Assembly: GCA_949126835.1 (NCBI GenBank)
Contig: CASBPS010000100.1
Location: 62,001-126,000, forward strand
Source of the DNA: Anisus vortex
Taxonomy: Eukaryota > Mollusca > Gastropoda > Planorbidae
DNA: 64,000 nt
Direction of reading: 5' to 3'
Shown in pieces: positions 1 through 64,000 of the stretch; positions within the stretch are counted from its first letter, which is position 1; each line of letters begins with the position of its first letter. Below the pieces are notes generated by a model, which had not been told where the DNA came from, ran no database searches, and saw only the letters and a program-made list of their open reading frames with translations. A program made the translations under genes and the position numbers.

Positions 1-3000
1 TGTATTGACTGTAAGATTGTGCTCTTGTAACTTTTATATTTTAAGTTAGCAAGATGCTGACAGAAATAAAACTATACACAATAACTATATCTATAAAAAA
101 AGTTAATATATTTAAATTAAAAGCCAGTAAATAATACTTCAATATTAAAACCAAAAAAGAAAGGAATAATGTAGACAATTTATCAGGAACATATTTTTTA
201 AAGATCACTGAGCTTATTTTTTATTTCTTTTTTTATTATTTATAAAGTTGCTAAATTTGTTTAAAACCTTTAGAATATAAAAATATTATCTTGGATGGTA
301 AATACAGGAATTAAATATTAAATTCTAAAATAACATTGGAGTGAAAAAAAATTCAATTTTTTAAAAGCATTTTCATTATGTGTATATTTTTAAGTTAATA
401 TTCTTTCATTACCAAATATGTTATATCAAAGGATTCTACAATTAGTAATGATCTTTTTCAAATTATATTAACACCGTTAAAGAATTGCAAAACTATTTAA
501 ATAAGCTTAATTAAGTATTCCAACTACTTAATAATATTTGTAATGGTGTAAATTATTAAAAAAAATTGTCTGTGTTTTATATATTATCAGTTTGTCCACT
601 TGGAAGTTATGGCTCTCAATGTTCACAAAAATGCAGTGACCAATGTTTTAAAAGCGGCAAATGTGATCCTGTTAATGGAACTTGTCATAATGGATGTAAA
701 GATGGCCACACTGGCTCAAATTGTATTGACTGTAAGATTGTGATCTTGTTACTTTTATATCAAATTCTAAATTAACATTGGAGTAAACAAAGGGCAATAT
801 TTTATAAGTATTTTCATTATGTGTATATTTTTAAAGTTATTATTCTTTCATAACTACTATTAGATTATATATCAAAGGATAATACAATTAGTAATGATTT
901 TTTTCAACTTATATTAACACTGTTAGAGAAATACAAAACCATTTAAATAAATTTAATTAATTATTCCAATTGCTTTAACTGTAATGGTGTAAATTATAAT
1001 TTTAAAAATTGTGTTGTTTTATATTTTATCAGTTTGTCCACTTGGAAGTTATGGCTCTCAATGTTCACAAAAATGCAGTGTCCAATGTTTTGAAAGCGGC
1101 AATTGCGATCCTGTTAATGGAACTTGTCATGATGGATGTAAAGATGGCTACACTGGCTCAAATTGTATTGACTGTAAGTTTGTTATCTTGTTACATTTAT
1201 ATTTTATCTTATTTAACTTTTATTAACACCGTTGAAAATATACAAAACCTTTTAAATAAGCTTAAATAATTATTCTAACTGCTTAAATATATTTGTAATA
1301 AAGTAAATTATAGTAATTTTTTCTGTGTTTTATATATTATCAGTTTGTCCACTTGGAAGTTATGGCTTTCAATGTTCACAAAAATGCAGTGACCAATGTT
1401 TTGAAAGCGGCAAATGTGAGCCTGTTAATGGAATTTGTCATAATGGATGTAAAGATGGCTACACTGGCTCAAATTGTATTGACTGTAAGATTGTGTTCTT
1501 GTTATTTTTATATCAAATTCTAAATTAACATTGGAGTAAAAATATGGCAATATTTTATAAATATTTTCATTATGTGTATATTTTTAAAGTTATTATTCTT
1601 TCATAACTACTATTAGATGTTATATTAACACTTCCCGTACCGACCTACTTCTATCTATGCTGCCTTCAGTTCCGCTATATACGAGCCCGGGACTGTAAGG
1701 GTTAAAAGATAATAGAATTAGTAATTATCGTTTTCAACTTTTGTTAATACTGATAAAAAAATACAAAACCATTTAAATAAGCTTAATTACATATTCAATT
1801 TGCATAATTTGTAATGGTTTCAATTATAACAAACATTTTTTTGTGTTTTATATTTGATCAGTTTGTCCACTTGGAAGTTATGGTTTTCAATGTTCACAAG
1901 AATGCAGTGACCAATGTTTTGAAAGTGACAGATGTGATCCTGTTAATGGAACTTGTCATTATGGATGTAAAGATGGCTACACTGGCTCTAACTGTATTGA
2001 CTGTAAGATTGTCATCGTGTTACTTTTATATTTTATCTTGTACAATTTATATTAACACTGTTGAAGATATACAAAACCATTTAAATAAGCTTAATTAATT
2101 ATTCCAATTGCTTAATAAAATTTGTAATGGTGTAAATTATAATAATTTTTTTCTATGTTTTATATATTATCAGTTTGTCCACTTGGAAGTTATGGTTCTC
2201 AATGTTCACAAAAATGCAGTGACCAATGTTTTGAAAGCAGCGAATGTGAGCCTGTTAATGGAACTTGTCAATATGGATGTAAAGATGGCTACACTGGCTC
2301 AAATTGTATTGACTGTAAGATTGTGATCTTGTTACTTTTATATTTTATCTTGTTCAACTAATATTAACACCATTGAAGATATACAAAACCATTTAAATAA
2401 GCTTAATTAAGTATTCCAACTGCTTAATAATATTTGTAATGGTGTAAATTATTTAAAAAAAATTTCTGTGTTTTATATATTATCAGTTTGTCCACTTGGA
2501 AGTTATGGCTCTCAATGTTCACAAAAATGCAGTGACCAATGTTTTGAAAGCAGCAAATGTGATCCTGTTAATGGAACTTGTCATAATGGATGTAAAGATG
2601 GCTACACTGGCTCAAATTGTATTGACTGTAAGTTTGTTATCTTGTTACATTTATATTTTATCTTATTTAACTTGTATTAACACCGTTGAAAATATACAAA
2701 ACCTTTTAAATAAGCTTAAATAATTATTCTAACTGCTTAAATATATTTGTAATAAAGTAAATTATAGTAATTTTTTCTGTGTTTTATATATTATCAGTTT
2801 GTCCACTTGGAAGTTATGGCTTTCAATGTTCACAAAAATGCAGTAACCAATGTTTTGAAAGCAGCAAATGTGATTCTGTTAATGGAACTTGTCCTAATGG
2901 ATGTAAAGATGGCTACACTGGCTCTAACTGTATCGACAGTAAGAACTTCGCTCTTGCGTTATTACCAAAATTTTGTTTAATTCAACAAAAAACAATTTTA

Positions 3001-3982
3001 CATTTTGATAATTAAATGCTTGAAATCAATATTTAGAAGCATATATTTTGTTGCTTTTTACCTACTGCAAGTTTTTATTGAAAACATCTGTTCTAAGTTT
3101 TTTTAAAGAATTTAAATAGAGATTTTTAAAAATATAATGTAATCGAACATTCCTTAAGTTATTACTATTATACATTTAATATCAGTTTTAAATTACATTG
3201 GGACAATAATAATTTTATTATTAGTTTCTTGGTATCATATTTTTAAACAGAAGATATTTATTACACAAAAAAATAAACTGAAATGATCAATACGTTTTAA
3301 GTTGTTGTTTTTTATTCAGATGTTTAAGCGTATTATACTATGAATGTCTAGTTATTTAAATGTTTTAGAATTAAAATACAATATTGTCTATACCTTCAGT
3401 CTGTCTTCTGGGAAGTTATGGCTCTAATTGTTCACAAGAATGTAGTGACCAATGTATTGAAAGCCACGAGTGTGATCCAGTAAATGGAACTTGTTATAAT
3501 GGATGTAAAGATGGTTACTCGGGCTCAAATTGTATTTACAGTAAGATTATAACAGTGTTAATGTTTTAAAGATTTTATATAGAAATAACATAATAATAAT
3601 TGTTCTACTGTTTGAAGCATTTTTTTTTAGAAACACATTTTCTGAAATTAAGGGTAAAATTAAACATTTACTAATTATTCGTTTTACTTAGATTACAATT
3701 TTAAATAACTTGATTCCCCCAGAACATTGGCAAACAAATCAAGTTTTTCCAGTTTCAACTTCTGTTTCCATTGGATTAGTTAGTAGCTTGACAATTGCCC
3801 TAGTTTTGTTTCTTGTCTTGTATGTGAGGCGAAGACATTTCAGAAAACAGAGAAAAACTGAAACAGAATTACAGAACAAGCAAGAAAATATATCTTTCAC
3901 TGACAGCTCCAGGAGTACAACTGAGACCTGTGACTCACTAATTCTACAGGATACTATCAACTTATATCAACTGGTTAAATAG
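1..3982 (+). CDS. Gene A: EGF-repeat single-pass membrane receptor, 3' part
   Basis: Exons read from sequence: 1-10 (end only), 591-731, 1033-1173, 1344-1484, 1862-2002, 2174-2314, 2487-2627, 2798-2938, 3400-3540 and 3723-3982 (stop TAG 3980-3982). Each internal exon is 141 nt, begins after CAG, ends before GTAAG, and is in phase 1 on both sides. Each encodes one 47-residue EGF-like domain that starts CPLGSYG and carries the spacing C..C..C..C..C..GC..G.TGSNC. The last exon has about 16 juxtamembrane residues, a membrane helix (IALVLFLVLYV), a basic stop-transfer stretch RRRHFRKQRK and a roughly 50-residue Ser/Thr-rich tail without a kinase or phosphatase domain. The architecture fits MEGF10/11-like receptors or the ectodomain of molluscan MEGF-type receptor phosphatases. 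A role in recognition or adhesion is inference. All exons seen are open. The 5' end lies outside the window. Confidence 0.85.
591..2938 (+). repeat. Tandem EGF-exon duplication array (seven near-identical exon-intron units)
   Basis: Exon starts are spaced 442, 311, 518, 312, 313 and 311 bp apart. Two unit lengths (about 312 and 442 bp) therefore alternate irregularly, the longer having about 130 bp of extra intron. The 518-bp unit is explained by a 73-bp miniature element plus a 4-bp TTAA duplication in a 441-bp unit. Introns are nearly as similar as exons (shared TTTTATATATTATCAG acceptors and GACTGTAAG donors), which indicates recent unequal crossing-over of whole exon-intron units. Confidence 0.9.
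1629..1701. mobile_element. 73-bp piggyBac-like miniature element in a gene A intron
   Basis: A 73-bp insert is flanked by TTAA at 1625-1628 and 1702-1705. It is nearly identical to the 73-bp insert at 9450-9522, which reads CCCTTTCCG...GTAAGGG between TTAAs. A TTAA duplication with CCCTT termini is the signature of the piggyBac superfamily. There is no coding capacity. This copy has a degraded left end (CACTTCCCG). Confidence 0.75.
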
Positions 3983-4271
3983 TGAAAACCGTGTTTATAG
4001 TGATAGATGTGTGAAACATTTTTGTCTTTTCTAAATTACAGCAAGTGTGCATGTATTATAAATTTGTCCTTATTTAATTAATGTATTTATGATCTGTATG
4101 TAAAACTATTATTGAAAATATTATATCATTTAAATACTTATAAATTATTTATAATTTCATTTCCAATTTCATGTTTTTTTATACATTTTTCTTTTTTAAA
4201 TTATTTTTTACGTAGAGATTTTTTGTGTTGGCCATTTCTTCCTTTTTTAAGTTTTACGCAAACTTTTACCA
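3983..4271. other. 3' flank of gene A
   Basis: AT-rich sequence after the stop codon of gene A. It presumably includes the 3' UTR, but I could not fix a poly(A) site. No other feature seen. Confidence 0.4.
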
Positions 4272-4711
4272 CAGACTATAATATACATAGACCGCTTGCT
4301 TTAGTTTTTTATGCTCTTATCTTCTTGTTTTGTAATTCCCAATTCTAAAGAAAGTAGTTGCGATACAAATTCTTTTTTATTAAATCGCATTTTTTCGACT
4401 TTAAATGAATACCGTATTTGTTCTACTATTATTCCTACTATCATTGACTATAATAAGATGGACCGCTTGCGCTATTTTTAGACCTTATATTCTTTTTCAG
4501 TGCGCCTACAACACTGATCTATAAATGTTTCCGCTGGTTTCGATTTTAATTTTACTTCAGAAAATCATAGCGATTAAATAAAACGGAACTAGTATAGAAA
4601 CTACTTTATAGCAACTACTTTATTTAGAATCAGGAATTCAGAAAATCAGTTTTTTAATTCATCATCATATTGCAGAAATACTTAAGCAGGCGGTCCATGT
4701 ATATTATAGTC
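4272..4711. mobile_element. Non-autonomous element with about 26-bp inverted termini
   Basis: GACTATAATATACATAG followed by ACCGCTTGC at 4274-4299 recurs inverted at 4686-4711 with two mismatches. A third, direct, partial copy of the motif lies at about 4445-4471. About 440 bp with no open frame. Superfamily not recognised and target duplication not clear, so this could also be a pair of repeat fragments. Confidence 0.5.
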
Positions 4712-4944
4712 TATGCTTTTACTACTACCAATAATTTAAATTAGAAAAATTATAATGCTACCATGTATAAATACTTAAAAAAAATAACAGTACTACCGTG
4801 TATAAATATATAAAAGAATCGGTAATTCTGTTTTATTGGAAGTTCGCCATCTTGGCAGAATATACTTTAGACACAATGGAGAATATAGACTAGGGTCGAT
4901 TTATCCTGGGTCGACAAAACCATTTATAGTATGAAAATGAGGCT

Positions 4945-6190
4945 CTTAAATGGGGAATGTACTATTACCTGAAGAGAAATACCGCCTTTTTGACAGTGTG
5001 TTGTCCCTAGCCACTACTTCAGATTTAGATTTATTTTTTTTACCAACACCCCATGCAGCCTGCAAAATAAACTCAGACAATAAGCCACTAAAACTAAGAC
5101 GAGACTGGGCAGCCTTAGAAGCATATGAAATGCACAAAAGACTGTAGAATGACAATCTCAACAGAAAACACAATGAACGCCACAGGACAGCCTACAAAAA
5201 AAAAGACTATTTAGAAAATAGCAGAAAAAATACAACAAAGACATCACTTCCCCCAAAACAGAGAATTAGTTACAAGACATTCACATTTACCCCCTCCCCC
5301 CCCCCCCTTCGGGAGGAAGACAAAGGCAAGCAAGAATCAAAACCTCATGAAAGAACACAAGCCTAACCAAAACATCTAACCGGCTAGAACTGACAGTATA
5401 AGTACTAGCATATATTGAAAGCAGTACAGATAAAGTCACCCATATCTATACATATGGCTAAGCATTTAAAGCTACAATAAATGCAAAGCTATGTGCTTAC
5501 CTAGATTCACTGATAAAAAATGCCCCGAGATAAGTGAATCATGTAAAAACTATTGCACAAACTTCCAAGCAGAAGTAGATGCCATGAACATTGCCCTTGA
5601 GACAGTAGAACATAAATATAATAAATATATTTCCCCAACAGATATTGACATCATCACCGACTCCCAATCATCACTCCAAGCAATAGCAAACAAAACCTCA
5701 CCATATTAAACACATATTGGAGTACCAATAAACATAAACAACATCAACATGACTCTAAAAAAATCCCAGGACATACTAGCATACCAGGCAACGAAAAAAA
5801 TCCTGACAAGGCTTGCTAAAAAGAGCGCTTTCATGGACCAATATGAAAGACATGTCAGCTACAACACAGTGTGCAGCTTAAAAAAAAACAAAAAAAAACT
5901 TTTAGGCTAAATAAATGGGCACAGGGGACAATTGGAAGAAAACTTTACAGATAAACTAATCGACCCAAAAAACAACAAGTTTATCCCCACAAAGAACAAT
6001 GCACTGTAGTCCAGTTGAGAACAGGAGATATATCACAACTCACAGCTAAATAGAATAAACCCAACTTACCCATCTAAACTGCAGACATAGCCACTTAAAA
6101 TACTTACAAGAAACAGTAGACTTGATTGAATGCCCTAAGCTAACCTACCTCAGACACACACTACTTCCTAATTGTTAACCTACAATTACC
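4945..6190 (+). pseudogene. Decayed LINE ORF2 C-terminus with RNase H domain
   Basis: Conceptual translation in broken frames shows a segment at about 5090-5147 (LRRDWAALEAYE) of the kind found after the reverse transcriptase in molluscan non-LTR elements. Further on, 5491-5709 reads as an RNase H-like domain with NFQAEVDAMNIALE (catalytic Glu strand) and DIDIITDSQSSLQAI (catalytic Asp strand). A later degraded stretch resembles the GN.KAD motif. Frames are interrupted by stops and a C-rich homopolymer near 5290. No reverse transcriptase core is seen upstream, so the copy is 5'-truncated. The assignment rests on motif order and is fairly secure at the level of a LINE with RNase H. Confidence 0.65.
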
Positions 6191-6770
6191 AGCACACTAT
6201 AGATCTACATCAATAAAAAAAACTATTAAAAATTATGTGTAAATATGTCTGTATGGCATTTACTGCAGAAGAGCTAACACCTCTTCAAGCTGGCTAATAG
6301 AAGAAAAAGAAGTAGATACATTATTTGATGATATAGGTTTATTTAGTCTAAGAGAACATTGCAAGTTGCGTGATTCATTTCAATGTATATTATATTTTAA
6401 AATGATGTTGATGAAAATTAAGTTTAGTTATTCCTGTTAAGAAGCCTCAGAGAGATTATTTCATGAATGGTTGCTAATAGGACATTTGTCACGTGTAACT
6501 AACTCGTCCAATAAACTTATTCATTGATTTGAAAGCTGAAGTTACCTACTCTATTTCTGTCATTGTAAACTGGATAAGTGTATGAAAAATGTTATATCAA
6601 CTTTAATAAAATATCGTGCCTACCTTATTCAACATGTATTGCTAAAATTGTATTCATCTAAATGTATAAAGTGGACTGTGCGTGTGTTCAACCAATCATA
6701 TTAGTAAATTTAAAGACATGTGAATTTATTGTCTCATACTTTTGTAATTTCACTTCAGATATGTGTGTTC

Positions 6771-6835
6771 ACTAGCTAAGTGATTAACATATCGGACTGA
6801 CGTGTGGGCGACCCGGGTTCGATTCTCCAGTTAGT
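6771..6835 (+). repeat. tRNA-like sequence (pseudo-tRNA or SINE head)
   Basis: The 7-nt ends ACTAGCT and AGTTAGT can pair, and a Pol III box-B-like GGTTCGATTC lies at about 6816-6825. The predicted molecule is 65 nt and its T stem does not pair properly, so it is not a functional tRNA. It is probably a tRNA-derived SINE head. Confidence 0.45.
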
Positions 6836-7880
6836 CTAAAAAAATTGTCTATATATTTTTAAATTTCAATTATTATTACTTTTTAAAAAAAGATAGTAAA
6901 TCTACGAGCAACACCAGGCAATTCAGATTTTTGTTAAATAAAATGGCTTGCCTATTTTTTTTTACCAGCTAACAATATTTATTGTAACTTTCCTAAAAGT
7001 CTTCAGTAAAAAATAGTTTTTTATTTTTTTATTTATGACATGTATAGCTTTCGGTCCATTGTTTTATAAAACTTGTATCTATAGCTTATACCGGCCTGTT
7101 TTACTTTCTGCCGGGCAACGTCGGGAAATTTAGCTTGTAGAAAACTAAACTGGTGATTGGTGGATATAGTGTATCCTGAGGGACAGATACACGATCTGGA
7201 GCACGCATACTCCAGGTGGTTGCACAAATAATTGTGCGCCCTGCTGGACACATTGTCGCCTTTATCACATCCAGCCTACTTTGCCTAACTAATATCTGCG
7301 CATGGTAATTGCAGAACAGCTGGTGAGAAACTGAGACACACTGATGACCCGGAGACTCTAACCCCGGAGATAATAAAATGTGTTTACAGGGTTTAGAGAA
7401 TATGGAAGCTAATTTAAGTGATGCAAACATCTTCACATCAGATAGTGAACTGCGGGGACTGCTATAACAACTTAATTCTAATTAGCATAACTCTCTGTTT
7501 GATATGAGCTCTGGGGTTATGGTCTGCTATCATGGGAAGCAGTACAATGGTAGTGACACATTTTTTAAAGTCAATTGCTTGTCTCCTGTTTTAATTGTTT
7601 TATCGAGTCTGAGATCTAAAGCACTACTAGATAACGGTCCATTAAATCCGAACAAAATTTTTTATAGACTCTTAAATATTTTTAATTTCCAGCGAGAATA
7701 GTGGAGTAGCCCCATGGACATAAATAATATAATTGTCAGTCTGGAAATATGTTGAGATTAAACTGGTCATCAGTTTTAGTATACAAGTAACCATCTGCAC
7801 TGTAGCCTATGTATGAAATTTCATAGACCAGCATTGAAGTCTCGCAGTCCTTGTATAGGCCTACATATCGATTTTCTTAT
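6836..7880. other. Intergenic sequence without supported genes
   Basis: Short open frames occur on both strands around 7033-7436 but show no domain, no coding-like composition and no splice structure. Nothing else seen. Confidence 0.4.
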
Positions 7881-7935
7881 GTACACATCACAACTTTCGT
7901 ACTTATTATTTCTTTGAACATTTATTCTAGTGCGG
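7881..7935 (+). pseudogene. Relic first exon (signal peptide) of a gene B paralogue
   Basis: The sequence aligns closely with the signal-peptide exon of gene B (25052-25106). Both share CACAACTTTC and GAACATTTATT-like stretches, and the frame here keeps ITTFVLIISLNIYSSA followed by a GTGAAT donor at 7936. The position of the ATG in gene B has changed here, and no in-frame ATG is visible before an upstream stop. I read this as the surviving 5' piece of a fourth family member. The intron, if any, runs towards the large palindromic element. Confidence 0.6.
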
Positions 7936-9039
7936 GTGAATTCGCTGTACGAGCATTAAATTTGAAAAGCTTAAAATATAAACAAAAATTAATAATTAAA
8001 GCACGCAGTTGGAATAGCCTAATTTCTTAAGGCAAATTTGTTTTAATTAGTTATATATATAGCTAAGTGTGCATTAATTACTTTTAATATTTAATAACAA
8101 ACAAACAAGAGTTATAGAAAGACGACGAAGTTTTATTGGAGCTATTTAATTCAACCCTTCAGTGCTGATTTGAACTCTGGCATAAAAGGGGGTGGGGGGG
8201 GGGCAGTGATGGAGGCTTGGTCCAGTGTTTTTCACAGTCTACTGGCTGACGAAAAAGAAATAGTGAACGTCGGTGCGTGCGTGTGGAACATCCAAAAGTG
8301 TTAGGCCTACAACAACAAAATTTAGATCATCTAAAAAAAAGCAGAAAATAGTTTCTAAAATAACATATTCTATACTTAGTTATTGTATAATTTGACGTAG
8401 CCTATGATATTTGCGAAAACCGTTGTGCTACTTAGAATATGCACTAGTATGTTAATTTATTTAATCCAAATGTTAGCAGTTTTTTGTAATAATTATTGGA
8501 CAAAGAATTTTTAGCTGGTGAACTACATAATTTAGCCTATATTTAACAAACTGTAATACATTTTTTAACTTCTTTTTTAATCATTTGTACATAGCAAGTG
8601 GCATAAAGTTCATTTCTAGAGGGTTAACGTGAACGTATTGGGAAATACCTTCTAAATGTAATTTTCATAGTGTCTCATTGTAATAACTTTCATTTTTATA
8701 GATGCTATAAAAGGATTCATTTAAAAGGCCAGCACTAGTTTTAATTTAATAGATAATAAAATGTACAATTGATAATCACAATAATACGTGTTTGTTATTT
8801 TACAGTTTCTAAATATGCATTTATTCAACGCATGAATCCAACATCTTTTCTTCAAGCTTCTCAAAAACAAATTTAGAAATTATTTCGAAAAGGTCACTTT
8901 GTTCCCAACAATTGCTTTTATGATTTCTAAAAAAAACAAATGATTGTAGGCCCTACACATGCATATTTCGATAACACTCTTAGACAGTACAGTTACAGTC
9001 TCCTTAATCAAATAAGACGATGATACAGCCATTGTCGGT
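7936..9039. other. AT-rich sequence, no gene seen
   Basis: It includes a G-rich homopolymer near 8190-8203 and short AT-rich stretches. Nothing else supported. Confidence 0.35.
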
Positions 9040-9405
9040 ATTGTCTATCTATGATTGATACAATTATGCAGGTAGATGTACACGCGCTTCACAACAGAAA
9101 CATCATATTTATCTAGTCCAAGTGGTCGGCTTCTTTCAATAAGGGCAAGAACAGAAAGATTTTAGGAACTCTTTTGTACCACTATCTGTGAGAATATTTC
9201 AACAGAGTCGTCAATCAGCCAAATAATACAATACCTGACTTATATGGATACTTTTTACTTGTTTGATATATAGTATGATAGTGTGTGCATTTCTTTTAGT
9301 ATAAGTATAATGTTTTTCTGTGCATCCATTTATTTAATATTCTTTAGAATATGTCGAAATAGAAGTTTCCATTTGTTTGGATCAATAAAGCTATTTTATC
9401 TTACC
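9040..9405 (+). mobile_element. LINE 3'-end fragment
   Basis: Closely similar to 41215-41597. In the better preserved copy the translation reads RSGRLLSKRARTERCKNSFV, a C-terminal segment typical of jockey/CR1-group reverse transcriptase polyproteins, followed by a shared 3' UTR ending TTTGGATCAATAAAG. Here the frame is broken (TAGG within AGATTTTAGGAAC). Confidence 0.6.
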
Positions 9406-9449
9406 TAGATTGTTGTTATAGCCTTTAGCCTACTTCATCAGTCTCTTAA

Positions 9450-9522
9450 CCCTTTCCGTACCGACCTACTTCTATCTATGCTGCCTTCAGTTCCGCTATA
9501 TACGCGCCCGGGACTGTAAGGG
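9450..9522. mobile_element. 73-bp piggyBac-like miniature element (best copy)
   Basis: Flanked by TTAA at 9446-9449 and 9523-9526, beginning CCCTTTCCG and ending GTAAGGG, so short inverted ends meet the TTAA target. Same length as the copy at 1629-1701. A one-ended piece lies at 49266-49315. Confidence 0.8.
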
Positions 9523-9869
9523 TTAAAACAATAAAAGAATGTGCTGGCAATTCATTGGAATTTAATGCTTTTTTTCTACATTTGACACATGACAAAAGGT
9601 CAGTTCGACGACGAACAGGCAATTTTTAAGTACATTTAACTGTTGAGTGACACTCAGGCTGTGCTTCCGCATCAAAACCAAAACAAAGTAAAATGCACTT
9701 GAATTTAACATTTAATAAAAAAGGAGTTTATCTGTGTTAGTTATCGTGAGAAATTGTTACAATGTTTAAACTTTAAAAAAGTCAAGAGCCTTGTGCCTTG
9801 TACAAATAGGGTATCTTGTGATCAGTACTCAAAGATTTCATTGCACCATTCTATAGTGAATAAGTAGCC

Positions 9870-9875
9870 TACATG
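9870..9875. repeat. Target-site duplication TACATG, left
   Basis: An exact 6-bp match to 24836-24841, immediately outside the inverted termini of the palindromic element. Confidence 0.9.
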
Positions 9876-9929
9876 AGTAGTGTAGTAGGGTCGTTTCAGG
9901 TATCATTTGTGGAGCCGCTCCACAGCTCC

Positions 9930-10040
9930 TCAGTTGACCTTTGACCTTTGACCCGGAAGTGACCTTTGACCCGGAAGTGACCCCTACCGGAAGTGACCTC
10001 TACCGGAAGTGACGTCATCCAAGATGGTGTCTTGTCGTGT
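9930..10040 (+). promoter_or_regulatory. Arm-tip cluster of ETS, CRE, YY1-like and TGACCT half-site motifs (left)
   Basis: Iterated TGACCTTTGACC and CCGGAAGTGACC units end in ACCGGAAGTGACGTCATCC and then AAGATGG. CCGGAAGT is the ETS core, TGACGTCA the full CRE, TGACCT a nuclear-receptor half-site and CCAAGATGG a YY1-like core. At least four GGAAGTGAC repeats lie in about 75 bp. The motifs are seen directly; promoter or enhancer activity is inferred. Confidence 0.6.
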
Positions 10041-10299
10041 TGTTACACGAGGGTTTTTTAATTCAGGGTAATACATTTTGTCAGCGGTTCTAAAATTATT
10101 TTTTTCCCGTTGTCTTACAATGATTGATTTTCCCATTGTCTTACAATGATTGACACATGTCATATTATTTCTCCCATTGTTTTATAATGGTCTTTATAAG
10201 GTTCAGCGGTTCTAAAATTTTATAATTATTTGATAATATTAATTAATTGGTTACTTGTATAGTGTTCTTAATAATTTTCAATAGTAAAATAAGTTTATT

Positions 10300-11050
10300 G
10301 TGTTTTTTGACCTAATTAGCATCTCTTAATCGATAATTGTCTTGTAAGGGTCATTTTTAATTACTTGGATGCAGTAATTGTCTTAATTTATTCTTAACTA
10401 ATTAACTAATTATTATTTTATAGTCATAATTAGCATGTAAAAGGGCGTTTTTAATTTTTAAGGGGCCGTAATTATTACATTTTAATCAATAATTGTCTTG
10501 TAAGAGGCACATTTACTTATTGGGATAGAGTAATTGTATACTTAATTAATTAACTAATTATAATTTTTTTAACCATAATTAGCGTGTAAAAGGGCGTTTA
10601 TTAATTACTAAGGGGCCGTAATTATCACATTTTAATCAATAATTCTCTAATAACGTGCCTTATTAATAACTTGGACACAGTAATTTTCTTAATTTTATCT
10701 TAACTAATTAACTAATTTTACTTTTTATAACCATAATTAAGTTGTAAAAGGGCGTTTTTAATTACTAAGGGGCCGTAATTACCACTAATTATTTATTTTG
10801 ATACATTTTTACTTACTGGGGTACAGTAATTTTCTTAATTGTATACTTTATTAATTAACTAATTATAATTTTTTTAACATTAATTAGCTTGTAAAGGGGC
10901 GTTTATTAATTACAAAGGGACCGTAATTATTACTAGATAGACCACATTTTATATACTTTTTTACATTTTTACTTACTTGGAGGCAGTATTTTTCTTTATT
11001 CTTAATTAATTATCTAATTATAGTTTTTAGTCATAATTACTATTTTATAA
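10300..11050. repeat. AT-rich tandem repeats, left arm
   Basis: Four to five diverged units of about 120-155 bp, each with AAGGGCGTTT, an AGGGGCCGTAATTA block and a TTAATTAACTAATTA block. No coding content. Confidence 0.75.
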
Positions 11051-12430
11051 TTTTCTTTTAAACATAATTATTTTTAATTTGCATTGATAATCAATGTTTT
11101 GAAAGTCTAAACATATATCCTTTAACATTTTTAGAACCCCTGAGGCGCTTATTCACATCGCTGTCTAACTTTTACCTGAGCAGCTGTTTGTTTTTATCGC
11201 TCAGCGCGTCTTTTAATGACTTTTTCAGCTGTTGTGGAAATTCTTTTGTAGTGCTGTTCTCGCTCGCGCTGTTAATGACTTTTTCATCTGTTGAGAAAAG
11301 TCTTTTGATCTCGCTTCACTCGCTTTTTAATGACCTGGTGTGAAAAAGAGATAAAACTGCCCTTTCAAAGCCTGCTATGGGAGATAATTCAAGTAGCACT
11401 AAACGTTTTTTTTTTCTTTACAACTTACGTTTCCCATGATATTTTTTTTTTGTTTTTATCATTTGCATTAGTTTTGGGGGTATTTTTTCTTTGTATTTCG
11501 AGTATTCGTTTTTTTAATATATCTCTTTTCAATTTAAAGAATTTAAATTGTTTAATCGTTAAATGCAATGTGTGACTTACTATAACACCATTATTTTTAT
11601 TTTTTTAAACTTATATTTTACAATTTAAACGATAAGTAAATACAATTTTTTACTTACTAAAACTAGTAATTTCTATATTTTATACGAAATTAATTAACGA
11701 ATTTTTTTTTTTTTTAAAGTCATACATATCTTGTAAGGCGAGTTTTTACTTATTAAGAGGCGTATATTTCTTTAATTAAGGCTTACATTATATAACTTTT
11801 GTTTAAATTCTTTAATAAGACACCCTTTTTATTTACGAACGTTTTACTTACATAGTTAACATTTGTATCTTTTAATTATTCTTTCAATTTTAATTGATAA
11901 TACATGTAAATACATTTTACTCAACTAGTTTAAAATTTTCCCTTTTAAACATACATATTTCAAATTTGAATTGATAATCATTGTTTTAAAAGCCTAAACA
12001 CTAAACATTTTAAGAGCTCCAGGGCAAAATTGAAAGTCTAGATGTTGTGAGAGTTCCCAAAGTACATTATTTTAGTGTATGCGTATTTTGAATGTGTATG
12101 TATGTGTATGCAAATAAGAGAGTTCTTTAAAGTTACTAAAATACTATACTACAATAGTTTATATATTTTGAATGTATAAATGTACAATAAGTGTCTCTTT
12201 ATCTATTAAAAGTCAGTTTGTTAAATGGTTGTATCTTTTAATTTTTGTCGTGTAATTTTTACTTAATAGGATTAAACATTTTAAAATTTAAGTAACTTAA
12301 GTCTTTTAAGTGGTGTCCAATATGGCGGGTCAGAAGGGGGCGGATCCAAGATGGCCGATCCGAGTGTTCCATGTGATTATTTGTGTGTAGTGTTACACGT
12401 GATTTTATCATCGTGGTTTAATTAAAGATA
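11051..12430. other. Non-coding arm sequence, left
   Basis: It holds a GC-richer patch at about 11140-11340 with repeated TTTTTAATGACTTTTTCA-like motifs. Further YY1/ETS-like words occur at about 12315-12360 (ATGGCGGGTC, CCAAGATGGCC). No gene recognised. Its mirror is about 22289-23660. Confidence 0.4.
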
Positions 12431-12790
12431 CCGGAAAACAAGATGGCGTCCGATGTACATGGCATACAAGGGCAGTAACCGTGTAATTAAATTTGTATTT
12501 TTTGTATTTTTTATTAACTTTATGGTTGTAGACAAGATGATGGAAGGGGTGTATTGAAGTTGTTGACTCCAATGTTCCACATGATGATGAACCGGAAGTA
12601 AGATGGCGTCCGATGTACATGGCATACAAGGGCAGTAACCGTGTAATTAAATTTGTATTTTTTGTATTTTTAATTAACTTTATGGTTGTAGACAAGATGA
12701 TGGAAGGGGTGTATTGAAGTTGTTGACTCCAATGTTCCACATGATGATGAACCGGAAGTAAGATGGCGTCCGATTTACGTGGCATACAAG
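12431..12790. repeat. About 160-bp tandem repeat with ETS plus YY1-like motif, left arm
   Basis: Unit starts at 12431, 12592 and 12752, each beginning CCGGAA(GT)AAGATGGCGTCC. Two full units and a partial third. The CCGGAAGTAAGATGGCG composite resembles ETS and YY1 sites of TATA-less promoters. Translations across the units are repeat artefacts. Confidence 0.75.
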
Positions 12791-12913
12791 GGCAGTAACC
12801 ATGTAAATACTTTTTTTAAACAGTAAAAAAAGAAAGTTTTAATTTTTTTTTAATTTTTATTTGCGTTCAAGTACATCAAACAGAGAATAAAACAACAACA
12901 ATATATAATATAA

Positions 12914-13625
12914 TTATAATATCCTATTCTCAGTGTTCAGGATTTGTAGAGCGAAAAGTGCACAAAGTGTCAAGATCCCAATGCCTGCAGCAGCACAGCA
13001 TAGGATTGTCTTAAGTGAGGGCCAAGAGCTGCCATTTTTATTCTCACCTCTACCAGATTTGAATTCCAAAAACCCTTCCTGTGTGAAGGAAAAGAAGATG
13101 GAGGCTAGTTTAATATACGTTTTTATATTTAACTTTCTATAGGATGATTTTTGTTTAAAGAGTGTCTTTGTTACTCTTGTAAACCTATTACTTACCCAGT
13201 TATTATGACTATTTAGCCAACTCGACAGATGTATAATAAGTTGTTAACCATTCTATAAGATTATCTACTAGGTGGTATTTCTTTAGTTGAAAACACCGAG
13301 CTGCAAATTGACCCGAAAAGTCAAACAACGCCACAATTCGTCCCCAATTTATATCCTCACAAAATATTTCTATAACGATCGATGCGAAAGTGTCATAAGC
13401 ATTGTCATCAGTTATGACTAGACCATCTATTAAGTTCTCAAATCTATTCTTAAATCGTTCTTCAAATTCATCTCCTAGTATTCTCATAGCATTTTGAGCA
13501 GAATTCGGAGTGTTGATAATACTTTCATGCCGACCATCGTTTCTCCAAGTATACCCATTGCATTGTAAACGATATTTTATGTAATCCACCGCAATGCTAC
13601 GCGTATTTTCATGTCCTATAGACAT
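12914..13625 (-). CDS. Bcl-2 family apoptosis regulator, left arm copy (two exons, apparent frameshift)
   Basis: Exon 1 runs 13625 to 13196 and exon 2 from 13078 to 12914 (minus strand), with a 117-nt GT..AG intron. Residues 8-27 match a BH4 motif (DYIKYRL...GYTW). Residues about 45-60 match BH3 (ILGDEFEERF), and residues about 92-110 match BH1 (NWGRIVALFDF). The frame opened by the ATG stops after 138 codons, just after the BH1-BH2 linker. The BH2-like Trp segment at the end of exon 1 and all of exon 2, which has a C-terminal hydrophobic anchor and a basic end, are in a different frame. Family knowledge: multidomain Bcl-2 proteins restrain mitochondrial cell death. The gene points outward, towards the element tip. 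Identical in the other arm, so the frame break predates or was copied with the duplication. Confidence 0.8.
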
Positions 13626-13629
13626 ATTA

Positions 13630-13929
13630 TTTTCAATAGAACTAATAAGAATTACAAAAAGAACCGTTTTACTAAACGAAAAACCATAACACTTTTACAA
13701 AACTGAATAAGGAAGACTACATAATTTTATAAAAATTTGCTGAATAGTGGAAAGAGACCACCATCTGACAAGCAAACATTCAACGAGCAGGTGTTAAACA
13801 GCTGCCCGCTGGGCGCTGACCAAGTTAACGACTTCCTGTCCAGATGTTATTGCACTTACCTGACCGTGAGAAAATCTAAAAGCTAACATTCCCAGGGTCA
13901 CGCCAACCCTAACCGTCAACAACGTTCCC
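13630..13929. other. Region upstream of the Bcl-2 gene, left arm
   Basis: About 300 bp of ordinary-composition sequence between the Bcl-2 start and the pyrimidine-rich repeats, presumably holding its promoter. The mirror is 20790-21089. No TATA box stands out. Confidence 0.35.
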
Positions 13930-14320
13930 ACTTTTTTTTTTTTGTCTTCTTCAATCTTTGCCTTTTTTTACTAACTTCTTATCTCTTTCTCGAAAAAATT
14001 TAAAGTACAATTTCTCAAACTTTCGATCTCTCCCGACAAACATTTTAAGTACACCTTTTCAAAATCTTTCTCTCTCAAAAAACTTTGTAGGACACCTTCT
14101 CAAACTGTCGATCTCTCCCGACAACATTTTAAGTTCACCTTCCCAAACTGTCGATATCTACCGACAACTTTTTAAAGTTCACCTTCCCAAAATCTCTCTC
14201 CCGACAAACTTTTTTAAGTTCACCTTCCCAAAATCTTTCTCTCTTGACAAACTTTTTTTAGTTAACCTTCCCAAAATCTTTCTCTCTTGACAAACTTTTT
14301 TAAGTTCACCTTCCCAAAAG

Positions 14321-14352
<32 letters not shown>

Positions 14353-15850
14353 ACAAACTTTTTAAAGGACAACTTTTCAAACTCGCAATCTCTCCCGACA
14401 ACTTTTTTAAGTTCACCTTCCCAAAATCTTTCTCTCTTGACAAACTTTTTTAAGTTCACCTTCCCAAAATCTTTTACAACCTCGACAAACTTTTTTAAGT
14501 TCACCTTCCCAAAATCTCTCTCTCTTGACAAACTTTTTTTAAGATCACCTTCCTAAAATCTCTCTCCAGATAAACTTTTAAAGCTCACCTTCCCAAACTG
14601 TCGATCTCTCCCGACAACTTTTCAAGTACAACTTTTCAAACTCTCGATCTCTCTTGACAAACTTTTTTAAAGATCACCTTCCTAAAATCTCTCTCCCGAC
14701 AAACTTTTAAAGCTCACCTTCCCAAACTGTCGATCTCTCCCGACAACTTTTCAAGTACAACTTTTCAAACTCTCGATCTCTCTTGACAAACTTTTTTAAG
14801 TTCACCTTCCCAAAATCTTTCACACTATCTTTCGCTCAAAAACACTTTTTCTTAAAAGCTTTCCCACTCTCGACAAACATTTTAGGTCACCACTCCATGG
14901 ACTTCGTTTTAACAGTAGCCATCTCTCTGTCTCCAACTCTTTCTCGCCCCATCTCTTCCTCTAACAAAACTTTAAGTTAAAACAACCTTAACATTTACAC
15001 ATTCCATCTTTCTGCCTTGTTCAATCTCTGTATCTCTTACTTCATTCTTCTCTCAAACTCTGTCTCTCTCTCTCTCTCTCTCTCTCTAAAAACGTTACGA
15101 TCAGCAAAGTCTTACACATATTCCACTTCACATCTTTCACTCTGTCTTTCTCTTTCCTGCGTGCCATCTTTTACTTGTTTCATTTTCAGTGACTTCTTTC
15201 CTTACTCTGTCAACACTTATTTCTCTCTTCGTCTCTTTTCGCTAACAAAACTTTATGTTAACCAACCTTAACATTTACACATTCCATCTTTCTGCCTTGT
15301 TCAATCAATTATTTAATACTTTACTCTTTCTTTAGTGCTCTCGCTAAAAGCAATTTATGCTCAGCAAACCCTAACACATTTCCACTTCACATCTTTCACT
15401 CTGTCTTTCTCTTTCCTGCGTGCCATCTTTCTTTTACTTGTCTCATTTTCAGTGACTTCTTTCCTTACTCTGTCAACACGTATTTCTCTCTTCGTCTCTT
15501 TTCGCTAACAAAACTTTATGTTAACCAACTTTAACATTTACACATTCCATCTTTCTGCCTTGTTCAATCAATTATTTAATACTTTACTCTTTCTTTAGAA
15601 CTCTCGCAAAAAGCAATTTATGCTCAGCAAACCCTAACACATTTTCCACTTCACATCTTTAACTCTGTCTTTCCTTTTCTTTTTCCTGCGTACCATCTTT
15701 TACGTACTCATTTTCTGTGACTCCTTTTCTTACACTGTCTCCAGAGCTTTCTCTGACAAAACTTTAAGTTACTCTAAGCATCTCTATTTCAACAGCGTTC
15801 CCTCTTTCTGCCTTGTTCAATCTCTACCTCCTTACTAACTTCTTCTCCTC
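13930..15850 (+). repeat. Pyrimidine-rich strand-asymmetric repeat tract, left arm
   Basis: At 13960-14840 about twenty diverged units of 40-50 bp carry TTCACCTTCCCAAAATC and CTCTCTTGACAAACTTTTT blocks, with a (CT)n run at about 14321-14349. At 15000-15800 three longer units (about 250 bp) carry CACTCTGTCTTTCTC and TGTCAACAC blocks, plus another (CT)n at 15063-15087. The plus strand is nearly purine-poor throughout. The tract separates the divergently transcribed Bcl-2 and 120-residue genes. Open frames across it (repeating KFTFPK or its antisense) are repeat translations, not genes. Confidence 0.85.
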
Positions 15851-15904
15851 TTTCTAAAATTGTCTTCCCTTTTATATTTTATAACGTGCAAATCATTTAG
15901 TACC

Positions 15905-16385
15905 ATGGATCCTAGGGGAAAACATCCCTTTACCGCTCGCATTGCTGGACCAGGCAATGTCGACAGTGGAATTGTATTAGAATGTGGTAGTATAGACTGT
16001 GATTTGTCTTCAATCATTGAGAAAATCAAAGGAGACATCGCTTGTGTTGTATTATTGAATGAAGATGAAATGCAGGTAAGATACTACTTATCTTATATAT
16101 TATAATCACTCCTTCCATATAAAGTATTAGTGCGTACTACTCTCATTCGTTTTAAAAACAATAATAATAATTTACTTTCGATGTCTTGTGTAGAAACTTG
16201 TGGAGGCGGATACTGAAGGGCTAGTTCAGAGCCTTGGGAGATCTACGAAAGTCATCAAATCTATGCAGGAATCTTGTCAGCGCCTAATTGAGGAGCAGGC
16301 AGACCTGAAAGCCGCCCTGGAGCTTGTTCGTTTTTACAACTTGGAAAATGCAATGCGTAATTGCATGACAAATGTTTACAAGTAG
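15905..16385 (+). CDS. Unknown 120-residue spliced gene, left arm copy
   Basis: Exon 1 is 15905-16075 (57 codons; donor CAG/GTAAGA) and exon 2 16194-16385 (stop TAG). The 118-nt intron is in phase 0, so the joined frame is open. The start is supported by TACCATGG context, a TATA-like TATATTTTATAA just upstream (about 15873-15884), and an AATAAA at 16423. The first 55 residues look globular, with GPGNVDSGIVLECGS and DIACVVLLNEDE. Residues about 65-110 are Glu/Lys/Leu-rich and predicted helical, probably a short coiled coil. No Cys pattern, signal peptide or membrane segment. I do not recognise the family. Conservation of the splice frame in both arms supports a real gene. It reads towards the loop. 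Confidence 0.7.
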
Positions 16386-16538
16386 ACGTTGCTAGCTTTA
16401 GAGTCTTAAATTATAAAAATTAAATAAAGGAAAAAAAATATTGGTGTTTGTTGTTTGTGTATGAAGGTTTTGAAAATAATGTTCTTGGAGATATAGCACA
16501 GGTCAGGTCAACTGACCCTAGTGCGAATTTGGGAAAAG

Positions 16539-18179
16539 TGGGGCAGAAGAAAAAATTTTTTTGTTTGTATTAGTTTGGGGCTGCTAGTCAATATTGTAAA
16601 GAGTTTTGTAAATCACTAGAATTAGTTTAATGGAATTGTGATAAGTTATTAGGATGTGTATTTATTATTATTAGCAATTACTACTATAAGTTGAATAGGG
16701 TGGTAAAAAAAAGGAATACTTTAAACTGAAGGTGTAGTGTTTTTAAATGTTTTGGACAGGACTAATTATAGAAGTATTATAAGGGTTTGAGTCAAGCAAG
16801 ATTGCCTAAGTGGGAAGGTATATTTGGGTGTTGTAGATATATGTTTTGGGTTGTGTTTTGGACAGGGATATCTATAATGGTTTTTTTTTAAGATTAGTGT
16901 TTTGGACAGAGCTATCAATAAAAGTATTAGAAGGTTTGGGTCAAGCTAGATTGCCTAAGTTGGAACATATATTTGGGTGTTGATGGTATGTGTTTTGTAA
17001 AGTTTGTGGTAGGACATGGATATCTATAAAGATAGATTATCAGAAATCTTCCATGACATCAGTCAAGCAAGATTTCCTAAGTGGGGAAATTCACTTGGGG
17101 GTTGTAGATATGTGTTTTGTAAAGTTGGTGTTAGGACGGGGATATCGATAAAGATAGACTATCAGAAATCTTCCATGACATCAGTCAAGCAAGATTTCCT
17201 AAGTGGGGAAATTCACTTGGGGGTTGCAGAAATGTGTTTTGTAAAGTTGGTGTTAGGACGGGGATATCGATAAAGATAGACTATCAGAAATCTTCCATGA
17301 CATCAGTCAAGCAAGATTTACTAAGTGGGGAAATTCACTTGGGGGTTGTAGAAATGTGTTTTGTAAAGTCTGTGGTAGGACGGGGATATCGATAAAGATA
17401 AACTATCAGAAATCTTCCATGACATCAGTCAAGCAAGATTTCCTAAGTGGGGAAATTCACTTGGGGGTTGTAGATATGTGTTTTGTAAAGTCTGTGGTAG
17501 GACGGGGATATCGATAAAGATAGACTATCAGAAATCTTCCATTACATCAGTCAAGCAAGATTTCCTAAGTGGGGAAATTTACTTGGGTGTTGTAGATATG
17601 TGTTTTGTAAAGTTGGTGTTAGGACAGGGATATCGATAAAAATATTCTAAGGATTTAAGTCGAGTAAGATTGTCTAATTTTAGGTTTTATTTTGGGTGGC
17701 GATGGTATATGGTAAGATTGACCAAGTTGGAAGGTATATTTGGGTGGCGATGGTATGTGTTGAGGTTTTGTAAGAGTAGTGTTGGGATATGTTTGTTCAC
17801 GGTAGAAAAAATCTGTCATGGCATGACTGTAGTCATAGAGGGCTGTTTCTCCTATTGGGTCATATAACAATTGTATGTGAACTTAGGAAAATAAAATTGT
17901 AGATCTATGTTAAAAGACCTAGGAAAAATAAACAGGTCTAAATTTCGACTACCTTGGCACTGGAATAATTTTGATATGTAATTGATTTAGGAGATATTTC
18001 TATAATAGGCCTGAGAAGGAAAGTAATGGGAATGACAAGGGTTATATAGGTGGTGAGTGGCATCATGTGTTACGAAAATGATTCCCACTACTATTAGTAA
18101 ATGTTGGTTAGGTAATTAAAATTTCCGTAGATAGTTTGTTAAAATTTAGACAGTAATAGTTAGGTAGAGCGAGGAGGGG
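16539..18179. repeat. Loop of the palindrome, made of tandem repeats
   Basis: Unique to the centre. Five copies of an exact 122-bp unit have GACATCAGTCAAGCAAG-type anchors at 17055, 17177, 17299, 17421 and 17543 (the last reads TACATC). They are flanked on both sides by more diverged relatives (about 16785-17000 and 17640-17760) sharing TCAAGCAAGATT.CCTAAGT and TTTTGTAAAGTT..TG. The strand is G/T-rich. A GATATCGATA box recurs in every unit. Open frames of up to 85 codons are repeat translations. A role as a replication or recombination site is speculation. Confidence 0.85.
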
Positions 18180-18333
18180 CTTTTCCCAAATTCGCACTAG
18201 GGTCAGTTGACCTTGACCTGTGCTATATCTCCAAGAACATTATTTTCAAAACCTTCATACACAAACAACAAACACCAATATTTTTTTTCCTTTATTTAAT
18301 TTTTATAATTTAAGACTCTAAAGCTAGCAACGT

Positions 18334-18814
18334 CTACTTGTAAACATTTGTCATGCAATTACGCATTGCATTTTCCAAGTTGTAAAAACGAACAAGCTCC
18401 AGGGCGGCTTTCAGGTCTGCCTGCTCCTCAATTAGGCGCTGACAAGATTCCTGCATAGATTTGATGACTTTCGTAGATCTCCCAAGGCTCTGAACTAGCC
18501 CTTCAGTATCCGCCTCCACAAGTTTCTACACAAGACATCGAAAGTAAATTATTATTATTGTTTTTAAAACGAATGAGAGTAGTACGCACTAATACTTTAT
18601 ATGGAAGGAGTGATTATAATATATAAGATAAGTAGTATCTTACCTGCATTTCATCTTCATTCAATAATACAACACAAGCGATGTCTCCTTTGATTTTCTC
18701 AATGATTGAAGACAAATCACAGTCTATACTACCACATTCTAATACAATTCCACTGTCGACATTGCCTGGTCCAGCAATGCGAGCGGTAAAGGGATGTTTC
18801 CCCCTAGGATCCAT
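18334..18814 (-). CDS. Unknown 120-residue spliced gene, right arm copy
   Basis: Exon 1 runs 18814 to 18644 and exon 2 from 18525 to 18334 on the minus strand. The encoded protein is the same as in the left copy. The one change noticed is in the upstream TATA-like stretch, which here reads TATGTTTTATAA (about 18836-18847, minus strand), so the two copies may differ in promoter strength. Confidence 0.7.
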
Positions 18815-18868
18815 GGTACTAAATGATTTGCACGTTATAAAACATAAAAGGGAAGACAATTTTAGAAA

Positions 18869-19626
18869 GAGGAGAAGAAGTTAGTAAGGAGGTAGAGATT
18901 GAACAAGGCAGAAAGAGGGAACGCTGTTGAAATAGAGATGCTTAGAGTAACTTAAAGTTTTGTCAGAGAAAGCTCTGGAGACATTGTAAGAAAAGTAGTC
19001 ACAGAAAATGAGTACGTAAAAGATGGTACGCAGGAAAAAGAAAAGGAAAGACAGAGTGAAAGATGTGAAGTGGAAAATGTGTTAGGGTTTGCTGAGCATA
19101 AATTGCTTTTAGCGAGAGTTCTAAAGAAAGAGTAAAGTATTAAATAATTGATTGAACAAGGCAGAAAGATGGAATGTGTAAATGTTAAAGTTGGTTAACA
19201 TAAAGTTTTGTTAGCGAAAAGAGACGAAGAGAGAAATACGTGTTGACAGAGTAAGGAAAGAAGTCACTGAAAATGAGACAAGTAAAAGATGGCACGCAGG
19301 AAAGAGAAAGACAGAGTGAAAGATGTGAAGTGGAAATGTGTTAGGGTTTGCTGAGCATAAATTGCTTTTAGCGAGAGCACTAAAGAAAGAGTAAAGTATT
19401 AAATAATTGATTGAACAAGGCAGAAAGATGGAATGTGTAAATGTTAAGGTTGGTTAACATAAAGTTTTGTTAGCGAAAAGAGACGAAGAGAGAAATAAGT
19501 GTTGACAGAGTAAGGAAAGAAGTCACTGAAAATGAAACAAGTAAAAGATGGCACGCAGGAAAGAGAAAGACAGAGTGAAAGATGTGAAGTGGAATATGTG
19601 TAAGACTTTGCTGATCGTAACGTTTT

Positions 19627-19661
<35 letters not shown>

Positions 19662-20366
19662 TTTGAGAGAAGAATGAAGTAAGAGATACAGAGATTGAAC
19701 AAGGCAGAAAGATGGAATGTGTAAATGTTAAGGTTGTTTTAACTTAAAGTTTTGTTAGAGGAAGAGAAGGGGCGAGAAAGAGTTGGAGACAGAGAGATGG
19801 CTACTGTTAAAACGAAGTCCATGGAGTGGTGACCTAAAATGTTTGTCGAGAGTGGGAAAGCTTTTAAGAAAAAGTGTTTTTGAGCGAAAGATAGTGTGAA
19901 AGATTTTGGGAAGGTGAACTTAAAAAAGTTTGTCAAGAGAGATCGAGAGTTTGAAAAGTTGTACTTGAAAAGTTGTCGGGAGAGATCGACAGTTTGGGAA
20001 GGTGAGCTTTAAAAGTTTGTCGGGAGAGAGATTTTAGGAAGGTGATCTTTAAAAAAGTTTGTCAAGAGAGATCGGGAGTTTGAAAAGTTGTACTTGAAAA
20101 GTTGTCGGGAGAGATCGACAGTTTGGGAAGGTGAGCTTTAAAAGTTTGTCTGGAGAGAGATTTTAGGAAGGTGATCTTAAAAAAAGTTTGTCAAGAGAGA
20201 GAGATTTTGGGAAGGTGAACTTAAAAAAGTTTGTCGAGGTTGTAAAAGATTTTGGGAAGGTGAACTTAAAAAAGTTTGTCAAGAGAGAAAGATTTTGGGA
20301 AGGTGAACTTAAAAAAGTTGTCGGGAGAGATTGCGAGTTTGAAAAGTTGTCCTTTAAAAAGTTTGT

Positions 20367-20400
<34 letters not shown>

Positions 20401-20789
20401 CTTTTGGGAAGGTGAACTTAAAAAAGTTTGTCAAGAGAGAAAGATTTTGGGAAGGTTAACTAAAAAAAGTTTGTCAAGAGAGAAAGATTTTGGGAAGGTG
20501 AACTTAAAAAAGTTTGTCGGGAGAGAGATTTTGGGAAGGTGAACTTTAAAAAGTTGTCGGTAGATATCGACAGTTTGGGAAGGTGAACTTAAAATGTTGT
20601 CGGGAGAGATCGACAGTCTGAGAAGGTGTCCTACAAAGTTTTTCGAGAGAGAAAGATTTTGAAAAGGTGTACTTAAAATGTTTGTCGGGAGAGATCGAAA
20701 GTTTGAGAAATTGTACTTTAAATTTTTTCGAGAAAGAGATAAGAAGTTAGTAAAAAAAGGCAAAGATTGAAGAAGACAAAAAAAAAAGT
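18869..20789 (-). repeat. Purine-rich mirror of the asymmetric repeat tract, right arm
   Basis: Inverted copy of 13930-15850, so the plus strand here is purine-rich ((GA)n at about 19630-19656 and 20370-20399). Same position between the two divergent genes. Confidence 0.85.
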
Positions 20790-21093
20790 GGGAACGTTGT
20801 TGACGGTTAGGGTTGGCGTGACCCTGGGAATGTTAGCTTTTAGATTTTCTCACGGTCAGGTAAGTGCAATAACATCTGGACAGGAAGTCGTTAACTTGGT
20901 CAGCGCCCAGCGGGCAGCTGTTTAACACCTGCTCGTTGAATGTTTGCTTGTCAGATGGTGGTCTCTTTCCACTATTCAGCAAATTTTTATAAAATTATGT
21001 AGTCTTCCTTATTCAGTTTTGTAAAAGTGTTATGGTTTTTCGTTTAGTAAAACGGTTCTTTTTGTAATTCTTATTAGTTCTATTGAAAATAAT

Positions 21094-21805
21094 ATGTCTA
21101 TAGGACATGAAAATACGCGTAGCATTGCGGTGGATTACATAAAATATCGTTTACAATGCAATGGGTATACTTGGAGAAACGATGGTCGGCATGAAAGTAT
21201 TATCAACACTCCGAATTCTGCTCAAAATGCTATGAGAATACTAGGAGATGAATTTGAAGAACGATTTAAGAATAGATTTGAGAACTTAATAGATGGTCTA
21301 GTCATAACTGATGACAATGCTTATGACACTTTCGCATCGATCGTTATAGAAATATTTTGTGAGGATATAAATTGGGGACGAATTGTGGCGTTGTTTGACT
21401 TTTCGGGTCAATTTGCAGCTCGGTGTTTTCAACTAAAGAAATACCACCTAGTAGATAATCTTATAGAATGGTTAACAACTTATTATACATCTGTCGAGTT
21501 GGCTAAATAGTCATAATAACTGGGTAAGTAATAGGTTTACAAGAGTAACAAAGACACTCTTTAAACAAAAATCATCCTATAGAAAGTTAAATATAAAAAC
21601 GTATATTAAACTAGCCTCCATCTTCTTTTCCTTCACACAGGAAGGGTTTTTGGAATTCAAATCTGGTAGAGGTGAGAATAAAAATGGCAGCTCTTGGCCC
21701 TCACTTAAGACAATCCTATGCTGTGCTGCTGCAGGCATTGGGATCTTGACACTTTGTGCACTTTTCGCTCTACAAATCCTGAACACTGAGAATAGGATAT
21801 TATAA
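21094..21805 (+). CDS. Bcl-2 family apoptosis regulator, right arm copy (two exons, apparent frameshift)
   Basis: Exon 1 is 21094-21523 (donor CTGG/GTAAGT at 21524), the intron 21524-21640, and exon 2 21641-21805 (stop TAA 21803-21805, AATAAA at 21858). BH4, BH3 and BH1 motifs are at the same residues as in the left copy. The 138-codon frame ends at 21510, 13 nt before the donor. The BH2-like tail of exon 1 and the exon 2 frame are mutually consistent but offset by one base from the BH4-BH3-BH1 frame. Exon 2 encodes a run of about 20 hydrophobic residues near the C-terminus (a tail anchor typical of the family). The ATG at 21094 is chosen because BH4 follows it directly. Either a frameshift has inactivated full-length synthesis, or a shortened BH2-less product is made. 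Confidence 0.82.
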
Positions 21806-21928
21806 TTATATTATATATTGTTGTTGTTTTATTCTCTGTTTGATGTACTTGAACGCAAATAAAAATTAAAAAAAAATTAAAACTTTCTTTTTTTACTGTT
21901 TAAAAAAAGTATTTACATGGTTACTGCC

Positions 21929-22288
21929 CTTGTATGCCACGTAAATCGGACGCCATCTTACTTCCGGTTCATCATCATGTGGAACATTGGAGTCAACAAC
22001 TTCAATACACCCCTTCCATCATCTTGTCTACAACCATAAAGTTAATTAAAAATACAAAAAATACAAATTTAATTACACGGTTACTGCCCTTGTATGCCAT
22101 GCACATCGGACGCCATCTTACTTCCGGTTCATCATCATGCGGAACATTGGAGTCAACAACTTCAATACACCCCTTCCATCATCTTGTCTACAACCATAAA
22201 GTTAATTAAAAATACAAAAAATACAAATTTAATTACACGGTTACTGCCCTTGTATGCCATGTACATCGGACGCCATCTTGTTTTCCGG
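21929..22288. repeat. About 160-bp tandem repeat, right arm
   Basis: Mirror of 12431-12790. It has at least two substitutions relative to the left arm, for example GCACATCGG here against the complement of GTACATCGG. Confidence 0.75.
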
Positions 22289-24670
22289 TATCTTTAATTA
22301 AACCACGATGATAAAATCACGTGTAACACTACACACAAATAATCACATGGAACACTCGGATCGGCCATCTTGGATCCGCCCCCTTCTGACCCGCCATATT
22401 GGACACCACTTAAAAGACTTAAGTTACTTAAATTTTAAAATGTTTAATCCTAATAAGTAAAAATTACACGACAAAAATTAAAAGATACAACCATTTAACA
22501 AACTGACTTTTAATAGATAAAGAGACACTTATTGTACATTTATACATTCAAAATATATAAACTATTGTAGTATAGTATTTTAGTAACTTTAAAGAACTCT
22601 CTTATTTGCATACACATACATACACATTCAAAATACGCATACACTAAAATAATGTACTTTGGGAACTATCACAACATCTAGACTTTCAATTTTGCCCTGG
22701 AGCTCTTAAAATGTTTAGTGTTTAGGCTTTTAAAACAATGATTATCAATTCAAATTTGAAATATGTATGTTTAAAAGGGAAAATTTTAAACTAGTTGAGT
22801 AAAATGTATTTACATGTATTATCAATTAAAATTGAAAGAATAATTAAAATATACAAATGTTAACTATGTAAGTAAAACGTTCGTAAATAAAAAGGGTGTC
22901 TTATTAAAGAATTTAAACAAAAGTTATATAATGTAAGCCTTAATTAAAGAAATATACGCCTCTTAATAAGTAAAAACTCGCCTTACAAGATATGTATGAC
23001 TTTAAAAAAAAAAAAAATTCGTTAATTAATTTCGTATAAAATATAGAAATTACTAGTTTTAGTAAGTAAAAAATTGTATTTACTTATCGTTTAAATTGTA
23101 AAATATAAGTTTAAAAAAATAAAAATAATGGTGTTATAGTAAGTCACACATTGCATTTAACGATTAAACAATTTAAATTCTTTAAATTGAAAAGAGATAT
23201 ATTAAAAAAACGAATACTCGAAATACAAAGAAAAAATACCCCCAAAACTAATGCAAATGATAAAGACAAAAAAAAAATATCATGGGAAACGTAAGTTGTA
23301 AAGAAAAAAAAACGTTTAGTGCTACTTGAATTATCTCCCATAGCAGGCTTTGAAAGGGCAGTTTTATCTCTTTTTCACACCAGGTCATTAAAAAGCGAGT
23401 GAAGCGAGATCAAAAGACTTTTCTCAACAGATGAAAAAGTCATTAACAGCGCGAGCGAGAACAGCACTACAAAAGAATTTCCACAACAGCTGAAAAAGTC
23501 ATTAAAAGACGCGCTGAGCGATAAAAACAAACAGCTGCTCAGGTAAAAGTTAGACAGCGATGTGAATAAGCGCCTCAGGGGTTCTAAAAATGTTAAAGGA
23601 TATATGTTTAGACTTTCAAAACATTGATTATCAATGCAAATTAAAAATAATTATGTTTAAAAGAAAATTATAAAATAGTAATTATGACTAAAAACTATAA
23701 TTAGATAATTAATTAAGAATAAAGAAAAATACTGCCTCCAAGTAAGTAAAAATGTAAAAAAGTATATAAAATGTGGTCTATCTAGTAATAATTACGGTCC
23801 CTTTGTAATTAATAAACGCCCCTTTACAAGCTAATTAATGTTAAAAAAATTATAATTAGTTAATTAATAAAGTATACAATTAAGAAAATTACTGTACCCC
23901 AGTAAGTAAAAATGTATCAAAATAAATAATTAGTGGTAATTACGGCCCCTTAGTAATTAAAAACGCCCTTTTACAACTTAATTATGGTTATAAAAAGTAA
24001 AATTAGTTAATTAGTTAAGATAAAATTAAGAAAATTACTGTGTCCAAGTTATTAATAAGGCACGTTATTAGAGAATTATTGATTAAAATGTGATAATTAC
24101 GGCCCCTTAGTAATTAATAAACGCCCTTTTACACGCTAATTATGGTTAAAAAAATTATAATTAGTTAATTAATTAAGTATACAATTACTCTATCCCAATA
24201 AGTAAATGTGCCTCTTACAAGACAATTATTGATTAAAATGTAATAATTACGGCCCCTTAAAAATTAAAAACGCCCTTTTACATGCTAATTATGACTATAA
24301 AATAATAATTAGTTAATTAGTTAAGAATAAATTAAGACAATTACTGCATCCAAGTAATTAAAAATGACCCTTACAAGACAATTATCGATTAAAAGATGCT
24401 AATTAGGTCAAAAAACACAATAAACTTATTTTACTATTGAAAATTATTAAGAACACTATACAAGTAACCAATTAATTAATATTATCAAATAATTATAAAA
24501 TTTTAGAACCGCTGAACCTTATAAAGACCATTATAAAACAATGGGAGAAATAATATGACATGTGTCAATCATTGTAAGACAATGGGAAAATCAATCATTG
24601 TAAGACAATGGGAAAAAAATAATTTTAGAACCGCTGACAAAATGTATTACCCTGAATTAAAAAACCCTCG

Positions 24671-24781
24671 TGTAACAACACGACAAGACACCATCTTGGA
24701 TGACGTCACTTCCGGTAGAGGTCACTTCCGGTAGGGGTCACTTCCGGGTCAAAGGTCACTTCCGGGTCAAAGGTCAACTGA
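24671..24781 (-). promoter_or_regulatory. Arm-tip cluster of ETS, CRE and YY1-like motifs (right)
   Basis: Mirror copy of the left tip cluster. It lies about 250-360 bp upstream of the gene B start codon at 25031, so any enhancer activity would act next to the gene B promoter. Confidence 0.6.
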
Positions 24782-24835
24782 GGAGCTGTGGAGCGGCTCC
24801 ACAAATGATACCTGAAACGACCCTACTACACTACT

Positions 24836-24841
24836 TACATG
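24836..24841. repeat. Target-site duplication TACATG, right
   Basis: Matches 9870-9875 exactly. Confidence 0.9.
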
Positions 24842-25030
24842 CATCTGCAATTAAACAACTTAATACTATTGGCTAATAGCATATCTCTTTTGTTAACGTA
24901 ATTACTGATCGACAAAGATATATGACCAATTATTAAGTCTATACAACATATATATTAAACACAGTTTTATTGTCCTATAGTAGTCAATAGTGCAAGATCA
25001 AAGCATCATCACACCTACTTTATTTACAGA
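24842..25030 (+). promoter_or_regulatory. Probable 5' region of gene B
   Basis: Only about 190 bp separate the inserted element from the gene B ATG. A TATATATTAA stretch lies at about 24949-24958. Transcription start not determined. Confidence 0.4.
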
Positions 25031-25954
25031 ATGATGGGCTTATTTCAACATGTGCGAATCACAACTTTCATATTGATTATTACTTCTTTAAACATTTATT
25101 GTCAGGGTGAGTTTACTGTTTTTACATTACATTATTAAAGCTAGACAATAGATGATTAACAGATGAGTAGCTTATAATACCTTACACAGGCTCCTTCTTT
25201 TTACAAGATTATTGTCTCATGTCCTTATCCGTGGATTGAGTCTAGTAGTGTTACATTTCTGCATTGTTTGGGCTAACCATTATACGCGCTGAATATATAT
25301 ATTCATCTATAATTATACATAAAAAGTAACCCATGGAAACGACGAACGTTAAAAAATAAAATCATTTACTTTTACAAATAGGACTACATTATTTAACAGT
25401 TTTAATTTGCATCTAATATTCCTTTTAATTCTCTGGCAACCGGAATAGATGTAGTTTATAGTTTTCCATTGACAAAATCATAGCGAATTAATACACCATA
25501 GGTCAATAATTCTAATAGTCATAAGTCAATACATTCGGAAACATGAGTTTTCGAGTCATTAAATAGCAAGCACACTTTTAAAAATATTGAATTCTTCATA
25601 ACAATCTTTAGATTTATCAGCTTATCCCCCCCCTCCCTCCCACCCGCCACTCCCCCAACTTTCCAACACGGAACAAAAATTTATTTTGAAAACAAAGGTT
25701 AATAAGGGAATTGAACATATTATATTATATTAAAAACATCTAAAGAAAACACAACATATTAAGAACAATAACTTGGAATACAAATACATATTGTTGTTCA
25801 TGGACAAATTTTAGCCTGTAGAATTGTGATAAAGCATGTCTCCCCCCGTTCCTAGTGGCTACGCCTATGGTTATAATGTCTGGCTTTACTAAAGTAGTAG
25901 CAAAGCATGCCCGTTCGACGAATTTAAGGACAGCGAATTAGCGTTTACAAGTAT

Positions 25955-26110
25955 GTGTGCCATAGTAGGAGATTGATGACCAGTACAAGGGCCACAATGC
26001 CCAGCAGCCTTTACTTTTCTCTAACGAATGTCATGTACCCATCAGAGCTGGGTAATCTCAGAATCAGAAACAGCATCCAGACCCTGGAACAAACCCTAGC
26101 TTTCATAAGG
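25955..26110 (-). mobile_element. tRNA-type SINE fragment (minus strand)
   Basis: The complement matches the body of the SINE at 43266-43500: CAGCTCTGATGGGTAC, GTAAAGGC and TGTGGCC-type words in the same order. Confidence 0.6.
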
Positions 26111-26829
26111 ATTCATACGCAGAGCCAGTACGCAAGCCGAACGGTCGGTCTCATAAACAGTTGTGATAATGTCTGGTATCATACACGAATTGTGATAAAA
26201 TATAACATCTAGTGGTGAAAAATGGCAGCCGTATTACTATAAACTTAAGACGGTTTTATTTTTAAATATCAACATTTCACCAATATGACGTAAAACTATA
26301 TAAAACACTGGCATACGTTGAAAATTATAATTTAAAGCTAAATTATAAACCATTAAAAATCAATGGAATAGGTTCCGTAAGTTCAGAATATTTAACTGAA
26401 GATGTCGATTGTTGAAAGTTAGACTATCTTAACTTACTATATCAAAGTTAAAGTAAAGCATAAGGCAGGCCGTGTGATTTGATTCACAAGAGGTATTGAA
26501 AAACTTGGTGGACGGACTAATAATTAAGGACTATCATCACAGTTAAATATCAAGATTTATAAAAACAAATTCCTTATAATTAAAATATACATGTTAAAAA
26601 ACAATGTTATTCAACCTCCTCACCAGATTTACTTAGTTACGTCATCTAGACACCTAAGCCACGCCTATACGTGCAAGTAATATTTGTTTATACATTCGCC
26701 GAGTAGCTTGATTGTATGATTGTTATAGTGAACCAGACCCTGGACATACGACTAAAGACTAGGGCCATAACAACGGTATTGTTAAATATATGCATAATAT
26801 ATAGTAAAAAGTATAGCAACCTTCGGACC

Positions 26830-26995
26830 AAACTGATCATATGGCTGGTGAAGCAGCGTTTACCAGTTTCTGTGGCCACGGCATACTAGGGGATGTGTGG
26901 CCAGCACAATGCCCAGCCGCCTTTACTTTACCCCAACTAATGTCAGGTACCCCTCAGAGCTAAGTAGACTCAGAGACACCCTCAAGTCCTGGGGA
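26830..26995 (-). mobile_element. tRNA-type SINE fragment (minus strand)
   Basis: The same family reads on the minus strand: ACCAGTTTCTGTGGCCAC, AAAGGCGGCTGGGCATTGTG (complement) and CAGAGCTAAGTAGACTCAG. Better preserved at its 3' half than the copy at 25955. Confidence 0.6.
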
Positions 26996-27832
26996 AAAAA
27001 TATATATTGTATTATTTTTTTTATTTTACCTTAAGCTGCTTGTCCTGATGGTTTCTTTGGTTCTAAATGTCAATACAAATGTCATTGTGTTGATGGCTGT
27101 AATGAAGCAGGGAATTGCTCAGGATGTAACGCAGATCTGGGTTGTCGATTACGTGAGTAAAAAAGGGTTCGATTATAGCTAGTTATACGATACTAGATAC
27201 ATTTTCATAAACCTAATAAAAAAAACACATTTAAAATGATCTTTTAAAATAAAACCAGCACATTACAGGTAATCAAGAATTTGAATAAATAAAAAAAAAA
27301 ATATATATATATTAAAAAAAAAGAAACTTGTTTTACTGTTTACGAATTCAAGATCATATCTTTCAGATTTATCACACCAAGTAGGTAGTGCGATTTGGGT
27401 ACCTAATACAAAATGACTTTATATATTGTGAAAAAGTTGATAATGAAAAAAAAATGATTAGATTGGCCTATTAATATAGGCCCTTACTTAATTTTCTACT
27501 TTAAAATAATGACGCAATATGCACACTTTTCCAAGTAATCATTCAATTTGTTTAAAACATATTTTAAATAATTTCACATGTAGTCATTTCATATGCATTC
27601 ATTAAATCATACATACGAAATAAATTACCATATTTTTGTCCATTGCCAAGACTGTGCAAAAGATGAACCCAATTGTTATCCAATAACCAATGCGTGTGAG
27701 GAAAAATGGTTTGGACTGGCTTGTCAATATCGTGAGTAATGTAACATATTGTTATTTATATGTTAGTAGATAAAGAGTAGCAAATAAAATGTAGATAACA
27801 CGCAGATCTAATGAGATAATTAAATTACCCAT

Positions 27833-28100
27833 AGGGCACACTACGTTGTATCAACGTGAAAAGCCCATTGTACCGCAACAACATTTCAAGTCTTTTTTTT
27901 TTGTTTGTTGTAGTTGTGCCTGTAGGCTATTTCACATTTAATTATAACTGCTGTCAAAATTCAATGATAGATGTATCAGTCTGGTGACTGGCAGCCACGT
28001 CTGTACCCATGGGCCTCAAAACCTGGCGAAGTGTGTAAACCACCGATACGTAATTTAGGTTAAGTGGCTATAGGGCACACTACTTTGTCAGTCGGGCTCT
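27833..28100. repeat. Short inverted-repeat fragments with TAGGGCACACTAC termini
   Basis: CATAGGGCACACTACGTTGTATCAACGTG at the start and TATAGGGCACACTACTTTGTC at about 28069 share an end with the hairpin element at 47446-47551 and with a piece near 29340. These look like ends of one miniature element family. The whole copy is not delimited. Confidence 0.4.
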
Positions 28101-28292
28101 GGAACAGTTCCGCCTTCGCCTGATCGAGCGCCTTTGGTTCTACGACCGTTGTAATCCTGTCATATGCTTCGTTGTGCTCCAGGTTACTGAGAACCCAAGC
28201 AGCCCCTTTCCCCTCCCCCCCCACACACAAATTAAGAGATTGATTCTGGCTTCAGGTGAGCTAAGCCAGTGCTTTAAATTGGGTCCCAGGAC

Positions 28293-29066
28293 TAGGGATG
28301 TTAAAACCGGTTTTTCTTTAAAACCGGTTTTCGGTTCTATAAAACCGGTTTAAAACCGGATTTTGTTTCCCCTCCCACATCCCTTGCGCAATGTCACAAA
28401 AGTCACAGCCGGAAAGACCATATGTGCGTAGTTTTGTAGGTATAAGCTTATTTGAAATATAGTTCAAATTTTATTAGTGTTTGCAGGGCATTCAAGAGGT
28501 TGATTTGTGTGAATACAATATGATTTTGTACACTTTAACATAAAATTCTTTAGAACTAAAAAAATATGGGCTAATTTATTAAAACCGATAATAGTTTTCA
28601 ATGGTGATAATCAAATTTCCGATTATCGTTGACCATAATATTAAAAGCATACTGCCACTACTCCGGCTTGTCAGTTGGGAACATAGTTTACAACGAGCCA
28701 GATCGTTAAAGACGTTTTTATTAAATTTCCCCACACATAGGATTGTAAATGTAACTTAACATTTGGTTTGATGTTGTTTTTATCGCAAGGCATAGTTGGT
28801 ATTTGGAAAAAAAGAAACACAATATCTAAGACGAAATAGTGTTAGCAAGGCATTTCAAGAATTGTTTTGTGCCAATCCAACATTGTTTATTCAAAATATT
28901 TCCATCAGAACCCCCCCCCCTCCAAAAAAAAAAAAAAGGCTGTGCTACTTGAAGTAATTATTACCTTCCAAATGACAAACTGAAATCCGGTTTTAAAAAT
29001 CAAAACCCGTTTTTGGTTTTTAAAAACCGGAATCCGGTATTTGCCGGTTTTCGTTTAACATGCCTA
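28293..29066. mobile_element. Non-autonomous hAT-like element
   Basis: Starts TAGGGATGTTAAAACCGG and ends GTTTAACATGCCTA. The flanks CCCAGGAC (28285-28292) and CTCAGGAC (29067-29074) match at 7 of 8 bases, the duplication length of hAT elements. Subterminal AAAACCGGTTTT words repeat at both ends. No transposase. Confidence 0.7.
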
Positions 29067-29074
29067 CTCAGGAC

Positions 29075-29470
29075 ATACAGGCATACTGGTAACGTAAGAG
29101 CAGACCACCACAAATGGGAGCCAAGCACCACGACATACACCTCTAAAAAGGCCAGAACAATGATCCGAAGATGGGAGACTGAAAAATGGAATGAGAGTTG
29201 GGACTAATCCGATAAAGACCGAGATGTCTGGCGGCATCTGTCCCTCCTTGATCGCGCCGACCCATGGTGGCGGGTAAATCGGTCGGAACAATCCATTATA
29301 TAATTATATCACAATTCCGCATTGGCCACTGGCCCATTAGGTCATTAGGGCATACTTTGTCAAGTTTCGACCTAACTTTGAATCGCGGTGTCACCACTAT
29401 GGGGAGGATGAGGAGACAGTGAAGCACATCCTGCTTCAGCTATCGAAAAGGTGGGACGGGTCTATCCACT
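29075..29470 (+). pseudogene. Decayed LINE/RNase H-type C-terminal fragment
   Basis: Broken frames include RRWETEKWNESWD and further on a Cys/His-rich tail around 29380-29440 (CRHCGEDEETVEHIL-like once frames are ignored). This resembles the C-terminal zinc-knuckle end of some insect and molluscan LINE polyproteins. Weak but ordered evidence. Confidence 0.4.
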
Positions 29471-29559
29471 GTTCTCAGATGCACGGCATATGCCTATTAT
29501 TTATCCGGGGTTCTAAGAGATTGAAAATTCCAGCTCTCACTCCAATCGGAGTTCAAGTC

Positions 29560-29660
29560 TGATGTAGGCATATTAAGTAGGCCTATAATGGGTATTTATG
29601 CCTAAGCTCTCACTCCAATCGGAGTTCAAGTCTGATGTAGGCGTATTAAGTATAATGATT
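29560..29660 (+). repeat. Two direct copies of a roughly 70-80 bp sequence
   Basis: GCTCTCACTCCAATCGGAG followed by TTCAAGTCTGATGTAGGC occurs at about 29532 and again at about 29605. Confidence 0.6.
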
Positions 29661-30083
29661 ATTTATGTCTAAATTACGAGTTGCCAAAAATTAAGCTTAG
29701 ATGAGTTATTATGAATTTTAGCTTTAAAAAAAATAATATTAAAACGCTATAAAATCGTTTCTGCACAATTTAATGTTTTTCTTTAATGCTGTTAATAACT
29801 TTAATTACAATATATATATAGTGACGTGCTTGATAATTACAAATCGCAATCTAATATATTTTAAAGAGATTAATACATTAATTTTTTTAAAGAGATTAAT
29901 AATTTTTTTTTCTTTGAACAGAAAATCTTGTAAATTTGTCACGATTTGAAGACGGATTTCATAGAAAAAAACTTACCGACAATGTGGACAGAACTTGTAT
30001 CCAAGACGATGAGCAAAATATTACCCTCAGTTGGACACAACCTTATGTATTCATCTGGCTGAGAATGGTGATTAAAAATGAAA

Positions 30084-31785
30084 GTAATTTATGTTTAATT
30101 TTTATATTAAATTATATTTAATTTCAACGGGACTAATGATTTTTTGTTAAAAATGTAACTGCAAATTGTATTCTTTTACTAAAGTAAAACACTAGATTTA
30201 TTAAATCACCACTGTAAATATTGATTTTTTTTTAAATTAACGTATGAACTCATTATTTTAAAAGTATTCATTAATTGTATAAAGACATTGTTGTATAATT
30301 TTATTATTTTTAATTTTATTTAAAAAATGCGAGTTATCACTAGTATACATTTAGGTATGCCAGTGACATTATTATTGTAGAAATTTAATAGGAGTGAGCT
30401 CCCCTAATCTTTTCTGCAGACGACTAACAGTCCTATTTTCTGACTGTGATTTCATATACATTTTAATATCAACAGTAATTATCATCATATTCTACTATGT
30501 GTTTGTGTTAAAGTATTAAATAAATTGGGTAAGCCGGTAAGCCTAATTCTTTGGGGTTAATGGTTCACGGAAAGTAGGGTATTCTAAAAAATTCCAAATG
30601 AATTTTTTTCTCGTGGACTAGTCTAGATGTCTAGGACTAGATCTAGTCTAGAGCTATTATTATTACTTGCTATTATATAATTATTTAAATTATCATTATT
30701 ATTTTTGAATCTACTACTAGGCGGCGGCTTGTTAGGCCTATTTATTGTCACCATTGTCAAACTACTGAATTTGAATCGAAGACTATACTATTGAACTATT
30801 GATTAGTACCTAAACCAGGTTACTCTAGACTCTAGCAGACTAGTAGCCTAATCTAATACTAATATTAATAGTAGGCTATAGTAATCGTAGCAAGCGCGGC
30901 AGACCATTTAAAAAAAAAAACATAAATAATTGTCCTATCTTTTTTTTAAAAATAGGCCTAGATCTAGTCATTGTTTTAGCTTTGCAATTATCCGATAAAC
31001 ATAGAGACAAAAACACTTTCCTTATAATTATAACTTATGCATTATCCCTTATTAACTTATTACTTATTAGTAATATTAGGGCCCTGCGCCTTATGATATG
31101 CCCATATGCCGTATGCCGCATTTATGCGAGAACAAAAAATGCATATACTATAGGGCCTAGGTCATATAGGCCTTAGTAGCCTACTCTTTCTTTCCGATTG
31201 GCCTTCGAGCATGGAATGGGTTGCCTGAACAAACCAGTAAAAACTTAACACTATTTAAAACACTAATATGATTAATAAAATGCAATTAAGACTAGACTCG
31301 GACCACAGAGTAGGACGCAATATCAATAATCTTCTTTATAGAAGGGGCGTCTGTAATGTAGGCTATAAGAAAAGATAAGGGACGTGACGTCACTATTCCC
31401 CCTCCCCCCGACGTCACTCCTGCTAACTCGATATATTTAAATGTTTGAATTGTTTGCTCCATGTAGACCTACCAAAATTTCCAGTCAGAATTCCTTAAAA
31501 CACATGGAAATAATAAAACAAGTAAAAAACACACAAAATATATTGTAATAAAGACACATTCTTGCCTTAAATAATAAGAAGGCTGTGGCTATTTGTACAC
31601 TCAGTGTACAAATATACTTCACTAGTCTATCTGTACACGACATGCGCTGTGATTATAATTGTAATTGTAATTTTACAAGTCAGTTATAAAAGATTGACTT
31701 GTAAAAGGGGCAAGGGTGTTAACTCTCAGCAGCAATACGGACCATTGACTGTGCCTCGAAACCAGAGCAGAATTACTATTTGCTG
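30084..31785. other. Gene B intron, mostly featureless
   Basis: AT-rich sequence rich in CTAGATCTAG/GGCCTA words. No exon, transposon end or coherent open frame identified. Confidence 0.4.
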
Positions 31786-32525
31786 TGTGTTGTATAAAGA
31801 GGGGACAGGTTCTACCCTGCTGTTAGTCGTAGTCATAATAGTTAATTTTTTTTTAAATTCAATTATAGTAGGCCTATAGCCTCTCCAGTTAAATGCGATT
31901 GTTTTTTTTAATAATTAGCAAATTACTTTTACTGTTTTTTCTTTTTTAAATAATAAATAGTTTATCATTATATTTATAAATAATTCAGACGGGTCTTTTA
32001 TGTCACAAAAATTATTATTTTTTTAGTGTATGTTCTACAGCCTAACCTACTAAACCAAAAAAAAGTCAAGATCTAATTACCAGTTGCCTTGATAATAAGA
32101 TAAGAATTCCAAATTCCAACTATACACACAAATAGAATACTTGGCTAATATGGACTTAATGATATTGCTCAATGCTCCACCCAAGACAATAACATACAAC
32201 AAAACAAGTAAAATCTCTTCACAACACTTCATTCAGTATCGGAAACAGAACATCAAGCAATCATATATATAGCCTACCGGTATATATAGGCCTGTAAGGG
32301 TATCTATAAGTATAAGGATATGATTAAATTATGATACATAAAGAAAAGCCAAAGAAATAGCTTAACAAAACTACAAGTTTAATCAGGACTAACAATATTA
32401 GAAAAGAGTACATTAAAAAAAACAACATTCGCGTTCAACTGGATATACTATAATTGAATTTTTAAAAATAATTAACGACTGACCGCAGGGTAGAACCTCT
32501 CCCCTCTTATAACTGCGCACCGTAC
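31786..32525. repeat. Inverted repeat pair in gene B intron (possible miniature element)
   Basis: About 100 bp at 31786-31900 (GAGGGGACAGGTTCTACCCT, then AAATTCAATTATAGTA) recurs inverted at about 32430-32525 with scattered mismatches. The spacer of about 530 bp is non-coding. No target duplication identified. Confidence 0.5.
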
Positions 32526-33715
32526 ACGGATGTACAAATAGACACTTCCTAATCAGAAAAAGAAAAACACCAAATCCTATGCATGCATAGTTGACTAGCC
32601 CTCTGTGAGCATATGGGTCTTATGGAAGTCTACATCAGGTCAGGTCGCTTCCTTTCTCAAGGCATGTGATAGATTTCCCTTCTGCCTCTAGAAACATTAA
32701 CAGTCTTACTTTATATATTTAAAATCCTTGACATGTCCTTGGTAGCGTGATTCATTTCTAACTAGGAATTAGATACAAATTAGTTCAAAAGATAGTCAGA
32801 TGAAAAGAAAACCTATTTTTAGATCCTACAGTAATTTAGAAATGTGTCAAGTCCGATGAAAGTTTTCATTTTATTATGAACTTGTGTTTCCAGCACTGGC
32901 ATCTGATATTAAGATACTTTTTCGTTCAAGTGCAAGTGATGATTCACCATTAATGGCCTGTAATAATCAACAAGTTTATTTAGTTAAACCTCAAACTGTG
33001 GACATACGATGTGATCTTAATACAACATTTCAACAGATTATCATTACAGGAAGATCTATATGTAGCCTGTACATCAGTGGCGGTAATTTTTTCACACAAT
33101 TGAAAATATTCTTATTAAAATTATTTGTCTATAACTATTTTTGGAGCTTCAATTTTACAATACATTTTTGACTATGAATATATTCATTCAATGTGTTTAC
33201 TTTTTTTCAATCCTAGGGCGCAATATAGCTTTACATGAAACCACTCGGCAATCCAGTGATTATGCAGACAATAATTTTTCATCTGACTTTTCTAAGAGCA
33301 GTAATGCTGTGGATGGAAAAATAGATTACGACTATAAGCACAAAAGTTGTATACACACAGCAGGAAATGATTTAAGGCCTTCTTAGGAGATACAGTTTAG
33401 TCCTAAATCTATTTCCAGATATATAATTTATAACAGATTAGGTAGGTATAATAGATTCCAGATATATCATTTAAAACAGGCTATTTACATTTATCAGCTT
33501 GGTCCTATGTTTGTAAAACTGATAATTATTAAATAAGCTATATATTTTTTGTCTAGAGATTACCATATATCTGTGTTTTAAGTTGTTTATTGCTCAATGT
33601 TAAATGCGCTCTAAGCTTTTATATTATGTTTGTTGGTAGTGATATACAAATATAATTATTATATCAGTTATAACAGGATAGGTATGTAAAATAAAATTAA
33701 TATATAAGTATAGAC

Positions 33716-35628
33716 CAGCGATGGCGAACCTATGGCACGCGTGCCACAGCTGGCACGCAGAGCCATTTCGGTAGGCACGCGAGCATTTACCAAAAATGGA
33801 ACCACTTATGGCCACACCGCTAGGGGTGGGATCGTCGATTTTTTAAATAATTTTCCAAACAAGGATAAAATTATGCAAAGCATCTCTGAGATACCACTTA
33901 GCAGAAATTATTTTAAAGATCGAAACTTGCGCATGGCAAATGATGTTAGTCAGCAGATTACTACTGACTTACAAAGGATGCCTGCTACTCCATGTGCTTG
34001 GATGAAAGCTTAGATGTAAATAATCATGGATGGCTTGTGGTAATTTTGCTTTATGCAGTTGGTGACATTATGAGAGAAGAGCTGGTGAAATTGTTATCTT
34101 TGCCTGAAAGAACACAAGGAATAGATATCCACAATGCTGTTAATACTGTTATGGAAGCTTTTTAGGCACAAGATATAAAACCAGAAAAGGTTGTTTCAGT
34201 TACTAGTGACGGGGCACCTTGCATGGTGGGAAACGCATCTGATTTCTTTGTTAAAGAAGCGAAACACCCAGTCGTTCAGTTTCACCTTATTATACACCAA
34301 GAAGCTCTTTGTGTCAGGGATAGCAGCAAGAAATTAGATAATATCATCAAAGGTCACAAAAATGGTCAATTACATCATGGCTCGTGCTCTTGAATGTCGA
34401 TAGTTACACACACTTCTTGATGAGGTCAAGGAGCAGTATAATACTTTACTCATCTACAATAATGTCAGGTGGCTGAGCAGAGGATGAGTATTGGAGAGAT
34501 GTGTAGCATGCATGGATGAAATTAGGCTGTTTGTGAGGGGCAGGATTATCCACAGCTCACTGATATGGTATGGCTTACCAACCTCATGTTTTTCTTAACA
34601 GATTTTACAGCACATTTCAATGAACAGAATATAAAAACTACAAGGTGCGGGAAAAACAGCAGAAATGATGTTTTGTGATATCAGAAAATTTAAAAGAAAA
34701 CTAACTGCAGGTTTTTTCCAAGAGATCTACAAAGTGGGCAGCTGAAATATTTTTCAAATGTAAAAATGCATTTACACAATTCTAAAACATTTACCGACAA
34801 TCCTACAAGCCATCAGGAAATATACAATGAATTTTCTAGCATTGTAGAAGCTGCAAAGTAGAATTTCAGTAATAGATTTTCTTACTTCCCCAGACAAAGC
34901 CAAATTTGAAGAACTTGATCTTTCCTTCTTATTTTGATTTGATTTAGGAATTCTGAAAATGGAGTTCTGGGAATTTCAAGAAAGCTCTATCTGGAAAAAA
35001 AAATATAGTATCTGCGTAAAACACTTGAGAAGATAGAGTGTGAGAGGATGACTAAGGACAGCACAGTTGGTAGCTCTGATGATAAAATCCTTAAAGTGTG
35101 GGATTTTCTGCCAAATAATTTCAAGTCGATGAAAGCACTTGAGATTGCACTTCTTAGTTATGCTTGTGAGCAGCTGTTTTCAACTTTAAATTATATCAAA
35201 TCTGATACCAGAAACAGACTGACAGATGACCTGAGTGCTGCATGTATCGCTCTTAAAGTTACGGAGTACGAGTCAAGGCTTAACAAATTATCAGCATGCA
35301 CAAAACAGCAAAAATCACATTAATGTATGCAAAATCATGCCAAATGCGTACAGTTAACTGTAATAACTGTAATTGTAATATATTAACAATTGTTTTATTT
35401 ACTACAGTTCATGTGTTTTTAAACTGTCTGCATCATTCAAAGATCTGTTAATTTGTTATTCTTTTTGGACAAAAGTTGTTAATTAGTGCGGAAAACTGTA
35501 TAAGCTTTTTTTTTCTTAAGTAAAACTTCAGTATTTTGTTTTAATTGATGTCTTGGCACGTTGTAAGAAAAAAGTTGGTCTTGTATAGCACTTTCGGCAC
35601 GCGGCCTCAAAAAGGTTCGCCATCACTG
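33716..35628 (+). mobile_element. hAT transposon with decayed transposase
   Basis: Termini CAGCGATGGCGAACC and GGTTCGCCATCACTG are inverted repeats, flanked by an exact 8-bp duplication GTATAGAC (33708-33715 and 35629-35636). Inside, broken frames match a SCAND3/ZBED-type hAT transposase: SRNYFKDRNLRMANDVS (about 33893-33943), VVSVTSDGAPCMVGNA (about 34189-34236), NVRWLSRG near 34460, and a hATC dimerisation end at about 35130-35300 (LLSYACEQLFSTLNYIKS). Several stops and frameshifts. No BED finger found. It lies in an intron of gene B, between the two halves of the galactose-binding domain. Confidence 0.9.
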
Positions 35629-36526
35629 GTATAGACCCTACGAATTAAAGGTAGGATGGGAGAGGACAAATAACTTAATGTGGGGAAATGAGCGAAATAG
35701 TGCAAAGTGGGTTGAGGATCAATAGCAGAAAAAATCAGAACAAATTCACAATAGCATTCTAAAAATATTAAAATAAAACTTTCTATCCCATTATCTACAG
35801 TTAAAAAGTCATATTATATGATTCAAAGTTAAAAAAAAATGTCTATGCTTTGTTTCTGCTCTAAAATCTCAGACTATGGCCTTAAAAGACTTAGTGGATT
35901 TAGCTTAACAGCATTTAAAGCTGAAGTGAAACAATTTGAATACAACGACTCGTCAGTGGTAGACAGACAAATTATTACAATTGTGGACAAAGACAAGAAT
36001 TCTGCATCCCTGGTCAAAATCAGTAATAGAAAAATGTTTTTACATTTCTGTGAAGTTGAGATATATGGTGGTATGTACTATTATTTATGCAATTCTTTTG
36101 TATCCACAACTTATTGTGATCAATAAATATGATATCACAAAGGCTAGTGTACACTTGAAGCATAACAATATTTCTATTATATATCCAATTGGCAGGTCCA
36201 ATACATTTGAAGCAATTAAAGAAGCAAATGAATAAATGATATGTGCAATGAGATGTGCGCTATATAAGTCTTATTATTATAAAATAATTATTATGGTGTA
36301 CTGTTAAGAAAATATTCTTACTAAAAATATTTATTTTTCTTAAATTTTCAGAAAGTTGTAATATTTTTAACTTTGGGTTCATCCTTTTAAAATTTGCAGA
36401 TTAGATAAATCAAACAATAAATATATTAGAACCAGCAATAAATAAGTGTATTGATGTTTTGGTAGTGATAGTCTACAAAGAGATTTACCTCTTATGTTTA
36501 TATTGTACAGGATTTGTTATGGAATA

Positions 36527-38461
36527 CAGTAGAAGTCCGATAATCCGGCACGTTCGGGACTGGCTCGGTTCCAGACTACCAAAAATTCCGGACTACTTCT
36601 TTTTAGTGTAGGCTTTGTCATAAAACAAATGTACTTTGTTTTTTTTTAACTGCATACATACATAAATCGTAATTATAAGAACAATTAGGTTAATAATTAA
36701 ACTACAAATACAGTATTCAAATACATTAATTTTTTTTTACATTTCATATAATGTATGTGCACATACTGTAAAACATATTTCACTTAGATTTTAAAAAGTC
36801 ACGAATGTCATTTTGTTTTCTTGACTTGACTACTTCTTTTTAGTGTAGGCTTTGCCGTAAAACAAATTATTACAAGGCAATTTATTCACCATAATAAATC
36901 ATGGATGAGACCTTCTATTTATCACACAAGTATAATTATAATTTATAATGTTATTACGGCTAGAGCCCCCATTCAATTTATGAAAATGATAGTTATAGTA
37001 TTGTTATTGTTAGTGTGAGTATCCTTGTATTAGTGAAGATCTTATTATATCATTCTGAAGTTTATTTGTAGTTGTCTAGAGTATTCCTGGTTCTTATAAT
37101 CCCCTGGCAATTCACATAGCGTAAATTTAGAGTTTTCAGTTGATTTACTTCATGTATAATTATTTGTGTGGCTCATATTATACAGCAAGAACCTCGATGT
37201 TGAGTTGTAGTGTAGATTATTAATATAGTTGAATAAATATTACGCATACACACATGTAGATAACTTTGATATATTGACGTTAACCAAGTTGTGTAGAAAG
37301 CAACGATAAGTTTGGTTTAATTTACAACATCAATCCAGTAGGAATCCAAATAATATTATATACACAATCAAGAAATACACATATTCCAATTAGTAATGAA
37401 TATCCTCAATGAACATATAGCATTGTAGTTGATAGTAGAATAATAAATTTTCCATAATACAACTTAAATAGAAACGATACTCAGAGCGGAGAATATTTGA
37501 TGTTACTAGATCGAATGTACGCCAAGAACTAAACTAAAAGTGTCGAATTGCGTAGAAATATATCATGGGTCAATCGTTGGAAAATCCAGCCAGCCTAGTG
37601 ACACGATAATTTTAATCAAGCCTGCGTGCTGACTGCGTGATCAGATTGTTTTTTATTAAGAACAAGCAATAATGCTCTAACAAAATAAGGAGAGACCGGA
37701 TGCCCTTGACACGCTGTAGGTGCGTCGGCAGTTCATGTTTTTATCGAGGTTAATAAAAAAACAATAATGCTCAAATTAGGTTAGGAAAAACCCGTGGAAA
37801 ACCGTGAGCTGAGAAATATTTTATATCGTTTAAACGCAATTCGCTTAAATGATTTAGTTGGTTTATTAACATTACAATGTAGGGAATTTACGTTTCGTAA
37901 CAAAATGTACTTTGTTTTTTTTAACTACATACATACATAAATCGTAATTATAAGAACAATTAGGTTAATAATTAAACTACAAATACAGTATTCAAATACA
38001 TTAATTTTTTTTTTACATTTCATATAATGTATGTGCACATACTGTAAAACATATTTCACTTAGATTTTAAAAAGTCACGAATGTCATTTTGTTTTCTTGA
38101 CTTTTGGCGTTTAGTATAAAATGTATTTCTAATGATATGAAATAAATAATTTTTGAAGCACTGTAGTTAGTACTAGCCTCAGCAAAAGAGAAGACGCTTC
38201 GTGATTAATTAACTGTGCTGTACCGCACCTCTATTTGTTAAGACAGCTGAGACTAGCCGGCCGCTAATTGTTTCTGAACAATACCGAGCGCTTCCGGATG
38301 ATCCCGAACTACCCCGACAACTTCCGAATTGCTCTCGAGCGTTTTTATTTGCATTAAAGACAAACTTTTGGAGAAAACCAAAATTTTTACAATTTTCCAG
38401 AGTGATGCCGGACTATCGGGCATTCCGGAACGTTGGATGCCGGACTAATGGACTTCTACTG
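36527..38461. mobile_element. Non-autonomous pogo/Tigger-like element
   Basis: Starts CAGTAGAAGTCCGATAATCC and ends GGACTAATGGACTTCTACTG, flanked by TA (36525-36526 and 38462-38463). CCGGACTA-type subterminal words face each other. Inside, a segment of about 210 bp (36622-36830) is repeated directly at about 37897-38105, with about 1 kb of other sequence between. That could be a nested insertion or an internal tandem duplication. No transposase recognised. Confidence 0.75.
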
Positions 38462-39024
38462 TACCAATATTGTGTTCATCAATCAGAAAATTGCCATTTT
38501 TATAGCTACACTTTGTCTGGTATTGATGAGAGTCCATTAGCAATGCTGTGGACATTATAACTGAATATATCATAACAATGTCTCCTACACATATATTTAT
38601 TCATTAATCAACTTCCAGTTATAGTAAACAACTTGTAAACTCCAAAAAATTGAGTTTTTTTTCTCTGTATTTATTGTACGAGAATGCATCCATTTTTTGT
38701 TGAAAGTTTTAACCTAAGCATTATATTATAAGAGTAAACTAATACAATATTATTTTTATAGATAAATATTTTATGAGCATTTAGCTGTTTACTTAAGTAT
38801 TACTTTGGCATTAACAGACTGTATTGTTTATTCATGTTTCTCTATTATTCTCAGAATGTCCTTCAGGGACCTGGGGATTAAACTGCACAGCTTGTCCTGC
38901 GTCGTGTCCTAAAAATTGTCATACTGATACTGGAGAGTGCAGCACAATTTGTTTAGGTTATGAAGACCCACCAGATTGCAAAAAAGTAAATGCTTTTATT
39001 AGACAAATCCAAATTACACAGTAG

Positions 39025-39726
39025 GATTAGAATTATTGGTTAATCTATCTTTAGGTAAATGCATGTGGTCTAGTGGACAATATGTATATAAATAAGTGTT
39101 ACAGTCATATCACTGTATTGCAATTCGGTCACTGCCTCCCTCCTCACATGCTGAACTGTTGTTATCAAATGATGTGTAAGTGACTAAAGGGTCATACATC
39201 TTTTGGCTTACCTTTCCCTCCATCCACCTTTGGCGGCGCCGTTCCGCTGCACACCTGGCCCCTTGTCGACCACCTTGATCAACTAAAACTAATGATTTAT
39301 TAATTATCATTCTAATGAACATTTATATAGCCAAGCTCCATTCTTTCCAAACCCTCATCCATCACCCCTGCCCTTTACCCTATCATTTCAGCTATAGAGT
39401 TCACATATGAGCATATTCTCATACACTTCCCCCCCTTCTGACAAAATATTGTGTTGTGTTTGAGTTTGGGCCGTGTCTCTAGACTTTAGATAGAAACTTC
39501 CTAGAGGTAACATCAGACTTGTAACGTTAGGCTCACCAGCGTATGTGACAGAACCGTTACATTCTGAAAGCAGTTGATATTATTTTGACATTATATTCTC
39601 TTGTATCTTCATGTTAATAAACTTTATGATTTAACTATTGGAAGAATGAGTGAGATTGCTGATAGTTAACACATTAACAAAAGTATAGATTTAGTACACA
39701 GGTAACAATAATTGGCTTGGATTATC
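39025..39726. other. Gene B intron without recognised feature
   Basis: It includes a GC-richer stretch around 39110-39260 with a short minus-strand open frame that shows no family resemblance. Confidence 0.35.
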
Positions 39727-39913
39727 ATTAGTGGCAGATGATCATTCTTAATTTAGTCTTTTACACAAGTTATAAAAATGAAAGAGTTATTAGTGGCAGA
39801 TGATCATTCTTAATTTAGTCTTTTACACAAGTTATAAAAATTAAAGAGTTATTAGTGGCAGATGATTATTCTTACTTTAGTCCTTTACACAAGTTATACA
39901 AATGAAAGAGTTA
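39727..39913. repeat. 62-bp tandem repeat, three copies
   Basis: ATTAGTGGCAGATGAT begins units at 39727, 39789 and 39851. Few differences between units. Confidence 0.85.
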
Positions 39914-41214
39914 TTCACATTTTATTACACTAACAATTTAAAATGGATGTTTTAAGGTTGGCAGAATATAATCATGTTTTGATGCCTTCTTATGTCTGAA
40001 AAAACCCTGTGGGTTGGTTCTATGTACCATGTATCTCATATGATACATTTGCTCTTGAATTATCTCCCACAAGTGTGTTTGATAAGTCTATTAATAACAC
40101 ATTTTCTATTAAATTGAGTAAAAGTTGTAGAAATAGGTATGTTTCTATTTCAAACAATACTCAGAGCATTACATAATTTTGATATATTCACCAGCGTGTC
40201 CAATTGGAAAATGGGGAATTAACTGCCGTGAAATATGCACTGGACGATGCACAAATTGTCATCATAAAACTGGATATTGTAAAGGTAATACATTAAACAC
40301 ATGTCTAATACTATATCATAGTGAATGGTAAACAAACAATTTTTTGCTTAACAAATTATGATATTTTATGCTAAAAAAATCTTAATAGAGAGACAACATT
40401 TTTATAAAGAACATTACATTTTATGTTTTCAGAATGTTCTGTTGGTTTCTGGGGAGATAACTGTGAAAATACTTGTACTAACTGTGTCAATTCAAAATGC
40501 AACACTAGCAATGGTGTATGTTTTCAAGGTTGTATGGATGGCTTCAAATCACCAGATTGCAGTCAAAGTAGGAAATAATGCTTCATGATATTTATAACAA
40601 GTTATTAAATTGGATTTAATAATACTTTGTGTTAAAACATCTAAGGTAACAAACATTTTGGGCTATGAACAACTTTGATCTTCTTGTGACTTGGGTAACA
40701 AACGAAGGAGAAAGAGAGATTTAGAGATAATTAAATGTAATTTGTATAGGTTTGTGAAGTAATTTTTTTCATCAAGTTCATCAAGTTTTAGTGTAGACGT
40801 AATCATAATAAAAAGAACATAATATTATGTATCTGGCTAAGAAAAATAAAAAGTCTATGAAGTAAATACACCTTCAGAAGTTTACAGATTCTACCAAATA
40901 AATTGTTGAGAGAAACGGATTATAAGCTATATTAGTTGATCCCCATTAAAGAAGCAAAAAGATATCTTTCTTTTAGGTCTAGTATATGCTCTGTGTAGAA
41001 ATATTGGTGTTGTATGCATGTGTTGAAATAATTTGGTGAGTTGACAATTTTGAATCTTTTCCTTGGTTGTTGTCTCTTGAGTAGTCAAAAGCCACCAATG
41101 GTAAATATCTTCTCCAAACTTAAAGCGAGTGCAAGAGAAAAGAAAGTCTTTCTTGAACTTTAAACTTTAGTGCTAACGTGTTCTACACAGACACAATTAC
41201 CATCTCTAGCAGAT

Positions 41215-41600
41215 CTATTAAATTCAAGGTGCTTATCTATGATTGATAAAATCCGCCAGGATTATGCACACCCGCTTCACGATAGTTACATCATATCTAG
41301 TCGAAGTGGCCGGCTTCTTTCAAAAAGGGCAAGAACAGAGAGATGTAAGAACTCTTTTGTTCCTTTATCAGTGAGAATATTTCAAAAAGAGTCATCAGTC
41401 AGCCAGAAAATACAAATAGCTGACTACTAAATGATACTTTTTCTTGTATGATAAATGGTATGATAGTGTGCGAATGTCTATTGTGCTTGAGTACAAATGG
41501 TTCTTTAATATTGTTTTAAGTACTGGGTATACTGATAGACGGAATTTATGTAATCAAGTCAAATTTCCATTTATTTGGATCAATAAAGTAATCTTATCTC
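41215..41600 (+). mobile_element. LINE 3'-end fragment in gene B intron
   Basis: The open frame ending at 41430 contains RSGRLLSKRARTERCKNSFV followed by VRIFQKES, the usual C-terminus of jockey/CR1-group polyproteins. A 3' UTR shared with 9040-9405 ends at about 41597. Severely 5'-truncated. Confidence 0.65.
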
Positions 41601-41680
41601 ATGTACATTCTGTAATTTCCTTTTTTACCTTAATATAAAAACATAACACTGAATATCATTACAATTTAGAGACAATTCTA

Positions 41681-41832
41681 AATTGAATACAGAAACTATT
41701 TATACCGGCTATACATATATAACTTAAATAACCAAAGACTCTAATGAAATGGTTGAAATTGAATACAGAAACGATTTATACCGGCTAAACATATATAACT
41801 TAAATAACCAAAGACTCTAATGAAATGGTTGG
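41681..41832. repeat. 76-bp direct tandem duplication
   Basis: AATTGAATACAGAAAC starts units at 41681 and 41757. Two substitutions are apparent between the copies. Confidence 0.85.
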
Positions 41833-41945
41833 GAGCTAATAACGTATATTCGTGATAATAGTATATTTCATAGTATTTACCTTAATATAAAAACATAACA
41901 AGTTTATGTGATAATAGTATATTTCATAGTAACCAAACTAAACAT

Positions 41946-42075
41946 GTTGCTATGATGGAAAATATGGTCAAAACTGTACACTAGACTGAAATGAGAATTG
42001 TCTTGGTCAACTATGTCATGCAGTAAATGGACATTGTTTCAACTGTTCTAATGGACACTACACACCACACTGTAA
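41946..42075 (+). pseudogene. Dead duplicate of a gene B EGF exon
   Basis: Aligns along its length with the exon at 42436-42567 (KYGQNCTLD, NCLGQLC, NGHCFNCSNGHY). An in-frame TGA at about 41989-41991, and no AG acceptor at the expected place. A tandem exon copy that has died inside the intron. Confidence 0.75.
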
Positions 42076-42604
42076 AAGTCAAACTGGATCATTTTTTATG
42101 ATGCAGCTATTACTGGACGTATATAAATGTCTGATGATGGTTTTGGTTGTCCTCCAGATTTCAATTCTGTATTGCAGCCATACCTTTATATAGTTGTTGC
42201 AAATTCAGATTCTAGTGAGTAAAGAAATATCTGTAAAGGTCCATATCTTTTTTATTAAATGGTTCTTGCCTTACCCGTTCTTGACATACATTAGCATCTG
42301 CTCTTCCCTTATTTTCAATAATGTCAGTTGAAAATAGTTTGTAATGAATTTAGAACGTTGACACGTTACTCATACGTATGAAATACAATTGTCAGATACT
42401 TACATTTCTTACATATGTTAAACATTTGTCAACAGGTTGTGGTACTGGACAATATGGTCCTAACTGTACTCTAAGCTGTAGTGATAATTGTCTGGGTCAA
42501 CAATGTGATCCAATAAATGGACATTGCTTGAACTGTGCAGATGGACATTACATTCCAAGTTGTAACGGTAAGCATTTTATGTCTCTCAATTTCTTATGGC
42601 ATAA

Positions 42605-42806
42605 TATTGGCATAATATTGAGGTGTACATAATTTTACGAAATAATGATTTGATTTAAAATGCACAGAGAAATATTTTGATTGCTTTAAAAAATCATGTG
42701 TAAATGTCTTACGGCATAAGATTGAGTTGTAAATAATTTTACGAAATAATGATTTGATTTAAAATGCACAGAGAAATATTTTGATTGTTTTAAAAAATCA
42801 TGTGTA
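42605..42806. repeat. About 105-bp tandem duplication
   Basis: Two adjacent copies of a block containing TTTTACGAAATAATGATTTG and ATGCACAGAGAAATATTTTG directly before the EGF exon at 42846. Confidence 0.8.
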
Positions 42807-43265
42807 TTGTTGAAAAAAATATGTTTAAATTCACTATACCTTCAGTTTGTCCACTGGGCAGTTATGGTGCTAATTGCTCACAAGAATGTAGTGACCAATG
42901 TTTTAAAAGCCGCAAGTGTGATCCTGTTAATGGAACTTGTTATAATAAATGTAAAGATGGTTACACTGGCTCAGGCTGCTTCAACAGTAAGATTTTCTTT
43001 TGCAAATACATTTGGCACCAACACTACATACAGATTGAAAAACTTGTTAAAACTAAAATATTGATTCTCATATATTTATTACACAAATTTAAACATTAAA
43101 AATATTCAATAACAATACACCGAATGAATTACTTTATTAATAAAATTTAGGAAAAACTGCTACAAAAAAATTACATAAACTTTGCACATAAATCTATAAA
43201 ATGTTGTTAACCATCCATTCTGGAAAAAAAGAATTTGTTATAAAATATAAAAATCTCTCTTTCTC

Positions 43266-43500
43266 TTAAGCGGGCACAGCGGCTGGTGCGGAAGCACGTT
43301 TGGCTGGCGGGTTCAAATCTTGGTGCAGGCTAGGATTTTTTTTTCAGGTATGGAGGGTGTCCCTGAGTCTACCCAGCTCTGATGGGTACCTGACCTTAGT
43401 TAGGGTAAAGTAAAGGCGGATGTGTATAGTGCTGTCCACACAATAACCTAGTACGCTGTGGCCACAGAAACTGGTGAACGCTGCTTCATCGGACCAAATT
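43266..43500 (+). mobile_element. tRNA-headed SINE (fullest copy)
   Basis: The head has a Pol III B-box-like GGTTCAAATC at about 43310-43319 and an A-box-like GGCTGGTGCGG. The body has CAGCTCTGATGGGTACC, GTTAGGGTAAAGTAAAGGCG and GTGGCCACAGAAACTGGTG. I associate this body with SINEs common in pulmonate snails (recollection, not a search). Confidence 0.7.
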
Positions 43501-44462
43501 AGTCCGACTGGTACTTTTTGTTACTCTTTCTACCAAACTGTAATTTAATGCAAAGTGAAGTTGGCTGGGTGTGATCAGGGACCATTGCTGTATAGATTGA
43601 TAGCAAAATATATTTTAACCTAATTCTGTAAACTTTTTCAAGCATTGACAACAATATATTACAAAAAAGCATCTCTTGCTGGCTTACATTTATCAATATA
43701 AATTAGGAACATGTGTGTGTCTAATTAAGAAAATGCATACATTTAGTTTGAGTATTTATTAAGACTATCAAGAACTAAACTGTTTTGGTCTTACAAAAAG
43801 TTTAAAGTAGTATAATTATGTTAGGCATAAACTGTATTACTATTATAAACTAAATAAAAATTGGTAATGATTTTTCTCAATGTCTATAAATATAATTTCT
43901 TTATTAACTGAATGCAGTCTACAACATATGATCAAAATCCTAATGTTTTTGAGTAGTTTATATATATTAAATCTAATTTGGAGAGATGCTCTGTAAAATT
44001 ACCGTTTTATTATATCATATCTTTATAATATGTTTCTAAGATTTGCAAAAAAAAAAACGAATATTTTTTTTCTGATAAAAATACAATTCTCTAAACTTTT
44101 AGTTTGTCCACTGGGAAGTTATGGTGCTAATTGCTCAGAAGAATGCAGTGATCAATGTCACGAAAGCCACAAATGTAATCCTGTTAATGGAGCTTGTTAT
44201 AATGGATGTAAAGATGGCTACATTGGCTCTAACTGTATTTATGGTAAGATTTTAGCTGTTTTTGATGTTAAAAAAGAGGATACATTTAATCAAAAGAACT
44301 TATTAGTACTTGTTGTTTACTTTGATAATTAGCTTGGAAGCAATATTTTAATTATTTTTTTTCTGATATGTAAATTAAGTGTTGAAATAACATTAAATAT
44401 TATTAAATCATTTGTTTTACTCTTTGTAGGATTAATAAAAGAAATAAATATATTTTCCTCAG

Positions 44463-44719
44463 CAAAATGTCTGACTTATCAAGGCTTGTCTGTTTCAACT
44501 TCTGTTTCCATTGGATTATGGTTTCCCTTGGCAACGACACTAGTTTTGTTTCTCGTCTTCTACCTGAGGCGAAGAAATTTCAGAATAGAAAGAAAAACTG
44601 AAACAGAAATGCAGAACAAGCAAGAAAATGAATCTTTAGCTGACAGCTCCAGTAGTAAAATTGAGGACTGTGATTCTCTTATTCTACAGGATACCATCAA
44701 CTTAATCCAATGTGACTGA
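44463..44719 (+). CDS. Membrane-helix and tail exon of gene B
   Basis: It encodes VSTSVSIGL, a helix with TTLVLFLVFYL, basic RRRNFRIERK and a tail ending DSLILQDTINLIQCD. It is closely similar to the gene A exon at 3723-3982 (which ends DTINLYQLVK), so the Tyr near the end of gene A is absent here. It follows the last EGF exon in phase. The tail has no enzymatic domain. Confidence 0.85.
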
Positions 44720-45329
44720 TTTAAATGTAATAACAGTGTTTATAGTTATAACTGTGCAAAACCATTTGTTGTTACTTTTTTTTAAATTTACAGTACATGA
44801 ATTTATTTATATTGTAACTTTAATCTTAATATATTTTAAGTATTTATGCTCTGTATAGGCCAATACTATAGGAAAATATTATATTAGTAAACAAATAGTT
44901 GTTTTAATTATAATATCCCCAATAACATTTATTTTGTAAACATTTAAGTCTTTATTTGTACATAAATATTTTTGTATCAACTTCTTCTTCCTCTTTTCTT
45001 TTATGTTGTTATGTAAACTTTTATTAACACCAATTCATACGGTAATTCTAGACAAATAAAACAAATGTCCACCATATATAATTATATAATTGCTGCTTAG
45101 AACAAGGGAGGTAAGCCAAGCAGCCCTAAATAGTTAGAACAATTGTAAACAATTTGGTCTTTGCACAGTATATGTAAAACCAAGCAATCATAAGCTAGTT
45201 GAAAAATCGACGGTGTGAGACAAAGTATCGCTGCCCCACGTCTTTGTTTACTTAAATTACCATGGTTGCTTCATTAACATGTGTGAAAATCACTTGACTT
45301 TTCAATGGAATAATGCCCAACGGTGACCG

Positions 45330-45440
45330 TTCAGCCGGCGTACCGAGTGTCCTGGGTTCGAATCATGGTGAAGGCTAGGATTTTTTTCCAGAGTCTAGGG
45401 GCTGACCCTGACCTTAGTTGAAAAAAGTTATGGACTCACT
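45330..45440 (+). mobile_element. SINE head fragment
   Basis: GCCGGCGTACCGAGTG and CTGGGTTCGAATCATGGTG (box B), then GGCTAGGATTTTTTTCCAG and CTGACCTTAGTTG, as in the SINE at 43266. Confidence 0.6.
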
Positions 45441-45720
45441 AGGATTCAATTTGCAGATTTGATTAACTTGCTAACTAATAAGTTCATGTGAAAACTAGCT
45501 AACTAATTAAAACATATTTAACAAGCTAAAGCATTGGTTCATGTGACTAAACATCAATAATTTGTTTAAATAACAAGCAAGACCTTAGAATGATGTGACT
45601 AACAAGCTATCTAATTTGTTCATCTAATTTGCTAAATCATAGGTTCTTGTGACTAACTTGCTAACATATAATTGATGAAAAAAATCATTGCTTCATGTGA
45701 CTAGTGAGCTGAGTTATCTG
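45441..45720. repeat. Low-complexity AACTTGCTAACTAA-type sequence
   Basis: Repeated GCTAACTAA, TTCATGTGAC and GACTAAC words in imperfect tandem between the ends of genes B and C. No open frame. Confidence 0.5.
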
Positions 45721-46579
45721 ACTAACTAGCTATCTATGTCATATATCCATGTCCATACATTACTATTGCGTAGACTTACCTCTATCTGTGAATGAACATT
45801 AATAGTTTGTTTTTCCATCAGCTCATCTTCATTACAAGACATTATGTTTAATATTAATGAACCAGATTGGAACATGTCTTCTCCTTGAGATGACAAATAT
45901 TTGGCCACCATCTTATCACAAACATACACACATTAAATTAGATGTGAATTAGTTTATTGTGAACAGATTCTTAGAATATCAATATGGACTACATAATTTA
46001 AATCATCTATAATTGGTTTTCTTAGTCCTTGATTTATTGAATGGACAGCACAGTTATCAAAGTATCATGAATGTATTAAGTATTAGAAGAATGTTATATG
46101 CAATGTTTGAGACCGCTAAATTAAAAAAAAAATATTGTTGCAATTGTTTGCTTTAAAGTGTGTTTTTTTACATCATCTACTTCTACAATTTCCGTTTCCA
46201 AGGCAACAATCAGAGAAACATTGTGCTCTGTGACCAATCTCCAGAAATCAACAACAGTAGTTGGCATTTGTAGCTGAGTTAGTAGAAAACTATTAGTATT
46301 AGTAGTCTTAGTACAACTCTGAGAAATATAGAAATAAAAATAATCAATTTTTAAGCCCCAGCCCAGATTATTAATATGCTCTATATATTTGTTTAAAAAT
46401 ATCCTAATTAAGAAGTACTTAGTCCAAAAGAAATCGGCATTGATGTAATTTCCCTATTCTTCAGAATCACTTGTCAGAATTGGTCGGTTGGATTCATCTT
46501 TTGCAATTTAAAAATAAGAAAGACCAAATATTAATACACGTCAGGAATACACCAAGAACATTAGAACTTAATTATCTTA

Positions 46580-47445
46580 TATTATAAACTTGAGTAATTA
46601 AATTGTATACAAAAAAAACAAAAAACAAAACATAATAAGTAAACAAGGGTAAAGATACAAATTAGTAATAATGCATCAAGCTTTTAATTCAAACTTAGAT
46701 GACAAAACAATAACCGAGCCAAACACTCTAGAGTGTGTCTTTGTATTATTTTTTGTTTGTTTATTTATTAATTGTTCTGTCTTTATTGTTCTGTAAATAA
46801 AAGCATCAGCACTTCGCCATACTTTTGTAACTGGGTAATTCTAGGGAACCTTTAAGTTTATGCTACTGTTAGAGCCATGTTATTAAAATCAAGAATAATT
46901 GCAGTTTGTTCACTACCTATCAAAAAATCTTGAATCAATTTATGTGTAAAAAACACGAGATTCTAAAAGAAGTTTTTATTTTTAATTTAATTGAAAAATG
47001 TATTTTTTTTACACACCCATAAAATCGTCGAAAATTATATCTTAAGGGTCTATAATTAGGACACCTTGATGTTTTTAATAGATGTATATTAAAAGTAGGC
47101 CTACCTTTTTTTCAATTCAACTTCTTATGACATAATAGTTAAATATGACTTTGTATGATTATTTATTAAAAACCAGGCTGTTTGACTGTAAAACAATATA
47201 GGCTACTTACTTCCAATAGGTTCGTTCCTTGTTTGTTTCTTGTTTAAAATGTTACACATTTATCTCATCGTCATATTGAACAACAACCAAAATAGGGTGA
47301 ATATCAGAAATTCCGGCTTTTCATTGGCCTTTAATATTGTCCAAACTTTCGTAGGCGTTTCATATGACAGTACACACGCGACAATAAATATTGCTCGGTA
47401 TAACAATGCTTTTATTCTAAATGCACAACAATGATGACAAACATA
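46580..47445. other. Gap between EGF and phosphatase parts of gene C
   Basis: AT-rich. The membrane helix and first phosphatase domain expected here were not recognised. Short open frames on both strands at 47240-47434 look random. Confidence 0.4.
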
Positions 47446-47551
47446 GCCCAGCGGGCACACCACATCGTATAGACGGGAAAAAAACGTTGAAAACACGACA
47501 CATGGAAAACACGTTTTTTTTCCGTCGATACAAAGTGGTGTGACCACTGGC
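47446..47551. mobile_element. About 105-bp hairpin (miniature inverted-repeat element)
   Basis: GCGGGCACACCACATCGTAT and its near-complement ATACAAAGTGGTGTGACCAC face each other, with AAAAAACGTT / CGTTTTTTTT inner arms and a loop of about 20 nt. Ends resemble the fragments near 27833 and 28069. Confidence 0.6.
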
Positions 47552-49265
47552 AATATAGTCACAATAAAACAAAAGAAAGAGCTTTAGAAAGACATAGGCT
47601 ATGACCCCGATGGTTTTATCTAATCAATATAAGCTTATATTAAATTAAACCATAATGATGAATTCATCAAAAACTTAAAAGATACAAAATAATGGATTTT
47701 TTTCTAATGAAATTTTCACCGTTTTATTAAACTATTACAGAAAATTAATATTCAATGTATTATTTACTTAGCCTATATTTTAAATAAACAATATGCAGAA
47801 CTAAACGGTTTAGAAGTATTATAATATTAACGTTATATTATATATATAAGCTTATAATATATTCAACAAAAAGTTTACAATTATAAAGTAAGCTTATACT
47901 TACTTTGATCACATATTATTGCTTGATATCTAGGAGAGCATAATGTGCAGCTGCCATTGACATGGTGGCATTCTTGATTTGTGCAATAGATTGAGCAATC
48001 CAAGGAACAGTTTGGCCCATATTTTGTTGCATTGCAAACTTCAGGAAATATAAATTACAAAAAACTATAATAAAAGGACAAAAACAAAAATACAGCATTC
48101 ATTAAAAATGGAATTTTATAGTGTAGTGAGAGCTTTAACAACAAAAGGATATTGATACATTTATGTAAACTCCATAAACATCTAAACATACATGGAAACA
48201 TGTTGGTTGATCTAGCGTTAGTCTCCCTGGTAACAAGATAACAAAAAAAAAACGCAGGTGACATCTTTTGAAAGGAAGATTTTACAGACCAGACGCGGGA
48301 CGCGTTTCAGTCTATTCTGATTTCATAAACGTATAACGAATACATGACTATCAGGCACAGTGTCCCACCAGGCTGTCTGAAGAGAGTATGAAGCTTATTT
48401 AAATAACACTGCTAGACTGTATCGGTTTGCATTTTTTAAAGTTTATATATTAGGTAAGTAAGGTTATGTGTTAAATGTGTTGCTATGGTATTAAAATCTG
48501 CAATATCAACAGAAAGTGAGAGGTCATGGCTTCAAAAACGCCATCAAAACCCCACACACTATTTTTTTTTTCAGGTTTGAAAACCTAATTTTTATATTGT
48601 GTTATTTCAAACGTATTCTTAAATGTTTATTACCTGCCGTCTAAAGACAAATCTTGACAAAATGTAGACCTTAAAAAGAACATTAAATAGATTTTCTTCA
48701 AATCAGACCAGTAAGTAATTTATTTTTTTGCAGAAAAGATTTAGGTTGAAGAAAAGAATGGCATAGAAACGATTAAGAGATGCTTGACCATCGCTACGTG
48801 AAGAAAGCAGTTAGGACTATTTGGGACATGATGGGGTATATTGCTCGTTTTCATTCTGAACTCCAGATAAGATCGGGAACAATTTTAAGCATTGTCGCCT
48901 ACAGCTTTTTCAAATTACAACGAGCATTTTGTTTGTCAATTAATAACAATAAGCTTAGGTCTAGTATAAAACATATCTAATCTTCTAGTAAGCAGTACAT
49001 AATATGTACGGCTTATTGATTAACAGCTAAGGTCAGATTACTAACCAGTAGTACAATCAGGTAGTTGAAAACCAGCATTACATCCTCCAGAACAAGCACC
49101 GTCTATGTTATTACAAGTTTTATTGGCACAGTTAGGGTTGCATGTTTTATTACAATCCAACCTCCAATGAATTGATACACAAACTGTAAAATTGATTTGA
49201 AAAAAATAAAAATAAAATTAAAGCAACAACCAACAACATAAAATATAAAATATGTTTCATACATT

Positions 49266-49315
49266 TTAACCCTTACAGTCCCGTATAGTATTGACGTTTA
49301 TATAGAAGCCCATTT
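49266..49315. mobile_element. One-ended piggyBac-like miniature fragment
   Basis: TTAACCCTTACAGTCCCG matches the complement of the right end of the 9450-9522 element, then diverges. Confidence 0.45.
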
Positions 49316-50039
49316 CGATATTTAGTAAGCTTCATAATAATAATTATTACCGTCATTACACTCTTGCCCTTGAAAACCAGCTGTACAATTAATACAAAGT
49401 CCTGATAATGGATGACATGTATTACAGTTGACGGTGCATGGTTCTGTACAGTTTATGCCAAATTTACCATCAGGGCATCCTAGAAAAATGAAATAGACCT
49501 CGTATATTATTTTAGTTTTATAATAAATAGTTAGCATTTATTACTAATTAATATTAAGCAGGCTCATAATTACAGTAAGATATCAACCAGAACTCTGAGC
49601 ATTGAGCGTATATTTTGAAATCTAAAACTATACATAAAAAATGAGAAAGTAGGCCCATAACAAAAGTTCTATCAAACAAACTAAGAAAAAACAAAAATGA
49701 AGAACGTTGAAGCCGTAAACAACTTTAATATAAAAAGTGTAAATATTATTCTGTTTTTTTTCTTGTGTTCTACCTTTTTATTAATATTATGTGTGCGTGT
49801 AAATATTTAGGCTACCTATCCCCCCCCCCCAATCCCCCACTCCCCGGGGCCAGTTTATCAACTTATCACCGTGAACTGTGTTTGACCAGTCTATCTAGGA
49901 TGCATAGTTGTTGTTTTCTCTTTTGAAACAAATAATGTGTGTTTTAATAACATAAACAATAAGAATCTAATTGAGTGTTCACCGTATAGTTAAAACAATG
50001 TGTTGACATTGCCGTTCTTTCTCTAAATTAAAAAAAAAT

Positions 50040-50640
50040 ACGGCCAATAAATCAGTTGAGTCATAGAACGTTGCCCTTGTTTTAATGTTGCTGTCAGCTG
50101 CTGTTTTATTTCTCATATCTTCAATCTTGACCAAAATTCTGCTCTGAATGATTCTTTAATTTTTGCCATCTGTTGGGTACACTGTCTTCTTCTTCCTGAA
50201 GTTCCTAAAGCTCTTGAAACCTATTATTTAGTGTTAGTTTAAACATCTCTTTATTCGTGTGATCTTGTAGAAGGCTGACATTGTACTTCACTCTTCTGTT
50301 TGACATGTACAATATATGGTTTCTCTTCACTTTAATTTCAGTTTGGCCACCAGCAGATGATTGTCAGATGGTACATCTTCACCCCTTTTCACTCTGACAT
50401 ATTGTCATAGTTATTCCTATGAGAATAGTGATGTTCTCTTCTGGAAAGGTCTCTAAAACTTTATGCAATTTGTAAAAAAAACAATTAATTTTCCTCTTCG
50501 CTACCTTATTTGTGTACCACGTTCAGTGCAACCCTCTTCTTCTTTGTACGGAAAGAGGCAATAACAATGCTGGTTCTATGTGCCTCCCATCTGATCGAAA
50601 CAGTAAACAAGTAACCATTGAAACGTTAAATCGAGGTTCT
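50040..50640 (-). pseudogene. Possible decayed RTE-type LINE endonuclease fragment
   Basis: Minus-strand translation in changing frames gives segments like YHLTIICWWPN, PYIVHVKQKSEVQCQ and TSGRRRQCTQ, resembling the end of the endonuclease of RTE-like elements (often annotated craniofacial-development-protein-2-like). Many stops, low certainty. Confidence 0.3.
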
Positions 50641-51490
50641 ATTAGGTAGAAATTCGGTGACATGGAATATAATCAAAGCAATGGGCAATATTTATATTTC
50701 AATATCATTAGAGATCTAATTTATCTATGCCTATATCAATACAATCTTTCTTTGCATCGTGTTAAATTAAATAAAATTCGTTTATTACTTATATCATGAC
50801 CTACCTGTTGTACAGTCTGGTGGATTACTGAAACCAAAACAGACCATGTTACATTGACCATTCTCCTTATGACAAGTATCTGGACAACTAGCTGGACATT
50901 GTTTACAGTCCAGGTCCCAAGTAGTAGAAGGACATTCTGTTTGGTGATAAATATTTGCTCGTTCAATAAAGAATATTTGACTATAGTAACGTTTAAAATA
51001 AAACAATTATGATAAAATAAGATACGATGAAACTGATGAGCTAAGCAGTAACATTTGTATGCGAACCTGGATATTCGTTAAAATTTACATTTTTATCGGA
51101 TATTTCCGTTATTTTAAAAACGAAAATATCGGAGCACAAATTGAGTCAGATTTTTTAAACTGTAATTGTGGTATTTAAATAATAATGTTACGAACGAAAC
51201 TCCGGAGGGAAAACATCTTTTTCTTAAATCTCTCCACAATTTTTTTTTTTTATAACAAAGTTGACAAATGTCTTGTTGCCCGTATTTGTGTATTCATTTG
51301 ATTATATCCGTAACACCTTTCTGAAGGTATCAAATGAGTAATACACTCAGGTATCTAAGTAAGATTTATGTATTTCCCAATGAATGTTTCTAAAAAATAT
51401 CAAATTTGTGTATAAGTACATCTCAATTATTATTAGACACATCACTCTGACAAACTAGACTACGGGTATTACGGTAGATTCCGGGTAGAT

Positions 51491-52550
51491 CATAGGTTCT
51501 CAACGGGGGCGATATCGCCCCCCGGGGGGCTGTGAGAAGCTTTAGGGGGGGCTGACATTCCCGTGGGCGATTGGGGGGAGGTCAAGGGCATTTGGGCGGT
51601 ACAAAAGTACCTGATATATTTTAACACTTCAGCTATTTGAATCGATTAGTTTTTTGGAGGATGAAATGTGATGTAAACGCAAGTGCTGCTAACTAAGCTT
51701 ATCTGATATCACCCAACAGTAAGCCTACATATTATTATATTAATAAGAAATAGGAATCGCAGTGGCTTTTCGATGACGTAGGAACCTGTATTTGGCAAAT
51801 ATAGTGTGCGGCCGGCTGGTCTTGCGGTTGGACTGTCGCCCTAACAACTGCTAATATTAATGATATTTTGAAGTCAGTTTAACCGAAATGTCCTTATTGT
51901 ATTTTAAACAACGAAACCGGAAGAGTACTATTGTTAAGTGGTATAGATAATTAGTAATCATACAAACTGGGTAGTTATTGAAATTTTTAAAAATATACAT
52001 AATATACATTCTTTAGTCATGTAATATTTATATAATTTTCAAATATTATTTACAGTTTGATCATTTCAAAGTAATAAATTGTAAACCTTTTTTTTTTATA
52101 AAAGAAAAAAAAAAAAAAGAAATTTTAGCTCAAATAAAACGGGTTAATTATCTTCCTTTAACACATTTGATTCAATAGTGATGCCGAACAAGTTCTGTTT
52201 TGTAATATAACAAATACCACTGATTATTAGACCTAAGCCTGTTGCAACCAAAAGTGAAATAAAAGTAGACAAATTGCTAGCAACACACCAGGCAAACGAT
52301 TCGCGTTGAATTATTTAAACCTTTTGTTAAGGTAATTTTTAAAATAAATTTTTTGATCTATTAATTCTTACTATGTGTTTCCTTTTCAGTTTTTTTAAAG
52401 ATAATTAATCACACAAAAAGTCTAGTCCGCCTAAAGAAATTGCGGAAGAGGGGGGGGGGGGGCGCTAAAAGAAAGTTGGGGGTGGGGGGCGGTGAGCGGA
52501 AAAAAATTGTAAAAAGGGGGCGGTGAGCGTAAAAAGGTTGAGAACCTATG
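51491..52550. mobile_element. Non-autonomous hAT-like element, copy 1
   Basis: Starts CATAGGTTCTCAACGG and ends GGTTGAGAACCTATG. Flanks GGGTAGAT (51483-51490) and CGGTAGAT (52551-52558) agree at 7 of 8 bases. GGTTCTCAAC ends are typical of hATs. G/C-rich subterminal runs and an AT-rich centre. No transposase frame. Confidence 0.75.
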
Positions 52551-52558
52551 CGGTAGAT

Positions 52559-53180
52559 CATAGGTTCTCAACGGGGGCGATTTCGCCCCCCGGGGGGCGG
52601 TGAAAAGCTTTAGGGGGGCGCTGACATTCCCGGGGACGATTGGGGGGGGGCGGTGAAGGGCAAGTGGGTGGTACAAACGTACTTGATATATTTTAACACC
52701 TCAGCTATTTGAATCGATTATTTTGTGGAGGATGAAATGTGATGTAAACGCATGTGCTGCTAAATATATGATATCCCCCAAGAGTATACCTACATATTAT
52801 TATATATTAAAAAGAAATAGGATTCGCAATGACTTTTCGATGAAGTAGGGGTCAGTATTTGGCGAATATATGGTGCGACCGTCTAGTCCTGTGGTTGGTT
52901 CACCGGACTGTCAACCCTGCTGACCGATCACAGTCGCCTAACATATGCAAATATTAATGATATTATGATCTCAGTTTTACCGAGATGTTTTTAATGTGTT
53001 TTATACTCATAAGATGTTAATACATTTATTGTTAAGCGGTGTAGATATGTAGTAATCATACAAACTAGGTAGTTATTGTAATGCTTGAAAATATACATAT
53101 AAATTCTTTAGTCATATAAAATTTATATAATTTTCAAATACTTTTTACAGTTGGATCATTTCAAAGTTTTAAATTATAAG
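52559..53180. mobile_element. Non-autonomous hAT-like element, copy 2 (3'-truncated)
   Basis: Begins with the same CATAGGTTCTCAACGG end directly after the shared CGGTAGAT, and follows copy 1 to about TTGGATCATTTCAAAG. The right half is missing. Confidence 0.7.
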
Positions 53181-53204
53181 CCATTTATCTAATAATATTA
53201 AACG

Positions 53205-53400
53205 ATAAAAAATTGGGGGTATATTTGTGGGTTTGTTTGTTTGTTTGTGTGTTTGTGTCAGCGTTCTCGAAAACGGGTCCAACGATTTTCGCGAAAATTG
53301 TCCTATTGGTGTATTCTGGTGAGAAAATGCGTTTTAGATCAATCTCATTTCTTTTGAAGCTCTGCTTGACCCTCAATTTTTGGAAAAACCACTGACCATT
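53205..53400. repeat. Unclassified repeat-like stretch with (TTTG)n start
   Basis: GTTTGTTTGTTTGTTTGTGT is followed by CGAAAACGGGTCCAACGATT and TTCGCGAAAATTG. I have the impression that this is a widespread invertebrate repeat end, but cannot name it. Confidence 0.3.
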
Positions 53401-54007
53401 TCTAAAAATAGCTTTTAAATTGGGCCAAAAGAAAAAAAAAGCATGTCATTGGATTCCCCATCTAGCGCGATCGCGTTCAATACAACTCTTTTGACGTCAT
53501 GGCCAAGACGACTTTTATTTAATATCCGCGTTTCGGTAATTCCCGTTTTAAAGCATTTAAATCGTTACCATTTTCCGATTCGCCGCGCAATTAAATATAA
53601 TCAGCGTGAAAATGTGTCAACAATTTAAAAAAAAAGGAAAGATAGGCCTATAGTTTGATAGTTTATATGTTTCAAAGAGTCCATGTTGATTAGGCTCTTA
53701 CCAAAACATTAAACAATTAGGGTACTATTAAAGCTGTGGAATACATTAAAACATATAATATCGTTAATTGCATAGTTGTGATGGTAGGCTAAGTATTTTA
53801 TACAGTCTGTAAAAATATAACATTTACAACTTTATGAAAACGTAAACTAGAAAAAGAGAAAGGCACGAACTGATGATAGTGCAGAAGAAAACTATTTTGT
53901 AAAATTATTTCTTGCATGTCTTCAGATATAAATGATTCAGTAGATACAACTATAAGGCCAGACAAAGCAGCCAAGCTCAGGTGCATGGGAATAATTTCAA
54001 AATTTAT

Positions 54008-54905
54008 TAACAAAGAAATAGCAGAAACACGTGATCAACAATTAAAGAATAAACAAATGTGTAGATTACAGCAAATAGAAAAGAAGCTTTAGATAATACA
54101 GAAACGAGATTGGATTATCAAAGAAAGAGTATGAGAAAACAACTAGACGAGCAAACTGCAAAAGAACGAGAAAGACGATTGGAAGAAAAAAAGAAAGCGA
54201 ACGACAAAACAACTAGGTAAGGAAACTACATATGTAAGAGAAAAGACGATTAGACAATCTGGGACGTCGCAAGGCAGCGCAATTAAAAAATGAAACACTA
54301 GATAAACAAAAAGAAAGGTTGCAACTCAAGCGACAGAAAGCAATTCAAGGACTTTCGCTAGAGACCATTGATCAACGTGAACAACGCTTGGAAGAGAAAC
54401 GTCGCCGTAATGTGAGGTGACAATTATTTATGAAACAAAATATATAGCCAACCTACAAGTGCGCAATCAATTCAGACATTACCTACACAAGTTTCGGACC
54501 TTTTAACATAGCATGTATTCACTGTCATGCTTTTCATTTTCCAGAACAACGGGTGTCGAACAGAATCAACCGCGACTATTTTGGTGACTGCTGTTTATCT
54601 GGTCAAGTAAACATAGAGCCATCAGTGTTTTCAAATGAGTTCGCCTGCCTCTTTTTTAAAACGTCGTTTGCTCGCAGAAGAATTTCACAAGAGGATCAGG
54701 AACTTAAATTCATGTTTCGCACTGGCTTCGTTTAAGGTAGATGACGATCGGACAATCAATAGTCACGGAGTCTACAGCTTCATAGCAGCAGGACAAGTCT
54801 ACATCCAGTACATCCAACACAAAATGTTAAGGGTGAATTTGAAAGTCCACAGTACGTACAGATGTACTTCTTAGATTCCGATGACGCCGTCACCGAGCGA
54901 CTTAA
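54008..54905 (+). pseudogene. Helitron Rep/helicase N-terminal remains
   Basis: 54008-54418 translates in broken frames to arrays of charged helices (ETRDQQLKNKQ, RERRLEEKKKAND, ETIDQREQRLEEKRRRN), like the ETPEQR.ARL arrays before Helitron Rep domains. 54545-54905 continues with DYFGDCCLSGQVNIEPSV, then after a frameshift RIRNLNSCFALASF, SFIAAGQVY and finally DSDDAVTERLK. These correspond in order to CC.SGKV, NIR.YN..FAF, FRIQGQVYH and the following block of Helitron/PIF1-like polyproteins. Stops and frameshifts show it is dead. No rolling-circle HUH motif or helicase visible. Confidence 0.7.
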
Positions 54906-54997
54906 ATATCCACTCACTCATGAAATCATTATTATTAATTTTATTTTAAAGAGTATGCCTACATAGGCCTACTACTATTATAACGTATTTATGATAT

Positions 54998-55530
54998 TGA
55001 CGTACATCAAACTATATATTCTGTATAGCCTATGGTTTAATTGGTATTCACTTTATATTCGCATTTCCCATATTGTTGAAGCCTATCTGAACAAATCTGA
55101 ATTGATATGTAAATAAGCAGCTTCTTATTCGTGGCTGCTTTATTGAAATTTGACTTACTTTTTATTATAATTAATGTTTTTATAATTTGCCTAAACTTCA
55201 CATTACAATGCATGTTTATTCGTGAACAATCCCAACCTACAATGTATGATATAGTTATTAAAGCATTGACGTACATCAAACTATATATTCTGTATATGGT
55301 TTAATTTTTATTCACTTTATATTCACATTTCTCATATTGTTGAAGCGTGTCTGAACAATTGATATGTAAATATGCAGCTTCTTAATCGTGGCTGCTTTAT
55401 TTAAATTTGACGTACATTTTATTATAATTAATGTATTTAAAATCTGTTTAAGCTTCACATTACAATGCATGTTTATTCGTGAACAATTCCCTTGATACAC
55501 TAACCTACATTATATGATATAGTCGTTCAA
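54998..55530. repeat. About 269-bp tandem duplication
   Basis: TGACGTACATCAAACTATAT begins units at 54998 and 55267. The units share a GCAGCTTCTTA.TCGTGGCTG core and end GTATGATATAGTTATTAAAGC-like. Minus-strand frames of 62-80 codons in both units are copies of each other without family resemblance. Confidence 0.85.
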
Positions 55531-55979
55531 TATACTGGCTACATTGATGACCGTTATAAAGTCATTGATAAGTATGACATGCAATCTTGATTAGTCGTAA
55601 GGAATCTCATTGGAGATGGATTTTTGTTCAATTAATAACAGCTTATCAACCGGCATTTAAATGATATCACTAAATAATAATTGTTCTTTTGAAAGCCTTT
55701 TAAGCAGATTAAAATATATTGTAGAAAAAGATATTGTAATGGAAAAGAAGACATGACTACAAAATACATTTGTAGGCCTACACCTGATTAAATATGCCCC
55801 CCCCCCCCAGTAAATAGTAAATTATATACATGTATTCTATATTTACAATTTCTATATTGTTTTTAAGATCTTTGATGTTAAAGAAATAAATTTAATGCAT
55901 CATATATTCTAACAATATTAGTATGATAATGCTTAACATTTATATTATTAATTTCAGCCTATACAGACCGATCTCAGAT

Positions 55980-56274
55980 CGGTCACCCCGATATTTTTTA
56001 TAATAGAAAAAAAACAACAACACAAATATTAGCTCAAATAAAACGGGTTAATTATCTTCCTTTAACTAAAAAATGTCTCCACATCTGATTCAATAGTGAT
56101 GCCGAACAAGTTCTGTTTTGTAATATAAGAAATATTTCTGATTATTAGACCTAAGGCTTTTGCAACCAAAATTGAAACGAAAATAGACAATTTATTGCTA
56201 GCAACACACCAGGCAAACGATTCGCATTAATATTGATTTATTTAAACCTTTTGTTAAGGCAATTTTTTGATCTA
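55980..56274. mobile_element. Internal piece of the 51491 hAT-like family, cut by a LINE
   Basis: Matches 52090-52345 (AAATAAAACGGGTTAATTATC, GAACAAGTTCTGTTTTG, CAACACACCAGGCAAACG) up to TTTGATCTATTAATTC, where the LINE 3' tail begins. Confidence 0.7.
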
Positions 56275-57582
56275 TTAATTCAATTCAATTCAATTCAATT
56301 TTATTCAGTCAATGCGTTTTACATCGAAAATATGTGATGTTGAATGTGACATCTACAAAAAAGAAAATTACATTACAATAATAGTAAGACACAACAATGA
56401 AAATTAATGAAAAAAAAAAAAAAAAACTATTATATCAATGTACATTATGATAATATGCAGAATATAAGGAAAATTATTACAATTATGATCTTATAAGACG
56501 CTTCTGTCTTGTATTATTGAACAGTTTAACTGCTTGCGGATAACAGCTGTTAACAAATCTGCTGCTACCTCTAAATGCTCGAAGGCGACGGCCATGTGGA
56601 AGAAATTCAAAATAGTGTCTCGAGGGGTGGGATTTATCCTTCATAATGTTAGTCATTTTACCTGTTAAGCGCTCTTGGTATAGTGTCTCTAACGACTTAA
56701 GGTTAGTGCCAATATTTTTTCTGCATTTTTGACAACTGATTCTAGCTTGTGTAAATTAACTACAGGTAGCCTGTCGAACCAAACTTCAATAGATCTTGTC
56801 AGTATGCTTTCAATAATAGCCCTATAGAAATTAGTCATTATCACTTTATTGACCCCACAGGACTTCAGCTTTCTAAGAAAATACATTCTCTGCCTTGCTT
56901 TCTTAAGGATATCAGTGCAGTTAATATCCCATGTTAGTTCATTGGATAAGACAGTGCCAAGAAACTTAAAATCATAAACTCGTTCTACATTGGATCCCTG
57001 TATAACCAAGGGTGGGGGTGGGGGTTCGTTTCTCCTAAAATCTATGATCATTTCTTTTGTCTTCGATACATTAAGGTGTAAGTTGTTCTGGCTACACCAG
57101 CTCACGATAGTGTCTTTTTGGCTACGATATGCGTGCTCATCTGCGTTTTTGATTAGGCCAGTAACCGTCGTATCATCGGCATATTTTATAACCAGACAGC
57201 CAGGCTGTTCTGCTTTACAGTCATAAGTGACAATAGAATATAGTTTAGGTGATAATGGACAACCTTGGGGGGTCCCAGTATTTAACGTTATACTGGTTGA
57301 CACATTGTTACTAATTTTAACCTCCTGTGGGCGTTCTAATAAGAAGTCTAAAATCCAGTTACATATGTTAACAGGAAAAGAGAGTTGGTAGTAAAGTTTG
57401 TTGTACAATTGTTGTGGTATAATGGTATTAAAAGCTGAGCTATAGTCTATAAATAATATTCTTGCATATGACTTGCTTGACTCTAAGTGGTATAATACCT
57501 CATGCACATTTATTGCAATAGCGTCATCTACTGATCTATTAGACCTGTACGCGAATTGAAAATCATCGAAGTCTGATGGTAG
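56275..57582 (-). pseudogene. CR1/jockey-group LINE, reverse transcriptase and 3' end
   Basis: The open frame 57507-56689 continues a frame that is open up to 57582. Core motifs: LFIDYSSAFNTI (palm, first Asp), GTPQGCPLSP, IKYADDTTVTG (YADD catalytic site) and LGTVLSNELTWD. A one-base loss in an A-run at about 56714-56719 shifts the frame shortly before the stop. The C-terminal SRHYFEFLPHGRR-type tail follows in another frame to about 56490. The 3' end is a short (AATTG)n-type tail at 56275-56303. The upstream part was separated by the LTR element and resumes at 63936. Confidence 0.9.
57579..57582. repeat. LTR-element target duplication GTAG, left
   Basis: Repeated at 63932-63935. Removing the LTR element and one GTAG restores continuity of the LINE frame (LNTLLPSDFDDF), which confirms both boundaries. 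Confidence 0.85.
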
Positions 57583-58208
57583 TGTTACGAATATCGGTCA
57601 TAAATGAATGACGTAGTAAGGCATTGACCTCTTAACAAGTGCGTATCAGAGTCCAAAGCGACCAAGGTTTGACCTTTATGCCCTGAGGGCAGTTTAAATA
57701 AAATAATTCGTTCAAATCCCGTGGAAATTGGAGGATAATTCTGGATCGTAGTAATTATAGAGAAAGAGGTTAAAATGCGTATTAAGACCCTGTAGAATCT
57801 TCGATGATAGTTTTCTTTGGAAAGTCCCGACCTCCTTAAAGTTAGTTCAGTTCAGAAGTTTGTCGAGTGAAGTCGCTATATTCATTTGTATATAATATGC
57901 CATTTATTTTGAAATACTTATGTTGCCATCAGTTGATGAAGTTTATTGATCGTTTATATTGAGTCTACAATTTAAATAAAATTGTTTATTCAACAACTGG
58001 AGTTGTTTGATCTATGATTGTTGAGAAAGGTGTTGAAGATAATTATCACGAATATAACTACATTGCTGCATAGACCTGTCAGTCAAAGAACCCCTAGCTT
58101 GGGCTACAGATTAGCAGAATCTAGAGACTTCTAATAAAGATACAACTATATTCATTGAATCCGATTTAACGAGTCGTAATAGTAATCACCATATAGAGGG
58201 CCATAAGA
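57583..58208 (+). repeat. 5' LTR
   Basis: Begins TGTTACGAATATCGG. Appears identical to 63303-63900 over about 598 bp, then differs in a short block and shares the last CCATAAGA. Contains AATAAA-like ATTTAAATAAAATTG near the middle and TAATAAAG near the end. No convincing tRNA primer site was identified immediately downstream. Confidence 0.85.
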
Positions 58209-58382
58209 GTTTGCGGGCTGCGTCCGATATAGTTGTATAGTGAAGCATATATTCAAGTTGTGTTGTGTTGTGTGTTGGAGCAGTGACCTACTGAGCAAGC
58301 CTAAGAACGCTGAAATTATTCTTCCGATTGCAAAAACGTAAGTTGGAAAAATTTACCACTTTATAAATCTCTTAACTAAAGA

Positions 58383-61130
58383 ATGGAATTTATTGAAAAT
58401 CCAGAAGAAGAAGTTCTGAAAACTTTATCAATAAAGAAGTTAAAAGAGATCGCTGAGATCTTAAAGATAGAAGTTACTGAAACTACACCATCGAGGACTG
58501 TGTTGACACAGCAGATAAAAGATGTGTTGATTGCGAGTGGAAAGTTGAAAGTAGAATCAAGCGCGGAGGGATATCAAGTTGAAGGTCAGACGTCGAAATC
58601 TATGTCAGAACAGTTTAGATTTCAGTTAGAAATCAAACGGATGGAAATGGAGATGGAACAAAAACGTTTTGAGATGGAAGAAAAACGTCTTGAGATGGAA
58701 GATAAGAAAAGTCAAAGAGAAAGTCAAGAAAGAATAGAACTGGCGAAGATAGGAGCTACTAAAAAAGAATCTCATAATGATGTAGAGATGGCCAGATGGA
58801 AAAAGCTAGTCCCTACCTACATTGATAAAGAAAGTGAAATAGCTAATTTCTTCCAGACCTTTGAAATTTCTTGCAGAGATTTTAAGTTCCCAGAAGATAA
58901 ATGGGGAATATTAGTCAGAACAGCTTTTACTCAGGGAAGGGCAAGAGATTGTGTTCTATTGTTAAAAGAGGAGAATTTAAATGATTATGAAATCATTAAA
59001 GATACTGTACTTAAAGCCTATAACCAAATACCGGAAAGTTATCGGAAAAGGTTCCGTCAGTACACAATGTCCCCTTTCCAAACACACTTAGACTTCCTTA
59101 GAGCAGAAGAAAAGTTAATGGATCAGTGGATAAAATCCAGAAATATCTCCACCTTAAAAGAAATGAAAGATATCATTCTGTTAGAGGATTTTATTAACAA
59201 AGTGAGGCCGGATATAAGAATGTATTTATCCGAGCGTGATATCACTGACCCACATAAGGCTGCTGATTTAGCTGAACAGTATGCACTGTGTCATAGGACA
59301 GCTGGTGAAAAGAATGTTAATAGGCCACAACGGCAAGCAGAAAACACACAAAAACATCGTGAAAAAGAGCATTTTGTGACACAAAATGATGTTAATAAAA
59401 GACCTGTCAACAAAAACGTCCAATGTACTTTTTGTAAAAGAACAGGACATAGCATCGAAGACTGTTGGAGTATACGAAGCGACAAAAGACCTAACAAAGT
59501 GGTCATGTGTGCAAGCCATAAACCAATACAGAATGGACAAGAAAGCGAAAATACAAACGAACTGAATTCGAAGAAAGATTCTTCTAAACCAGAAACACTG
59601 AGGGTGGATTTGCCTGAGAGCAAAAGTCAGAAGGTAGAGAAATCTACAACTGAAGATAATGAGGATAAATATCCTGATTATAAATACAGAATGGCTACTA
59701 TTGGATTAATTGTCCAAGTCCACAGAGACGAAAAAGTAGACCAGAGTATTTTTGACTCGAACAAGAGTCTGAAGTCATCGAAAGATGAAACAACACCCGA
59801 AAGTCATGGTCAAGGGAAGAATAAAATTGACACAGAGACCCTGTGCAGTTTTCAACCGTTCATTAGTGAAGGTTGTGTGGCCTTACAAAAGGAAGGACCA
59901 CTGAAGTCCGTAAGAATATTACGAGACACAGGAGCATCATTAACACTGCTGCTTAAAGATGTATTACCATTAAGTGATAATACATTGACAGGACAGACCG
60001 TCCTATTGAGAGGTTTTGAATGGAAAGAAGAAATACCTCTACATAGGATATACCTCGCATCTGACTTGGTGACAGGATATGTGACAGTTGGAGTAATATC
60101 AAAACTTCCTGTTGAGGGCATATCTGTTATCCTAGCAAATGACTTGGCGAAAGGGAGGGTGAGACCTGAACTGACTGTGAAGGAAAATCCAGACCCTAGT
60201 CCTATGGTGGAGACAGGAAAAGAAAAAGAACTTTATCCTGTAGGTGATGTCATAAATGGTATGACACCACAGAAAAAGAAAGAAGAAATTCTCTCACAAG
60301 AAAAGAAAAAGAAAGAAGAAATTCTCCCACGAGAGAAGAAAGAGGAAGAAGAAGTGGAATTTGATACTACTATATTCTCCAAGATTGATGATTGTCCGAA
60401 AAGAAATGAACAATCAAAGAAGTCATCACAAAATGAATTGATTGCTGAGCAGAAAGTAGAACCAGAGTTATTACAGCTACATGAGAAAGCTGTCGACAAG
60501 CAAGAAACTCCTACTACTGATGTCTATGAACAGATAGACCACAGCATGAACAAACAACAATGCAAACCTGCAGTTGCCGGTACAGATGAAGATTGGAGGA
60601 GCATCACTGAAGAAACGAGTGCGGAGAGCTGGACCGAAACTATCAAAAGCTATGGGTTACCACAATCCATACCGACAGATCGAAGGACCAACTTCGCCCC
60701 GGAACTCTTCAATCCAGTCCTAAAGAACTTATGCCTGGAGCATGAGATGTCAACTGAATCCTATCCGGAAAGTCGAGGAGCCTATGGACCAATCTTTGGA
60801 CCCACTGTCCGAGGACCACTCAAACTACTTCAAGAGGAATGGCAGACCGAATTGGACCTCCTTGGGCTGATCAAGTACCTAGATAAGTACATAATTTTTT
60901 TGTCTGACATAACTGTTTTTGTTAGAAAAAAATTGTACACTGCTCACATGCAGATGCCATTGTTGTGTGATGAAAGAAAGGCAAAAATATTATATCATTT
61001 GAAAATGATAAAGCCTTACCTTCTGAAAACAATTGGAAAAAGCTTGATGTTGTTAACATTGTTACTCTTATTTGTAAAATTTATGCCTGGAATACAGGAT
61101 GAATTGAATGTCAAATTCACTGATAGTTAG
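58383..61130 (+). CDS. Gag-protease fused to an integrase remnant (LTR retrotransposon)
   Basis: A 915-residue open frame. Residues 1-60 are helical and SAP-like, and 75-125 form a charged coiled coil. About 140-305 is a capsid-like region (WKKLVPTYI, FFQTFEISCRDF, ..YALCHR), and about 347-360 a zinc knuckle CTFCKRTGHSIEDC (CX2CX4HX4C). About 515-620 is a retropepsin-like domain with DTGASLTLLL, and about 625-740 a Lys/Glu-rich linker. About 762-825 is an integrase fragment (SYGLPQSIPTDRRTNF, with the second catalytic Asp) joined directly to a later integrase piece (TVRGPLKLLQEEW). Reverse transcriptase, RNase H, the integrase zinc finger and the region bearing the catalytic Glu are missing. 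The element is therefore internally deleted yet keeps one open frame. Gypsy/Metaviridae-like by motif content. The last 90 residues are unfamiliar, with a hydrophobic run near the end. Confidence 0.85.
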   Translation: MEFIENPEEEVLKTLSIKKLKEIAEILKIEVTETTPSRTVLTQQIKDVLIASGKLKVESSAEGYQVEGQTSKSMSEQFRFQLEIKRMEMEMEQKRFEMEEKRLEMEDKKSQRESQERIELAKIGATKKESHNDVEMARWKKLVPTYIDKESEIANFFQTFEISCRDFKFPEDKWGILVRTAFTQGRARDCVLLLKEENLNDYEIIKDTVLKAYNQIPESYRKRFRQYTMSPFQTHLDFLRAEEKLMDQWIKSRNISTLKEMKDIILLEDFINKVRPDIRMYLSERDITDPHKAADLAEQYALCHRTAGEKNVNRPQRQAENTQKHREKEHFVTQNDVNKRPVNKNVQCTFCKRTGHSIEDCWSIRSDKRPNKVVMCASHKPIQNGQESENTNELNSKKDSSKPETLRVDLPESKSQKVEKSTTEDNEDKYPDYKYRMATIGLIVQVHRDEKVDQSIFDSNKSLKSSKDETTPESHGQGKNKIDTETLCSFQPFISEGCVALQKEGPLKSVRILRDTGASLTLLLKDVLPLSDNTLTGQTVLLRGFEWKEEIPLHRIYLASDLVTGYVTVGVISKLPVEGISVILANDLAKGRVRPELTVKENPDPSPMVETGKEKELYPVGDVINGMTPQKKKEEILSQEKKKKEEILPREKKEEEEVEFDTTIFSKIDDCPKRNEQSKKSSQNELIAEQKVEPELLQLHEKAVDKQETPTTDVYEQIDHSMNKQQCKPAVAGTDEDWRSITEETSAESWTETIKSYGLPQSIPTDRRTNFAPELFNPVLKNLCLEHEMSTESYPESRGAYGPIFGPTVRGPLKLLQEEWQTELDLLGLIKYLDKYIIFLSDITVFVRKKLYTAHMQMPLLCDERKAKILYHLKMIKPYLLKTIGKSLMLLTLLLLFVKFMPGIQDELNVKFTDS

Positions 61131-62635
61131 TTACCAAACTTACTATTTTAAAACTAAATCCCTTACTTGTGATGAAAAAGGAATGAGTAAAAGTATTGTT
61201 AGAGTAAATATCATTATAGTGGGATATTTCTAAACAAACTTGTTAGGTTGAGCATTTAAAATAATTGCTATAAGAGAAAAAGATCAGTTTTATCCGCAGA
61301 ATTGGTTTCTAAATCAGAGGACATTATAAATGTGGACTGATTATAAGATATGTTTGAGAATCTCTGGAAATGATAATTGAAACATTTGGCAGAGAGGATA
61401 ATTTGATTGAAAAAGATGTAAATGGTTTTGAGAAAAGAGAATTTTTCTATCACTAAAGTATTGAGAAATGTTTTATGATTGTACTATGGAAAATATTTTA
61501 TCATGTACTGTTGTTGAAATATTGCACTGAGTCAGGATGCAAATTTCTTCTATGTGAATTTATTCATTTATTATATTATCATTGAATGTATGATAATGTA
61601 GGAAAAAAAATAGTTGCAGCAAGGCAGAACTATGACTAACAAGAATACCAAGAATTGTATTATATATGATTTTTCACTTTTAGGATACTGTTACATGAAA
61701 AGCAGACCAGAAGTGAAACTAATGTAAAATAAAACTTATCCTTGTTTTTGTAAATTTAGGATGTGCCACTGACTTGACACTGTAAACCAGAATGATTGAG
61801 AATTTCATGGTTGAGAATTTATAATGTTGACATACCAATGTTCAACAAATGTATTATTAATTAAGGATTTCATGTCAAGATTGTAAAACTAATCTATTTT
61901 TTTTTGTATTAGTTACAATAGATTGAATGAATTGTATTGACAAGCAAAAGACTGGGTAGACCTGAACACTGTGGAAGTAACAGGAACCTAGAACCTATGA
62001 ATAAAACCTTTATGGAAAATGGAAAAGAGCAATGTACACCACTGAAAAGATTGGAAATGGAATGTTTTACCACACCAGTCAAAACAGCAGTTTGTTTTGT
62101 ACATAAATTGTTATATTGATTTCTGTCTGAAAAAAAAAAAAAATTTAATAGTAGCCTATGCTTAACTCTTTTCTACTTCAATAATATTGTATTTGAAATG
62201 TCTTTGATGTAATCTAAAGAAAATAAGTACTTACTATTTAGTACTAAGATTGTATGAAGATAATATAATCTGCTTTGATTGATAGTTAATTAAGTAAATT
62301 AACCAAATTTGTTTCAAGTAAATCCATGTCTGCATGAAAGATAGAATGTTTCAATGTGAACTCTTTTAAAAAGAAAATAATGACGTCGAAAGGTCATGGT
62401 AAAATGAGAAATTGAAATATTTTTAATGATTTTTGCTATAAACTATTTTAATTCGTTAACAGACTATGTTTAATGTTCTCAAAATAATATAAATGAATTT
62501 GATTTTGAGATGATAGATGTTAAAGAATGCTTGTTTAATACGATAACTATTTAATCGCGTAGCAATATTTTTTTGACCTAGGCTGTGATGAGGTAAATTT
62601 GCATAGCGATGTCAACATTGTTAAAATCAATTGAG

Positions 62636-62674
<39 letters not shown>

Positions 62675-63302
62675 CGGAATTGACCTCAATTTCTGTGTCG
62701 CGTCACAGACAGTTGTCTAATGTTGTCCAGCCTACAAACATGAAAAAAAAATTACTGTCGAGAAAATGATCGTGTTGTTGTGTAATTAGGTCAAGCCTAG
62801 TAGTATTTTTTTCATCAAGAGCGTTTGTTTTTTTTCTGCTTATGAAAAAATAAGTCGTGTCTGAATAGACATTAAGTGATTTTTCTTTTGTTGTTTGATT
62901 ACAAATGTAAAAGATATTAGTTTATAATTAAATGGACGAGAGAGGTTTTTATTAACGTGGAATGTTCATGTAATAGAAATTATTAACTTGTATTATATTA
63001 TATCTATTAAGAATGATTAAGTATTTTTCTTGTGAACAAGATTTAGATAAACAATTTAATTGTCCATTGTTTTGAATTAAAAATTGAATGATTGAATGAC
63101 TGTAGTTAAGCCATTTGATAAGATGAATTTATATTGCATATATTATATGTTATTGTTATCAGTTCGATTGAATTATTGGGATAGCCAATTGAATGGTATT
63201 GTTTTCCCGGAATATTTTCTTTTATAATTATTCCTTAAAATTAACATTTTTCGTATGGTTAAAATGTAAAGGAAATAATTATAAAGCTTTAGAAGGGGGG
63301 GA
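61131..63302 (+). other. Non-coding 3' part of the LTR element with polypurine tract
   Basis: AT-rich, no open frame of note. A (GA)n run lies at 62638-62671. The polypurine tract AGAAGGGGGGGA at about 63291-63302 directly abuts the 3' LTR, as expected for plus-strand priming. Confidence 0.75.
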
Positions 63303-63931
63303 TGTTACGAATATCGGTCATAAATGAATGACGTAGTAAGGCATTGACCTCTTAACAAGTGCGTATCAGAGTCCAAAGCGACCAAGGTTTGACCTTTATG
63401 CCCTGAGGGCAGTTTAAATAAAATAATTCGTTCAAATCCCGTGGAAATTGGAGGATAATTCTGGATCGTAGTAATTATAGAGAAAGAGGTTAAAATGCGT
63501 ATTAAGACCCTGTAGAATCTTCGATGATAGTTTTCTTTGGAAAGTCCCGACCTCCTTAAAGTTAGTTCAGTTCAGAAGTTTGTCGAGTGAAGTCGCTATA
63601 TTCATTTGTATATAATATGCCATTTATTTTGAAATACTTATGTTGCCATCAGTTGATGAAGTTTATTGATCGTTTATATTGAGTCTACAATTTAAATAAA
63701 ATTGTTTATTCAACAACTGGAGTTGTTTGATCTATGATTGTTGAGAAAGGTGTTGAAGATAATTATCACGAATATAACTACATTGCTGCATAGACCTGTC
63801 AGTCAAAGAACCCCTAGCTTGGGCTACAGATTAGCAGAATCTAGAGACTTCTAATAAAGATACAACTATATTCATTGAATCCGATTTAACGAGTCGTAAT
63901 AATAGTCATAAGAATAAAGAGGTCCATAAGA
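63303..63931 (+). repeat. 3' LTR
   Basis: Begins TGTTACGAATATCGG, same as 57583. The last about 30 bp (AATAGTCATAAGAATAAAG...) differ from the corresponding block of the 5' LTR, although both end CCATAAGA. Followed by GTAG. Confidence 0.85.
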
Positions 63932-63935
63932 GTAG
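63932..63935. repeat. LTR-element target duplication GTAG, right
   Basis: Second copy of the 4-bp duplication at 57579-57582. Confidence 0.85.
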
Positions 63936-64000
63936 TAAAGTATTTAAAAATTTCAAAACAATTGATTCAAAACATTTCATAGCCACAGATGTTAAGGCTA
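63936..64000 (-). pseudogene. Upstream part of the interrupted LINE frame
   Basis: The minus strand reads ALTSVAMKCFESIVLKFLN, the segment that precedes the SDFDDFQFAYR part at 57582 in CR1/jockey-group reverse transcriptases. It continues beyond the window. Confidence 0.8.

What the first reader, a model, noticed from the sequence alone, without database searches (positions are those of the whole stretch)
9876..24835. A 15-kb, nearly perfect palindrome bounded by a 6-bp target duplication: a fold-back Polinton/adintovirus-like element
Seen: exact TACATG duplications, AGTAGTG inverted ends, and two 6.66-kb arms with very few differences around a 1.64-kb asymmetric loop. Known: 6-bp duplications, AG..CT termini and 15-20 kb length are Polinton/Maverick traits, but their inverted ends are usually hundreds of bp to a few kb. 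Inference: a linear protein-primed genome lost its core and became a snap-back palindrome, as symmetric end-duplicated defective genomes do in adenoviruses, and then integrated at near-native length. If true, this is a genomic fossil of a defective genome with integrating ends.
Basis: partly seen in the sequence, partly recalled or inferred. Interest (0 to 1): 0.93.

Follow-up and report, generated by a model that had tools for sequence, protein, structure and literature searches.

The report
Palindromic Maverick-ended element carrying apoptosis genes
A 15-kb piece of inserted DNA, probably in a snail genome, is almost a perfect mirror image of itself, has the end signature of virus-like Maverick elements but no Maverick gene that we could find, and carries mirrored pairs of genes related to proteins that hold back cell suicide.

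Summary
A 14,960-bp inverted repeat (arms 6,663 and 6,656 bp, 99.4% identical; loop 1,641 bp) is flanked by an exact 6-bp duplication, TACATG. Its ends, AGTAGT...ACTACT, match the (AGT)2//(ACT)2 motif that, with 6-bp duplications, was used to recognise vertebrate Mavericks/Polintons (PMC8097293). No polymerase, integrase, capsid or ATPase domain was found in six frames, though that scan also missed the split inner gene. Mobilisation by Maverick enzymes is inferred from the ends alone.

Each arm has two genes with predicted introns. One is Bcl-2/Bcl-xL-like, closest to gastropod proteins, its frame broken identically in both arms. The other is an open 120-aa gene matching part of the DFF45/ICAD C-terminal domain (35.4 bits, cut-off 25; structure inconclusive). 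All 12 CCGGAAGT sites of the window lie inside the element.

Best reading: a non-autonomous, helper-dependent, Maverick-ended element, made palindromic during replication, carrying captured anti-apoptotic genes. Relatives on unnamed database contigs hint at a family. Host genome and reads could not be examined.

The parts
9870..9875 (.). Left target-site duplication TACATG
24836..24841 (.). Right target-site duplication TACATG
9876..16538 (+). Left arm (6,663 bp), tip AGTAGTG
   Evidence: 99.4% identical to right arm
18180..24835 (-). Right arm (6,656 bp), tip AGTAGTG on minus strand
16539..18179 (.). Asymmetric loop (1,641 bp)
   Evidence: similarity between arms ends here
16940..17644 (.). 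122-bp tandem repeat, 5.8 copies, in the loop
   Evidence: TRF
9953..10017 (+). Left terminal cluster: four CCGGAAGT sites and one TGACGTCA (ETS and CRE by recall)
24701..24765 (-). Right terminal cluster (mirror copy)
13196..13625 (-). Left Bcl-2-like gene, predicted exon 1; frame broken between the BH1 and BH2 regions
   Evidence: PF00452 5.6e-20; relatives; intact database relative P0001
12914..13078 (-). Left Bcl-2-like gene, predicted exon 2 (end of BH2 and hydrophobic tail); predicted intron 13079-13195, GT..AG, 117 nt
21094..21523 (+). Right Bcl-2-like gene, predicted exon 1, same broken frame
21641..21805 (+). Right Bcl-2-like gene, predicted exon 2
15905..16075 (+). Left DFF45-C-like gene, predicted exon 1
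   Evidence: PF09033 on spliced protein
16194..16385 (+). Left DFF45-C-like gene, predicted exon 2 and stop; predicted intron 16076-16193, GT..AG, 118 nt
18644..18814 (-). Right DFF45-C-like gene, predicted exon 1, same protein
18334..18525 (-). Right DFF45-C-like gene, predicted exon 2 and stop, same protein
13984..14818 (+). 43/128-bp tandem repeats, pyrimidine-rich, between the two divergent genes of the left arm
15101..15739 (+). 263-bp tandem repeat, left arm
18986..19614 (-). Mirror copy of the 263-bp repeat, right arm
19893..20756 (-). Mirror copy of the 43/128-bp repeats, right arm
12440..12806 (+). 160-bp tandem repeat, 2.3 copies, with two CCGGAAGT sites, downstream of the Bcl-2-like gene
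21913..22279 (-). Mirror copy of the 160-bp repeat
10384..10930 (+). AT-rich 150-bp repeats near the left end
23788..24361 (-). AT-rich 147-bp repeats near the right end (mirror)

Best explanation
It is an integrated, non-autonomous mobile element with Maverick/Polinton-type ends, probably in a gastropod genome, carrying two captured apoptosis-related genes in each arm of a long palindrome. Shown here: the palindrome, the exact 6-bp TSD, the (AGT)2//(ACT)2 ends, two genes with predicted introns per arm, and no replication or integration gene detected. Inferred: a helper Maverick/adintovirus-like element supplies the protein-primed polymerase and integrase, which recognise the terminal sequence. 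The palindrome arose during protein-primed strand-displacement replication, either because a displaced single strand snapped back and copied its own end, or because the terminal repeat grew inwards by panhandle copying. The integrase then inserted the near-genome-length product with a 6-bp duplication. The cargo would raise survival of cells in which the element replicates: Bcl-2 at the mitochondrion, and the DFF45-C-like protein at the caspase-activated DNase. Mirror duplication gives two gene copies and allows arm-to-arm correction.
For: Palindrome, abrupt ends and exact TSD. Ends match the published Maverick motif with 6-bp TSD (PMC8097293 section 16). Bcl-2-like gene in both arms (PF00452 5.6e-20 and 5.7e-20); 61-67% identity to P0002-P0005 (two JGI, Bulinus, Biomphalaria); split with the gastropod rows from Mytilus and lemur at 99/99. 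Inner gene: PF09033 DFF-C, 35.4 bits, cut-off 25, E 1.3e-8; 0 of 10 controls (9 shuffles, 1 reversed) hit DFF-C. Inner proteins of the two arms are identical. Relatives elsewhere: P0001 (98%; 6 member sequences, 1 contig) and P0016 (1 member sequence, 8 contigs). P0016 differs at 2 of 57 exon-1 residues but 6 of 27 residues read into the intron, Fisher p 0.012. 12 of 12 CCGGAAGT sites of the window are in the element; shuffles give mean 0.43, largest 3. Adintoviruses: preprint passage on integrase and anti-apoptotic homologs (PMC11071296). Snap-back genomes with an asymmetric loop are documented in AAV (PMC8235507, passages).
Against: No Maverick gene found, so the helper is not shown. The motif was reported for vertebrate Mavericks preselected by integrase and polymerase; the converse, motif means Maverick, is not established. 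Neither tip nor subterminal sequence is in IMG/VR, and Bcl-2 and inner-gene scans there found no relative. The DFF-C match rests on one profile and covers 28-97 of 165; a weak coiled-coil profile (CC2-LZ, E 0.098) also matches; exon 2 alone scores 13.4 bits, exon 1 none; 55 longer candidates gave no relative; exon 2 alone is modelled as one long helix. The Bcl-2-like frame is broken in both arms. P0001 and P0016 come from unnamed ENA sources and could be the same locus in another individual or species. Fold-back elements also arise in Galileo.
Confidence: 0.5

Rival explanations
1. A fold-back transposon of a cut-and-paste superfamily (like Galileo of Drosophila): very long terminal repeats grew by recruiting internal DNA and tandem repeats, and a transposase in trans moves it.
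For: Galileo copy 112 is 9,021 bp and consists only of TIRs of 4,246 and 4,680 bp with direct tandem repeats; Galileo TIRs recruit internal sequence (PMC4168063, passages). The window arms are likewise rich in tandem repeats.
Against: Galileo TSDs are 7-8 bp, Ginger TSDs 4 bp with TGTNR ends (PMC2836005, passages); here TSD is 6 bp and ends are AGTAGT. No transposase was found. Other superfamilies with 6-bp TSDs were not tested.
Confidence: 0.2
2. A one-off defective Maverick/adintovirus genome: a snap-back product that integrated once and is decaying, whose two genes are just the passenger genes nearest one end of its parent.
For: The related database contigs were not read and could be ordinary Mavericks or the same locus elsewhere.
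Against: Relatives of both genes occur on other contigs, and exon-1 protein looks constrained in the one comparison possible, which suggests a propagating family. Not decisive.
Confidence: 0.2
3. A host ampliconic palindrome (as on sex chromosomes): inverted gene duplication homogenised by gene conversion, with no mobile element.
For: Host-like genes with predicted introns, short spacer, nearly identical arms.
Against: Exact 6-bp duplication outside the arms and a Maverick end motif exactly at the palindrome ends.
Confidence: 0.05
4. Assembly or library artefact (chimeric palindromic read).
For: Inverted duplications are a known artefact class (recalled). Reads were not available.
Against: Distinct outer flanks with a TSD, a loop not shared by the arms, and 27 scattered arm differences.
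Confidence: 0.03

Closest known systems
Maverick/Polinton self-synthesising elements (including adintoviruses)
   Same: (AGT)2//(ACT)2 end motif and exact 6-bp TSD; about 15 kb; anti-apoptotic homologs reported for mammal-associated adintoviruses
   Different: No PolB, integrase, ATPase, protease or capsid gene found; inverted repeats are nearly the whole element; genes have predicted introns, whereas intact vertebrate Mavericks have intronless ORFs (passage)
Galileo fold-back elements of Drosophila
   Same: A copy made only of very long inverted repeats with internal tandem repeats
   Different: TSD 7-8 bp; P-superfamily transposase; no apoptosis genes mentioned in the passages read
AAV snap-back genomes
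   Same: Self-complementary subgenome, symmetric or with an asymmetric loop, helper-dependent
   Different: Parvovirus with its own replication proteins; not an integrated, TSD-flanked element
Planarian Burro giant Gypsy-like retrotransposons
   Same: Invertebrate mobile element with a BCL2-like motif (PMC6431247, passages)
   Different: LTR retrotransposon polyprotein; DFF45 not mentioned in the passages read

Membership tests
Maverick/Polinton | 6-bp target-site duplication | tested here: met
   TACATG at both sides, exactly 6 bp
Maverick/Polinton | End motif (AG)3//(CT)3 or (AGT)2//(ACT)2 | tested here: met
   AGTAGT...ACTACT; motif from PMC8097293 section 16, vertebrates
Maverick/Polinton | Protein-primed DNA polymerase B and retroviral-type integrase genes | tested here: not met
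   No Pfam match but Bcl-2/BH4 at E<=1 in 6 frames of left arm plus loop. The scan also missed the split DFF-C gene, so small spliced remnants are not excluded
Maverick/Polinton | Capsid, ATPase and protease genes | tested here: not met
   with the same caveat; PHROGs (phage families), 3 plus-strand frames of 6 only, 0 matches
Maverick/Polinton | Same ends shared with an autonomous Maverick in the host genome | not testable with these tools
   The genome search on the own genome did not answer in nine tries
Galileo/P superfamily | 7-8 bp TSD | tested here: not met
   6 bp here; PMC4168063
Ginger | 4-bp TSD and TGTNR ends | tested here: not met
   against PMC2836005
Bcl-2 family (cargo) | Bcl-2 domain above Pfam cut-off | tested here: met
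   72.2 bits, cut-off 31.4, in both arms
Bcl-2 family (cargo) | Open frame through BH2 and tail in this copy | tested here: not met
   frame broken in both arms; relative P0001 is open
DFF45/ICAD C-terminal domain (cargo) | PF09033 above cut-off | tested here: met
   35.4 bits, cut-off 25; covers profile positions 28-97 of 165 only
DFF45/ICAD C-terminal domain (cargo) | Helix-bundle fold like DFF45-C (fold recalled) | tested here: inconclusive
   exon 2 alone modelled as one helix; no DFF45 chain among 10 solved-structure matches at E<=10

The most novel reading that the evidence does not exclude
A self-perpetuating lineage of palindromic Maverick satellites: snap-back genomes that became a stable, multiplying family in gastropods, replicated and integrated by a helper Maverick, and kept because each copy carries mirrored Bcl-2 and DFF45/ICAD-derived genes that keep the helper's host cell alive and its DNA uncut.
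Probability: 0.26. Interest if true: 0.88.

Novelty: new variant of a known kind. Interest (0 to 1): 0.72.

Why it matters
If the ends are Maverick ends, this is a natural integrated record of a palindromic protein-primed genome. It makes testable whether linear double-stranded virus-like elements produce helper-dependent snap-back satellites, as AAV does. The cargo pairs a mitochondrial apoptosis blocker with a relative of the inhibitor of the apoptotic nuclease, an enzyme that could cut an unintegrated DNA genome. In open-licence PMC papers, one search for virus-encoded ICAD/DFF45 homologs listed 11 papers, none of which by title or start of abstract reports one, and a search for transposon, DFFA and captured found 0. 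Both searches are narrow.

Tried and rejected
Polinton or virus genes hidden in the arms: none at Pfam level; PHROGs, plus-strand frames only, empty. The scans covered left arm plus loop; the right arm was covered only by its 161-aa ORF and by its 99.4% identity. They also missed the split DFF-C gene, so sensitivity to spliced genes is limited. RNA genes: none. IMG/VR: tip, subterminal sequence, Bcl-2 piece, P0003, alignment A1 (11 of 15 relatives) and the inner protein gave nothing (6 of 8 scans used). First 525 bp against phage records: no match. Full-length DFF45 relative: none of 55 candidates. NCBIfam: nothing for the inner protein; for P0001 only TIGR00865 bcl-2, below its cut-off. Structure of exon 2: one confident helix, uninformative, so no fold search was run. 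Inner arm end as a degenerate copy of the outer end: scores above 300 of 300 random arm pieces and 1,999 of 2,000 shuffles, but 3 of 8,424 other window pieces score as high: a weak hint only. Tip hairpin: no more stable than shuffles, z -0.15. Literature: adintovirus with Bcl-2, 0 papers; adintovirus, 20 of 29 listed; Polinton with Bcl-2, 3 papers, one opened; Maverick with palindrome/foldback terms, 20 of 39 listed; Polinton with non-autonomous/palindrome terms, 6 of 6; further listings. No listed title or abstract start reported a palindromic Maverick. PMC11071308 held none of six terms sought. PMC10294476: passages only, no palindrome or foldback terms. The adintovirus founding paper was not held.
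Full report
Structure. Self-comparison of the window finds one dominant inverted repeat: 9876-16538 against 24835-18180, 6,670 aligned columns, 99.385% identity, 20 mismatches, 7 gap openings. A second alignment also gives 20 substitutions and 7 indels and shows that similarity ends abruptly at the loop, 16539-18179. Three of the 7 indels (left-arm positions 14321, 15063, 15426) lie in arrays listed by Tandem Repeats Finder. The whole is 14,960 bp. Outside it lie two copies of TACATG; the duplication is exactly 6 bp and the palindrome ends exactly at AGTAGTG on each side. The 25-bp tip is nowhere else in the window with up to 8 mismatches.

Ends. A survey of vertebrate Mavericks recovered elements by the 5'-(AG)3//(CT)3-3' and 5'-(AGT)2//(ACT)2-3' end motifs with perfect 6-bp target duplications (PMC8097293, section 16 read). 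The window element has AGTAGT//ACTACT with a perfect 6-bp duplication. Those candidates had first been chosen by integrase and polymerase hits, and only 628 of 2,863 with inverted repeats met the criteria, so the motif is a pointer and not a proof. Two named alternatives differ: Galileo has 7-8 bp duplications (PMC4168063, passages), and Ginger has 4 bp with TGTNR ends (PMC2836005, passages). Near each end are four CCGGAAGT sites and a TGACGTCA; all 12 CCGGAAGT of the window are inside the element, where dinucleotide shuffles of the window give a mean of 0.43 and at most 3. That these are ETS and CRE sites is recalled, not tested.

What is missing. No stop-to-stop frame in the element exceeds 161 codons. 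All six frames of the left arm plus loop, with X at stops, matched no Pfam family at E 1 or better except Bcl-2 and BH4. The same scan did not recover the inner DFF-C gene, which is split by an intron, so a small spliced remnant could escape it; a full-size intronless polymerase or integrase could hardly do so. The element therefore cannot be filed as a Maverick; it has Maverick-type ends and must be moved by something else, if at all.

Cargo 1. In each arm a gene reading outwards encodes a Bcl-2 family protein (PF00452, 5.6e-20 and 5.7e-20), nearest among solved structures to Bcl-xL (best 60 of 215 shown). In a tree of 16 rows the window sequence pairs with P0001 (100/100) inside a set of 13 rows split from Mytilus and lemur at 99/99; 8 of 13 inner branches are open, so the order inside is unresolved. 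A predicted 117-nt GT..AG intron splits the BH2 region after a tryptophan; from memory, this is where vertebrate BCL2 genes are split, which would mean capture as DNA, not as a retrocopy. The frame is broken between BH1 and BH2 in both arms alike; the 98% identical P0001 has an open frame, intron included, so intact relatives exist. A shared break means that it predates the mirror duplication or was spread by copying between arms. The host as a gastropod is inferred from these matches; horizontal transfer is not excluded.

Cargo 2. Reading inwards is a two-exon gene, 15905-16075 and 16194-16385, with a predicted 118-nt GT..AG intron and an AATAAA downstream. The 120-aa product is identical in both arms. 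It matches PF09033, the C-terminal domain of DFF45/ICAD, at 35.4 bits (cut-off 25, E 1.3e-8). Exon 2 alone scores 13.4 bits and exon 1 alone nothing. Of 10 controls (9 shuffles and the reversed protein), 0 matched DFF-C; the best match to any family among them had 18 bits. Against the reading: only positions 28-97 of 165 are covered, a coiled-coil profile matches weakly too (CC2-LZ, E 0.098), the PDB search gave 10 matches, none to DFF45 and the best at E 0.042, the padded search found no relative among 55 candidates, and exon 2 alone is modelled as one helix. I hold the DFF45 assignment at about 0.75.

Family or one-off. P0001 is listed with 6 member sequences and 1 contig, P0016 with 1 member sequence and 8 contigs. 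Compared with P0016, the window differs at 2 of 57 exon-1 residues and 6 of 27 residues read into the intron (Fisher p 0.012). This is one pair, a small count and a test thought of after seeing the data, but it points to protein constraint. For the Bcl-2-like gene no such contrast was computed. The contigs could not be read: whether those copies are palindromic, and whether they are other copies or the same locus in another individual or species, is unknown.

Mechanism. Protein-primed linear genomes replicate by strand displacement, which leaves long single strands that can snap back on themselves (established knowledge, recalled). Snap-back genomes with symmetric or asymmetric loops are documented for AAV (PMC8235507, passages), where the authors propose that they regulate the virus. 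I infer the same for a Maverick-type element: one end with its neighbouring cargo genes was copied into a mirror, the core was left out, and helper integrase inserted it with a 6-bp duplication. Growth of terminal repeats by recruiting internal DNA, as in Galileo, is the alternative route to the same shape. Function of the cargo is inferred from homology: Bcl-2 proteins of this type hold back mitochondrial apoptosis, and DFF45 holds back the apoptotic DNase (recalled). [quoted passage not shown] BCL2-like motifs also occur in planarian Burro retrotransposons (PMC6431247, passages), so apoptosis cargo in invertebrate mobile elements is not unprecedented.

Limits. The helper, copy number, splicing and formation route are inference.

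Noticed in passing
window 58380-61130 (+) and 56689-57597 (-): 916-aa ORF with a SCAN domain (1.5e-9) and weak zinc-finger or zinc-knuckle matches (below cut-off), near an RT ORF with an ALKBH8_N-labelled tail: retroelement genes near the right end of the window.
   Followed up: no
window 46124-46453 (-): Fragment matching protein-tyrosine phosphatase (PF00102, 1.8e-8), possibly an exon of a host gene; the only match above its cut-off among the 10 flank ORFs scanned.
   Followed up: no
window 13079-13195 and 21524-21640: The predicted Bcl-2-like intron (117 nt) is open in frame in both arms and in P0001, so intron retention would insert 39 residues in BH2.
   Followed up: partly
window 16479-16538 (arm inner end) against 9876-9985: The inner end of each arm carries a short inverted resemblance to the subterminal sequence of the outer end; significance is borderline.
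   Followed up: partly
window 315-2944: About 310-bp and 440-bp satellite-like tandem repeats, with related pieces at 3396-3548, 42828-42973 and 44085-44251.
   Followed up: no
P0003 (JGI contig of 52,444 bp): A Bcl-2-like protein, 65% identical to the element's, without the intron read-through seen in P0001, on a long unnamed contig; a scan of IMG/VR with it found nothing and its neighbourhood could not be read.
   Followed up: partly
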